NCBI GenBank assembly: GCA_014871385.1
Contig: CM026422.1
Span: forward strand, 19,214,596 to 19,278,595
DNA length: 64,000 bases
Source: Ceratodon purpureus
Lineage: Eukaryota > Streptophyta > Bryopsida > Pseudoditrichales > Ditrichaceae
Reading direction: 5' to 3'
The notes under the pieces are model-generated. The model was not told the DNA's origin and did no database searches. It was given only the letters and a program-made list of their open reading frames with translations. A program made the position numbers and the translations under genes. Of the stretch, positions 1 to 64,000 are shown piece after piece; position 1 is the first letter of the stretch; every line of letters begins with the position of its first letter.

Positions 1-530
<530 letters not shown>

Positions 531-1380
531 AGTTATATGTTGTTAACGAGCTTATATTCCTTGGAACATGAAGGAACATAAGAGATACTTTTGATCATGG
601 GTACTTCACTAAAAACCACAGAACACATATTATTCGTAAATGTGTATATTTATTTCTCTACATTAATATTATATCTATATCTGAAAAAAAAATTATATAA
701 TTATGTCAAATCAATCTAAATTTATTTTGCAATTTAGGAAAGTATGCTGATTAAGAATAAAATTGATATATATATATATACTTATATAGCAGTATATATA
801 TATATGTATCTATATATTTACATGTATAATTGTTCTTATCCACAATTCCATAAATACTTAGACATTTATATATATTAGCATATATAAATATATATATATA
901 TATATATAAATAATTTTATCTATAATTATATAATTATATAAATACTTATACTTAAATATGAGTATAAATACCTATACGTAAGTAGGGAATGAAAAGGCAT
1001 CCTATGATAGTTTTATTTCTTCAATTTTGTACCCGTAGATGATTTTTTTTTTAACGTATTCTAGTGTATTCATATCGCTTACGGATTTCATGGTACGTTC
1101 AATAAATTTTTTTAAGTTTATGGCAAGGCAAATACTATAAAGTAGTTATAAAATGAATTCATACTACAAAAAACCCTTCAATTTGTAGACTTTGTAAACA
1201 AATTTAATGTTTAAGGAATGGCTCGAAAGAATGACAATAAAAAGAAAAGGATAGAAGAGAAAATGGTTTGTATATTTGTATAACTAATTTTTGGTCACAA
1301 AAGAAGAAGTTTTGGTTACTGCTGTAGATATTGCTTTCCCGGAAATATAAATTCTGAATGCATTAAATTCTTTCCATACG
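531..1380. other. AT-rich non-coding stretch
   Basis: Short TA runs at about 765-810 and 885-910, and otherwise AT-rich sequence with frequent stops in all frames. No gene seen. It lies just upstream of the more GC-rich leader of locus A. Confidence 0.7.
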
Positions 1381-2240
1381 TGGCACCACCCGTATGGCTG
1401 GACTCGCTGCCCGCAGCCGCCATTTTGTTTTTTCCCACTGCCCTGCCCGACGTGTCGTGAACAGTCCACGACGTTGTTACATTTTTTTTACTCTCTCCGT
1501 GTATGTCGCCGACTCCCGAGACTGCCTCGCTCCTCCTTCCTGCGTCGGATTTCCAAGACTGCTTCGTACTGTCTCTCTCCACGCGAAGCTCAAGGTTGTT
1601 GTTCTGTCTGCGAAGTTGGAGGTGTGAAGATGTAGGGTTTTCAGCGAACAACATTGTGTTTTTAGGTTGTGTTTTAAGCAGTCTTGTTCTTCATTTGGGT
1701 TGGTGCTCATGGGTTTGTGGAGGCGAGCATGGAGCTGGAATTGTCGATAGTTTATCTAGGGAGGTTTTAGCTATTCTAGAAACCCTAGGTCAACATTATC
1801 TTTGGCGCCGGAGTATCCTTCGCTGAGGCTGTGGTTTGTGTTCACGCATCGACTGGTTTCGATAGAAATCGGAGAGTTTATGTGAGCGGCGCTGCATTTG
1901 AAGGTACGTTGTAGGGTGTAAATTGTCTTGTTTTCTGCTCCGAAGTACGTCCTCTTGTGCTATTATTGTTACTGCCTTATAATATCTGATTTCTAGGTAT
2001 TGTTGTTGCTCCGTTGTTTCTTTTGTTGCTCCGAAGTAACGTTTGATAGTCAGTGAAGTTGTTTCTGTAGTTCCGAAGTCTTGTAGAGTATGATACTGAG
2101 TTTCTCTATGTGGAAGAAATGATTCCTTTTGTTTAACGTTTGAGAGTCGCTATGTTTCCATTTTCGCGTCGTTGTTTGTGTTCTACGACGACCTAAACTG
2201 TCCCATTAATATATTCGGTCTCTTTCGTGTTTTGTGCAGA
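1380..2240 (+). other. Probable promoter and 5' leader of locus A
   Basis: Base composition shifts sharply from AT-rich to mixed/GC-rich at about 1,380, with pyrimidine-rich stretches (1,470-1,600) typical of plant leaders. A possible donor GTACGTT follows at about 1,902 and an acceptor TTGTGCAG at 2,232-2,239, suggesting a 5' leader exon and first intron. No long reading frame is convincing. This is inference from composition and splice-like signals. Confidence 0.3.
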
Positions 2241-3863
2241 TCTGTTTTCTTCATCGTGTAGCCACAAGTTGCGTGAAACCGTACTAGGCAGCCTTTTGAC
2301 AGACGAGGTAAGACTGACCTTGCTTGAATTCTGTCATCGTCATTGTGATGCACACAATTTGCTAGTTCTGTCTAAGTTTTACAGAACTTTACTGAATCTG
2401 ATTTGTTAGTTTGATTGAATATAGATCTAGTAAACCTTTGAATTAGATGATATTGAAATGGTAATGTATATGTGTTAGGGTATTGGTATAGGAGTGCCGA
2501 AGCGTAAACTTTTGGAAGGGAGGAACATAGCTTATTTCAACTCCGCACCCAAAATTACTGTTTTTGCAGTACTGGACCCTGGTACGCACATTTTCCTTTG
2601 TCTAAACAGATGTTGTTGTTAAATATTCTCTCTTCTAAGTGTTCCTCTAGGTCTCCAAAGGGAGTTCATGATGTGTTCTATATGTTTCATGTTTTAACAT
2701 TGTACTACTTACCAGTATTAGATATGTCTATGTTGTTGTAGATTCAGGAGCGATCGCTTATAGTTTTCTGAGAGTGCATATAATTTTTATCCAGATTTGT
2801 AGGGAGTTTCAATTATCAGGATGTTTTGCATCTAATAATTTCATATGTAGAGCTTCTTATCTGTACAATTGAATCCATAGTTCCCCAAAGCAGAATGCAA
2901 CCGAGTTCAAATTCTATCCAACTGTTGTATCAGTTTTGTCGTTTGCAGTTTATGGTATTTCTATATTTGTGTCTTTGTATCCTCTGTTTTCATTTTCTTT
3001 TGCATTTGACATACGTTGGAACTCACTTTGATATTAACTGGTATAGAGAAGTCTATAAATTTACAGGTTCATATGTTTCATATTGATGTGTAAGATATAA
3101 AGTACATTTAGCTCACAGTTACAAATTAATATAAATAAAAGTTTAGCTCACTGTGAGCTAAACTCTAACTAATTAGATGCAAATAAGCCAGAAAAGCGTT
3201 GAGAAGCAGTAAGTACAAGAGATATTTAGCTCACAGTGAGCTAAAGTCGTTAAAATTTTCAATAATGTATCTAGAGGGTTGCAGTATAATCCCGAGGCCA
3301 AGTATTATTTTGCTCACTGTGAGCTAAACCTCGATGCGATATAGCATAATTTAGCTCATAGTGAGCTAAATGATAGTAGCATTTGAAATTACTTCGTTCA
3401 AAAAATAATAACTTCTTGACAAATTAACACCTCTTTTGCTCACAGTGAGCTAAATTCTGCCAAATCAAATATCAATTTAGCTCACATTCAGCCAATTTGT
3501 CTATAAACTTAGTAACATACTACGTTTACTTCAAGCATTTGGACAAATTAAGATGTGGTTTGAAGAAAGAGGATCATCATGAAATTAGAATAAGGCTCTA
3601 ATTTAGCTCATTGTGAGCTAAATACATTAACTTTCAAGACAACAATAGCCATCTTTAAGCTGTTACATTATTGTAGATAAAATACACTTTAGCTCACTGT
3701 GAGCTAAATTATGTTTCGATTGAAGTCTAATAACCAGGGAACGTGCTGAAAGTGTCCCGTCGGATTCGAATCTAATTTACCTTTGTTTTCTGGATTCAGG
3801 TTCTGATTTTCATCTACAGTCACTCCAAATAATCTTCGAGTATCTTGCGGAAGATCCACAAAG
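2240..3863 (+). CDS. Upstream exons of locus A (unrecognised)
   Basis: Three exon candidates have good splice borders: 2,240-2,307 (acceptor TTGTGCAG, donor GAG/GTAAGA), 2,479-2,581 (acceptor GTGTTAG, donor CCTG/GTACGC) and 3,800-3,863 (acceptor GATTCAG, donor AAAG/GTAAAA). The last two join in phase and read VPKRKLLEGRNIAYF, then a few residues, then DPGSDFHLQSLQIIFEYL. No family is recognised. The third exon spliced straight to the next good acceptor (4,049) would give an immediate TGA, so either an exon is missed here or the main protein starts afresh at 4,050. The intron between exons two and three holds most of the palindrome copies. Confidence 0.4.
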
Positions 3864-4017
3864 GTAAAAGGTTTAGCTCACAGTGAACTAAATCAATTAG
3901 AATGTCAATGAAGAAATCGTGATATCAATAAGATGATTCTATAGTGTACTTAGACGATTGTGATCATAGCTTACTAGAAATTTAGAACCATTCCTATTTA
4001 GCTCACTGTGAGCTAAA
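3107..4017. repeat. Palindrome cluster in introns (locus A)
   Basis: Copies of one 21-bp palindrome: arm TTTAGCTCAC, central A or T, then the reverse-complement arm. Perfect copies are at 3,142-3,162, 3,225-3,245, 3,688-3,708 and 3,997-4,017. Copies with one mismatch lie at 3,308-3,328, 3,350-3,370, 3,434-3,454, 3,602-3,622 and 3,872-3,892. Half copies are at 3,107 and 3,476. Spacing is irregular (42 to about 180 bp) and the DNA between copies is not repeated, so this is neither a tandem satellite nor a CRISPR array. Confidence 0.95.
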
Positions 4018-4049
4018 TAATTTAACTGAGTTCATTATGTTCATTGCAG

Positions 4050-5492
4050 ATGACGAATACACCTAAAGTTCTCATGCCGGACGGGTATGATATGAGTCAC
4101 CTCGAGCCCTTCATCGAGCCATTCATAAATCCGGATCCTGATGAGCCGTTTTTTGAAGCCTCACTTGAACACTCCTACGGATCGCTTTGGAAGTTCAAAG
4201 ACCTTGTCGAAGGTTGGTCTATTGCTGTCTCAAGGTACCAGAAGTTTGTGCGGATACTACACAAGGAGAAGAATTCGCCTCGGTATCTAGATCTATGTGT
4301 CGTCGAGAGAGTAAAGGTAATTGAGGAGCATCACGGGAGTTACATTGTCGTGGTTGTTGGGGCCGTTGATATAGAGTCTGAGTGTGACCTTACACACGTC
4401 CACTCCCTGGTCATCGAAGTCGGGAAGCAGAAGATAACCTTTGATCCAGAGCCATTGATTGAGAGCTTGATAGGAACCTCGGGCGAAACCTTGATGGACG
4501 AAATTCAGAAGGTGTCGTGGAAGACTGCTGATGGTGGCCCACTGAAAGCAGTTGCACTTGGGCGAAGACTGTCACGGGTTTTCCTAACGCTTACCCACTT
4601 CATCACAGACTCAGTTGTAGCGAAGGCACCACCCGTGCCGTTACAGAGTGCACCTGTTGTCTCTACCCGCGACGACTCTGCTACACCATCCCGGGGGAGT
4701 GTTCAACAACGAACTTCCTCAGCAGTTCCCACTCCTGCAAAATCCAGGGCTTCAAAGCGCCCGAGAGTAGAAGCAGATGAAGACGGTCCTTCCAAGAAGA
4801 AAAAGAAGCAAACAACAAAGGCGGGGAGTTCCGGATCAGTGCTTACGCAAACAGAGGAGACGAAGAAGACAAAGAAGAAGGATAAGGAAATCCCAGATTA
4901 CGAGAAGTTTACGGAGATTCAGAAGACCTTCTGGGATGACTGTACCGAGGCCTACGTATTCAATATGAATACAACATTCCCAGTGAATGTAAAGCAGTGC
5001 CACATTGCAAAAGATGAATATATCATCAGAAACTTAGAGAGAGATATAGTAAAGTCCGTGAAGGAAGAGCTCGTACACATGGGTGACATTAATCAAAGGC
5101 AGAAAGTTTGCCTCATGCCAGTGCAAGACAATATGGAGCTACTGCCAGAGAAGCCAACGTCGTGGGATCAGATCAAGGACGGGAAGTTCATGATAATAAA
5201 CGGACAACATAGTATTGTTGCATCGCAGGAGCTCCAAATCGAAGGATGTGGAGAAAAACGAAAGAAAGAACTCGAAACTTGGGATGCATACATTGTGTGG
5301 TCGAAGGATCCTCTTATTCTTGTCAGAATATCAGAATTTTACAATATGTGTAACCATCTCAACCATGCTCAACCTACGTGGGGGACCAATATCTTAAGCG
5401 CCCGTAATGTCTGGATCAGCCAGGGGAGACCAACGAATATAAAGGATGGTACGAGAAACAATGACGCAGTTTACAATGTAAAGAAATTTCAG
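4050..5492 (+). CDS. Locus A exon: N-terminal region and ParB-like domain
   Basis: This exon encodes 481 codons. Residues about 200-290 are Ser/Thr/Lys-rich with KKKKK and KKTKKKDKE clusters (likely nuclear localisation). The last 170 residues resemble a ParB/sulfiredoxin fold: a strand-helix segment EYIIRNLERDIVKSVKEEL, a strand KVCLMPVQ, then FMIINGQHSIVASQEL, which occupies the place of the ParB signature (hydrophobics-G-x-H-R-x-x-A). The Arg of GxHR is Ser here. The element B homologue keeps [11 protein letters not shown] at the same place. The preferred donor is CAG/GTAGTC at 5,493; an alternative AAT/GTATAT lies about 33 bp downstream. Confidence 0.6.
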
Positions 5493-8400
5493 GTAGTCTA
5501 CTCACCCATAGAAGGATACAAAAATGTATATGTCGTGAGTTTAGCTCACAGTGAGCTAAATTCACATCTTCTGTTCTCTCACCGTGAACAAATCCTGACT
5601 GTAGTGCATCAATTTCTGCTACATCAAACTCAATAACACTGGAAATTAAACGTTACTCTCTTAAACATTTTTCTAGTATTCATTATCATTTAGTTTATAT
5701 TTACCTTACTAATACAGTGTTAGTCCCATTGTTTATGACGTATTTGCAATCTTCGCTTTGATCTATGTGTGCTGAAATCCATAAGTAATAACATCTTTCA
5801 ACGACCTGTTTTTCTCCAGAAATTTCTCGAGCTTCTGATCAAACGGTTTCAAAACATCGACCCCAATAAAGACGGTAAGAGTGTACAAGGGCCAGCGGAT
5901 GTGAAGAACGAGATGGTGATTATCACCGCAGCCGAGGATCATTTCATGTTGTGGAGGGAATTTATAACAAAGCATAGCACTGGTGAACTGATTGACCCAG
6001 AGACTTGCGAGCGCTTCAATCAGAAGAAGGGGTTTAAGGGTGGTAAAGCATTCCAGCTTCAGCGTAGCTTCTTTCGCGGGATGGGTTTCATGACAGAAGA
6101 AGAAACGAAGGCATTGGTTCGACATCTGTTGATGCTTACCAAGAATTGGAAGTTTAGGTACCCTAAAGTTTCTGTGCACAAGACACGTGGTACAGTGTTA
6201 CCGCATCACTACTCTTCTGGGGATTGGATGGCGAGGAAGAAGCGTAAAAGGATATGCATCCAAGAGCTTCACGATGTGAAGCCCAGTCTTGGGCTCTGCA
6301 ATCCTGACTATACAATTAACAAGAAGAAGTGGCACGACTGGAAAGCCAAGCACGGTGTTTCGAATGCGACTTTTAATATCCTCCTAGATCGGCCTGACAA
6401 GGGATTCTACGGATTTCGTGCCGAGAAGAAGGGTATGTTCAAGAGGGCCCGGAATTTGACGGAGCGGTGGCCAGAAGTTTTCCCATTCTTTTCCAGATTC
6501 TTGGAGGTGAAAGGAAATTTTGTGCCTCCAACCGGTCGAATCCGAACTCGGCTCTTCAACGCTGTGAAGATGGAGTTCGGAGTACAGTGGACCTATGACA
6601 GCATCCCTCACCTAAGCCTAGCTTTGTTAGATTTTCGTGACACCCCAGGTCATTCAACGAAAGACGACACGGTGGACAATCCTTTCTTTAAGGCATTCCT
6701 GAAGAAGCTAATGGCGGTGAAGGGGCCTTCGATCTCGGACCCGGAAGTGTGGGTTTGGATTTCTGCTACGCAGAAACGAAATGCTCAAGCGATCGCGTAC
6801 GCAGAGAAGCACATGAAAGGGTATTCAGTACTTCCTTCCAGGTACATACCTGCTAAGAATGAACGCCTCAACGACCACACCACCCGAAACTCTGGCAAGG
6901 ACGAACTGTACTTGGTGTTCTTGTTGCGTGCTGGTGGTAAACATGACAAGAAAAAGGTGAAGGCGTCTTATACAGCTCCAAATACGAACTACTATACAGT
7001 ATATGGGCTGTACAAGGAAGCTCATCTACGGCTCAACGCTCGGGAATTGCGAATGGAGTTCTACCTGGAGTTACTGAATACGTTTTGTTTGCCGGGTGAG
7101 AACTTCTGGGGGGTCTTCAGTGGAACCAAGTGCATGTTGGCAGCTCGGGTAAGCTTCTTTCTCCTTGATTTTAGAAATGTTTTTGCTCTGATTGGGATGT
7201 GTTTGGCTTTTCTTATATTGTTCAACGTGAGCTTAATCGAGTATGCTTCGCGTAGGTTATTCAGTTTCTGTCACAACTGACTAAGTATTCTCTAAACAGT
7301 TTAGCTCACAGTGAGCTAAACGTGATAAATAGATTATTGAAATTAATATTACATTGTTCTACTACACGCTGATACATAATATTAGGTACCATTTTATTGT
7401 ATGGTGGTGATGTGCGTTTCTATCTAATAAATATATTATCTCGACAGTGAGCTAATTCATAAAAGCACTAAGAGTTGTTGGCATCTCAGTAAATCATTCG
7501 ATGAACTGAGATCTTGCTTAACCATTTAGCTCATAATGAGCTAAATGTTTTATCCTAATCTTTAATGTTATTTTTAATTGCTTAGACTACTAGACTAGAA
7601 CGATTTCCTTCTGTTCAAATATTTGCGGATTTACAATATGAGGCAGCGTCAGTTGTTTTTTGGCGGTTTAGTTTCTTAGCACTTCGAGTGGATTGTAAAA
7701 CAGATGTGTAGCTCCTCAGTATGATACCTCTTTATTTAGCTCATTGTGAGCTAAGTCGGCCGGATTTGAAGTTTACTAACAGTGTTAAGACATATGTATG
7801 TGTTTCAGATATATGGTATGTTCTACTATGGAATCATTGACCACAACTTTGATGAGTGTTACAAGGATATGTCAAAGCTTGTACCATCCCTGGATATCAA
7901 TGATTTCGTCCACGAGAACTCTGTCTATGATTCAAAAGAGACACATCCGGCACTAGAGAGGCAACAGTTCCTTGAGAGCGACGAGTTTGATCGTCCAGTT
8001 GGTTTAGACTTGTCCACCGACGACGAAGACGAGGAGTCACCTGATGACATCGATGACAATGCTGATGCTGCTGAGGACCTTCGTGAAGACATAGGAGCTG
8101 GCTTTGATGAAGAAGATGCACCGCCCCCTAGCCCACGGACAGAGCCTCGGCAACTGCTATTAGCTCACAGTGAGCTAAACATGGGTGCACCGCGGGCTCG
8201 AGGCTCTTGCCCTCTACCTGAATCTCGCTTTAGAAGTCAGAGTTCTAGATTGGGTCGACGGTTAGTGAGGAAGTTCAATATTGAGCAAGACCTCCAAGCT
8301 GATCTCGTAGGATCATCATCTAGGAGGAGGACCGAAGCGGAGGAGGAAGACTCCAGGGATAATGAAGAACAGATGGAAGAAACAGTTGTCGTGCAACTCA

Positions 8401-10601
8401 AAGACGGGGTTTTTATGGGGGTTCCCTTAGTGCCACTAAGCGACTCCGAAGACGATGATGAAGATGTGCCCTCTCCCAGTGCCAATTGCCAGGGCGAATC
8501 GTCGAGACCGGTTATTCCTACTGTCGCTGTGCGTCTCGAATCGGTTCCAGAGGATGAGGATGAGGTATTTAACGCCGCGGGTAAGGCTCCACATCCTGAA
8601 GAACCAATCGTCAAGAAAGAGATCGATTGGTTTGATTGGAACATGAAGCGGAAAAAGCAGAAAAAGGAAAAGAGTGAGAGAGAAGCGGAGGCCACTCGGA
8701 TTCTGGTGGAGGAGGCTCGGTTGGCTAAGGAGAGGGCAGAGACTCAACTCATGGAACAGCAGGAGAGAGACAAGCAACGCGACAAGGAGATTGCTGACAT
8801 GAAAGCCATGCTCGCTCTTATGGTTGCTCACAACTCTGGTTCCATCTCTGCTCCAGCCTTGGAGCCTAGTCCGAGTATCGACCAGCCGTTTTTAGCTCAC
8901 AGTGAGCAAACTAACCTGGATGTACCGGGGAGTGTAAACTCCGACAGCGCTAGGGCTGTAAATCCTCCCCCTTTAGAATTACTTGTGATTTCCCCTGATT
9001 TGGCTGAAACAGCCTCGGAGGAAGATTTGCAACCGCCGGTTCCTAAGACCACCTGCAAGCCAGACACCCCGGTGCCTCAGACGCCGGATGAGGATGATGA
9101 CATGGATAGGAATGTTGGTGGTGACCGAACCTCGATGGAGGTTGTTAAAAACAGTTCTAATGTGTCTGAGCAGGGGCAGGGTATCTCAGTGAACACGGAG
9201 AGCTTGAAGGAAGGGCCTTCAGATTGTCACTTGGATACAAATGCACCTACAGATGGCGAAGACGAGGAGTTGTTAGATTATGAGAACTCCCCGGAGATAT
9301 CACTGTCGCTCCCAGATGCTTTGCCCATTGTCTTGGAGGGCCAGAAGGGTGCAGACGGTCATGAGGTATGCGGTTCTGGGATTTACGTGAATCTTAACCT
9401 CTAAGTGTTAGGGCTGCATTGTTATTTGCTTAAACAGTTTACCTTATCTGAATGATAAGTGATTGTACAAACAATTTGAAGTGTGACACCATTTATAAAG
9501 CTTAAAACTCCTCATCCGGGTTTCCATTTCAGCCTAATACAAATATTGTATTCACAGTAGATATTGATTCACATTAGATATGTTATGACTTTTACAAGAT
9601 CTTGACTTGTTTAAATTGTTGTTCTGAATGGATGGTCAGCTAGAAGCAACTGACTATGTTCATCGCCCGGTTGCTGTTAAATCTCTGGTTAGCGAGGTGG
9701 AATTGCGTTCAAATTGTTCAAATCAGAAATTCAAATTGTCCTCGCCTTTTCGTGCTTCTGCATTTCATCAGGTAACGGTTTTTGTCTTGTTTCATTGCTT
9801 TTCCAGGCTGAAGCGTCTACAAAGGTCTCACGAGGTCTTAAGGGTGTAGCTCCCAAGAAGTGGCTGAACGTTGTATTGGACATTAATGGAATTCTAAGTA
9901 AATGCATCGACAGGCGGAGTGGATTGAAGGACTTAGTGACGAACCACGTTAACCTAGGAGTTCTAAGCCCAACATTCCCCACTCTTATAGGTCCTAAAGC
10001 TGTGTATGTTCGGCCGGGATTTACAGATTTTATATCATTCGTGAACAGTTTCGCTCATATCGTCGTGTGGAGTTCAATGAAGTTCACGACGGCCATGGAT
10101 GTTGTGAATTACCTGTTCAATGGCTTGCCAATGCCTTCGCTTATACTTAGTCAAGAAGATTGCGACCGTATTGAAACATCTCGTCGTACTATCTTGAAGT
10201 ACCCGGACGGAGACAAGCCGATTTTTCTCAAAACTTTGTCAAGGGCCCTTTTCGAGAAGAGTTCCACCTACAGCAGTGCAAACACAATCCTGATTGATGA
10301 TAGTCCAGAGAAGAGTATATGTAACAACACTGGAAATGCGGTTTTCTTAAAATCATGGGTTGAGAAAGATGCGGATGATTGCGTTCTTATGTCAGTATTG
10401 GCCCCATGGTTGTCAACGTTGGACAGGAATGCGGGAAATGGGAAACTAGTAGAGTACGTTGATGCAAATAGAATCGGAGTCCCTCCTCTGTCCCAAGACG
10501 ATCCACTATTTCATCACATTTTAGAAGGGATGGCGCTTTCAACACGGAATATGGGTGTCAGATTTAATGTTTGCGGCGTTGGCAAACATAAGGCTTTTTA
10601 A
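4050..10601 (+). CDS. ParB-like / DNA methyltransferase-like / FCP1-like fusion protein (locus A)
   Basis: Four large exons (4,050-5,492; 5,820-7,148; 7,809-9,365; 9,807-10,601) all join in phase 0 with GT-AG borders and give about 1,707 residues. Order: N-terminal region with a Lys-rich nuclear-localisation-like stretch, ParB/sulfiredoxin-like domain, methyltransferase-like domain, long acidic linker, FCP1/SCP HAD phosphatase-like domain. ParB plus N4/N6 methyltransferase fusions are known in phages and bacteria; a eukaryotic intron-bearing version with a CTD-phosphatase-like tail is unusual. A homologue lacking the phosphatase lies in the transposon at 46-61 kb and a decayed piece at 16.8-17.4 kb. 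I infer a nuclear DNA-binding or DNA-modifying protein, either transposon cargo or a host copy. The start is taken at the ATG right after the acceptor at 4,049; upstream exons may add residues. Confidence 0.7.
5540..5560. repeat. Palindrome copy in intron
   Basis: A perfect copy of the TTTAGCTCAC-W-arm palindrome inside the intron 5,493-5,819 of the ParB-methyltransferase gene. Confidence 0.95.
5820..7148 (+). CDS. Locus A exon: methyltransferase-like domain
   Basis: 443 codons between acceptor TTTCTCCAG and donor CGG/GTAAGC. The order fits a permuted (beta-class) N4-cytosine/N6-adenine methyltransferase: a motif-IV-like strand FNILLDRPDKGFYG near 6,370-6,410, and near the exon end MEFYLELLNTFCLPGENFWG then VFSGTKCMLAAR, which matches the PGD-V-D-x-F-x-G-x-G...AA pattern of motif I. 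Motif I continues across the intron into the next exon (YYGIIDHNFDECYKDM matches the GR-x-x-x-GxExD part). Motif IV reads DRPD instead of the usual (D/N/S)PP(Y/F/W), so catalysis is doubtful. Confidence 0.6.
7300..7755. repeat. Palindrome cluster in intron between methyltransferase exons
   Basis: Copies at 7,300-7,320 (perfect), 7,525-7,545 (two central mismatches) and 7,735-7,755 (two mismatches), plus a decayed copy near 7,440-7,455, all within the intron 7,149-7,808 that splits methyltransferase motif I. Confidence 0.9.
7809..9365 (+). CDS. Locus A exon: end of methyltransferase motif I and acidic coiled linker
   Basis: 519 codons from acceptor TGTTTCAG to donor GAG/GTATGC. The first 20 residues complete motif I. 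The rest is low-complexity: Asp/Glu blocks (DDEDEESPDD, DEEDAPP), Pro/Ser stretches, and a Lys/Glu-rich likely coiled coil near residues 275-350. Two palindrome copies lie inside the exon and are translated in frame as LAHSEL and LAHSEQ. Length is probably unconstrained here. The reading frame would otherwise run on to a stop at 9,404, giving an alternative short C-terminus if the intron is retained. Confidence 0.6.
8159..8179. repeat. Palindrome copy inside coding exon (LAHSEL)
   Basis: The palindrome with one outer mismatch lies inside the acidic-linker exon. It is 21 bp, an exact seven codons, and sits in the one frame of the three that has no stop, giving LAHSEL. Confidence 0.9.
8891..8911. 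repeat. Palindrome copy inside coding exon (LAHSEQ)
   Basis: A second exonic copy in the same frame as the one at 8,159. Two mismatches in the right arm give LAHSEQ. Confidence 0.85.
9807..10601 (+). CDS. Locus A exon: FCP1/SCP-type HAD phosphatase-like domain
   Basis: 264 codons plus stop, spliced in phase 0 after GAG at 9,365. Hallmarks of the NIF/FCP1 family are visible: WLNVVLDINGIL (HAD motif I, normally DxDx(T/V)), YVRPGFTDFISFVNSF, HIVVWSSMKFTTAMDVV (motif II region), and NTILIDDSPEKS followed by NAVFLKSW (motif IV). This family dephosphorylates Ser in the RNA polymerase II CTD. The second Asp of motif I is Asn here, so true phosphatase activity is uncertain. It could be a separate gene, but the in-phase splice to the methyltransferase exon supports a fusion. 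Confidence 0.75.
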   Translation, partial: AEASTKVSRGLKGVAPKKWLNVVLDINGILSKCIDRRSGLKDLVTNHVNLGVLSPTFPTLIGPKAVYVRPGFTDFISFVNSFAHIVVWSSMKFTTAMDVVNYLFNGLPMPSLILSQEDCDRIETSRRTILKYPDGDKPIFLKTLSRALFEKSSTYSSANTILIDDSPEKSICNNTGNAVFLKSWVEKDADDCVLMSVLAPWLSTLDRNAGNGKLVEYVDANRIGVPPLSQDDPLFHHILEGMALSTRNMGVRFNVCGVGKHKAF

Positions 10602-10622
10602 ACATTATTTAGGGCAAACTGA

Positions 10623-10775
10623 ACTTGCTCACTGTGAGCTAAACTGTTGACTATTTTGTAAATGTTTTCGTAATTGTCTTTCTACAGAGAACATGGGTTT
10701 CAGAATTCAATGTTTGTGGTGTCGGCAAACATAGGGCTTTTTAGGACGGACTAAATTGGCTCACAGTGAGCTAAA
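10623..10775. repeat. Duplicated 3' end with two palindrome copies
   Basis: Palindrome copies at 10,623-10,643 and 10,755-10,775 (each with changes in the left arm). Each is followed by the same AACTGTTGACTATTTTG stretch. They belong to a tandem duplication of about 130 bp that also copies the last codons of the phosphatase-like exon. Confidence 0.9.
10688..10744 (+). CDS. Candidate alternative terminal exon (duplicate)
   Basis: After acceptor TTTCTACAG, an 18-codon frame FNVCGVGKHRAF-stop repeats the end of the preceding exon (FNVCGVGKHKAF-stop). It looks like a tandem copy of the terminal exon that could serve as an alternative C-terminus. Confidence 0.35.
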   Translation, partial: RTWVSEFNVCGVGKHRAF

Positions 10776-10946
10776 CTGTTGACTATTTTGAACATGTTTT
10801 TCTAAATGTATTTCTTAAACTTGCTTAAATGTTTTTCTAAATGTATTTTTGAACTGTTTACCACCTGAGTTGCCATTTATATTGATTGTCATTTCCGATC
10901 TTTTATCTAATGGATCCAATTGCTTTTTTTGGTATCATTTCTCCAG

Positions 10947-11750
10947 GTTCCACCAGTACGCTCCGTTTCTGGTGGCCTTGATTGCAGGTACGGTCATTCT
11001 TTGGGAGCGCCATCCATACATTCAAGTGGGGAGGTGGTCGGTACATGCTCCATATCCGAAGGTGAAGCATTAAGAGGTCAAGAGTACTCCAAACCGTTTT
11101 TACTGTTCTCAGCAACTGATGCTGCTTCTGCGGCTATAGATTTCTCACGAGGGGACTTGGAGCAAGATGTTGTGAATAGTCCTCCTAGCAGTGGAGGGGG
11201 ACGATTTGTAGCTAACTCACCTTCTCCTCTGAAGTTGGTTGGGAGATGCACTCCGAGACGGGAGCGTTCTACCTCTCCAACGCACCAAACAGCATTGACC
11301 CCTCAAAGGCAATTATACGGGGCCCTTGGGTTAGAACGTGAACCTCCGGTAATCGAGACATTAGCTAATCCTGTTGTTAATACTAGTAAAGACCATGTTG
11401 TAGAAACAAAATCCTTAGTTAGTATTATTTCTTTGCCTACGCCAATTAGTGAGCAACGTGATCGAGATCGTGGTGTTTCGAAACACTTAATGCCGACAAT
11501 GTCAAGTGGTGCCCCTAAACCTCCTCGAATATCTAGATTTCAGCCAACCCGTTCCTGTTCCTCTACAGGCCCGGATCTAGCGACCCTGAAGAGGCAAATG
11601 AGAGTCTCTTTAGCGCACCCAATTCTTCGACTTCAGACGAAGACTTCTGTTTTTGCTGAATCCCACCCTAGGACAGTTTCGCGAAGGGGCGCGATCATGA
11701 AGGCCATGGAGGAACTCAAGGCAAGAGAGGAGATGAAGTCCCGTGTGTGA
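10947..11750 (+). CDS. Downstream exon of locus A, Ser/Pro-rich, unknown
   Basis: An open frame of about 267 codons follows acceptor TTTCTCCAG and ends at TGA 11,748-11,750. It contains Ser/Pro-rich segments (NSPPSSGGGRF, SPSPLKLVG, TSPTHQTALTPQR) and a C-terminal Arg/Lys/Glu stretch (AMEELKAREEMKSRV). It may be the last exon of an alternative transcript that skips the phosphatase stop, or of a separate gene. No family is recognised. Confidence 0.45.
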   Translation, partial: VPPVRSVSGGLDCRYGHSLGAPSIHSSGEVVGTCSISEGEALRGQEYSKPFLLFSATDAASAAIDFSRGDLEQDVVNSPPSSGGGRFVANSPSPLKLVGRCTPRRERSTSPTHQTALTPQRQLYGALGLEREPPVIETLANPVVNTSKDHVVETKSLVSIISLPTPISEQRDRDRGVSKHLMPTMSSGAPKPPRISRFQPTRSCSSTGPDLATLKRQMRVSLAHPILRLQTKTSVFAESHPRTVSRRGAIMKAMEELKAREEMKSRV

Positions 11751-12700
11751 AATTCTAGTGGCTGATTACTTCACTTAATTTATTTCAATGTTTCATTTTT
11801 CCCACATCATGCAATAAACATGCGATACAATGTCGTACCAGTTTCTATTATTTTCTTTTGAAAAATAATGATAATGCCATGATGTTGGACGCTACAGCTT
11901 TCATTTGCCATTTATATTAGCTCAGAGTGGACTAGATGCATACTTCACTATCGAAGAGTATTGATGATGCGATGATGTTAGATGAAACTGCTTTCTATGG
12001 TTGAATTTTAGCTCTTTTTGGACTAAATGCATACTTTAATGTGTCGTGTAATTGTTTATCTAACGAAGTTATTATATCCTACATGCCTCACATAGGTTTC
12101 CTGAATAATATAACCCTACACATACATCACACAAGGGAATTTCCTCAATGGTCCCTATAATGAACAACATTATTAAGAAGCAGATATAGTAGCTCATAAT
12201 GAACAATATTTATTTAGCTCAATATTTGAGGTAATTTAGCTCATTGTTGACTTAAATATGGATTTAGCTCATGGTTGAGGCTCCCGGAAAACTAGGGTTT
12301 TAAATCCCAAAGTCACCATTTTGTCCCAAATTAATGAATATGGTGTTATATTTGGAAATTTTTAATGCAAACACGCAACACGATTGTCTTTGAGATTATT
12401 AAAAGAATTTAACTTTGATAGTGGAAATATTTCATTCCATGAAGAGTCAAATTTTTCTTGCTCGTCTTTGTCAAGATGTGGAAAAATTATTGTTTATCTT
12501 ATGGAAAATAGAGATTTTGTTCCTTCTTCAAATTTCAGAATAGACAAAAACTCGTCTTTTAACCACATGGTTTCATATTCTAAAACAAGGTGGATTATCA
12601 AAAATTTAGAATGAGCATTAGGAAATATATAAACCTATGTTCATAATTCCTTTTTGTGAATGCTTTACAATGTTCCACCTTTTCGCTACCAAAAACTTGA
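11751..12700. other. AT-rich spacer with decayed palindromes
   Basis: No gene seen. Degenerate relatives of the locus A palindrome (TTAGCTCAGAGTGGACTA type) occur at about 11,915, 12,007 and four or five times in 12,190-12,280, marking the right edge of the palindrome zone. The rest is AT-rich. Confidence 0.6.
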
Positions 12701-13870
12701 GAAAGGATTGCTCATGGGTCTTTAGTTTCACTTTAGAAGTGAAGTTATGAAGCCTATGAAGTATGCATGATTCTTGAATTGGAATCTTAGATATTAAACC
12801 TTTTTCATATGAATTTTTTTATTTAAAAAATATGTACATATCAGAGTTTGGAGTTATAGATGTTTGATATTATTGTCTTAAGTTCGAAACTATGATTTAA
12901 AAATAAGTTAGAACCTGTGTCATCATTTGGTTGTAGGAATTTTACTGAATCGTTAGTAGTAATGTTAAAATTAACAAGAATGTATGGCAAAAGTAAAGGG
13001 TGAAATGTTGGAATTATACAAAATATAGAGATATCATGTGAAATTGGTTGTTGTAAATAAAAATAAAAATAAACAAAAGAATTTCTTAAAGTTAAATCAT
13101 TTATTTATACTCTTTTGTTTTTGTGGACATAGAAGAAATGCATGGATGATGAGAACAAATCCCTTCCACTTCTCTAGTATGCATTCTACTGTTAAAACAT
13201 CTAAACGTGTTTGCTTATAGAGGGTCGCTGTGTCCACCATCAGACAAATTCATACTTTGATTACAGGGTCGCGTATTGGGCCTTAGTTTCACTCCAAAGG
13301 TCAATATCTGAAGCCCGCAAAGTGCACATGGTTTTAGAATAGGAATCTTAGATGCTTGGTCTTGCTGGGATGGGGTATTAAAGAAAAAGTATACTACCTG
13401 CATGTCAGAGTTTGGGGTTGTGGATATCCAATTGGTCTTCTGTACTCCCTCTGTCCCATAATATCTGACCTCTAGGTTCTTTGAATCTACTAGTCAGGGT
13501 AGATTTGAGAGAATCTACGGATCGGGCAGTATGGAACAGAGGGAGGATGAAATAATTTATTTTTTTGATAAATCAAAACAATGTGTCATCATTTGCTTAT
13601 AAGAATTTTAGTGAATCATTGGTAGAAATGTTAAAATTAAGAATGCTACATGGCAAAGGAAAGGAAAGAAATGGTAGCTCGTTATCTACTAAATATGGAG
13701 ATACTATGTAAAGTTGGTTGTAGTAAATAAAAATAAGATTAATAAGTTAATTTCATAGAATTGAGTAATTGTCTATAATATTCTACTCTTCTGGATGTGG
13801 AAGAATGCGTAGACAGTCAAAACATATCCCTTCCACTTTCCTACTCTATATTTTGTTGTTAAAAATTCGA
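12700..13870. repeat. Diverged tandem duplication
   Basis: The segment at about 12,715-13,180 is repeated with many changes at about 13,275-13,880. Shared landmarks are CTTAGTTTCACT (12,722 and 13,282), GGAATCTTAGAT, GAATTTTA(C/G)TGAATC and ATGTTAAAATTAA. The second copy contains an extra 100-bp MITE. No convincing gene lies in either copy. Confidence 0.7.
13445..13545. mobile_element. Stowaway-like MITE (Tc1/mariner type)
   Basis: A 101-bp element with terminal inverted repeats CTCCCTCTGTCCCATA at the left and TATGGAACAGAGGGAG at the right, the classical plant Stowaway terminus. TA precedes the left end; the right flank is GA, so the TA duplication is imperfect. It is absent from the other arm of the tandem duplication, so it inserted after the duplication. 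Confidence 0.75.
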
Positions 13871-14738
13871 AGTGTGTTAGCTTACTATAGATTCAAAAAT
13901 AATTAAAGAACAAGTGGGTAGGTAGAGTGAGGGTCAGATAAGTATCAAATTACTTGTAGGTCACTGAAAATCAGAAGTTGATTTTTAGGTGCTGAAGTGG
14001 TGCCGCATAGAACCATCAAATGACATGAATCCATGTTGATTGATTTTTAAGAAGTGAGGTAAAGAAGAGCTTAAAAAATATCCATTTGCTGCGGGCAGAG
14101 ATAATGATTTTTAGGTGTTGAGGAGAACCATCAAATTTAACTTCAGAAGATACATGGACAAATGCACATAAACTTGCCAAATATGCATCTTACATTTCTC
14201 ATTGTTGCCACTAGACAAAACTAAATATAAAGTAAAGTTAAAAAGACTTTTTGGAAGTTCTAGATTTTCCATTATATTGTAGAAATATGTCTTCATATAG
14301 GTCAATGTAAATTGATTCTAATTTAATAAGAGATAGAGAAGCAATCAAAGATGCATTTTACTTCAACTGATTTTGTCATGAGATAGAATCGAATATAGGT
14401 TAGAGTAAAATAGACTTAAACTAAAAGTTTTAGATGTTACCACAGTGGAGTAAAAAAATCCTTCTTTGTAATAGGTCAATGTGAAAATCACTAGATTAGT
14501 CTAAATCACTAGAAAAGAATGGATAGATAAAGACAAAGATGAGGGTTTTAAATGAAAAAAATATAGCTTTGCTTTATATACTTGGACAATTGGTTTAAAC
14601 ATGACCTTTTACGCATTCTTTTGTAAAGCATCTAAAGAATATTTACATACAATAGTAAAGTATTGTCGTTCTTTTACATGGTATTGAATCCATGCTTTTA
14701 GTCTCTTTATAGTCATTAATTGTATCATACTCAGCGAC
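13871..14738. other. AT-rich spacer, no gene
   Basis: Stops in all frames and no recognisable element between the tandem duplication and the left end of element C. Confidence 0.6.
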
Positions 14739-14782
14739 GCTATCTTGTGAGCGGTGAGCAGTGAGCGATGAGCGGTGAGCAC
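14739..14782. repeat. Left inverted terminus of element C
   Basis: GCTATCTTGT then tandem 7-mers GAGCGGT, GAGCAGT, GAGCGAT, GAGCGGT. This is the reverse complement of the terminus at 17,648-17,697 with few differences. Confidence 0.85.
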
Positions 14783-16127
14783 AAAATTTCAGTTTTTTTC
14801 AAAAAGAAGTTTGAATTTTTTTTACAAAAATGAAATATTTTCACCCAATTCTATCAAAAACCATAATCTTAAAACTCTTTCTTCGAAGACATGATTAAAT
14901 AATAAATGACACCTATTACCGTGGAAGGTTAATAAATTTGACTATTTTTAAAAAAAATCCCAAAAAAGGAAAAACAAAAAAAATTGCTAAATTTATTTCA
15001 AAAGAAGAAATGGGATAAAAACCAAAACTAGGTGGGAAAAAAACTCTTACGCAAGGCCTTTTTGGATTCACAAAGAGAGTATTCTTTTATATCCACTTTT
15101 GAAAATAAAATTCCACAAAGATATAACATTGAAAGGTGGATTCGACAGTCGATTACATGTGGTTTTAAAATTACAATTTTTGTTTTTAATATACCTTTTT
15201 ATGATTTACTACAGAATATTATATAATTGAAAATTTGAAGGGGCTTAGTAGATATGATCTTTATTTATAGAAGGTAAGTTCAAATACATACTAAGCATAA
15301 ATTAAAATTAAATCCATTAGGAGAAAATATGAGTCACAAAGTAAAAACTTCTATATCAATTGCAATTAGTTCCAAAGAAACATCCAAAGGAATCTATCAA
15401 GTGTAGTAAGTTCTAAAAACGCATAACTTTGTTGAAACCAAGTCGATGAAAGTATCCACTTTGTAATCCATCTTTTAGAGATATAAAGGAATTTAGTAAA
15501 CGTGTTTGTCGTACTTTTCTTATCCTATCTTTCCAAGGATCTATAATATCATCTTCATGAAATTTAAGAATGTACATTGCGGTTAATTGATGATAGTAAT
15601 GGAGTACAGCTTCCCCTTTCCACCATCTATAGAAATAACATATCTATAACTACAACATGGTATGAATTTAAAATTTATCATACAACAATTGTTTAAACCC
15701 CACAAGAAAGATTTCTAAAAACATGTAACAAGTATTATTTCCCAAAACAATTGATCTGGTAATTTTCCATAAAAACTATCAAATAATACTCAAAATTAAA
15801 CCACTTGATGGAACTCTTGAATCTCAAAGACCCATAAAAGGATGTGTCTTTCCAATGAAAAATACATTCAAAGCATACAAAGTGACGTAGGAATCCAAAA
15901 GAGGTTTAACAATCACATGTTTATTGAATTTTGAGTTAAGTAAAAATAGGCATCCGACTTGAAAGGGATTAAAACATATAAAAGTTCTTGAAAGTTAGAA
16001 AAGATAAATGTGGCCTTCACACCTCAAAGGGATCCATAATGTATTAGCTTTTAAAAATTATTCAACAAAAAAGGTATTTTAACTATGCTGATATTCTGAC
16101 AATGTTGTTTTGAATTCTTCAAATTGG

Positions 16128-16490
16128 CACTACACATGGAGATTTTCTCCAAATCTTTGATGTAATACACCGTTGGAAAGCCGTCGACAAGAGCTTTCCA
16201 AAAACATACAACAAGCCATATTTCCAAGAAGAAAAAAAATTCTCGTCATTTTCCATGCGAATTGTTAAAAAAAGTGTCAAAATCCCACCCACCTTAGGGT
16301 GCTCTCGGATCCGAGAGATGGATTGAGGCTGCCTCTTGCATTCACTTTTTTTGACAACTCGCATGGAAAATGATGAGATTTTTTTTTTCTTGGAAATATG
16401 GCTTGTTGTATGTTTTTGGAAAGCTCTTGTCGAGGGCTTTCCAACGGTGTATTACATCAAAGATTTGGAGAAAATCTCCATGTGTAGAGG
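16128..16490. repeat. Long hairpin inside element C
   Basis: Arms of about 145 bp (16,128-16,275 and 16,345-16,490) are near-perfect reverse complements, for example GGAGATTTTCTCCAAATC on the left and its complement on the right. The loop contains the palindrome CTCTCGGATCCGAGAG. Another copy of that palindrome is at about 16,730-16,746. It could be a nested foldback MITE or give double-stranded RNA. Confidence 0.8.
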
Positions 16491-16795
16491 TGCCCCCAAG
16501 CTCTGACTTTGACTCGCTTTTTTGCTCCATGTGAGCTCCAGCTCAATGTTGGATGCTCAGATTTCTCTGCTTTTTCAGTTTCAAGTGAAGGCAGAAAGCA
16601 TCCCCGAACCAATATCCCTCGGATGCGAGAGGTGCCTTGGCCAAGTATTTTTTTTTGCTTTTTTGAGTGCGTGGTTACAATTTTTACTCACAGTTTGAAG
16701 TTCAAAAACAGAATATATGTAAGATTCTCCTCTCGGATCCGAGAGGAGAATATATGACAAAATATATGACAGAATAATCTATCATAAAGCGTAAA

Positions 16796-17410
16796 ATGAC
16801 CTCTGAAAAATTGCAGCTTTTCGCAATTGCGAAGGTTTTTGCCAAGTACAAAGAGAGATGGCTAAAGTGGTGGAACATGAGCAAAGAGAGACGCGTGGAG
16901 TATAACCGTCCTTCATCACCAACTTCTGATTCAGTTCTCCGGGTTTGGATTGATCAAGTTGCCTTTTCGGCTGGGGTATGTATTCAAATCTTTTGGCTGA
17001 AATTGTTGAATTCATTCCAGGTCTTCTACCGGTTAGAGAAACAATATATTTGTTTAAAGTAAAATATGTACTTATGAAAATTGTCATTGTTTGTTACCGC
17101 AGTTAGAGGAGGAGGCTCTCAATTGTTATGCTAAGATTGTAGAGGAGGACATCATAGTGTTGAAGGCACATGATTTACCAAATCCTGCATAGTGCATTGG
17201 CTCTTGGATTGAGGCTCATTCCATCACTTTGTGGGGGAAAGCCTTTAGAAATTTTTTCCTAAGGCTAGCACTTTTACCAAGAAGGAGCCATTTCTCAACC
17301 AGGCTGGTGTTGAGAATGCTATGAAGCAGGCTATCTTGAGGTATTTCTGGAGGGAGTTGGTTGTCAAGGGTGCATTTGACAAGAACAATATTCCACATCG
17401 GTTTAAGAAG
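16796..17410 (+). pseudogene. Decayed ParB-methyltransferase gene fragment in element C
   Basis: Exon-like 16,796-16,977 ends KYKERWLKWWNMSKERR ... VWIDQVAFSAG before a donor GTATGT. It matches the element B exon at 56,751-56,966 (KYKAR, then LRWWNSS ... [11 protein letters not shown]). After acceptor TTACCGCAG (17,101) comes LEEEALNCYAKIVEEDI, matching [12 protein letters not shown] of element B. An in-frame TAG at about 17,190 and a frame change near 17,265 follow. The later frame (KQAILRYFWRELVVKGAF) aligns with [13 protein letters not shown] of element B. Only this middle part of the gene survives. Confidence 0.7.
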
Positions 17411-17647
17411 TGAGTAGATGTCTCTAACAGTAATGTATTTTTAGAGATTATCAGAGAAAGCATTTTGGAGCTCTTCACCTCCATTGGATATGAATTGGGT
17501 GTAAATTTCTACATTAATCAATTTAGAAGCCATTATCTTTTGAAAAAAACCTTTAACCACCTTCCACGGCCATAGGTCCCATATATACCATGTCATGCAA
17601 AATCATCTCAAAATATTCAAATAATAGTCAAAAATTTAAAAATTTAG

Positions 17648-17697
17648 TGCTCACCGCTCACCGCTCGGCGCTCACTGCTCCCCGCTCACAAGATAGC
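17648..17697. repeat. Right inverted terminus of element C
   Basis: Heptamers of the ACCGCTC type followed by ACAAGATAGC, mirror image of the left terminus. Confidence 0.85.
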
Positions 17698-19750
17698 ATT
17701 CCTGCAATTTCGAGTAACAAGTTTGAAAAGGAACACTTGATTTCAATAATAATGATTCAAAACCACAAATGTGCAAGGTGAACCAATGTTGCACAATGAA
17801 GAAAGAGACCTTTTGTAAGTACTGCTAGAGATATCTAATAATTGTTGGTTGGAAGAAAATAAAGTTTGAAGATCAATGCAATTGCAGCAATATGTTTTTA
17901 ACAAAATCAGATTAATTATGAATTTTGAGAGGGTATTGGAATGAATTACACCATATTTGTAACTTGTTATATTGAAAAAAATCCATGATTTTGAGACAAT
18001 GCACATTCAATTCGACTTCACCTAAATCTTCATTGAAGATACATTTTAGAACCCTAAAGCAACACATGTATTAAATTAGGAAATTCATAATCTTCCAATA
18101 TAACAAATATGGTTTTGAATACCACTAGACCAATTTTATTATCCACTTGATCAACACTCAACCATGACTACTTATTGAGTGCCAAATTGATTTAATTGCA
18201 TTCAAATACCACCATGTACCAAATCTATTACCACCACATGGTTTTTGTCAAAATTTGAAAGCATTCACTCAATTTCTCTTTATCACCATTGTCTCATCCC
18301 AGTTAAACCAAAACTAACCAAAACTTGAGCACAAAACCACCACTCTTGCATCCATTGTCATGAATGGCTTGAAGTTAGCACTTGTTGCATTTGGGTGATA
18401 AGTTCATGCACCTCAAAACAAATATTTGTGTATAAAAAAGAAACAAGGTTTGTTTATGAAAAAATCAAGGTTTTAAATTTTTGTATTTGATTTTATTTTG
18501 TAAATAGAAACATTCATTGTAAATGTGTTGACAAGATAAGAGGAATTATACTATTAAAATTTTGGGTGCTGTAAAACATAAAAGTGCTTTGAAAGAAGTC
18601 ATCAAAGTTTGGATTTCAAGACGATTTAGTGGCTACAAGGGTGTCTTAAATGTGCCTTACAAAAATCTAAGATAACATTTGTTTATTTTTAGACATTGTA
18701 GAGATAAGAAATTAATTTATTATAAAATAAATACTTATATTAAAATAAATACTTATATTAAATTAAATTCATATTAAATTAATATAATTTTAAGACTTAT
18801 ATTAAATTAAACTTGAAAAGAATTTCAAGAATACAATCAATCTTGTAGTCATCTAAATAGATGTAATATGTAGAACTCCTCTAAGTTTATCATTGATTTT
18901 AATTTTTGTTATACATTCTACTTTACAAATTCATATATTTATCCGTAATTTATAACTATAATGTCTTCAAATGCTGATTTTAGAAAAAGATACTTGATTT
19001 TAGTATAGAAACTTATGATTCATGTTAGAACATAACAAGACATAATTTGAACATCGTAGAAATTAATTATGCACTTTGAGAACGGTCATTTCATTACCAA
19101 CAACTTCTTTCTAATCCACATTGGTGGCCGAAACCAACTTGCAGTTAATTGACGCAAATCCGCTCAAGTTACCATCAATGCACTCCCCAAAATTTTTTAC
19201 ACATAAAAAGAGACATTTTTTGGGATTTAGCCGTCAAGCCTACGGCCCGGTTTAAAGATTTGCTCCGTTTTTTATACCTAAATATTTCATTTTACTGCAT
19301 TGATGTTACATGTGTCAATGATCTTTTGTTGATTATATTTGAACGCTCTTCATACAATATGCATTAATATCAAGCCCAAGTACTGTGCAATTACTTCTTT
19401 GAATGGATGCCGGTGTGACATATAATTACACATCCTTTGACGGTTCGAATTAATTAAACATGATGTTCATTGAAAACTACTTTTTAGAATGCATCGTTTC
19501 GGGTGCATAGGTAGAAATGTAAGCATGTTGCAAACAAATGCAAAATATAGGGTCCATAAATGACAGTCAAAAAAATTATCAGAAATGAAATAACTCTCAA
19601 TATCTCTCATTTATCCTTGTTTGGTAGAATAAATTTGAAATATGCTCTATTACAAATCTTTATTCCATACAAATGAATACAAGAATAAACTACAACAATT
19701 TTAATCCAACAACAAATACTACGTAGGGCTTTCAAGAAAACACATATAAA
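17698..19750. other. AT-rich intergenic DNA, no gene seen
   Basis: Frequent stops in six frames, AT runs around 18,720-18,810, and no repeat family recognised. Confidence 0.65.
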
Positions 19751-22700
19751 TGTCATAAAGAATGGCGCCGGCGCCATTCTAGGTATGGACCAAATGCAAA
19801 TTAAATGTCCATTTAAAAAAAGGAGCCCATATTCTTCAAACTACATGTCCTTCACCAATCCTGAAATCAATACCACAGACGTGGCTTTCCACTTGTACTG
19901 AAAACAATTAGAACCCTCTCCTGCTTCCAAGGTCGAACAAGCAGTGCTTCCTGCTCTTGAGTTTCGAAAGACAGCTACTTATGATGTGAGAATTAAGCTA
20001 CGTTGATCAGCTATGCCAGAAATGCAAACATCGACCAGAGCAAATCCAAAGAAATATCAGGGAAAGATAGCACGATCTACCTGCATTTCTGCTGCAAAAA
20101 ACTTTGATCGGTATCTGAACCAATTTGATGGATCGATCCTTCAGCTGCTGAATTTGATCATATGCTCGAGGGTAGAATTCAGTTGGCGCCGGCGCCATAC
20201 TGTAAGAAGAGCACATCACTGAAAGCCAACAGGAACTTTGAAGCTCTCGCCCCCGGCATTAGTGCTTGGAATTCCACAATATAAGGAGAAAAACAAGGAA
20301 AAGAAGGCTTCTTAAAAGCAAAGCACGGCTGGCATAACATCACATTACATAATAGCTCACATCCATCTTCATATGCATCCTGTACCATAAAAAGTCTGCT
20401 TGTAACTATCAATTTCTTCAATGCCAGTGACTGACCCAATTCTTTCCTACAATTTGAAGTTGAGACTGCGTCGACTGATCAGCAGCGTTTTCTGAGGAAT
20501 GAGATGTGGATGGTCAGTATAAATACATAGTTTGTACATTTTATGTCGGAGGCAGCCCGTCGTCCCTCACACATGTTTGCTCAAGAATCCAGGTAGAACT
20601 CCTCGGGTTTACACCCAGCATCAAGAGTAATTTTGAGGCCTGAAGGTATCTCAAAGTGCATCAATCAGGCAGAAGTGTTGCTGCTTAATTTGTTGTGCTC
20701 TCCACAGTAGCCATGCCCAATCCTTGGCTCCCACTTCCTTCCATCAATCTCATCGCTGGTCGTCCTGGTGCTACTCACAACTAAAAATAGCAAACTTGCG
20801 AAGAGACTTAATATTAATGATAAGAAGTTTTGATGAGGTCAAGTCTCCAAACAATGTTGGTCCAGAGGTGAGTCAGTTTAAACTGTTTGGAGTTTATTTG
20901 TTAAAGTTCTCCATTTTACTAATTGTCGAAGAAGCCAACAGCATGGTTCCAAATGTCTTGCCTCTTGCACTCAAATCATTTATTGAAATTTATTCCCCCC
21001 TCAGCTGCCGAATGGGGGAGCTGCTCTTGGTTAAGGTTGTATTCACAATCACATTGATGGGTATATAATGTTTTTGTCTACTTGGTAAGTATGAATAGAC
21101 ATCCTATAGTTGAGAACACTACCTTGAATGATATCGCAACAAAGTACTTGCTAAGATTGAAGTAGGTCCTTTGTAAAATTCCTTAGTTAAACTTAGCCAC
21201 CTCTTCTGATGTGTAGAAATTTGGTTAGGAATGGCATCATAAGAATCTATACACTAGCAGTCAGTATGTTTTCAAAGGAGTGTGGGAGGAGCAAAACAGA
21301 GCGTCAAGGGTGTTCTTTTAAGGGATGTCCTATATCCATGCCAGTGCTCATTGAAAAAGTTGAAACTAATTGTCTGCTCACTGAAAGGACCCCACACACT
21401 GATCTCATGAATAGTGTATCAGTTGGTGTGGATGGTGAAGACTAATCTGAGAAGGTGTGTATTGAAATGTATTTCTAATCTGTCTGTGTACAGGATTCTC
21501 TGTAATTCTCGAAGAAACATGTGGTGAAAAGAGGTTGGACGTAGGAACTCCGGCAATCCTCTCGTACTGATCGTTTTGATGGCGCAATTTGGCATCTTTT
21601 GCATACAAACGGTGCATATTCAAAGGTACAGAAGCATACGATTGTGAGTTGTTCTCATGTATCCTCTTCTGCAGTGAGTCCTCTCTGCTCGGGAAATCAA
21701 TAACATCAAACTAAGGAAACTGCGTACACGGACAGCGACTCATGATCCACGATTGGAGCTTGTTCATGAGCGGCTGCGGCCAGGTGAGCTCGTCACTGCA
21801 TTTTCGTGAGCAGTCTCTACTGCCTCTGTTGCCACCGAAATTGCAAATAATTTAGCTACACTTCGCACCGCAACACCATATCCACACTCCGGTAACCTAC
21901 ACTACCAATCAAGATATTATAATTGTATTGAAAATTCCATAATCCCAACCTGAAGAAATCAACACATTGTCATGTTACTGCCGTAATATTCTCGAATCTT
22001 AGGTTGAACTGAAGCATCATCAACACGTTTCAGCCGGAAATGCTAAAATGATCACTCGATCAACAACACGACGGGATGGTGATGAGTTCGATCCAACATG
22101 CACAATCCAAAGCACAAGTCTTATAACTGATTTCCCATGACCTGTTCCAGAGATTAAGCTCTCAATTTGAACCCCATCCTCGATGCCAGTGTGGATGCTC
22201 AAACTTTCAAGCTCACCCTGATTTCTATCCTCTCAGAGCTCTGTTATATTAAGGATGTCCAAAATCCTACAATTCGAGATATGCCAGCTGATCCAATCTT
22301 ATAGAACTGATCCTAATCATGAATGAACTTGTGGAGAATTAACTATTATCAATGTCCATGTTTTGACAATATGCATCGATCAGTGCCTCTCCTACAGCTT
22401 CAAAACATCATCAAAACAGATGGACTGCAGCAGTTGCATACCATGGCTGATTCTATCCCACAGAAGGAGACACGGCTTTGGATCAAACTGAATGTCAAAC
22501 AAAATACGTCCCAAACTGATGACCAAAAGTCGTCTCAAGTCGATGCTTTACTTCAAATGAACAGATAGCAAGTTCACATGCCGACAGTATATGCCAACAA
22601 AACCAAGCCAAATTTTGAAAGTGGCCATTTGACCGAAAAAAAATACTCGAGATGGAATCCTCGCTCTGCTGTGCAGTGTAATTCATGCACAAGCTGTAGC

Positions 22701-22984
22701 GTGGTCATATGGTGAGGAACCACACAACTTGAAAAGATTCGACATCCTTACAATGTTAAATCCACACTGCGTTACTGCAATGTGAACTCCTTTGAGTTAC
22801 AAGGATGTCCAGTGCCTGCCCTGAAAGAAAAGCCAGAAACATGCAACGCTGACTTGTTTATGTTTTCAACCTCATCGAAGATTGCCAATCTCCAATATTC
22901 ATGTATCATGAACACCAAAGTACTCAGTCGAATCCACAACCATCTCAAGCTATCCTCCAGCAACCGATGAGTGTATTGAACTCC
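19751..22984. other. Intergenic DNA downstream of the NBS-LRR gene; two GGCGCC palindromes
   Basis: No convincing exon series on either strand. Two copies of the core GGCGCCGGCGCCAT occur at 19,765 and 20,185. They are the only striking short motifs and are too few to call an element. Confidence 0.5.
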
Positions 22985-24190
22985 TTAATGATGAATGCAC
23001 AAGTTGACCAAATTCTTAATGGATGGTGGTAGAGATGCCAATGATGTACACCCACGAAGATCAAGGCTTGATAAGTTGACCAAGTTGCCAATGGATGGTG
23101 GTAAAAATGTCAATGACGTACACCTATAAAGATCAAGTTCTGATAAGTTGCCCAAGTTGCCAATGGTTGGTGGTAAAGATGTGAATGACGTACACTCACG
23201 AAGATCAAGGTTTGATAATTTGCCCAAGTTTCCAATGGATGGTGGTAAAGATGTCAATGACGTACAGTCATAAAGAATAAGACTTGATAAGTTGACCAAG
23301 TTGCCAATGGATGATGGTAGAGATGTGAATAACCTACACCCACGAAGATCAAGCCTTAATAAGTTGACCAAGTTGCCTATGGATGGTGGTAAAAAAGTCA
23401 ATGATGAACACCAATCAAGATCAAGGTTTGATAAGTTGCCCAAGTTGCCAATGGATGGTGGTAAAGATGTCAATGACCCACAGTCACGAAGATCAAGGCT
23501 TGATAAGTTATCCAAGTTGCCAATGGATGGTGGTAAAGATGTCAATGACTTACACCTGTAGAGAATAAGGCTTGATAAGTTGACCAAGTTGCCAATGGAT
23601 GGTGGTAAAGACGTCAATGATGTACACCCACGAAGATCAAGGTTTAATAAGTTGACCAAGTTGCCAATGGATGGTGGTAAAGATTCCAATGACATACACC
23701 CATCAAGATCAAGTTCTGATAAGTTGACCAAGTTGCCAATGGATGGTGGTAAAGATGTCAATGACCAACACTCACGAAGATCAAGGCTTGATAAGTTGAC
23801 CAAGTTGCCAATGGATGGTGGCAAAGACGTCAATGACGTACACTTATAAAGAATAAGGCTCGATAAGTTGACCAAGTTGCCAATGGATGGTGGTAAAGTT
23901 GTCAATGACGTACACCCATGAAAATCAAGGCTTGATAAATTGCCCAAGTTGCCAATGGATGGTGGTAAAGATGTCAACGACCAACACTCACGAAGATCAA
24001 GGCTTGATAAGTTGACCAAGTTGCCAATGGATGGTGGTAAAGACGTCAAAGACGTACACTTATAAAGAATAAGGCTCGATAAGTTGACCAAGTTGCCAAT
24101 GCATGGTGGTAAGGATGTCAATGACCCATACTCATGAAGATCAAGGCTTGATAAGTTGACCAAGATGCCAATGGATATGATTATGGCTAT
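22985..24190 (-). repeat. 72-bp tandem repeat encoding LRRs
   Basis: About 16 copies of a 72-bp unit (GTTGCCAATGGATGGTGGTAA on the plus strand recurs throughout). Copies are close to identical at DNA level, indicating recent expansion or gene conversion within the LRR array. Confidence 0.9.
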
Positions 24191-25741
24191 TTGTTGTAAA
24201 TGATTGAAGTTTTCTTCAGAACCAACATCGTCCACAACCACCAGTACCTTGTGCTCCTTCACAAAAGCCTTCAGGTCCTTGAGGTACACTTCTTTTGAAT
24301 CCTGAAAGTCGCTTAGCTGTGCCTCACCACCCGTCTTTCCATTCTTGATTCCAAACTGTCTTAACAATGTTACCAACACTTCATCGAACGTGCCTTTCGA
24401 TTTCACATCGTCCAGATAACTGCTTCTGTCGAAGTCATTACAGATAGATTTGTAGATAATTTTTACCAATCTGGTTTTTCCACTTCCGCCCATACCATTA
24501 AAACCCACAATCCGAAATTCTTCTAGCATGCCTTTGACACTCTCCTCTTGTTCCTGAAACCTGACAAGGCTTTCCAACGCAAGGCTCTCTATTGCGAACG
24601 GAAGAGAAAGCATATTTCTGTCCAGAACCTCCTTCAATCGCGTAGTCAAACATTGGTAGCTGGAATCCGTCTCAGACCTTGGCTTGCAAATATCCATATA
24701 GTTCGCATTCAAGGTCATGTGAGTTGCATTTGCGTACCTTGAAGATGCCTCTGCCACTACCATTTCACGAAACTGTCCAAGGTGACAAAGTTCTGCCTAA
24801 TTAGTACATGCTGTGGAAGAATGGAAGTTCTCAAGTAAAACACAACTTAATCATGAATATCTGTATACGGATAAGAAGTTCCAAGCACAGATGGTAACAG
24901 ATACTCACCTCGGGTATTTCATGTGACTCTGCTACAACATGAAAATGCCATGATGGGCGTTTGAACTGCTCAAACTCCTGATTGAGCCGACCTGTCTCTT
25001 TGTCAAGGACCTCAAAATTCTCCAACAAGGGGCCCTTGGCACTACCGCTAAGATACAATGGGGATTTAGCCAAATGCGATCCATGGTGGGGTGTGGAATA
25101 GAAACAGAATGCATCGATGTTTTGCAATAGATTCTTGACCTTCTGGTTCTGTGAAAACTGAGGCTTGTTTCCACTTATAACGATTTGCTTCGCCACCAAG
25201 CCACCAAACCCATGGCACACAAACACCACTGGAACACCGATCTGCCCAATACGCCCAAAATTGACCATTTCTTGTATGAGGTTCTCCCCAAGAAGAAACA
25301 AATCCATCCTTCCATCAGTGGCAGTCCGCTTAATACTAGCATCATACGAGAGTGCCAGCACTCTTGCAGAGGGGAACTCCTTCGGAAGCCAAGTCCTTGG
25401 CCAGAGATTTTCTGGTATACCATCTCGAGCCCAAGTCTTCCAGTATGTATCTTCACATTTGCCTTGCTGTAATCCATGAATGAAGACCACCTCCAGGTGC
25501 ACTGTTTTAGGTTTGTAGAATTCAAATACCGAGTCACTCAGCTGCATCCCAAAGAACAAACAAACACTAGGTCAGACCTCAAAGTGACAATGACTCCTTT
25601 GAATGCCTATAATGCAGCAGAATAAGATACCTTGATCGAATACATTTGAAAGCATTCAGATCGTAGTTCGTCAACAGCGGTATCAAATTCGAGGCTAACC
25701 TTTTTCCTAAAAGCAAGTGGATCGATTATTTCACCCATTGT
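22985..25741 (-). CDS. Alpha/beta-hydrolase-NBS-LRR (HNL-type) resistance-like protein
   Basis: Three exons in phase 0: 25,741-25,631 (start MGEIIDPLAFRKKVSLEF), 25,544-24,909, and 24,796 to the stop near 22,985; about 852 residues. Exon 2 is a SERAC1/PGAP1-like alpha/beta hydrolase: VVFIHGLQQGKCEDTYWKTW, VVFVCHGFGGLVAKQ and FYSTPHHGSHLA. The nucleophile position (usually HSxGG) reads HGFGG, so the Ser appears lost. Exon 3 has an NB-ARC start with P-loop GFNGMGGSGKTRLVK and kinase-2 KVLVVVDDVGSEENF, but runs straight into LRRs: RNBS-B, GLPL and MHD motifs are absent. About 16 near-identical 24-residue LRRs follow (LTSLPPSIGNLVNLSSLDL type). Hydrolase-NBS-LRR proteins are known from liverworts as intracellular immune receptors. 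The missing ARC half suggests a non-canonical or decayed receptor. Confidence 0.85.
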
Positions 25742-27900
25742 GTAGCATGAGATACAGTGGTCGAGTGCAAGAGCACATCAACATCCTGAAGGTCGATACC
25801 TGCACATCCCAATTCACCCTTGAAGGATATTACTTCCTTTTCCCGTTACCAGTCCAACAGGGATCAACCACAACGAACAGGTTGCATCCTGACCTGGGGG
25901 CGTGACATTAGAGAAATTCCAGAAGTGTCCGCATCGTCTACCAGCACTACGAATAGCAAAAGAAAACAACTCGATAATTTCTATGAGGACTGCAATAGCG
26001 CATGAGATTAGTAAAAATAATGCGGCCCTCTTCAAGAACCTGTAATAAAAAATCTAAACGCGCAACATCTCAATGTCCAACTGAAGAGTAACATAGGGTT
26101 TAGTCATTGCAGTACTTTGACATACAGACTCCAGATACTTTCACATGTTGTTCACAGAATCCACAGATCTAAGTGACATGAACTAGCAAACCAATACGTC
26201 TCGCGTTCCTCACAACAATGAAAAATGTACTTGGCATCCAGGGCTCATTCTCAGTGCGAAACAATGCGTCAACGACGGCACCCCTCCTCTGCACTACATT
26301 AGAGTGCGGTTCACAAGCTACACCAATATATGCTCTAGACACACTGGAACTTCAGAATTCGAAACTCATCCGACATTAACGCTCTCTTTCAATACATTTA
26401 CAAGTCCGACTTTACTAGAGATTAGTATGCCACGACTTTGGATGCGCTAGGCACAGAATATCAGAGCTGTGTCTCGATCCTCCACGGGCCCAAAATGGTT
26501 CATTTGTCAACTGCCTTCCCAGGTGTTAGTTTAGTTGAGAAGAATGAGATGCTACTAAGAATATATCCAAATAGACAGGACCTCTGACTAATCTAACCAT
26601 TCAGATATGAATCACATTGTACACTAAAAGTACACTTTCACTCAGCCAACACAACTGACCAACATGTAATTCAATCTGGGTTGAATGCTTGCAGAAACAC
26701 AAATGCACGGTCGCGAAAGAAGTGACTAACGTTTCCACTCAACATGGTTCCTCTAACATGTATCATAGCCAAAACCTAACCCATTCAAACCAATCACATG
26801 AGCGATCAGTGAACATACCCTTCACTTATCAACCAAGCCCGCGATCTTGGGCATGTCCAGAGATTCCTTGGCTTTGTTGTACGAAGCGATATGCCACCCA
26901 GTGGTCACGCAATGGTCACCCAATTGTCTCTGCAGTCAATAACAGTAACTGCAAACCACAGTCGGTGGAAGACTGAGTGGCTACCACTTGGTTGATTACT
27001 TGCCGACACCAAGCTCCCACGTTTCTCCAAGTAATATCATCATGTTCGCATACCCACTCTTCCTTCTGCAACCTGCTCATAGAAGACCTACATAATGTCA
27101 AAACTCGGCGTGTGAAGCATGCTCCTACACTTCATAAGTAGAAACCACCATATCACCTCGCAAATCTAGGGCGCAGCACTCTCCAAACCAAACTCTTCTA
27201 CACCCTATACAACATACCACCAACATCGCCACCAACATAACACACCAACTCATACCGTAGGATCGATGTCACATCGTGAACCAACCGATCTTTGTCCTCG
27301 TACTCTTCTGAAAGCTGAACCTCCAGTGCGAACACCACGGGACAACCTTCCTTCCAGATCAGACTCCTCTAGCTCTAGGCAACTTCCGTCCGCTAGATCC
27401 AAAGACAACCACCAGTAACAGATCACAAACCCCAGAGACAAAACCCAAAGCGTCGATCATCAGTACTGCAATAACGTGTATGCAAGCGCAACCGCAGTGT
27501 ACTACAGGGATCCCACGATGGCTGTCAATGTGGGGCATGATGAGAGGAACCTGTGAATATGGATGTGCAGGCGCAGGCCAGGGCAGTGATGGCGCATTGA
27601 AGAGTCGCGGGAGTGCAAGAACAGTGTCGATGGGGATTCGGCTGTCTGTGTGTGAGAAAGTCTTCCTCGCATGGGGGAGGCCACTCGGTCAGTTTGCAGA
27701 CATGTTCGAGGACATGTTCGGATAGCGGGGCCCATGGATTTATATTTCCATCGCGGCATCTCAGCCGTGCGATGCAGATCTCGGTGGGTCCGTGTGCGGA
27801 GGTGTCAGAATCCGGTGTGTACGTTGCTAGCCACGGGCATGGGCTTGGGTACGTGTCGGGGCCTATGGCCAGGGTGGCCTTCTAATTCCCGGGCCCCTGT
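25742..27900. other. Upstream region of the HNL gene, no further gene seen
   Basis: Contains the promoter side of the minus-strand HNL gene. Only short frames without splice support or domain similarity. A GC-rich patch lies at 27,500-27,900. Confidence 0.5.
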
Positions 27901-27929
27901 CCCGAGTTCGACGGCCAGGGAGAATTGAC

Positions 27930-28030
27930 CCTCACACTGGTACCTTACCAGATGAATGCCGTGGATGGTCCTTCGGTATCTCATCCATCAAGATCCTATG
28001 GTTCGAACCCATGGTTACCTTGACATGTGG
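27930..28030. mobile_element. Possible SINE-like fragment with B-box
   Basis: GGTTCGAACCC at about 28,000-28,010 matches the RNA polymerase III B-box consensus (and is itself palindromic). No clear A-box at the right distance and no tRNA cloverleaf, so this is weak. Confidence 0.25.
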
Positions 28031-28429
28031 ATGAATGGGGGCTTTTTGGCCTTATTGTGCAATCATCCTTATGCACCCACATCCATTTAAAGGAACAAAT
28101 GCAACTTGAAATTGCCTTCCAATGAAATGAGAGGATCTAAACATTTTTGTGCACATAAATTGGAGTAAATATTACTTGTGGTTTCAACGGAGATTTGTAA
28201 GTCAAGCACCGTTGAAGTTTTGAATGGGATATGTTTTAAACCTTTAACTCATTAATTCTATTTGTTTTTATTTTATTGCATGCATTAAAAATATATGCAC
28301 ATTTGAATGGTTTATATTTTAAGAGCATATTGTTGTAACAATTTAATAATTATTTATTTCCTAGGTTTATAGGTGTTATAGAATAATTACACAAAGCAGA
28401 GATACAATTTTTTTCTAGAAATGCAATCA

Positions 28430-29060
28430 TGATGGGTATGGCTTAAAGAGTTGTGATGTATTCTAAAGTTTCTCTATGGTGGGTATTTTTTCAATGTGGT
28501 TGTTATTTATCTCATATGTAGTCCATGATGGCTATTTCCGAGAAGACAATATGCATTTCAAAATCTCTATGATGGGTATTTTCTATAGATCGTGATGCAT
28601 TTTAAATTACTCTATGATGGGTAATACCAAGATGAGTAAACCCTAAAGATGGCGATGAATTTAAAATTATATTCATGATGGATAAATTTGTCTAAGGACT
28701 TAAGAGGTATGTCCAAGTGTGCTTATTTTTATGATTGTTTCAAAGTTTTGTGATATAACTCCATTGAGGCTATGATGGGTATTGGCCCAATCTTACAGTG
28801 TGCCATTAACCCATGAAAGGGCAACCAGAGATAAATCTTTTTGCTGAAAAACTTGGGTATGATGGATATTGCTTGGAGAGTTGTGATATAATTCAAAGTA
28901 GGTTTATGATGGGTATTTTCTTAGGTCGTGATTTAATTCATAAAGTCTTCATGATGGGTGTTGTATAGAGAGTTATGAAAGTTATTTATGTATGCTTCTT
29001 TTGACGAAAATTTCAAGTTCTCATGATAAGTCTTGTTTGGGCTTCATGATGGGTATTGCT
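28430..29060. repeat. Degenerate repeat with TGATGGGTATT core
   Basis: The core (C)TATGATGGGTATT or CATGATGGGTATT recurs more than ten times at loose intervals of roughly 40-70 bp, often followed by GTGATG(T/C)ATT. No reading frame. It looks like an old, eroded minisatellite. Confidence 0.7.
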
Positions 29061-29259
29061 CAATTATGAAGGTGCATCCTTTTGTGTAGGCATGATTATT
29101 CTTGTGTGCATATCCTTTCCATTTTTTTTCTCTTTGCAATTTAATAATTTATCAACTTAGGCTTCTTTGATAATGCTTATGATTTTCATTATTTGATGTG
29201 CTATGTATTGCATTGATACGCTGCGGCCTTGAAACTAATCCTCTTTGCTGTCAATAGTC

Positions 29260-29550
29260 CGTAACCCACTTTTGCAAATTTCTCCATTCTCCCCGACGCA
29301 CCTCCCGCCGCGGAATCGCCCGCGACGGTTGGGGGGCCGGGGTTTTCCCCAAAACCCCCCCCACGCCCAAAAGCCCGCGGGGCTAAAAAACCTGGGCAGG
29401 GGGGGTTACTTTTACAAGCCAGGCTAGCAGCCCGAAGGTGGTAGGAGCCGGCGAGATTCGAACTCTCGACCTCCTCCAAGATATTGAGAGCGACTGTGAC
29501 TACTAGGATTGGATAGAGCCAGGCACTGACAATCAAGGTAATATCGATGA
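29260..29550 (-). mobile_element. tRNA-derived SINE (minus strand)
   Basis: On the minus strand GAGGTCGAGAGTTCGAATCT at about 29,454-29,473 is a good B-box / T-arm, followed by CGCCGGCTCCTACC and a C-rich body. An A-box-like TCCTAGTAGTCAC lies about 45 bp upstream. The body and boundaries are not certain and no target duplication was identified. Confidence 0.5.
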
Positions 29551-29599
29551 ACACACTCAGGGCTGCCCTAATCTAAATGTTTGCAACGTGGGTTACGCC

Positions 29600-29722
29600 G
29601 GGTGAGCCCCCCGCAGGGGGGGCTCACGCGATGGGAGCCACCTACGCCTCGGGCCGGGCTAACACCCTTGCCCTACGGCTCGGGGCTCCCATCGCATGAG
29701 CCCCCCTGCGGGGGGCTCACCC
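29600..29722. repeat. GC-rich nested foldback
   Basis: GGGTGAGCCCCCCGCAGG begins a 38-bp arm whose reverse complement closes the element at 29,685-29,722. Each arm itself contains a shorter hairpin (GAGCCCCCCGCAGGGGGGGC), giving a cruciform-like structure with a loop of about 45 bp. MITE-like, origin unknown. Confidence 0.75.
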
Positions 29723-30780
29723 TATACAATACGATGTGAATTTACCGTCAGCATAATCTCTAAGGAAATGGCAGGCAGAACTGAAATCCCAATTAGCTCG
29801 ATCGGATGAAGCTGAGGCAACAACCGGAACAACTCTTTGTGACTGTTCACGAAGTTCAACATGTGATCCACTTCAATAAGACTAGCCCTAACAATGAAAC
29901 CAAATTATTTCCAACTGAAAAGCATGTGGAAGGACACAACTGAATCGAGAGAGAAACACGAAACAGAGACGTTCAATTACAGTCACAATGGCAATCTGCG
30001 TCCTTGTTTGCGGCAGTAACTTCAGGAAGTATCATAATAGCAACATTGGGTTTCCCTAACAAGGTCATCAAACCAGCAGGAAATGCAATAGAGGAATCAA
30101 TCATTTTACAGTTCGAGCCTCGCCTTAACCCCTACACAGAGAACCAAGTCCTGCATCAACCTGGAGCAAACTCGAGTCAAACTCTACACAGCTCCGCAAT
30201 CACAATGCAACAAGCTAGGAGTGTAGTGAAAACTCACCGAGTTCCAAGGTCTGACAAAGTAGTTGCGCAGTTTGAGAGTCCGCAAGTCCAACGACAACTT
30301 CACCAAAATGAGAACAACGAGTGTGGGGAACCCTCATCTGCTATCTGGTGTCGTTAAGTGGGGAGTAAGCTAGCTGTTGTTCATAGCAAGCTGTAGAAAG
30401 TGATGTTCAGGAGGGGCGACCAGGGCGACTGTGAGGGCAGGGCAACAGAGCGCGGGGCGTGAGCAGGGCGGCAGAGCGTGGGGCGTGAGCACGGCGGCCT
30501 GCGCGAGCAGGATTCTCAGGTCGAGGTCGACGACCAGCAGGGCGACGGGGCGGCGATGGAGCTCCGAGCTGGAAGCGGGAGGCGAGAGGAGGCGGGAGGA
30601 GGCGGGAGGCGGGATGCGAACGCGGGAACCCGGGGAACGTAATACGGGAACGCAGCAGATGTAACCCGAGTTAGGATGTGGGGGGTTGGATGACGCCCAC
30701 ACTCCATCCCGCGAGGGTACGAGTGTAGGGGCTGATCCTCCCCAGGCGAGTTCGACGAAGGAACAGGCCAGGGCGTACAA
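29723..30780. other. Spacer with GC-rich degenerate repeats
   Basis: GGGCGAC and GAGGCGGGAG-type short repeats at 30,410-30,640. Frames that cross it are low-complexity Ala/Pro/Arg. No supported gene. Confidence 0.5.
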
Positions 30781-31025
30781 ACCCCACAGAGTAGATAGAT
30801 AAAAAGATAGATAGATAGATAAAAACTCCGGACCCAAAATAGGGCCGGCGTGATTACAGTGTCTGTTTCGTATGGTTAATGAACCAATGCCCACCAGACA
30901 AAGGGCCACTAATACCAAACTACTCACCCCTTTCGGGAATAGACACTACAGTAACCGATTAGTACTACTCAGGAGACTAGGAAGAACTAAGAACTGAAAC
31001 TAAAAAGCAAACGTAAAAAGGGAAA

Positions 31026-34000
31026 CTATTCGGTGGGGATGGATTGATTGTTTTCTAGCCGTCGTTTGTGGAGAAGGATAGAGGCGGCATGGTGTATAGC
31101 GATGGTATTGATGTCTTTGAATGTGCGTGAAATGGTGAGTTCAAATATGTTGAATGTGTTGTGGAGAGAGGCCATGGATGAGGCATGTGTGGTACCGCGG
31201 GCTCCCGCGGTGATGACAAGGAGGGGCTCAACTGTCCATCCTCGGGAGATGATGTCATTGATGAGGGGCTGGTATTTGTTAATTTTGTTAGTGATGGATT
31301 GTTGTGAGAAGTGGTCATTGGTGTATGTGAATTTGATGAATTGTATTGTTAAAGAAGGCGAAGGTTGAGATGGGGGGGCATGGTGGTACGGAAGACCTTT
31401 AATATAGAGTAAGTCGGGTTTGAGTCGGGCATTGCAGGAGCAACGAATCAACGACGGTTGAGGCAAGTGCAGGGGAGAAGCCAAGGGGGGACTGTATTGT
31501 CTGGTTTAGAGTTGTTGAATGTGCCGGCATTCATGAGAGTGTAAGAGCGGGAGGCCTTATTGGACAGAAGGAGGTTGCGGAGTGCCCAAACTGCTTTGTT
31601 GTGGCGTTTAATTCGGAGGGCATGTATATGGTAATGAGTGCATTTGAGGAGCACATGGAGCCAGGTGTCGGCGTCATGGGAATGACAGAGGGGGCAGGTG
31701 ATGGAGGGGAATCGGTTGATACCAAAGAATAGCTGTTTACGGGCATTGCCCATGTATTGACCAGTGCGGAATTTGAGGATGGTGGTTTTTTGGGAGTCGG
31801 TGATGGCGGGGTTGGTCCAAAAGTCATTAGAGAGGATATTGTCGAGGGAAGGGTTCATGGTCCATTTATAAATATTGGGGAAGCGGTGTGCTAAAGTCGC
31901 GAGGGTTGTGTTTTGGTCTTGTTTGGTAAGATAGGTGGAAAGACAGCGAACAGGGCCTTTATCGGGTCTATGGCCCGGGCCTGGCCAGGAGTCTTTCTGA
32001 AAATAGAATGGGGTAGTGTGGGCAAAGTGGTGAGGTATGGAGGCAAATTGATAGAGCTTTTTGGTGCCACGTTTGGCAAGTTTATCTGCGTGTTCGTTTC
32101 CAGAGATGTTAATATGTGCTTTAACTTTGTGGAGTGATGTTGGTTGGGTGCGAAGGAGGAGCATATCAACCATGGAGATGAGGATGGTTTGGTCATGATG
32201 GTTTCAATGGAGAGTAGGATGTTGGATTTGGGTGTTTATGAGGTATAGACAGTTGAGGCAATCTGTGAATATATGTGCTGGTTCCTAGGGGGTGGTTGTA
32301 ATGAGGATTTTGAGAGTTTGGTGGATGGCCATAAGTTCTGCTCGAAAACTAGTTTGTAATCCCGGAAGGCGTTTGGATATACGGATGGCAGTGTTGGTGG
32401 CATGATATATACCGTAGCCGGCTTTTTCGCGGATCCAGAAGCCATCAGGGTGTTTTCTAGAAGGAGTAAATGAGCCATCGGTGTAATAGTTGTATTGGGG
32501 TGGATAGCGGAGTTGTGGGGTGGCAAAGAAGTTGGGAAAGGGGGGTGGGGGAGAGAGTGGGGGGGAGTAAGCTGGAGGATAGAGGAGTTTGTTCCAGTTG
32601 CGGTTTTTGTTAACAAGGGTTCGGGGTGGGGTGCGTGGGGCGGGGTCGGTGAAGGTGTGGGGGATGCCGAGGTTATCGATGATGTGTTGGAGAGGGTCAG
32701 TTGAAGTAGGGAGGTTGGAGGGGTGATGTTTATGGTGTACACAGAGTATACGAATGGCGAGGGGTTTTGGGGAAGGTTTATGTGAGGTTGGCAGTGTGGG
32801 TTCGTCATAATTAAGAGTATTTGCAGCAAAGTAAGTAATGACATGGGTGTCGGGGAAGGGGCCGAGATGGGGAGTAATGTTGTGGAACCAGTTAGGGTCA
32901 GGGAGGGTGAGGATGGTGACGGAGAGGGGGTCATCCTGTGCAGCTAGTCTGGCCCAGTGGAGTGCTTGGTGGGCAAGTTCTTCTGTAGGGGGGTGAGCAT
33001 ATCCAATGCCATGCCATTTATGTTGAAAAGCGGTGCCTTGGGCACCAAAGATGCGATCTCGGGGATATGGAGAATAAAAGTGAGTAAGGGAGGGGGAGCA
33101 TGTGAGTGGGGATGAGAAGTATGAGTGGGTAATGTTATAAGTGGTACTAAAGGAGTGTAGTAGGGTGGCAGGGAGGGTGTGGTGGTAGGGTGTATGGGGT
33201 TTGTTGGATGAAGAGAGAGGTTTATAGCGTAGGAGGAGCCAGGCAATTTCGGTTTCAAAGGGTTGTAGGGGTGGGACTAGGTTGGGAGTGTGGGGGAGTG
33301 AGTGGTGGTATTGTTGCCAAAGCCATTGTAGTCGTAAGACAGGAAGAGTAGAGAGATGTGTGCCATCGTCGTTATAAATGTGTGCTAAGTCATTGAGGAT
33401 GTGGATTGTGGGGGTGGTGGTGGTAATGTCTTTGTCGGGGTTGCGTTCACGTATGGAGATGTGGACTTGAGGGAGGAAAGTAGCCGGGGGAATAAAACGA
33501 AGGTCCCGGGCGTGGGGTGGGGGGAAGTGTGCTTGGAGGATGGTTTTGTAATGTTTATGTTGTTGGCTCGTATAGTAGGTAGTGAGGAGATAGAGGTTGT
33601 GAGAGATGGTGTTGGGGAGGTTATAGGGGAAGAGTGTCTGTTGGGGCATCCATTTGGTGTAAGAGGGGGTGTTTGGGGAGAGCCATTGGCACAGGAAAGA
33701 GGTGTAGGTTGTAGCTATGTGGAAGCGGTCAAGGACTTTAATGGTTTTGTGGGTGAGGATAATGGAAATAGGAAACTGGAGGGCATTTTTGGGGATGTAA
33801 CGAGGTGGAGGAAGGAGAGGAGGATGTGGGGGAGGTGGAGGAGGGTTGGGGGGATGGCGGAGGCGAGGTGTGAGTGTGCGGTTATCTGTGATGAAGCGAG
33901 CGAGGAGTGTAGGGGGCGGGGGGTGGGTGGGACATTGAGGCGGGCAGGCGGGGGAGCAACTAGGGTAGCAGAAGAGTTGTACTGCAATGTTTAATGCACT

Positions 34001-34054
34001 CTTTTCGAGTTTAGATGGGGTGTGGTAGTAAAGTTTGAAGTCATCGGGGGACAT
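31026..34054 (-). pseudogene. LINE C-terminal part: RNase H, zinc finger, 3' ORF end
   Basis: The first piece (34,054-32,285) ends in an RNase H start: YYTDGSFTPSRKHPDGFW and FRAELMAIHQTLKIL. After frame changes near 32,285-32,170 a second piece (32,173-31,448) carries the RNase H end HKVKAHINISGNEHADKLAK and a zinc-finger segment CPLCHSHDADTWLHVLLKC. A further frame change near 31,450 leads to the last piece (31,484-31,026), ending LLHKRRLENNQSIPTE. At least three frame changes in this part. Confidence 0.85.
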
Positions 34055-34356
34055 GAGGGTGGTGCCATTGGGAAGAGTGAGGTGTTTGACTTCGGAGATG
34101 TTGTGTTGTAAGAGTTTATGTTGGAGTTTGAGAGAGAGGGTAGGGTGAAGGGTGGGGAGTTCAAGTCGGGCCTGGATCTGCCATTGGGTTTCGAGTTGGG
34201 TGGCATGGAGTTGGAAGTTTTCGAGGGTGCTTTTGAGGTGGATGTGGCCAGTGGTTTTGAGGAGGTATAGAGTACAGGTGATGGGAGATCTGAGGCAGTC
34301 TTGGGTTTTGATGCGGGGGATGTCTTTAGCGCCACCATATATGGAGAGAATGCCTC

Positions 34357-35793
34357 AGTGTGTGAGTCCTCTGTAGATGATTCCTAATCGACCGGGGTCA
34401 TTAAGTGCATTACGGAGTTGTTCACCAATACATCGTAAGTAGGCAGTGGTGAGGGAGAAGACATTTAAGCCAAAGAAATGGTGAGGGAGCTGGGCGATGG
34501 CGTTTGAGGTGCATTTGGGAAGGCCACAGATCAGTTTTTGGATGCCTATGATTTTTTTGTCGAGTTTTTTGATGGTAGGAAGAGAGTAGGGGACGGCATA
34601 AAAGCTATATGAAAGGCCGACGCGTATGACTGTATCCACCATGCTGATGCGTTGTTTAATTGTGGCTGGACTCTGAGCTAGTTGTTGGCATTGTGTGGTG
34701 AGCTTTTGCATGGCAATGTGGGTTTGGAGTTTCCATTTTAAGGATGGAACGAGTTGTATACCAAGGTAAACATAGGGTTTGTTTTGATGTAGGATTGGTA
34801 TGGATTGAGAGCGGTAAGTGATGTTATGAGATTGAATGTGTTGTTTGAATTTGGTGGGGTTATATTTGGATTTGTTAGGGCAGCCGGTAATAGCACATTT
34901 AGAGACTCCGAGGTCCATGCCTGCCCAGGCACAAAAGCGATCAAGGCGGGTGAGTTGGATTTGCAGGGAAGATAAGGTGTCGGAGAGTGCAGCAAGGTCG
35001 TCGGCATATGCGGCAGAGCTGACAGTGAGTTGAGATGTGCCAAAGGTATAGCCGTGAGGGCCGCGGTGGAGCCAACGGTGAAGGGGTTCAAGGAATACGA
35101 TGAAGAGGTATGGGCTCAAGGTGTCACCTTGGATGGTACTTCGCTGGATAGGGATGGGGTTGGTGTGGCCAAAGTGAGCGCCAGTAATGATGGTATAGGA
35201 ATTGGCATAAATGTTGCCAATTAAGGAGACAGAGTCGATGGGGTCGCCTAGATCGGTAAGGATGGCGAGGAGCCGAGGATGATCGAGTAAGCCAAAGGCG
35301 TTTTTGAAGTCTATGTAGAGGAGGTAAATGTCTTGTTTGGTAAGTCGGGCGTCGTCAAGGGCGGCGGTTAGGAGCTGGAGTTGGCGAGATGTGCTGCGTT
35401 CTGCGCGGAATCCTTCTTGGCTATCATGTAGAATTTGGTGTTTTTCTCCATAGGCGGAGAGGAGTAGAGTGAGAGTGCTGATGAAGAATTTGTAGATAGT
35501 GTTGGCGAGTGCGATGGGGCGGTGGTTAGGGAGTTGTGAGGGGTCACCTGTTTTGTAGAGGAGTATGGTGTTACTGATCTTCCAGAGTTCTGGGATTTGT
35601 TTTTGTTTATAGCAATGTGTAAAGAAAAGAAAGAGTAGTTTGTGAAAGCTGGCGGGCATGGTTTTAAGGATGAGGTTAGGAATTTTGTTTGGGCCGGGGG
35701 CTTTGTCTTTTGCAAGGTTTTTAAGGCAGAGGTCATATGTTCCTTGGTCAAAGAGTTCGTGGAGGGGTTGGAGGGGGGTGCCACGTTTTTCAA
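34357..35793 (-). pseudogene. LINE reverse transcriptase domain
   Basis: Motifs in order: ILLYKTGDPSQLPNHRPIAL (RT1), QEGFRAERSTSRQL (RT2), YLLYIDFKNAFGLLDH (catalytic Asp, RT3/A), IQGDTLSPYLFIVFLEPL (RT4/B), AAYADDLAAL (YADD box, RT5/C), VSKCAITG (RT6/D), YLGIQLVP (RT7/E). The frame closes with a TGA near 34,356 and the similarity continues in the same frame beyond it, so the stop is a mutation within a longer ORF. Confidence 0.9.
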
Positions 35794-36540
35794 TTACAAA
35801 GCCATCTAAGTCATGCCAGGGGTATTGTCGAACCCCACATGTGCAATGAAGGGGGTGGTCGGGTTGATAGTAGCATGTGGGGACCGTAGGGCGGTTGGAG
35901 AGAGATTGTTAGGTATGAATTTCTGTGGCTATGTCCTCGGGGTTCCTGAGAAGGTTGTTGTGTCGGTCGGTGAGGTAGTCAAGGGGTGGAGATTCTTGGT
36001 TTTTAAAGACCTTTTTGTAGATCTTTTTGGGGCTTTTGTCATAGAGTAAGCGGTATTTGGAGATGGCTTTTTTGACACAAGTTTGGGTGTATTTGGTGGT
36101 GATTTTGCGGGCCTGTGCTTTAGCGGTTTTGGCAAGTGCGGCGAGGATAGGAAGCCAGTTTTGCGGGGGAGTGGGAGGGGTAGGGGGAAGGGGGATGGTA
36201 GTAGATCGGTGAGATCAGAGTTCGTCAAGGATGGGGTGTGTGTACCAGTTTGGGTTTGTGTTGACGATGTAGATTGTTTTACGGAGAAGGTGGTAGGTGG
36301 AAAGGTGTTTTTTCCATTGTTTTTGGAGTTTGCGGGGGAGAAAGCCTCCTTGTGGGGTGGTTTGAGGGGTGAGGCAAGGGACGGGTGGGGCAGCACAAGT
36401 TTGGTAGAGTGTGTCTGAGAGGTGGTGGGTAATAGTGTCGAGGGTATGGAAGGCGGTTTGCCATTGTTGTGGGTTGAGAGTGTCGAGTGTGAGAAGGGTC
36501 ACGAGTCCAATAGTGGGACTTCCACACTAGCAAGGCCAAA

Positions 36541-38222
36541 CTCAGCTGGAGGCATGAGTGCAGTTTGGACAGGCGAGGCAGAGTTCTCTCGGGCGGAGCC
36601 AATGAGGTGCAGGCTCCGTAGGAAGTTACTGTGCGTGAGACGACTTCTACCCCCCCATCCCGTGAGCAATGGCTCTGTGCTGACGTGGAAATTCAAGGAA
36701 TTGGTCGGGTTGACAGGTGTTCAGCTGGAGTGGAGTCTTAGGGGGCACCCAGGAGGGCAACATGTGTGGGGCAGGTTTTCCAATGTTCATGTCTGACCCG
36801 AGGTTCCTCGGGCTATGAGATGATAGGATGAATCTTTGGGGGTGGGTATTAGCAGTGGGCGGGTATCTGAGGTTCATAGAGGGAAGTAATGAGAGACGGT
36901 CTCTAAGGACCACATTCGGTGGCAGTACCGAGAGTAGTGAAGTGATATTTAATGTAGCTGCACATTTGAGGAAAAATCAGAGATTGACAACACTGAGAGA
37001 CACTGATCACTGCACAGGAAACACACCTAGACTTGACAATGAAACGTAGTGTACAAAGAGAGTGGGATGGAACAGATATGGTGTGAGCACTGTCGAGTCC
37101 AATGTCACGCAAAGGGTCGTCACATGAGAAAGTGGAAGAAGATATGAATGCAATGCATGCAGGAAGGCAAGGAAGCATATTAAACAAAGGAAGGAATTCA
37201 AAAGGCAGTAGGATCACAAGCATTTATTCCCAAGAAGCGGCAGCCCTTACAAACGTGAGATTACTTGATCTAGCTCGGTAAAGGGACAGAAGGCCACAAC
37301 CATGTGTGCAGCAATCAGCCGCGATGGGAATCCAAAATGACGCACTGTGATGTGCTACCCACTGTCGCCAAAAAAATCGGGCCACTGAGGTGGTGATGTG
37401 TGTTCGGACTTAGCACAATTGTCCAAAACGAGGTACAAGCCATATGTCTGTATGTACACTACGAAACCGCTGTACTGGCTAGAGTCCTCCACTAAGAAAC
37501 CCTATGGCATCCATATCAAAAAGCCACAACGATAGAGAACCCGGGGAGTACACTCAAGGAAAAGAGGAATGTTCGCCACAACGTCAGCGACTCCATACAG
37601 CCGAGGACAGCTGCTAAGAAGGGGAAGCCCGCCGAACTTCGTAACTTCACCGCCGCCACGTCCGCCCGTCACAAATAAGGTGGTTGCGCTCAGTAGTCCA
37701 CGCCGAGGAGCCCTGGAAAGCCAGAAATGGTTCGGTGAGCGACCTAGGTTGCGCAAACAGAAGAATGACTAAAAAAAATAATGCAACAGACTATCGTGTC
37801 GGAGATGTGGTTTGCACAAGAGCTGACGAAGCAGGCCTTGAACTCTGGAGTAAGCAGGGGACGGTGGAAGGGATGTTTAGCATCTATGAGAAACGTGTGT
37901 CAACAAGGCGTGGCGTAGAGGAAGAGAGAGTGCAAGACGGCGTAACAGGAAAATTGAGGAGGGTTCAGGGCAAGAGATGCACCACGCGGCAAGGTCAGCT
38001 TGCAGAAGGAAAAGTACTAGAGAGAAGAGACACGAGCAGCGAGGAACAAGGTACAGTGAGGGAGACGTAGCAGGACTGGCTGGCAGCCGAGAAAAGCAAT
38101 GTGGGATGAAACGGAAGGCAATGTGGGATGGAGAACAGACATCGGGGACTGAAAGAAAACAGGAGAGGGAGGCGACAAGAGGGCGTTGGGAGAGATACTT
38201 ACACGACCTAGGTATACACGAA
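36541..38222. other. Spacer between LINE and unknown acidic gene
   Basis: No convincing exon. A mixed-composition sequence without recognised repeats. Confidence 0.5.
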
Positions 38223-39080
38223 TCAGTCGAACCCGTTTTGTGCGGGGGATGGCTGGCGATCGTAGAAGGCTCCACCCGCAAGTGAGGTCAAGTCGATCTT
38301 ACCCTCGGCATCGGAAAGGGCGTCAACTTGCGTACCTTCCTCACGAGGAGAACCCGCCATGGCGATGTCATGCACTCCTTCCCCGTAGCCAGGAGCGTCC
38401 ATGTCCATGTCTCCGAGGGTTTCTCCGTAGACGGAGGCCGCAGCATCAATGTCTTTGCCTCCTTCCCCGACAGAGTCAGAGACGTCCATGGCCACAGGCG
38501 TGTCGTCCAAGCTCAAGGCGTGGTCGTCTTCAGTTCTCTGTTCACCATGGTCATCAGGAGCGGCTGCCACCTGAGCATTTTCGACGACTGCCACAGAAGC
38601 TGGAACCGGGCCTGTAGGAGGCGATGGAGGAGGCGAGTCACACTTCGGGGGAGTGACATTGCCACAGTCCAGGGCGAGGGGGGAAATGTCGGAGTCACCG
38701 GGCTCCACTTCCAGGCTGCGAGGTGACAAGAGAGGCGACAGATTCGCAGGTTCCCAAAGTGACCGAGGGGAGGAATCGGAGGTCTCCCCATCCGCAGAAT
38801 CCTCCACGAGCAAAGGAAAAGCCGAGCAGCTACCGCGCACTGCGAGTGTAGAATCCAGCTCGTCGACAAACTCGGAGTAAGGGTAGCCAGCAACGTACCC
38901 CATCAGGCGTACCTCGCGGTAGCACTCATCTGTCCACTCGAAATTGCCTGAATCAGCCAGAACCTTCCCGAGGCAAGGGAGATTCGGCAACCATTTCTTC
39001 AAAGAGTTGGAGTTCTTCGCATTGCGGTTGAAGAAGACCACAGAAAGCCAGGCAAGGAGGGAACCCTTCTGGACATCCAT
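38223..39080 (-). CDS. Unknown acidic Ser/Pro-rich protein
   Basis: A 285-codon frame from ATG at 39,080 (good CCGCCATGG context) to TGA 38,223. The first 100 residues look folded (GSLLAWLSVVFFNRNAKNS, GNFEWTDECYREVRLMGY). The rest is acidic and Ser/Pro-rich (EVEPGDSDISPLALD, CDSPPPSPPTGPVP) with DMDMDAPGYGEG. A longer frame reaches 39,323 upstream but this ATG has the best context. The coding-like composition and length argue for a real gene or first exon. No family is recognised. Confidence 0.5.
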   Translation of the reverse strand: MDVQKGSLLAWLSVVFFNRNAKNSNSLKKWLPNLPCLGKVLADSGNFEWTDECYREVRLMGYVAGYPYSEFVDELDSTLAVRGSCSAFPLLVEDSADGETSDSSPRSLWEPANLSPLLSPRSLEVEPGDSDISPLALDCGNVTPPKCDSPPPSPPTGPVPASVAVVENAQVAAAPDDHGEQRTEDDHALSLDDTPVAMDVSDSVGEGGKDIDAAASVYGETLGDMDMDAPGYGEGVHDIAMAGSPREEGTQVDALSDAEGKIDLTSLAGGAFYDRQPSPAQNGFD

Positions 39081-39739
39081 GGCGGAGAGGAAACTGAACA
39101 GCAAGGGGCGGGGTAGAAGAAGGGGAAACAAAGAGCCGGAAACTGAACAGCAACGAATCCATTTAAAGAGAGAAGAATGGCTGCCTGTGAGGTGAGATGG
39201 ATGGAGCAGAGCTGCGAGACAAGCACGAACAAGACAGGGTAGGGTTGGAGGGGACATCGAGTTATGATGCGGATGGTCCGTGAACCTCAGCAGTGGGAAA
39301 TCAGCCAACATCCACGCCCTCACGCATCATCCTGGTTCTCCTACTTGTCAACTGTCACTGTGGAAAGTGATTTCCACGGTTGACACACCGGAATACTAAT
39401 TCCGGTAGGAAAATGATAAAAAAATTAAAAAATTTTATGTTAGAAACACGGAAGTACTAAGCCTATAAGTAAAACAACCGGTTAAGCCGGTCGGCTGAAT
39501 AAATAAGTGACCGGAAGGCCAGCCGGGTGAGATCCGGTCGTCTGCGATGGAGGAGAGACGGGTACAGTCCATATGACAGAGCCCTGACCCGGCAGACTTA
39601 AGGATAACCACCAAAAGGTACAACGCACACGGGGATAATGGCTGCAACCATTAAAACGCCGCCGGTCGCGACCGTCCAATGATGAGGGGCTACGACCGTC
39701 CGTCATGATGAGCTACGAACGGGTGGGCGCGAGGGCAGG

Positions 39740-39746
39740 TATAAAA
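39740..39746 (+). promoter_or_regulatory. TATA box
   Basis: TATAAAA at 39,740-39,746, followed about 25-30 bp later by a CT-rich start region (CTTCCTTTCTCTTTG). About 200 bp upstream of the ATG of the CCGG-rich ORF. Confidence 0.6.
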
Positions 39747-39948
39747 GGAGGAAGGACCGCCATGCTCTTCCTTTCTCTTTGTCATTTTGTGGCACGACGG
39801 GTCCTTGTGCTCTAAGGCGGTGGGCGCAGTTAGGGTTAGACGGTAAGAGAGAGACGGTGAGACGGAAGTGTTTCCGTTAGGCGAGAGATTGTGGTGAGGA
39901 TCGTGCGTGCAGGTGTTACCGGAGTGGCGGAGAGGAGGACTTAGCGGA

Positions 39949-41817
39949 ATGGGTAGGAAAGGGAAGGAACCGGCGGCGGAAGGACAGTCGTTCAGGGTAC
40001 AACGGGTCGTGCCGTTGATACCGACCGGCGAGAAGGAGAAGGAGCTCCTCCGGACCGCCTTAGAGTCTATGGGTTGTGAGGTCCTACTGGACAAGGCATG
40101 GGGTTGGAAGAATGCCCTTCCGGCTCAGGAGATCCTCGTCAAGAATCCCGAGCATCGAGGAACCATCCGGGGAGAGCCGGATAAGTGGACGGCACAACTC
40201 TGGAGGGAGACGTATGGGTTCAAGAACTCCGGCGGCGAGGTCTCGACGCCGGAGCCCCGGGACTTCGTACATCAGTACCTCAAGGGGACCGGAGACCCGA
40301 GAGAAGGATGGGGGCTGGATGACATTGCGGATCCGGAGGCCCGGAGAGTAGTAGGGTTTATGAACCCTATTTTCCATCCGGAAAAGCCCAAACGGATCAC
40401 CAACAAGTGGGCGTCCGTTTTCATTGGGGCCATGATCGGAGAATTCACGGTGGACTGGGGGGTCATGATGAAGACGATAGTCGACCGACAGGTGGCCAAT
40501 CTCCGGAAGACCAAGAAGCAGGCCACCTGCCTTCTGTCTTTCCTCATTCACCTCTACCGTACTAAGGGACTGTTGAGTGCTGAAGAGGTCCGGGAGTACG
40601 ATGAGCTCTTAAGCTATCAGCAGTACGATGAGCCGGAAGAAGTGTCCGACCAGGACGACGAGGATGATGTTATTGAGGTCTCCCCCACGCCGGCTAAGAG
40701 ACCCCGTCCTAGCCCGGAAAAGGGACAGCCATCCGGATCACCTCGGACTCCCGCACCGGCCAAGCGAACCCTGAACACGGAGATCCAACAGCCCACCGGA
40801 CCACCGGAGCACACCGGAGATCCGTACCAGGACTTAGTTAACCTATCGGAGCAGGCAACGACATATGCCCGGTTCTTACAGTCGACTAGGAAGGCGGAGG
40901 GCCGGTTGGCTAGGGAGGTAATGATCCTTACGGGTTCGGACCGGTTGGAGGATTGCCTGAACATTCTTCGCAAGCACCGGGACTTGGCCGGTCTCCAGGA
41001 GAAGCACATGGACTGGCTGGCGAAGTACCGGGAGACGAATCGGAAGCTCGAGGAGGAGGTGCGTGATGCCCGGAAGGATTTCAATGACGCCCGTGACCGG
41101 GCAGTCGAGGCCATCCGGTCGGTCGCTGAGATCAAAGCCACTTTAGCTCTTCCGGTAGATGTGGCCAATCAGTGCGCCGTTTACCAGGCTTTCCTGACCC
41201 GTCAACCGGATCCGACTACGAAGAATATTATAAAGTTCATGCACGACCGGACACAGGTGATGAGGGACACATGGATGATGATGAAGAACCTGGTGGACAT
41301 CCTCGGTTACGCAGAGGCCGGTCCGTCATCAGGGCCACCGGCAAATCAAGAGGATCCCAGACCACCATCCCCAGCCAGGGAACCGGCACCGGTGCCACCT
41401 CCAGCCTCTCCGATACGGTCGGCCATCCGGCCCGCCCAACAGGAGATAGGACACCCGCTGGAGGATCCTATTCCGGACACCTTGAGCAGTCTGCACACTC
41501 TACCCAACTTGGATGGAGTCGAGACTGTTAACCCCGGAAACATTCCCTTGGAACCGGACCAGAGACCACCACCGTCAGATTTTATACCGGTACAGGGATC
41601 TTCGGAAACGCTCCAGGTGGATCTCAGCGCAGTTCCGGTGGCGGTACGATCTCCATCCCCGGCAGCTCAAGCAGAACGATCCCGGAAGTCCAGTGAGCCG
41701 TCAGCATCTGCGGCTCCGGAAGAAGACCCCCCGTTGAAGAAACTGAAGCGGGTACAGAAGAAGGAACGGTTGGACGGAACCCGGCACAGTCCCCGGCTCG
41801 ATAAGCACAAGGAGTAG
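39949..41817 (+). CDS. Unknown 622-residue coiled-coil protein of the CCGG-rich segment
   Basis: An uninterrupted ORF from ATG 39,949 (MGRKGKEPAAEGQSF; an upstream in-frame GTG would add 14 residues) to TAG 41,815-41,817. Residues 1-210 look folded (ALESMGCEVLLDKAWGWKNA, WASVFIGAMIGEFTVDWGVM, LLSFLIHLYRTKGLLSAEEV). Residues 215-270 are acidic then Pro/basic. Residues 275-450 are a likely coiled coil (EETNRKLEEEV-type heptads, DARKDFNDARDRAVEAIRSV). The tail is Pro/Ser-rich ending in basic LKKLKRVQKKERLDG. Codons favour CCG, CGG and GGA. The layout resembles structural proteins of repetitive plant elements, but no zinc knuckle or enzyme is present. Function unknown. Confidence 0.6.
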   Translation: MGRKGKEPAAEGQSFRVQRVVPLIPTGEKEKELLRTALESMGCEVLLDKAWGWKNALPAQEILVKNPEHRGTIRGEPDKWTAQLWRETYGFKNSGGEVSTPEPRDFVHQYLKGTGDPREGWGLDDIADPEARRVVGFMNPIFHPEKPKRITNKWASVFIGAMIGEFTVDWGVMMKTIVDRQVANLRKTKKQATCLLSFLIHLYRTKGLLSAEEVREYDELLSYQQYDEPEEVSDQDDEDDVIEVSPTPAKRPRPSPEKGQPSGSPRTPAPAKRTLNTEIQQPTGPPEHTGDPYQDLVNLSEQATTYARFLQSTRKAEGRLAREVMILTGSDRLEDCLNILRKHRDLAGLQEKHMDWLAKYRETNRKLEEEVRDARKDFNDARDRAVEAIRSVAEIKATLALPVDVANQCAVYQAFLTRQPDPTTKNIIKFMHDRTQVMRDTWMMMKNLVDILGYAEAGPSSGPPANQEDPRPPSPAREPAPVPPPASPIRSAIRPAQQEIGHPLEDPIPDTLSSLHTLPNLDGVETVNPGNIPLEPDQRPPPSDFIPVQGSSETLQVDLSAVPVAVRSPSPAAQAERSRKSSEPSASAAPEEDPPLKKLKRVQKKERLDGTRHSPRLDKHKE

Positions 41818-43800
41818 GATTTTAGGATAAGGACCGGATAAAATGGCAGCGACTAACGATGGGGCTCCAGTGCACCCGGCTGCCAATCCGGATAGATAGC
41901 AGCAGTAACTAGGAATAGAAGGCGGCCACCGGTCCGGGATTTCCGGATCCAAGATCCGGAATTTCTGGATCTCGGTGGGCCACTTGGTCGCTTTAGGAAC
42001 CGATAGGTTTTAGTATTTAAGATAGACGTTTTTCCAAGGCGGGGGCCTTGTTTTTGTACGCCGTTTTGTTGTTGCAATTAAGAATATACTTTTTGATTTG
42101 TTGTGTCAACCGGCTGCTGACGGGTCCGTTGCCGTTTGGTTTGTGGTTCTATTGTCTTCAGTAGTGTTCCGGAGGAGTGTTGAACAGTAGGAAGGTCAGG
42201 AGAGCGCCCGGAGAGACTGGGGAGGTGTCAAGCGTCGAGTGTTGACGGTTTCCAGTCCCGGAAGGAGCCCGTAGGGAAGGAGAGACGTATTGCAGCAGGG
42301 CTGGTAGTCTCAAGGACACGGAGAGCCGTGTGTACACCGGGATCCGGAAACGGACCGGTCGCTTCCTGTAGATGGGATAAAAGCCGGATGTCCTACTGCG
42401 AACCAATCCGGAAGGGAGATAGTATAGTAGAATACCGTGCAGCCGTAAGGTGATGTCATTGTAGTATGATTTCCGTACTCGTAACCGGCACTGAGTAGTT
42501 ATCCGGACCGGTCCCTAGCCGTACGGAAGGATTATTACTCCACTTCTCGGGTGGTAGATAGGAACAGTGGGGTGTCCAGCCACTATAAGTCACGGGACGG
42601 TGGAAAATCCAGCCACTTGAAAGGATAGACGGATCAGTGGGAACCGGCCACTAGTCTAAAAAGCCGGAAGATAGGAACGAGGCAAAAACTACCGGATTTG
42701 TCCAACCGTCTGTGAGACGGCGTACGGTCGGACCCGGGTGGTGATTTCCGTTAAAATCTAAAAGGAAGAAAACTATAGGTCTTCGTGGGAACGAACACGG
42801 GGTGGTTTACTTTGGAGGGTATTTAGTGTGAATTAAGTGCCTTCCGGAGGAATACGGATACCACGTCGTGCTACAGTCACATGATTGGAGAAATAGGGTT
42901 TAGGGGTCACTTCCCTGGCAGGTTTGATAGAGCGGAGCATCTTGAGGGGACTGCAGATGGATTCGATGTATGATTCCGGGAGGTTAAAATCGCGAGACAA
43001 GACATCTTGGACAGCGGTGGGGATTGGCAGGACTGCATGAAGAATACAACCGGGTGGGATTCGAGTAGGCCCCGATGGGAACGAAGGAGGACTGCACAGA
43101 GCCACAACAGGGAGGGTACCCACTGCCATCAGAGAATTCCTAGAGGGCTTGGGCAACGGGAGGAGGTCCTAGAGCTCACGTTCAGGCGTGAAGGTTTTAA
43201 GACGGCCTTAGCGACCTGAAGAGCATACGTAAAAGAGAATGCAAGGGCGAGAAGGGGGCATACCTATGTTCAGGAGGTACAGAGCGATGATGAGCCGTTG
43301 AGGATGAGGCCGCCTTGGACTCCACATAAGAAGGCGACGTCAGATGTCATGCTGAGAGCAACTGGATGACAGAGGGCTGGATGGCCTGACTGGGGGTGGT
43401 CGTGTCTTGTCACAGGGCAGTAGTGATCAAGCATCATGATGAGGTGCAGCCAAAAAAGTGACATGCGACGGACTAGGTAGCATGAGCGAGGTAGTGGTCA
43501 ACGTCAACAGTGCTTTAGTCAGACTGATGTGGATGAACAGATGGGAGAGCACGTCTCCATTCATCTGCGAGGGGTGAGATGAGACAGGCTACGGGCGACA
43601 GGGAGTAGGATGAGGGGCACACCCCCGAATGGGTTCCCGTATCACCAAGAACGAACGAAGGGAAATTAGAGGAGGACAGAGTCACTACAAAGGGACGCTC
43701 CAAAAAAAGGGATTGAGAGAAGAAAAAAATAAAAATAAAAACAAAGGGCAGGCAAATTAAAGGGAGACAGAATGAAGTCATGGTACGGGGTAATAGAACA
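41818..43800. other. Non-coding tail of the CCGG-rich segment and spacer
   Basis: CCGG-rich to about 42,740. Beyond that a short minus-strand frame (43,156-42,833, containing AVQDVLSRDFNLPESYIESI) has a protein-like look but no start or splice support. Nothing else recognised. Confidence 0.4.
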
Positions 43801-45140
43801 AAAGTCGAGATGGAAAGAAAAAGGAACTTAAAAAAACAAAAGGAAGAAAGAGAAAATAGAGGAGCAGGAAATTAGTCCCGGGTGCAAGGAAAAAACCAAA
43901 CAAAACTGAGAGCGAAATAAGAGGAGGAGAGAATCAGGAAGGAGGGACCAAAACCCAAGGGGCGACATGGAAAGAAAAAGGAAAATTAAAAAACAAAAAG
44001 AAAGGAAAAGATTGGAGACCAGGACATTAGTCTTGGGGGAAGGGATAAAAGAGGGAAACACCCATAAAGGGAGGGGAAAAAGAGGCAGAGAGAATCAAGA
44101 AGGAGGGATGAAAAACGAAATGGCAAGATGGAAAAAAAAAGGAAATTAAAAAAACAAAAGGAAAAAAGAGAAAATGGAGGAGCAGGAAATTAGACCCGGG
44201 TGGAAGGAAAACCCGGGAACCATAAGAGAAGGGGGTCGAAATGAGGGAAAGAGAAAATGAGGAAGGAGGGGCCAAAACCCAAGGGGCGACATGGAAAGAA
44301 AAAGGAAAATTAAAAAACAAAAAGAAAGGAAAAGATTGGAGATCAGGACATTAGTCTTGGGGGAAGGGATAAAAGAGGGAAACACCCGTAAAGGGAGGGG
44401 AAAAAGAGGCAGAGAGAATCAAGAAGGAGGGATGAAAAACGAAATGGCAAGATGGAAAAAAAAAGGAAATTAAAAAAACAAAAGGAAAAAAGAGAAAATG
44501 GAGGAGCAGGAAATTAGACCCGGGTGGAAGGAAAACCCGGGAACCATAAGAGAAGGGGGTCGAAATGAGGGAAAGAGAAAATGAGGAAGGAGGGACCAAA
44601 ACCCAAGGGGCGACATGGAAATAAAAAAGAAAATTAAAAAACAAAAAGAAAGGAGAAGATTGGAGACCAGGACATTAGTCCCGGGGGAAGGGATAAAAGA
44701 GGGAAACACCCAAAAAGGGAGGGAAAAAAAAGGAAGATAGAATCAGGAAGGAGGGATGAAAAACGAAATGGAGAGATGAAAAAAATAAGGAGATTAAAAA
44801 AACAAGTGGGAGAAAGAGAAAATAGAGGAGCAGGAAATTAGTCCCGGGTGGAAGGAAAACAAGGAAAAAAGGGGGGGGGGGGGTCGAATTGAGGGTAAGA
44901 GAGAATCAGGAAGGAGGGACCAAAAACCGAAGTCCGATATGGAGAGGAAAAAGAAAATTAAAAAACAGAAGGAAAGGAAACTATTGAAGAGCGGGACAGT
45001 AGTCCCGGGGGAACGAATAAAAAGGAAACCCCGAATAAAAGAGGGAGAAAAGAGGAAGACAGAATCAAGGAGGGATAAGAAACGAAATGGCAAGAAGGAA
45101 AGAGAAGAACACGGGGAAATGGAGAGGAAAAAGAGAAATT
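43800..45140. repeat. Purine-rich satellite, period about 324 bp
   Basis: The landmark CCAAAACCCAAGGGGCGACA starts at about 43,948, 44,272 and 44,596, giving a period of 324 bp, with a decayed fourth copy near 44,920. Each unit is two related halves of about 162 bp (one with ACATTAGTCTTGGGGG, one with AAATTAGACCCGGGTGG). The plus strand is about 80% purine throughout. Poly-G runs at 44,871-44,883 and 45,299-45,318 lie within or beside it. Frames here are low-complexity artefacts. Confidence 0.9.
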
Positions 45141-45482
45141 AAGTGCACAGGAAGCAGAGAGAGGCTGATGACCTTTCAGTAGGAGTTACTACGAAGATGC
45201 ACCGAAGACCACAGAGAGGGAATTGAGACAGTACCGAAGGGGGAGGTTCAGCGGCTTTACTCATGTCTGGGGAAGAGGGAGGGGAGGAGGGAGGGGAGGT
45301 GGGGGGGGGGGGGGGGGGTGGGGGGGAGGTTGGGGGCAGGCGGTCGCCTATGACTTAGAAAACAGTGTACAAGGGAGAGAAATTGGCATGACAATTCCGG
45401 GGAGTGTACATGAGGGGCTCTGGGGAAGGGAGAGGCATTTAATATACAGAGCATGAAAATGATCCTGTACAAAGCGTAATAT

Positions 45483-46120
45483 TCAATCTAGAGTAACTTG
45501 GAAGACAAAGGTGTCTACCTGTGTAAACAATAGCGAGTCCCCGGTGCGTACCTCGTTCTTCCTGCAGAAGTCGGACCACCCACGTCCCAGAAAGCAGATG
45601 GTTTGGTTCTTTCGGCGGAGAACCTCAGAGTGTACTGCGAGTCGAGCAAGAGGCCCATCTAGGACATACCTGCGGTTGTCAAATTTGTCCACACCCATCG
45701 TGCGCCAGAACTTCGTTGGAACGTCCTGTAACAGAGGAGAGGTGAGGCACCGAATCTCAGAACAAGAGGGGGGGTCGAATGCAACATAAAATGCACCAAC
45801 ATGATGTCGCAGATCAATGTGCGAGCGAGGCCAGGGCCGGAGCGAGGGGTGGAGGGTGCAGTCGAAGTTACCATCTTCGTTGACTTGAATCCCGACGTGT
45901 GCGTTCGCCGCAGGGTCTTCCGAAACGACGGACGCTCTGACTTGGGCTGTACGACGGAGACAGCAAGGCATGAGGCGTCGACGTATTCAAAAATAAGGAG
46001 AGTGCCGACTTGTATGTTCAGGCCTTTTAGGAATCGACTCCACCCTGACCCGTATGTGGCGGGAGGGGAGGTGAAGCCCGCGCCGATCCAGCGGTGAAAG
46101 TTGATGGGAGGGTAGCTTGT
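45483..46120 (-). pseudogene. B3-domain gene, 3' part (cut off by element B)
   Basis: Exon 46,120-45,872 encodes the second half of a B3 domain (YGSGWSRFLKGLNIQVGT, LLIFEYVDASCLAVSVV), donor ATG/GTAACT. After an intron to 45,726, exon 45,725-45,483 encodes a second B3 domain: DVPTKFWRTMGVDKF, ICFLGRGWSDFCRKNEVRTG, DSLLFTQVDTFVFQV, stop. B3 is a plant DNA-binding domain of transcription factors such as REM, RAV and ARF. The first half of the first B3 domain lies beyond the transposon at 61.1-61.2 kb, so the gene is split by a 15-kb insertion. Confidence 0.8.
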
Positions 46121-46195
46121 ACGTGAGCGCAGAGCGCAGAGCGGAGAGCGGTGAGCGCAGATTTGGAGAGCGGAGAGCACAGAATGGGGGACAGA
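46117..46195. repeat. Left inverted terminus of element B
   Basis: TTGTACGT then GAGCGCA, GAGCGCA, GAGCGGA, GAGCGGT, GAGCGCA, an off-register unit, GAGCGGA, GAGCACA. Mirror of 61,056-61,115. Confidence 0.9.
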
Positions 46196-46827
46196 ACCTA
46201 AAAATAGCACTTTTTTTACTAAAAATAAATCATAAAATTAGAAGATTCGAATATTCTTAATTTATTTTTGGAAATTTACTAATTTTATTAATTTAATTGA
46301 CCCTATAACCGTGGACTAATTACAGTATTTTCATTGAATTTGTAGTTCGTTTTCTCTTTTCTTGGTGATTAATTTTTTAACGTGCACCAATTACTATGCT
46401 CCAGCTCCTTCTTACTAGTTCAGGCATACAGTAATTCCCCTTATCTCCTTAAATTTATATGCAAATTACTACTTAAAATGTATTGGTATTGAACCTTTGA
46501 ACAGGGATCAAGTAACATTTAATTTCGTAACATTTTCTTAACATTGGTAGAATTCATCCACCATAGTCTACACGCCTTTCTCCTTTTTTTTATTTTCTTT
46601 TAATTTTTTTGAAATTTGTCTTGTATTTTTTATAAAATTTTCTTTATTCTATCTATCTTGTTAGAGGGGTCAAAAGCCTCCTTTCATTTAATTCTCTCCT
46701 TCATTTTATTTTCACAATCATTTTATTTTCACATTCAATTTGTTAATCTTCTTCATAATATTTTCAACCTTCATTTTAAATATTGCTATTCTTTTCTTTA
46801 ATCTTTTTAATTTCAATTTATATAAAT

Positions 46828-46864
<37 letters not shown>
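46828..46864. repeat. Poly-T tract
   Basis: About 37 consecutive T residues in the AT-rich left subterminal part of element B. Non-coding from 46,200 to 47,090. Confidence 0.95.
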
Positions 46865-47092
46865 CATTCTTTAATTTAAAAAAAAAAATTTAAATGCTAA
46901 ATGACCTCTGCTAAACCTTCATCTTTTTCCATTCGGTTTAAGAGGATGACAACTTCTCAATGAATGAATAGCCGATTTTCAAGGGCGCCAAGCATCTTCT
47001 TCGCGGATATTTAAGATAAGAGTAGGGAATGTCTCTGCCTCTTTTGTGTTGGTGTTATGTGAAGCTCTTTTCCGTAGTGCGGGACAGCAGCT

Positions 47093-47545
47093 ATGGAAGA
47101 CGTCAGAGATATTGTTGTTTCACTTGCTGACGATGTTTGTCCATTTGAACCATATGTTGAGGTGGAGGACGAAGAAGAGGTGATGGCCAACAGCCAAGGG
47201 CGTCCTTCGACAACGGATGTTGACGTCCAACCGGATGTAAGAGCTGACCCTCCACGTTCAGAAAATTCGGATGAAATCATAGTGCTAGAGAAGGACGCAG
47301 ATGTGCCTTTGCAACCACATGCATACTCGAAGGTTGGAAAGATCCCAAGGGGAACCTATTCCAGGGAATCAGTTAATCGGAGGCGGGGAGGTGGGCCATT
47401 GCTGAAACGATCATACCAAGGACATTTGCCAAGTGTGGGAACGAAAGTGAATGCGAATGTAGTTTGTCCTGTAGTACAGTCAGCGGCTGGCAGTCCTGCT
47501 GATCGTGTAGTGGGCAACCCTAAACGTGTTAGGTTCGAAGATTGA
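47093..47545 (+). CDS. Small acidic protein of element B, unknown
   Basis: 150 codons from ATG (MEDVRDIVVSLADDVCPF) to TGA. Acidic N-terminal half (VEVEDEEEVMAN), then a basic part with NRRRGGGPLLKRSY and a PKRVRFED end. No intron needed. It lies between the left terminus and the 3' end of the transposase, on the opposite strand. Possibly an accessory transposition factor; no family recognised. Confidence 0.5.
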   Translation: MEDVRDIVVSLADDVCPFEPYVEVEDEEEVMANSQGRPSTTDVDVQPDVRADPPRSENSDEIIVLEKDADVPLQPHAYSKVGKIPRGTYSRESVNRRRGGGPLLKRSYQGHLPSVGTKVNANVVCPVVQSAAGSPADRVVGNPKRVRFED

Positions 47546-47800
47546 GACATCTAATAACAAGTATATGTCATCTAGTTATAAAAGATACATGTCAGGGGAT
47601 ACGAAGTATATAGTGCACTTGTTCAAGATAGATTGTATTGAAATAGAATGCAATTAATGTGAACGACAAAGCCCTTAATATAATGAAAAAGTCAATACAG
47701 CTTCTATATTGCTGACTTAGTACATGGGATATTACTAAAATCATTCACTACGTGACAAATGGCCATTGTGGAAATGGCAGTTCTAAAGTAGGAGGGCTAC

Positions 47801-50800
47801 CTACTTCCTCGCCAAGGGGTGACGCAAGATTCCACTCTCTAGGAGAAGCTTGACCTCGTTGAAGCTAAAGGTAGGCGCATGGATGAAAAGCTCCGCTTCG
47901 GGATCACGGTTGCAGACCTTCAAGAGTATGTAGTATAGGTGCTTACAATACGTGAACAGAGTCTTGCCACGGAACGTAGTCATCGTCTTCTTGAATGCTG
48001 GGCAAGTGCAACCAGGGTAAGAACTGATGGTAATCTGGTACCGTGTGATGTGTGGAGCGACGCCCGAATCCAGCCCAATGATGCAACCGTGGCCCGGCTC
48101 TGGTATCATGGTGACGGAACGGAGGCGCGCTTTAAGAGACTCGGAGGAGCCCATGGAGAGTCGCTGCGCTTGAGTGGGACGAGTGGCAGTGCGCTTCACC
48201 ATCTTGCCGTCTCTCTTCCCTGGGTAGCGGTCAGCGTCTGCAGGGACTGGCAGCGAGCTGAGATTTGCAGGGGGCGGGGCAGAGGAGAAGAGGCGTCTTG
48301 GGGAGACCGGCTTCTTGGGCGGAAGTTGAAAACCTGCTGCTTCGAGGGCAAGAATCTCGGTGAGTTTGAGGTTAGTACCAAGTTTCACTGGCCAGACCTC
48401 TGGAATGGAGGGGAATTCCTGGTCCTTTGAGTAGTGTGCTACCCACTTGCGCTTAGAGCCTTTCACGCAACGCTCGATATCGTCGGAGCAGAAGAAGAAC
48501 TCAGTCTTCTCCACTAGGTTCCTGCGATAGTTAGTCCAGAGCCCAGTGTAGGTCGGTGCAGCTGTGCAATGGGGCCCCCTGACGATTCTCTCAGTGCACT
48601 TCTTCTTCGTTTCAGCTCTTTGGGCCCAGCAGCACTTCGCAGAAAGTTTGTGAAGTCTCGAAATGTGCCACTCCTTCACGTCCACCTTGGTTTCTTCAAC
48701 CGCGTTGACATGGCGAATGCCGCCCTTGTTCACAAGTGAAGGTAAAGGGGAATCAACTTCCTGGGCAGGAGGTTGGGTACATTGTACCTCGGTGTCGTGT
48801 TCGGAGTCGTCTTCCACAATGACGGGCATCTGCATAGGGCGAGCCCTGACGGCACGTCTTGGGCCTCTTGGGCGTGAGAAGTTGGTCTTATCCGGGCGAT
48901 GAGACTCTTCGTCAGCTCCGATAAGGACGTCGGCTTTTCGCTTCTGTGAACCGAAGACTTCCGCTCCTGGCATGATAGGCTGACGGGTGCAGAACTCATC
49001 CGCGCCTGACATATCGAGCATGGGCTTGTCGAGCAGTGTAGGATTTCCCCATTTCTTGGCGTTGCGTTCAGCCATCCGAAGCCTGAGTTCCTTTTTGGAT
49101 GGTCCTGTTCCGCCGACGTCACCTTTGAGGAACTGGTAGTAGTGACAACCTGTAGAAAAGCCCGAACGAAATCGTCCACGGTAGCAACGTACAGGTCGTT
49201 CCCGTTGTTTCCTGAGGCTTGGAGCCACTTATTATGAACTGTTTCGGCGAGGTTACAGGTGGGCATCTCTGTGAGTTCTTCTTTCGTGAATTTCTGCAGA
49301 TTTGACAGTAGATGCCGTTAGATTCACGGATTAGAGTTTTGTAGGTTAGGGCTAGGAAACCAGTATCAAAAACATCAAAACAGAGAGCAGAGATAATACC
49401 TCGGTCATGAATCCCCCCCACTGGCGGAAGCGGTGGTGCCTGAATGACAGCCACTGATCGAGTTTGATGAGCCCGCTCTCGCCAACGACCCCGGTGGATG
49501 CCCACCATGCTCGCAACGCGTGGTACAGGGTTTCCGCCTCTGCCATGCTGGTCGCATTCTTGTACTGAGTGCACATCTTCTTGTGCTGTTCCCAGAGTTC
49601 TTCGGGGAAGTGCTTTTGCGTATACGCCACCATGTTCTGAGTCCAGTGGAACAAGCACGACCTCTCCCGGTCCTCCATTGGGTCCTCCTTGTTGCCATTG
49701 CCGTAAAGGATTCGCACTGCATTCCAATTGGCCTGTGCGTTATCCGCCATGAACCCCTTGAAGTTCGGCGCAGCAACGCCATTGATCTCCATGACCAGGT
49801 TCAGGTTTTTCCAGAAGACGAGCTGGGCGTCCGTGTCCTCGGACTGCATGTCGCAAGTGGCGATTGTCATCACGCGGCAGTACGTGGCGTCGTACACATG
49901 GCACGCCATCGTCGACCAATCTTTGACGCGTTTGACATGGTCGAACATGATCCATGCGTTCTCCAAATCGCCACCAGCTTGCATACGGCTGACCAAGTCG
50001 ACACCACTGCCCGGCCCGACCTCCGACATCTTGAAGAGGAAGACTTTGTCACGCATAGATCGCTGACCAGGAAACCTATTCTCCTGGACATACGCCCAGA
50101 GACTGTTACCACGGAGCTTGGTGATACCGTCCATGATTCCGTACCTTTTGAATTTTTTGAAGGTGGCGACTTTGTTGCGGATGTTTGGTGACGCCATGTC
50201 TTTGCAACGATCCAGAACAGGAACCAGCTCCTCCATCGTCAGCTTCCTCGGTGGTGCATCCTCGGGCTGTAGAAGGTAGCTCCCGATGAGGAGTTTGCTC
50301 GCCTCCAGGACCACGGCGCTCTTTGTTGCTTTGTTGTTCATCTCTACCTGCTCTTCTATTAAGCTACTAATCTCTGCTTTAGTGTCTCTGTAGTCTCCTA
50401 CTTTCACTGGATGATCATGTGTTCCTATGTGAATACAAGCTCTAGTCTGATTTGGTTTGCCCACAACGTAATAAATCTTAGCCTCACATGTAGCTACACA
50501 TGATGGAGGTTCTTTACATACCTTGCACACTAGCGTGGAGTCAGACGGAGGAGGCTGGTCCATGACAAAAGCTTGCAGGGTACAGCCTTCGAACTCAGTC
50601 TCGTTAACCTCGAAGATCTTGAGAACACGCTTCAGGAAGTCACACTCCTTGTTGCTGCAGCGCAGCCCTCCGACGCAGGTGGAACTTCGAAAAGAGAGTC
50701 CGAAGTCGTTTTTGATGTTTGTTGTGATGGTCTTGGTCCACAAGTGTCCGTCGTATCTTTTGTCCATTCCCTGCATAGACTTGGCGGCGAGCTTAGAGGA

Positions 50801-51478
50801 TCCTGATGCAGCTGGGGGCAACTCAAAAAGAACCGGACCATCAAACTTCGCAGGCATGTACTCTACTCTCTCGTGTCTAATAGTGGAATAGTCTATCTTC
50901 TTCAAAATGTTTTTGGACCCACGCGTCTTAGCAATCTCTTTAAGGAGCGGAACAATGCTAACTGTGACCTGGGACAATGGAGGAGACACATTGGAAGGAG
51001 GAGTATCAGCGTGGACCTTAGGCACCAACTTGACGGGACTGACTTCGTCATCAGAAGAGAGAGATATGACGGTCGGAGGAGGTTTCTCTACATCTGAAGT
51101 CTCGGTACCAGGCTCGACTTTGACCTTGACATCACGAGGTAAGGGAGTCTGAATTGTGCAAGTAGAAGAGCGACGGGGGGTGAGGATCTCAGTGGATGCA
51201 GCCATAAGAGAATCAGTAAGACCATAGACTCTATAGGATCCAGGAAGGAGTCTCCACTGCAACATGTTGTTCTCATCTCTCACTGAAGGTTGCCCGAGGG
51301 TGTGGGTAACCTCCGCAGTAACGTCATCAAAGATCTCCTCCTCTATACTGATGGAATCCTCACGGAAATGGAATCTGAGGCTCAGGCGAAGAGAGGACAC
51401 TGTAGCTAGACCATCGTCATCTACGCGAAACCTAAGAGGGATCCCCATGCCCTGGGCATACAGACAGACCATCCCCAT
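47801..51478 (-). CDS. Mutator-like (MULE) transposase with SWIM zinc finger
   Basis: Exon 1 51,478-49,400 starts MGMVCLYAQGMGIPL; donor GAG/GTATTA. Exon 2 from 49,293 after TCTGCAG. Domains: acidic N-terminus; a Cys/His DNA-binding region (GGLRCSNKECDFLKR, CKVCKEPPSCVATC, HIGTHDHPV) of WRKY/GCM1/FLYWCH type; MULE catalytic core with DATYCRVMTIATCD (first Asp), FKGFMADNAQANWNAVR (second Asp) and CLFHWTQNM; C-terminal SWIM finger CTCPAFKK ... YCKHLYYIL (CxC...CxH). About 1,190 residues in total. A single-base frame change near 49,155 interrupts exon 2 (FVRAF to GCHYYQFLK), so this copy is probably inactive unless it is an assembly error. It shares a short upstream region with the divergent ParB-methyltransferase gene. 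Confidence 0.8.
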
Positions 51479-52072
51479 GTTCGCACGCAACTAAATGATA
51501 CTAGTGAAAGAAAGGAGAAGAGTGAGTGTACTAGCGCAGTATCGCGAGAGCTAAGTGAGAGGAAAGATGCAGCGCTGTTGATCATTTTATTCTGGTTGGA
51601 ATGTCCATGTGAATAGTTGTGGAATGATGGTGTCTGTTAGGTAACGAATGTATGATTAAAGAGAGACGGCGCTAACTAATTAGAATGGTGCTTTTTGCAG
51701 GCCCAAGTTAACAGGGTAGGGATTTTTAGAACTACGCATTTAATATATGAATCGTGGAACCGATTCTATTCGATGTGAAGGTTGGTGAGATTAGACTGAG
51801 CCGTCAGTTGCATCCTTATTTAATACAAGTATTCGAGTGCTTAATTCAAAACTTTTATTATTTTGTGGGCTTGGTTTATTCTCTTCCAATATAGATTGAT
51901 CTCATCAGCTTTAATTCAAAATGCATTTGTTTATAGTTTTCATTAATTTAAGTATGTTAATAATAAGGTAGGTATTTATGGCTTGAGGGGTTGAAGGTTA
52001 GGGATATAAAAGAAGAATGGGAGTTAGGAGGGGAGCTATATAGTGAGGAGAGTTCTCTCGTTAGTTAGACAC
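51479..52072. promoter_or_regulatory. Shared divergent promoter region of element B
   Basis: 594 bp separate the start codons of the transposase (minus) and the ParB-methyltransferase gene (plus). The sequence is AT-rich in the middle. TATATAG at 52,038-52,044 lies about 30 bp before the plus-strand ATG, so it may be a TATA box with a very short leader or part of the leader. Confidence 0.4.
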
Positions 52073-55000
52073 ATGAAGGAAAGTGGGGGGTCAGCTCGCT
52101 CTTCTTATGTCACTCCTAAACCTAGAAGAAAACCAGGTGGTACAGATTTTACAAACAGGAGAGCAAGGAAGAGGAGAGAATCACGTAGAAAGGCGAAAGG
52201 TAACCTCTTGAGTGCACCTCTGAAGGTTCGAGGAGCTGGGTTGCCTTTGGCAGTTAACTTTTGTAGCATTCGTAAACTCATTCTTGAGTCTATAGTGGAA
52301 ATAAAAGATGAGGTTTTAGATGTCACGGTTGCGGAGCATGGTTTAGTAAATATGGACGACAAAATGAATGAGATGCCGGGAGATTTAGGGTTTAATTGTT
52401 TAGAAACACCACTGTCTCCGCAGCCTTCGTTTGGTTTAAACGAGTCACTTCCAGAAGAGAGAGCTCTAGGATCCACAAGGGATCGACTTTCGCCTGAAGT
52501 AAGTTACTGACCTTTGTTTTACTCTTGAATGTTTATTGTTCAATTTTAGAGGTGATTGCTTCAATTCAGTTGTTATTGATGAAGTAGCATACATATAGTT
52601 GTAACAGATGACCTATACAGTGCTTGATGACTTGCAAATTCTTAGAAAATTATTTACGTTGCTCTCGTTCAGTAAAATTTTGAATTTTTCATTGTTTTTA
52701 AGCAAACTTTGTTCTTTTGAGGAAGTGGACCGAGGGAGGGGGTTCTAGGTTTGCTAAACAAAGTGGAGGATTGAGAGAAGAACTAAGTGGAGAAGAAGCA
52801 GAAAAAGGATCGGGAGAGTGGCGAGGAGGAGCTGCGAGAGCTAGACGAGCAATTATGGAAGAAGGGGAGGCCGTGGATAGAGCTCTTGCGGCCCGTGGTA
52901 AAAGAGGAGGGGGGCGTAATGCAAGTGGTGCTTGGCGCGGAGGAGAGCGGAGGAGGAAATCTCAAGTGAAGGGCTCGGAGAAGGAGGGTGTGAGGGGACG
53001 GGGAGGAGGTTCAGGCCGAGGAGGGCGTGGGCGAGGGAGGGATTCACAGATCGATAGCGCTGCCGCGGTGATGGCGCAAGAGATGGAGGAGGAGCCAGGC
53101 AGGGTAGAGGAGGCTCGCGGGGACGAGTTGGAGGTCCCAGCCGGGGAAGAGGAGAACGACGATGAAGAGCATGAGGACGAGGACGGCCAAGGGGAGGAGG
53201 ATGAGGAAGGGCCAGGTGCGGAAGAAGACGAGCACGGCCAAGGGGAGGAGGATGAGGACGGGCCAGGTGCGGAAGAAGACGAGCACGGCCAAGGCGAGGA
53301 CGATGAGGACGAGATTGCAGTGAGTCCTCTGAAACCTTGTTGTTTGTATTCGAATTGGGGGGTTGGGATTTGCCGCATTGGACTCTCGGTTCACGTAATG
53401 CAAGGCGCGGATGTTGGGTTGTGGTTGAGGAATTTCGGTTTTGTGGGTATTGGGTAGTCGTTGTAAGGGTTTGTGGTTCGAGCGCCTCGACATGCTGGCC
53501 GGAGCGGAGGCCCTGCCCCTCGCGGCAGGGCTGAGGATGCAGGCTCTTGCGTTTTTTTTTTTCATGCAACCACGCCCCATGGCAAGTGTCGGCCCCGACA
53601 GTTGGTCGGGCGCCTCGACATGCTGGCCGGAGCGGAGGCCCTGCCCCTCGCGGCAGGGCTGAGGATGCAGGCTCTTGCGTTTTTTTTTTTCATGCAACCA
53701 CGCCCCATGGCAAGTGTCGGCCCCGACAGTTGGTCGGGCGCCTCGACATGCCGGCCGGAGCGGAGGCCCTGCCCCTCGCGGCAGGGCCGAGGATGCAGGC
53801 TGTTGCGTTTTTTTTTTTCATGCAACCACGCCCCATGGCAAGTGTCGGCCCCGACAGTTGGTCGGGCGCCTCGACATGCAGGCCGGAGCGGAGGCCCTGC
53901 CCCTCGCGGCAGGGCTGAGGATGCAGGCTCTTGCGTTTTTTTTTTTCATGCAACCACGCCCCATGGCAAGTGTCGGCCCCGACAGTTGGTCGGGCGCCTC
54001 GACATGCTGGCCGGAGCGGAGGCCCTGCCCCTCGCGGCAGGGCGGAGGATGCAGGCTCTTGCGTTTTTTTTTTCATGCAACCACGCCCCATGGCAAGTGT
54101 CGGCCCCGACAGTTGGTCGGGCGCCTCGACATGCTGGCCGGAGCGGAGGCCCTGCCCCTCGCGGCAGGGCCGAGGATGCAGGCTGTTGCGGTTTTTTTTT
54201 TCATGCAACCACGCCCCATGGCAAGTGTCGGCCCCGACAGTTGGTCGGGCGCCTCGACATGCTGGCCGGAGCGGAGGCCCTGCCCCTCGCGGCAGGGCTG
54301 AGGATGCAGGCTCTTGCGTTTTTTTTTTCATGCAACCACGCCCCATGGCAAGTGTCGGCCCCGACAGTTGGTCGGGCGCCTCGACATGCCGGCCGGAGCG
54401 GAGGCCCTGCCCCTCGCGGCAGGGCCGAGGATGCAGGCTCTTGCGTTTTGTTTTTTCATGCAACCACGCCCCATGGCAAGTGTCGGCCCCGACAGTTGGT
54501 CGGGCGCCTCGACATGCTGGCCGGAGCGGAGGCCCTGCCCCTCGCGGCAGGGTGGAGGATGCAGGCTGTTGCGTTTTTTTTTTTCATGCAACCACGCCCC
54601 ATGGCAAGTGTCGGCCCCGAGGATGCTGCCTGTGTGATTGTATTTTCACATTTTCTATGTTTGTATCGTCGTCGGTACCTATTCTATTGTTCATTAAACA
54701 TGGGCAAGTATGCAGTGGCCCTCCATACATCACCGTGTGTTAGTATCGCCTCTAAATCTTATCTCATTGTTCATCAAATTGGAATCCTCTCAGGATAATA
54801 TGGGGAGCCGTAGTCAGGCCCTGACACCAGCAGAAACTGAGGTACTTCATTTGTTTTAAGTTATAATGCATTCGCGTACAACACCTTCATTTTAGTTCAT
54901 ATCCTATTTGAAAGTGGTTGATTTATATTTTTTTTTTTTATATTTTAGGTATCCTCTGACGCACCCGAGATGTCTGCCAATTCCATTGTGTCTGTTATCA

Positions 55001-58000
55001 ATGTTTCCGACCTCTCGGATTCATTTGATCAGCCTTACTGTACCTGTGATGTACCAAACTCTGTAGGTTTATGTAGTGTTCCTCTTGAGGGCCATTCTCC
55101 ACAGTACATGCCTACCTCACCTGTTTACATGCCTACCTCCCCTGTCTATGAGCCTACATCACCTCTATATATGCCCGCCTCTCCTACACAGGATTCACCT
55201 CCGATGTCTCCTCCCTCTCCTTCCTCGCCTATTAGAGTGAGGAGGCCTGCCCATGTGGTCTTTGCCCTTCCAGCAATACTGCCTTGCCCAGTCCAACAGA
55301 CAAGGCGATTTTGGAGGAGGCGCCGCCACTGGAACTGTAGACAGTCTAAGGAGTATTATAGGCGTGCATCACGTAGATAGTATCTTTTATACTTACCTAC
55401 AGTTACAAGATATGCTATGATGATGTAACTTTACTTTATATTATTTCATTTCCTTGCAAGACATTCCTTGGCAGCTCTATGAGTAATAATTGATACACCT
55501 CTTGCCAGGTTACTCAAACACAAGATGCGCCGGTAAAACCATCTTGTCCTATAAACTTGAAGACTGCATTTGATGGCGAATTCCAGCATCGGAAACAATT
55601 TAAGTTGGACTCCATAGGTGTCATCAACAAGCTCAGGATTAAACCAGAGAAGAAATCGCGCATGATGGTCCCCCTTTGCAGGATGGTGTCCATGGCGAAG
55701 GTTAGACCAGTGGGCGAAATGGGCGTGCAGCACTTGGAGCGGGAGTTCGTGAAGGGATATAGAGATAGGGACCGCGTTATGTACATCTCCATGTACAGCA
55801 ATGAAGAGCAGACGAAGGATGTTACGGCGGATGTCATGGCTACTTGGAGCCCTTTATGGAGGGCCGCAAATGAGCATTTTGAAGATGAGATCCGTGGCGA
55901 CGAAGACTGGATGCAATTCTCCAACAAGATGTTTTTTGTCTGGGAAGGTAATCATCGCCTGGCCGCATGGCTCCGGCATATCAACAGGCATCATGCGGAC
56001 GACCCATCATGGCACATATCAGTGCATTGCATTGTACTTGACCCACGCGGCCATGTGGGCAATCTCCTACATGTCATGCATGACATTAATTGGTACGTTG
56101 GGCTGTATCTGTATATGTTTGACCATTATATATTTTACGTATGTGTTAAAAATAATTCTTCTAAGTTCTTGATTTGATATTCAGGTCGACGGAGAATGAC
56201 CACGTGAAGAGTAACCTACCAGGAAAACTATTTTGAATCCGCTCATTCGGAATGATGAAGTTGGAGGAGTTTAAAGACCTTCTGAGTGCAGAAGAATATG
56301 ATACGTGTTTGAAACACAAGCCCCCTAATCCGTCGTGGTTCCCCTTGACAACGAGAATTTTCATCGCATTTCTGTACCGAGTAAGTTTCACGTCATACAC
56401 CTCGTCCCAATTTATACTCTGATAAAGTGTTACAGTTTTGAAAACATGTTTGATTTTTGGAACAGCGAGAAATCGCAGCGGCCTCGGATGAAGCAGCGAA
56501 GGCCTATGAGGAGAAGACACCAGAGGCGGACCGAACTGCAAGTGCAGTTTGGGATGTCATGAATGAGGCAGCTGAAAGGATGGTCGAATCCATCAAGAAG
56601 AAGGACTTCACGAAGTACCTTGCCATCGCAAATCCCAAAAACGGTGACGACTTCCTCAATGAGGTAACTCTGATGCTCTATAAAATATTTCGTATCATTA
56701 CATTCTTATTTTGCATCTCATATTGTCTAAAACGATAAGTATTTGTGTAGATCAATCGGCATTTCAGTGAATTCTCAAAACCAGAGATGACCCTTGACAA
56801 GCTACAGAAGATTGTGCCAGCGGCAGTTGAGGCCAAGTACAAGGCTCGCTAGTTAAGGTGGTGGAACTCATCTCCGAGTTCCAGACTATCTTACAGATTT
56901 CTACCCCTCGAATTCAAGGAAACGGACCTCGATCTCTGGTTGAACAAGGCTTCATTTTGGGCAGGGGTATAGTTTCTTTACAAACGTCTTCATTCCATTT
57001 ACACGTTGCTTCCTTTTCTGTCTGCATTTTACCTCGTCGCTACTGAAAATTGTTTATTACAGTTGGAGGAGGCTGTCGTCAATGCGGTCGAAGACCTTTG
57101 CAAAACGGAGAATCTGGATATCAATTGGAGGGATTTCCCTGATGTCCAGGAACCGGGCGCTTATGTCGAGAGTTCACGTATTCTTTTATGGGACAAGGCC
57201 TTCCCTACGTTCATTGGAAAAAAGGCTGAAAAGGCTTTCGACAAGAAGTCCAATTTCGCAAAATTTCCTGGAACTGCAGACGTTGTTAAGCGGGTTACTT
57301 ACCGGTATGATTCTTAACTTCATCACAGTATCCTTACATAATGTGCTTCATATTTTTCTCGGTAACTAACCTTGTACATAATTTTTTCCTTAGGTACTTC
57401 AAACGAGAGCTTCTTCCAAAAGGCGCCGTCAAGGTTCACCAGCTCCCTAAGTACTTCAGCTCTTGGACGTCGAAAACCTCGGACCAGTGTATCTATTCTC
57501 CACAACAGTTGAAAAGGTACAAAGCTCCTCACTTGCTTGAGGGATGCTGGTATCTTGATTGTTTTCGCGGTTTCACTATTGACTCTGAGGTGGACATCAA
57601 GACTTTACATGATGCCGGTGAGGTAGTGGCCGAAGAAACGGTGGATGCTACTGAGGATGACGGAGGCCCTGAAGACCAATCATCAGCTCCTCCACCAAAG
57701 AGAGGAAGAGCTCGGCGACTTAAATCTTTGCGATCACATTCTCAAGCTTCACAGCAAACTGGTGCGGCGTCTTCTGCTCCAGAGCAGACGGCACCAGAGC
57801 CCTCTCCAGGTAATGTGATTACGAAGCCTCCTTCAACTTCTTCACCGGGTCCTTCCTCGATCAGTGCTTCGGAGATCACCAGAGGTCTCATTGAGCAGAG
57901 GAAGGCCAAACTATATCCCCAACCAACTTCTTCCGCTGCAGCTTCGATTTCCACACAAGTTTCCGTCTTCAACTCATCTGTGGATTCCATGTTGCGGCGA

Positions 58001-59469
58001 AATAGGAGACAGGAGAGAAAAGGTGGCGACCCGGATTGGATCAAGACTCAAGACTTCATTCGCAAGGTTTGTTCCTATATTTTGACATATAATGGATTCT
58101 GCCACCTCTACTCGCTATGTAGTTACTAACTCTCCTTTCTTGTTTCCTCAAGTTTGGAGCAGGCCGTGAAAACGAAGTTCCCGACCGCTGCAAACAAGAG
58201 AACCATCTGGGAGTCGACTTGATCATTGCCGACATCCCTGAGAATCTTCCCGTCCCTTCCGTTTCCGTTCCCCCCACGAGTATTCCGCCTTGGAACTCTC
58301 GCTACAAGGATTATTTGTACGACATCTTCCATTTTGCAGATGATTTCCTGCAGAAAGATGGTGCCATCTGCCTCATCTACAACACTGATCAGAAGCTGGC
58401 TAAGGATATCGAGGTAGAAGCTGCTAATGGTGGATACGTGCTGTTCAAGGACTGGTGGGGTGTTAATGTACTCGGCCTGACTTCTCCAACGAACCCCGAG
58501 AACTTGGTAATTGACCTAAACATACCCTTCCCTTTACTGATTGATAACCCTTCCGCTTAATTTTACTCACTAGTTTTGCTTGACTGCAGACTATGCGGTT
58601 CTGGATTCGCGTCTACGTTCGTAGTGGCGGTACTTTCTCCTTCCAGACGAAGAAGGAAGACCTGATACATGGGCTCCTCAACATTACCGAGAGTGATGCC
58701 ATTTTCAATTTCACCGATGTGGATTCGCAGCTCATGAATGGGGAGGTGCCGTGGAGAGGCGCAAGGGAGAAATCCATTGACATGATGCAGGGCATACTTG
58801 AGGAGCTGTCAAAGCCCGGCGACATAGTTGTTGATTGGAATGCTGGGACAGGTAACTATTCATGCATATCTTTGCTGAATTATTCCTCTCGTTTTTACCA
58901 CAGTTTCTCATTTCTTTGTATCTCTCCGAGTTTCAGGAGCCTCCATCAAGGCTGCCCAGGCTATTGGTCGTCACATTCTCGCTTTTGAGGAGGACGAAGC
59001 CATATTCAACGCCCTTCTCAAACCATCCGCCATGGGCCCTCCTAAACATCCAAGGCCGGCAGCAGCAGGCGAAGCGCCTCCAAAGAGACCAAGACCTGAT
59101 AAGTGGTGTAAGTCTTCTATTCTACGTTCAAATTATCCAAGCATTACTTCTCTTTGCAGCTCTACGTACTCGATGTAACCACAGTCGGTTCTCTATTGCA
59201 GAGTAGTTTCAGCATCACCGCCACGTGTGCCAAGTGCAGTGTCCACTCCATCGTGGCGTCTTCATTCCAGCCCGATTCAGCCTTTCATACTTCCGGACTA
59301 CGCAGAGGACTTAGCACAGGCGTTTCAATCTCGAGCCCTTACATATGTTCCTAGTCGGCCAACTACTTTTGATCCCAGAGCCCTTCTATTTGTCGATGAC
59401 GAGGCGGTAGAAGGAGATTCGGAGTCATCTAGTTCTGAGAGTGAAAGTAGCGACTGTAGCATGTTGTGA
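52073..59469 (+). CDS. ParB-like / DNA methyltransferase-like protein with Pol II CTD-like heptads (element B)
   Basis: Exons: 52,073-52,498; ~52,722-53,319; 54,794-54,841; 54,949-55,236; 55,509-56,092; 56,185-56,380; 56,466-56,663; 56,751-56,966; 57,063-57,304; 57,394-58,066; 58,153-58,506; 58,590-58,851; 58,937-59,107; ~59,204-59,469. From the second on, junctions fit in phase. Order: basic N-terminus; RGG-rich and Glu/Asp-rich block; four CTD-like heptads; ParB-like domain ([21 protein letters not shown]); helical region; DCFRGF region; Ser/Pro linker; methyltransferase motif IV-like [28 protein letters not shown], motif [20 protein letters not shown] and [18 protein letters not shown]; acidic Ser-rich tail. 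In-frame stops at 56,234-56,236 (TGA) and 56,850-56,852 (TAG) show decay. The first-to-second exon junction is not resolved. Homologous to locus A. Confidence 0.75.
53478..54620. repeat. 128-bp tandem repeat, nine copies, inside an intron
   Basis: Units begin CCTCGACATGCTGGCCGG at about 53,485 and recur every 127-128 bp to 54,508, with a partial last unit ending near 54,620. Unit length varies only by the number of T in a run of 8-11. Each unit has a hairpin GCCCTGCCCCTCGCGGCAGGG and a palindrome TGTCGGCCCCGACA. Very low divergence indicates recent expansion. It lies in the intron 53,320-54,793 of the ParB-methyltransferase gene; long frames through it on both strands are artefacts. Confidence 0.95.
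55104..55187 (+). other. Four RNA polymerase II CTD-like heptads
   Basis: Within exon 54,949-55,236 the frame reads [28 protein letters not shown], against the Pol II CTD consensus YSPTSPS. Tyr1, Pro3, Ser5 and Pro6 are kept in all four; Thr4 in three; Ser2 is replaced by Met or Glu. More SP-rich sequence follows ([12 protein letters not shown]). Confidence 0.85.
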
Positions 59470-59764
59470 GGTTGAAGGAGGCTTCGGTCTATTGTTGTTT
59501 TCATTTGATTTGATTTGATTTAATTGGATTTCATTGCCTATTCCTTCGTCTACTCCACTTCCCTGAACCTAAACTTGTTATAATTCTCATGTCCAATTTG
59601 TCTCCGTGTTTGTAAAGGATGAAATGTCACAACTGTAATGCTCAAAATATAATATGAAGAATGAAATGTTACAAAAGAAAGGCTCAAATATAATATTGTG
59701 CTGTTAATTATATTTTACTCATTCAGAATCCCACATTTGCATAGCCATGTTACCTATTCTTGAG

Positions 59765-60870
59765 TTGGTGTACATCTTGGTTTCTGCTACTCCATTATTG
59801 TTCACGAACTCTGAAATATTCCACGGACTTCTAAGACCATTTCTTTTAGTTGCTTTTTCTTTTCTTATTTCTAGAATCATCTATATTATCTAAAACCATC
59901 ATGCTGGAATACTCGTATCTAGATCCAATGAATGACCAAATCTAAAGGATTGTATTCGAACACCCCACTAGACTTCACAGTACTAATCCTTCGAAGGATA
60001 TACAGTCCAACTCTTGTCCATATCAAACCAGCACGTTTCGCCATCCGATATGATCACTTCGGGCAGCTGAACAACTGGATTCCCATCGACGTTCGATAGC
60101 AAGGGATACGGGATTAGGGACAACTCCATAATACGGAGAAGCTCATTGGTACAAAGCACTGTCCAACGCCATTCACCTTCACCAACATGGAGGCTTCCGA
60201 TGTGCCTAAACGGTGGCAGGTCCATGCCTCGTTCCCTGGCGCGCTCCACCTCCAGCAGCCACGGCCGCAGCTCCTCATAACTCGCCGGTGCCTTTGGGGG
60301 CAAACCTACAGCCGCTCTCGTCCTCCTGGATCTCGCATTACACACCTTCGGCATCGCGCAACACACTAAACTGTTGTAGTCTTAAAACGTTCCACGCAAG
60401 CCTACAGATTGACCCCCCCGAACTCCATCGCTACCTTCGCATACAGCACAGAATGCCAAGGACTGTATGACTATCCAAATACGCCACCTCGAGACAAGCT
60501 CAAGAAACCAAGAGTGACCTCCTTCTCTGGAACCCAGCTTACCAAGTGTTGTTTCATGATGAAAATCTCCTACTTGTATCACTCAAATGAAGATGCTTCG
60601 CTGCCTAGGAAGAGAGAGTAATCTTCGATGAAGACAAGGACTCTGAGAAGGTATATCTTGGTTTCAGCAGTCAAGATATTATACACGAATTTTGAAATAT
60701 TCTAGGAAGTTTTCAAACCTTGCCTCCTTTATGTTCTGTGATATTTGTTTTTTTCCTTGTGCATTTACATAATCCTATGAAAGAATTATTTGTTTGATCT
60801 AAAACTGAACGCCTGATCATTGTATCTTGCCTAAACCCATGACGAATCTAAAGGAATGTATGCATGACGT
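59765..60870. repeat. Diverged duplication near the right end of element B
   Basis: 59,765-59,960 (GTACATCTTGGTTTCTGCTA ... ACGAACTCTGAAATATTC ... AAATCTAAAGGA) is repeated with changes at 60,648-60,860 (GTATATCTTGGTTTCAGCAG ... ACGAATTTTGAAATATTC ... GAATCTAAAGGA). The copies bracket the small minus-strand gene. Confidence 0.6.
59983..60366 (-). CDS. Small unknown protein of element B
   Basis: 127 codons, MCCAMPKVCNARSRRTRAAV to stop at 59,983. Protein-like composition with aromatic residues (ELRPWLLEVERARERGM, GEGEWRWTVLCTNELLRI, ISDGETCWFDMDKSWTVY). It lies tail-to-tail with the ParB-methyltransferase gene. No family recognised; it might be a last exon of a longer gene. Confidence 0.45.
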   Translation of the reverse strand: MCCAMPKVCNARSRRTRAAVGLPPKAPASYEELRPWLLEVERARERGMDLPPFRHIGSLHVGEGEWRWTVLCTNELLRIMELSLIPYPLLSNVDGNPVVQLPEVIISDGETCWFDMDKSWTVYPSKD

Positions 60871-61055
60871 CATCATGACATCAGCCCTAATTTGTATCTT
60901 AGAGAACAAACGTAATAAATTCTTACCAGAGATAACCCTAATTTCCACGGTAATATACTCTTTTTCTAAAAAAAGTGTCAAAATTAAGCCTTAATTTAGT
61001 AATTTTCCACGGTTATAGGGTCTACTTTGCTTTTGAAAATTTTCCTAATTGTCAA

Positions 61056-61115
61056 TTCTGTGCTCTCCATTCTGCGCTCACCGCTCTCCGCTCTACGCTC
61101 TCCGCTCACGTACAA
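61056..61115. repeat. Right inverted terminus of element B
   Basis: Heptamers TGCGCTC, ACCGCTC, TCCGCTC, TACGCTC, TCCGCTC then ACGTACAA; mirror of the left terminus. Confidence 0.9.
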
Positions 61116-61926
61116 ACTTTCCCCAAGTTGATGGTTCACTCGGTGCTACGGCTCAGTGACGTAACAAGAGCGCACCTCTGCTGTCCTGGGAAGCCTGTTC
61201 TCTTGCTGAATGCAGCAGGAATCTCCTGCGGTTAAACGCCACTGAGGTTAGGAACATTAACTAACTCCTGCAAACATTAAATTGTAGGTGGACCTGGGGC
61301 AATGCCACGGGCAAAAGGCGTCGGATCTGACGACGAAGGGTGTTCGTGCGTAGAAGGGTGCAAGTGGTGGAATCCCCTCCCACGGAAATTGAGAGTGTAC
61401 TGCGGCGGGGGGGGGGGGGGGGGGGCTCAGAGTATCTCAGTGATCAAGAACTCCGTGAATGATGGGAGGCATGGAATCCACCCACTGATAGATCATGTGG
61501 ACAAAACATGAGGTAGATCCAACGAAGAAGGTAACGACAGACATGAATCACAATGCACGCTTGTAGGCACTCAGAATTTAGGAGTCTAAAACTGGGCAGG
61601 ATCTAACTTACGAGGGAGGAGCGGCTTGTTGACGACGCAAATGGCATCGTGAAGAACGGCACGCCAGCCTCCTCGAGGTCCATGACGAGCTCCGAAAATT
61701 CCTGAGCCATTGCGGACGAGATCAGGCCAAGAGACGCGGAAAGTGGTAGAAGGACAACTGGTTGCAGCGCAGGGGCGTAGGAGGTAGATGCAGGCAGAGG
61801 ACAGCGAGCCAAGACGCCTTCAAGGAAAACTACATGAGGGTCACAGTGCACTCTGCCTGGCATTGAGGATTGGTAGGGTTTAGGGCTCATGATGGTCGTG
61901 GAGTGAGTGCCGGCTGGGGCACTCAT
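61112..61926 (-). pseudogene. B3-domain gene, 5' part
   Basis: Exon 61,926-61,612 (MSAPAGTHSTTIMSPKPY ... FASSTSRSSL, donor CTC/GTAAGT) and, after a 386-bp intron containing a poly-C/G run, exon from 61,225 (acceptor TTAACCGCAG): EIPAAFSKRTGFPGQQRC, ALVTSLSRSTE, stop, TINLGKV. This is the first half of a B3 domain, with the conserved Trp codon changed to TGA at 61,138-61,136. The exon then runs into element B; its second half resumes at 46,120. The phases of the two exons agree. Confidence 0.75.
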
Positions 61927-64000
61927 GCGAATACATGGGATGTCAGTTCAGAGAACCTAAAAGGCGCTTGGAGATTAGACCGCTCGTTACGGTAAGGTCA
62001 CCACCATCAATGGCCGTCTATTTGCGGGTACAGCGCTGCAGTGGGGATCAATGAAAGGAGCGCGGCAAACAGGATTTCCCGGAGTTGCATAGCGAGCACC
62101 TTTCCTCACCACGGAAACACTAGAATGCGTCGCCCAGGACTAGAGACGTCTGCGTCCCTACGCAATGTCCCGGTATGTTCGCAAAAGGTGGCAATTACAG
62201 TCCGCATACCTGGTGGAGAGAAAATCTGTGACCGGGCACGGCAACCGCGTAATGCACTCCTTCCACCTCCCGGAAGTGCGGGTGTTACTCGAAGAAGGGT
62301 AAGGGAGCCCCAGACGGCCACTCACTGAGGGGGAGGGAACTCAGAGGGTGCCCATTGCAACGCGACAGGGACCTAGAGGTGGAACGTCCACGCAGTAACG
62401 AGGCCTAGCGCGGACGGCTAATTATGCAGGGAAGCATTGCAGACCAAGACTTCGATTGTAAAACCACAGGGAGCAGGGAGTGCAGGCACTGCTGCCATGG
62501 AAGTGAGACACACCTGGGGGTCCAGCAAAGAATGTGGCGACGCATCGGAGTGACGTCCTTCGCGGTAGTGGGGGCTGACTCCGCGCGGTCCAGAGAACAG
62601 GAGGCACAGCACTGGCAGGGGACGCTCGTTCTTCTGGGAGCGCGGCCATGGCCCCGGCGGAATTTCGTCAGGTGGGTGCGTCGGGACCGCTCTTAGAGGC
62701 TCAGGGATAACGCGGATAGTGACTCTGACCCTGCGAGGAGGCGACGAATACAAGAGGGGTCAGGCAAATATAGAAGCAGATGCCAACGACATCTCGAAAG
62801 AGGAAAACTAGAGAAGACGCGCGGGAGTGCCGGATGAAGCAGAAGAAGGTTTAAGGGTGGGGGGGGGGGGGGGGGGGGGGGCGGGGGGGAGAGTGGGGAA
62901 GAGGAAAGGGACGAAGCGAGCTAAAAAAGGGACATTCACATACAATGGTTAGGAAGGTCCTTACCTAGAGTGGAGCAACGACGGATTAGTGCAAGGATAA
63001 TCGCTTGTCCTCGGGAGGTCCAAATGCCGAGGCGCTGTGCGTGGGCCTCTGATTCTCCGGGAGAGGATTCTGTGACGATAGCGCCTTGCATGCGCAATTT
63101 AGGGTATACGCAAAGGGCTGTGAGAGGAAGACGCTGCTAACACCGGCGCACTGTCGGTCAACACGAAGAGGAAACCCTACAACAGCGAAGAGGAAATGGA
63201 ATGGGTACCGCGGCAGTTGGGCAGAGCAGGAGAGGGAAGACAAGGGCGCTGCGTGGGAAGATGGAGGAGGCAGTGGAGAAGGGCACCTCCATGACAAGGA
63301 CCTGCCTTCAAGTTCTCGCATTCTTGGAAGATTGACCATGAGAGCAGATGGAGCGGGATACTGAGTGCCCGCCACATGCCCTGCCAGTTATGGAAGTCGT
63401 CATCATAGCCCTTTGACGTCCCTATGATTTCCTTACTCACTTTCTAGAAGACGAGCTCGTCGGACGTAACGTAGCACGTGCCCTTAGCCTTGCTGGCGAC
63501 AAACTCATGGAGGGGCCCGCTGTGTGTAGCCGGGCCAGTATGAAGACATACCTCGGGTGAAGAAGTTGTTCGCATGCGCGAGGAAGCGCGCGATACGGCA
63601 GGGCAAGATTGTATACTGTTGCGCTGTAAGATGAATCCGTGGATAGTTGAGAGGAGAAAAGCCATGTCCGGACACACAGTAGACACCAAACAGGGGGCAA
63701 ACAAAACATCGCACAGAGAGACTTTAATTTCTGGAGGAACATGGAAGGAAAACACAAAACTGTTATGTTCATGTTGATAACGGTGTCACCCACCACGGAG
63801 GCAGACCAAAAACATACATGCGTGAAACGAGGGAGGTTCTCCTCCGCAGCCACATTTATCCTATCTTCGCTACAGGTCAAGAACTTGGATCCCAGCTACG
63901 TGCCACATCCACGTAGGTCCAGTACCAATGCTTGAGGGCATGTCTCAGACCTCCGAATACTGGCCGTACGTGGTTCTTGTCCGGACACCGCGACATCGAG
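61927..64000. other. Region upstream of the B3 gene, no gene supported
   Basis: Mixed-composition DNA with a poly-G run at 62,857-62,880. Several frames of 60-150 codons exist on both strands, but none has domain similarity, splice support or consistent coding character. Confidence 0.5.

Follow-up and report, generated by a model that had tools for sequence, protein, structure and literature searches.

The window analysed here, a 64-kb stretch of the Ceratodon purpureus genome, contains two intron-bearing genes, one at locus A and one in element B, and we tentatively favour, at somewhat less than even confidence, a reading in which these are accessory genes of two transposon families, encoding element-specific regulators that bind dyad arrays of their own in a VANC-like manner. 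Both belong to multi-copy families (90 A-type matches in the genome, fragments counted, and at least 150 B-type matches), and in every copy read the methylating centre is altered; the protein may recognise its element and not mark it chemically.

A single open gene of 1,707 codons occupies locus A (4050-10601), its four exons separated by GT-AG introns in phase 0. The ten exons of the B gene (55509-59469) keep a consistent phase and contain two in-frame stops. Both genes agree with the in-phase introns claimed by the initial annotation, their splicing being predicted from sequence (Table 1). Locus A is a member of a multi-copy element, and the flank beyond the window encodes an open DUF7869 protein. 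MULE transposons have target duplications of 9-11 bp and long inverted ends, and element B resembles them in its 10-bp duplication (AAGTTGATGG) and its inverted ends; as no MULE transposase profile in Pfam matched the B exons read, B was not classed as a MULE. The transposase-like gene of B, assigned by eye only, gave no notable Pfam match and has a C-terminal CxC..CxH that we take to be SWIM-like. Within about 50 bp of its two ends, element C shows no direct duplication of at least 6 bp, and its fragment matches B residues 303-500 only, that is, the linker and neither domain. The initial annotation had described one ParB-plus-methyltransferase architecture present three times, twice within inverted-terminus transposons. 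The transposon is borne out for B (15,017 bp), and C retains heptamer-type ends around a linker fragment; the shared architecture stands for the B methylase part, is a motif-level suggestion for A and for the ParB-like parts, and falls for C. What is supported is an intron-containing methylase-like gene of bacterial type (beta class), borne by plant transposons.

Table 1. Positions of the features of locus A and elements B and C within the window.
Feature	Position	Strand	Description
Group I palindrome array, TTTAGCTCAC-W-GTGAGCTAAA	3142..4017		Immediately upstream of A gene; 10 near matches
A exon 1	4050..5492	+	N-terminal segment plus ParB-like region containing INGQHS, near 5196-5213; open, GT-AG, phase 0
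Group I palindrome, A intron 1	5540..5560		Palindrome scan
A exon 2	5820..7148	+	Methylase-like region; LALLDFRDTP (motif IV place) near 6630, GENFWGVFSGTK (motif I place) near 7098-7135
Three group I palindromes, A intron 2	7300..7755 (7300, 7525, 7735)		Palindrome scan
A exon 3	7809..9365	+	Acidic, charged region; two palindromes within CDS (8159, 8891)
A exon 4	9807..10601	+	NIF/FCP1-type CTD-phosphatase-like domain from residue 1460; stop 10599-10601
Element C	14732..17704		Short; heptamer-type inverted ends; 16700-17404 matches B linker only
B target duplication, left	46098..46107		10 bp, AAGTTGATGG; flanks element B
Element B	46108..61124		15,017 bp; inverted ends of NNGAGCG-type heptamers
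B transposase-like gene	47801..51490	-	At least two exons, ORFs 49352-51490 and 47801-49228; assigned by eye only
B tandem array	53425..54620		Units of about 128 bp before the ParB-methylase-like gene; repeat analysis
B exon with CTD-like heptads	54949..55231	+	YMPTSPV..; 3' end and joining to ParB-like exon inferred
B ParB-like exon	55509..56092	+	At least 150 genome matches
B linker exons	56185-56380, 56466-56663, 56751-56966, 57063-57304, 57394-58066	+	Stops at 56234, 56850
B methylase exons	58153-58506, 58590-58851, 58937-59107	+	LIIADIPEN in first, DWNAGTG starts in second; exon reading, PF01555
B last exon	59213..59469	+	Acidic, serine-rich tail; carries stop codon
B target duplication, right	61125..61134		10 bp; flanks element B

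Palindromes of 21 bp were present in all 14 A-type gene regions scanned, and their sequence shifts with the protein lineage. The five group I loci carried group I palindromes only and the six group II loci group II palindromes only (up to 2 mismatches), lying before the start codon and/or within introns 1 and 2, and group III copies carried related palindromes of mixed forms; target-like motifs thus vary with the A protein lineage as with VANC, exclusively in groups I and II and mixed in III. Between 3 and 12 kb of the window there are 18 near matches to the group I palindrome (up to 4 mismatches). Genome-wide, the palindrome-gene table covers 55 of the 90 A-type matches (the 35 omitted being mostly fragments and decayed copies), with 100 of the 439 exact group I palindromes on both strands and 50 distinct of 151 group II palindromes; none of the 100 group I matches listed lay more than 25 kb from a gene of group I, and 33 of the 50 group II palindromes listed had no typed A gene within 25 kb. 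Reversed-pattern controls of the palindrome search returned 0 matches. The half-site GTGAGC, considered as a feature that the palindromes of A might share with the heptamer termini of B and C, is dense in A and C (4.12 and 3.02 per kb) but not in B (0.27, against 0.64 at 18-46 kb of the window), and because of its low density in B this sharing is left as a weak lead.

Upstream of the B gene a tandem array was found in 27 of 30 copies, with a period of 126-130 in 23, the long-period array being missing from the other three within the 1.5 kb viewed. The dyads of the B unit are kept by compensation (covariation 0.261 against 0.120 when shuffled, reached in 0 of 500 shuffles), with two of five measures showing just a weak excess over the shuffled sets (18 and 43 of 500), in a set of 15 hand-chosen units comprising 13 distinct of 25 usable ones plus those of copies L044 and L031, which were hand-cut from repeat-finder consensus lines.

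A somewhat unlikely alternative is that the transposase, or some further protein of the element, has its sites in the palindromes and arrays, or that in B these encode a structured RNA, and that the ParB-methylase-like protein acts otherwise. TnpA of En/Spm is a precedent for an element protein binding such sites, and all the genes within one element diverge jointly, so the palindromes could bind another of its proteins; each of the two dispersed group II sites inspected lies in a short repeat holding one palindrome. Helix 2 of the B unit admits U-G pairs, a feature more suggestive of RNA than of a site where protein binds DNA, and an Rfam search with the 128-bp array gave no match. Against this, the array stands directly before the ParB-methylase-like gene in both families, and in A palindromes lie in the introns too.

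The methylase part is best seen in B, whose joined methylase exons scored 30.9 bits against PF01555 (cut-off 26.7, E=3.5e-7), with 4 of 17 family members matching at E<=1. Among PDB profiles it matched DpnA (E=0.0045 and 0.0049) and, more weakly, CcrM (0.053), RsrI (0.1) and MboIIA (0.14), and the wider family matched CcrM at E=0.00098 with motif IV preceding motif I; the motif IV piece by itself gave 0.3 bits against DpnA and 6.4 against CcrM. Whole B protein matched none of the 8,000 public candidates scored; profiles of its two parts did match public proteins, one of them from Ceratodon, and the phage origin suggested earlier is not shown. The methylase-like part of A, which had no PF01555 match in the Pfam profile search, is suggested at the motif level by its motifs and their order.

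The catalytic motif of N6_N4 DNA methylases is [DNS]-P-P-[YFW]. At the DPPY position all 13 B copies read D-I-P-E, which aligns onto DPPY in HMMER alignments, and 10 of the 11 listed of the 65 public relatives of B have D-[IV]-P-E; DPPY is absent from A (D-[LF]-[RG] in 9 of 9 rows), where motif I is degenerate. It is unlikely, then, that the gene encodes an active N6-adenine or N4-cytosine methylase marking its own transposon DNA, as had been supposed for this locus and as is proposed for Ectocarpus in PMC12477816: the SAM-site motif DWNAGTG is retained in 13 of 13 B copies and B passes the PF01555 cut-off, but with DPPY altered in B and missing in A self-methylation is doubtful.

The active-site motif of ParB/sulfiredoxin domains is G-x-H-R. 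In the 45 rows of the B family G-N-H is invariant and R is present in at least 90 percent, and all 9 A rows read GQHS and lack the R. Neither the B part nor its 45-row family matched a profile (PF02195, PDB), PF02195 had 0 matches genome-wide, and the best match to the ParB-like PHROG 1033 reached E=0.056, in 5 of the 45 members, those 5 lying outside the 20 run singly. Motifs and their order, without profile support, thus weakly suggest a ParB-like identity in A and B, and the proposed composition of B is established in part, the methylase and transposon being demonstrated and the ParB-like part a candidate by motif. Of the profile matches foreseen in the initial annotation, PF01555 was obtained for B, and neither PF02195 for the ParB-like part nor PF01555 for A; single-sequence structure prediction gave no usable fold for either exon piece (pLDDT 36.6 for the A methylase piece, 42.2 for the B ParB piece). 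Direct single-sequence comparison of A with B was not significant, hhalign gave E=0.14 for the ParB-like parts (top block misplaced) and E=0.095 for the methylase parts (top block at the expected place), and A-B homology is not shown.

A role of the ParB-like part as nickase or nuclease in aid of transposition, on the model of the Bacillus cereus ParB-methylase, seems improbable to us. Bce_0392 is reported to nick nonspecifically, and ParB-like domains with NTPase or DNase activity are described in PMC5512222; B retains G-N-H-R, but A lacks the arginine, and the domain has no profile link to ParB.

Both A and the ParB-like exon of B are under strong selection. Against the C4 copy, dN/dS was 0.080 for A exon 1 and 0.046 for exon 2, and for the B ParB-like exon the median was 0.154 (range 0.085-0.313, 305 pairs with dS>0.1, 30 copies less L032 and L040, which were mis-trimmed). 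Among young B copies dN/dS was 0.58 for the methylase core (50 pairs) and 1.5 for the tail (12 pairs), calculated from 11 equal-length rows out of 13; these regions therefore show no strong recent constraint. A captured gene with no present function, hitchhiking with the elements, would fit the stop codons present in some copies (the B copy of the window has two) and the weak constraint on the B methylase core, but is highly improbable, being already disfavoured by the constraint on A and the B ParB-like exon (0.046-0.154) and by A-type copies L062-L065, which are 40-43 percent identical to the window copy and open in both exons.

On the reading that we favour, the A and B products would be putative element-specific DNA-binding regulators, each a ParB-like part joined to a part that derives from a methylase and has had its catalytic motif replaced. 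Such a protein would recognise dyad-symmetric sites arrayed before its own gene (in A also in introns), and recognition would maintain the element's expression or its accessibility to transposition, in the way that VANC acts on Arabidopsis VANDAL elements. That this protein binds the arrays, and that binding affects silencing, we infer, and likewise a link to RNA polymerase II. All 30 B copies carry 3-4 CTD-like heptads (0 on the reverse strand), and the heptad exon of the window copy scores 15.1 bits against PF05001, under the cut-off of 20.3. Exon 4 of A passes the NIF/FCP1 profile PF03031 (E=2.4e-13, 50.5 bits, cut-off 21.8); the usual catalytic motif of these phosphatases is DxDx(T/V), commonly DxDG(T/V), and A reads VLDINGIL (DINGI), with the second Asp replaced by Asn. 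The heptads of B or the phosphatase-like domain of A may couple the protein to transcription. A wider proposal, which we consider speculative and on balance doubtful, is parS/ParB-like self-recognition in land-plant transposons, in which a retired-methylase ParB-like protein would sit on element-specific palindrome arrays and, by means of its CTD-like heptads or CTD-phosphatase-like domain, grip RNA polymerase II so that the element stays active, and protein/site co-divergence would separate element lineages.

A fusion of ParB-like and N4/N6 methyltransferase domains is already published for algal transposons (Ectocarpus Sola1-1, PMC12477816, which refers to Iyer 2011 and Petroll 2025 for relatives in green and red algae), and algal proteins of this kind have been proposed to bind and mark the element that carries them. 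Sola1-1 likewise combines a pair of prokaryote-like domains in a single eukaryotic protein carried by a transposon, its gene opposite in strand to the transposase, as also appears to be the case in B; the moss family has at least 150 B-type matches and CTD-like heptads or a phosphatase-like domain, and its altered motif and its palindrome or dyad arrays are candidate differences. VANC of VANDAL (PMC5735166) is similarly an element-encoded factor whose targets are often tandem repeats varying between related elements, whereas the moss has long palindromes or dyads as sites and a ParB/methylase-like protein, with no sequence relation shown. In PDB profile alignments B has motif IV ahead of motif I, as do the beta-class N6-adenine methylases CcrM and DpnA, but it has D-[IV]-P-E for DPPY; with Bce_0392 (PMC5512222) it shares the proposed domain pair, and differs in the approximately 500 aa between the parts, the introns, the extra domains and a ParB part unrecognised by Pfam. 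The lineage-tracking palindromes of A and the dyad tandem arrays of B are new here.

With a very large moss family, a conserved change of catalytic motif and cognate-looking arrays, the question of self-recognition becomes directly testable. The possible link to the RNA polymerase II CTD on both sides, through the heptads of B and the CTD-phosphatase-like domain of A, is unexpected. If the proposal is true, plant transposons would have, in addition to VANC, a second means of recognising themselves and evading silencing.

The initial annotation had described intron-bearing copies of a gene joining a ParB-like to a methyltransferase-like domain. In gene A the four exons joined at GT-AG, phase-0 introns into an uninterrupted reading frame of 1,707 codons, ATG to stop, and in element B the exons of the gene kept phase but held two stops. 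Profile searches upheld the methylase assignment in B, where the joined methylase exons passed PF01555, but neither the ParB-like nor the methylase-like part of A was recognised by any profile. Judged solely by phase and open frame, exon 4 would follow as part of the same A protein; asparagine replaces the second catalytic aspartate of its NIF/FCP1-type domain.

Positions of features in the window
Feature	Position	Strand	Description
A gene, exon 1	4050-5492	+	ParB-like stretch, INGQHS at its end
A gene, exon 2	5820-7148	+	methylase-like stretch
A gene, exon 3	7809-9365	+	
A gene, exon 4	9807-10601	+	NIF/FCP1-type domain, PF03031, 50.5 bits
Inverted repeat inside element C	16130-16487		109 bp, nearly perfect (98 percent)
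Long ORF	22929-24796	-	NB-ARC-like start, numerous leucine-rich repeats of 72 bp each (SLTSLPPSIGNLVNLSSLDL), judged by eye
ORFs	31448-36498	-	resembling non-LTR retrotransposon (reverse transcriptase, RNase H), strong strand skew, by eye
Tandem units	43787-45106		324 bp, each two related halves of ~161-163 bp
Element B	46108-61124		
Array in B	53425-54620		each 128-bp unit two stems then ~ten T, resembling pol III terminator
B ParB-methylase-like gene	55509 to 59469	+	ten exons; stops at 56234, 56850

Across the genome searched (362.5 Mb, 151 contigs; window at G000:C2:19214596-19278595), the A-type family gave 90 matches including fragments, at 34-100 percent identity (85 of 808 candidates scored). 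Both exons were open in L062-L065, though these copies were just 40-43 percent identical to A, and stops were present in others (e.g. exon 2 codon 135 of the copy on contig C5). Compared with the copy on contig C4, exon 1 of A gave a dN/dS of 0.080 and exon 2 one of 0.046; in comparisons with more divergent copies, synonymous positions had reached saturation and amino-acid changes were far fewer. An open DUF7869 protein of 944 codons (E=3.1e-44) lay ~9-12 kb upstream of the A gene, beyond the window, and the C5 copy likewise had a DUF7869 protein, split by one stop. Given its family membership and the upstream protein, A most likely belongs to a transposon that spans 18 kb or more. Contig C6 (110.5 Mb, ~30 percent of the genome) carried 35 of 55 typed A-type genes chosen from the 90 matches; A-type elements seem to be concentrated there, and the contig is probably a sex chromosome; a review puts Ceratodon purpureus sex chromosomes at >100 Mb each, ~30 percent of the 360-Mb genome (PMC8000587).

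Group I genes, the A-type lineage of the window, were accompanied by 21-bp palindromes, TTTAGCTCAC-W-GTGAGCTAAA, which in the window occur upstream of the ATG, within each of the first two introns, at two points in exon 3 and downstream of the gene. Exact forms numbered 439 genome-wide (220 forward, 219 reverse); the reversed pattern, as control, gave 0. Group II genes (40-43 percent identical) had TTATCCTCGA-N-TCGAGGATAA in equivalent places with the same 10-1-10 geometry (151 genome-wide vs 0 for the control), and group III (three copies, 34-36 percent identical) had TTATCCCCGA-N-TCGGGGATAA and mixed forms. Such palindromes were held by all 14 A-type gene regions scanned from groups I and II and the three group III copies, and with two mismatches or fewer allowed, five group I loci contained group I sites only and six group II loci group II sites only. 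Measured against the 55 typed genes, each of the 100 group I sites listed had a group I gene no more than 25 kb away; by that distance, 17 of the 50 group II sites listed had a group II gene nearby and the other 33 had no typed A gene. By eye, two of these 33 (L083 ~780, L084 ~700) lay singly at the middle of short dispersed repeats whose ends are inverted (CCATATTCGTTAT..), an arrangement that would suit a requirement in cis; judging from these two, other group II sites distant from A genes may be of the same kind. GTGAGC was common to the group I palindromes (3142-4017) and the heptamer ends of the short element C (14732-17704), where it was dense, and was scarce across B.

Placement of one such gene in an inverted-terminus transposon was confirmed for B, which has heptamer inverted ends and a 10-bp duplication, AAGTTGATGG. 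Its minus-strand gene was taken for the transposase; Pfam gave no match of note for this candidate. Against PDB, the B methylase profile found DpnA at E=0.0045, with CcrM, RsrI and MboIIA next, all above 0.05; the wider 17-row family profile found CcrM at E=0.00098, and the CcrM alignment placed catalytic motif IV first (6.4 bits alone) and the SAM-site motif I second (12.9 bits), as in beta-class enzymes. Splice borders of the methylase exons were retained in 12 more copies, and a public relative, Ceratodon purpureus protein P0008 (PF01555), was 38 percent identical to the query. B forms a very large family: at least 150 matches, each at least 79 percent identical, were found (150 of 1,902 candidates scored). 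Its ParB-like exon is constrained, with a median dN/dS of 0.154 (range 0.085-0.313) over 305 pairs whose dS exceeds 0.1; in young copies constraint on the methylase core is not clear (0.58 at median dS 0.07 in 50 pairs) and is absent from the tail (1.5 in 12 pairs), which counts against our reading. Among 32 matches listed from a genome PF01555 search (150 scored of 773 candidates), the sole near-full coverage (2-218, 35.5 bits) was at G000:C8:9595672-9596436, which has one internal TGA and could be another methylase lineage.

Motif IV, usually DPPY, was LIIADIPEN in all 13 B copies read, with DWNAGTG at motif I. Public relatives (11 printed from 65 found) had D-[IV]-P-E in ten cases and DVPK in one, the 17-row alignment kept D and P invariant and E at 90 percent or more, and nine A rows had D-[LF]-[RG] at this place. 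The aromatic residue of DPPY is therefore absent, and in B its replacement is itself conserved. Such a change argues against ordinary methylation, and thus against the earlier suggestion that the elements mark their own DNA in this way, but is no proof of inactivity.

Element C, initially described as holding a decayed fragment of the same gene, resembled B over residues 303-500, which are linker, and in five sister copies (L070-L074, 3.2 kb fetched) matches of note were confined to the linker; L075, a stretch downstream of one sister copy, matched nothing. C is therefore a short derivative and does not count as a third two-domain gene. The linker query gave at least 150 matches genome-wide (150 scored of 1,674 candidates). 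L076, a copy more divergent but sharing this linker, had a methylase part whose motif IV read FDVPED; one stop fell within that part and another ahead of it.

Tandem arrays of long period preceded the ParB-like exon, within 1.5 kb, in 27 of 30 B copies; the period was 126-130 in 23 of them, 86-87 in L018 and L026 and 139 in L042 and L043, and L027, L032 and L033 had no such array there. The units varied among copies but retained TCGGCCCCGA with compensated arms and a T run, most with a second stem. For 15 hand-chosen units and 500 shuffles, the structure being derived from, and so favoured by, the same sequences, 92.7 percent of cells paired vs 83.7 shuffled, double-sided changes occurred in 25 cells vs 11.1 and covariation was 0.261 vs 0.120 (each 0 of 500); the number of pairs changed on both sides (7 vs 5.2, 18 of 500) and that of additional pair types (13 vs 10.8, 43 of 500) were weaker measures. 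Sliding the partner by one base lowered pairing to 45-50 percent in the structure derived from these units. An RNA role is possible because the second stem has U-G pairs (7 of 14 pairs at one position), and the 128-bp units could be transcribed; Rfam gave no match for the array.

The exon ahead of the B ParB-like exon encoded three to four heptads Y-x-P-[TAS]-S-P-x, mostly YMPTSPV, in 30/30 copies, with none on the reverse strand of the same region in these copies; the Pfam Rpb1 repeat scored 15.1 bits, under the cut-off of 20.3. We infer that these heptads and the terminal CTD-phosphatase-family domain of A may be two routes to engage the Pol II tail. A ParB-methylase fusion in transposons is not new, because Ectocarpus Sola1-1 encodes a 1,104-aa ParB-like and N4/N6 methylase protein, suggested to bind and modify its own element, with green and red algal cases cited (PMC12477816); in the partial literature survey no paper was recognised as reporting such genes together with palindrome arrays or CTD-like heptads. 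VANC, the anti-silencing protein of VANDAL elements, often targets tandem repeats that vary among related elements (PMC5735166). On the account favoured here, the element encodes a factor that would, in VANC-like manner, recognise its own arrays.
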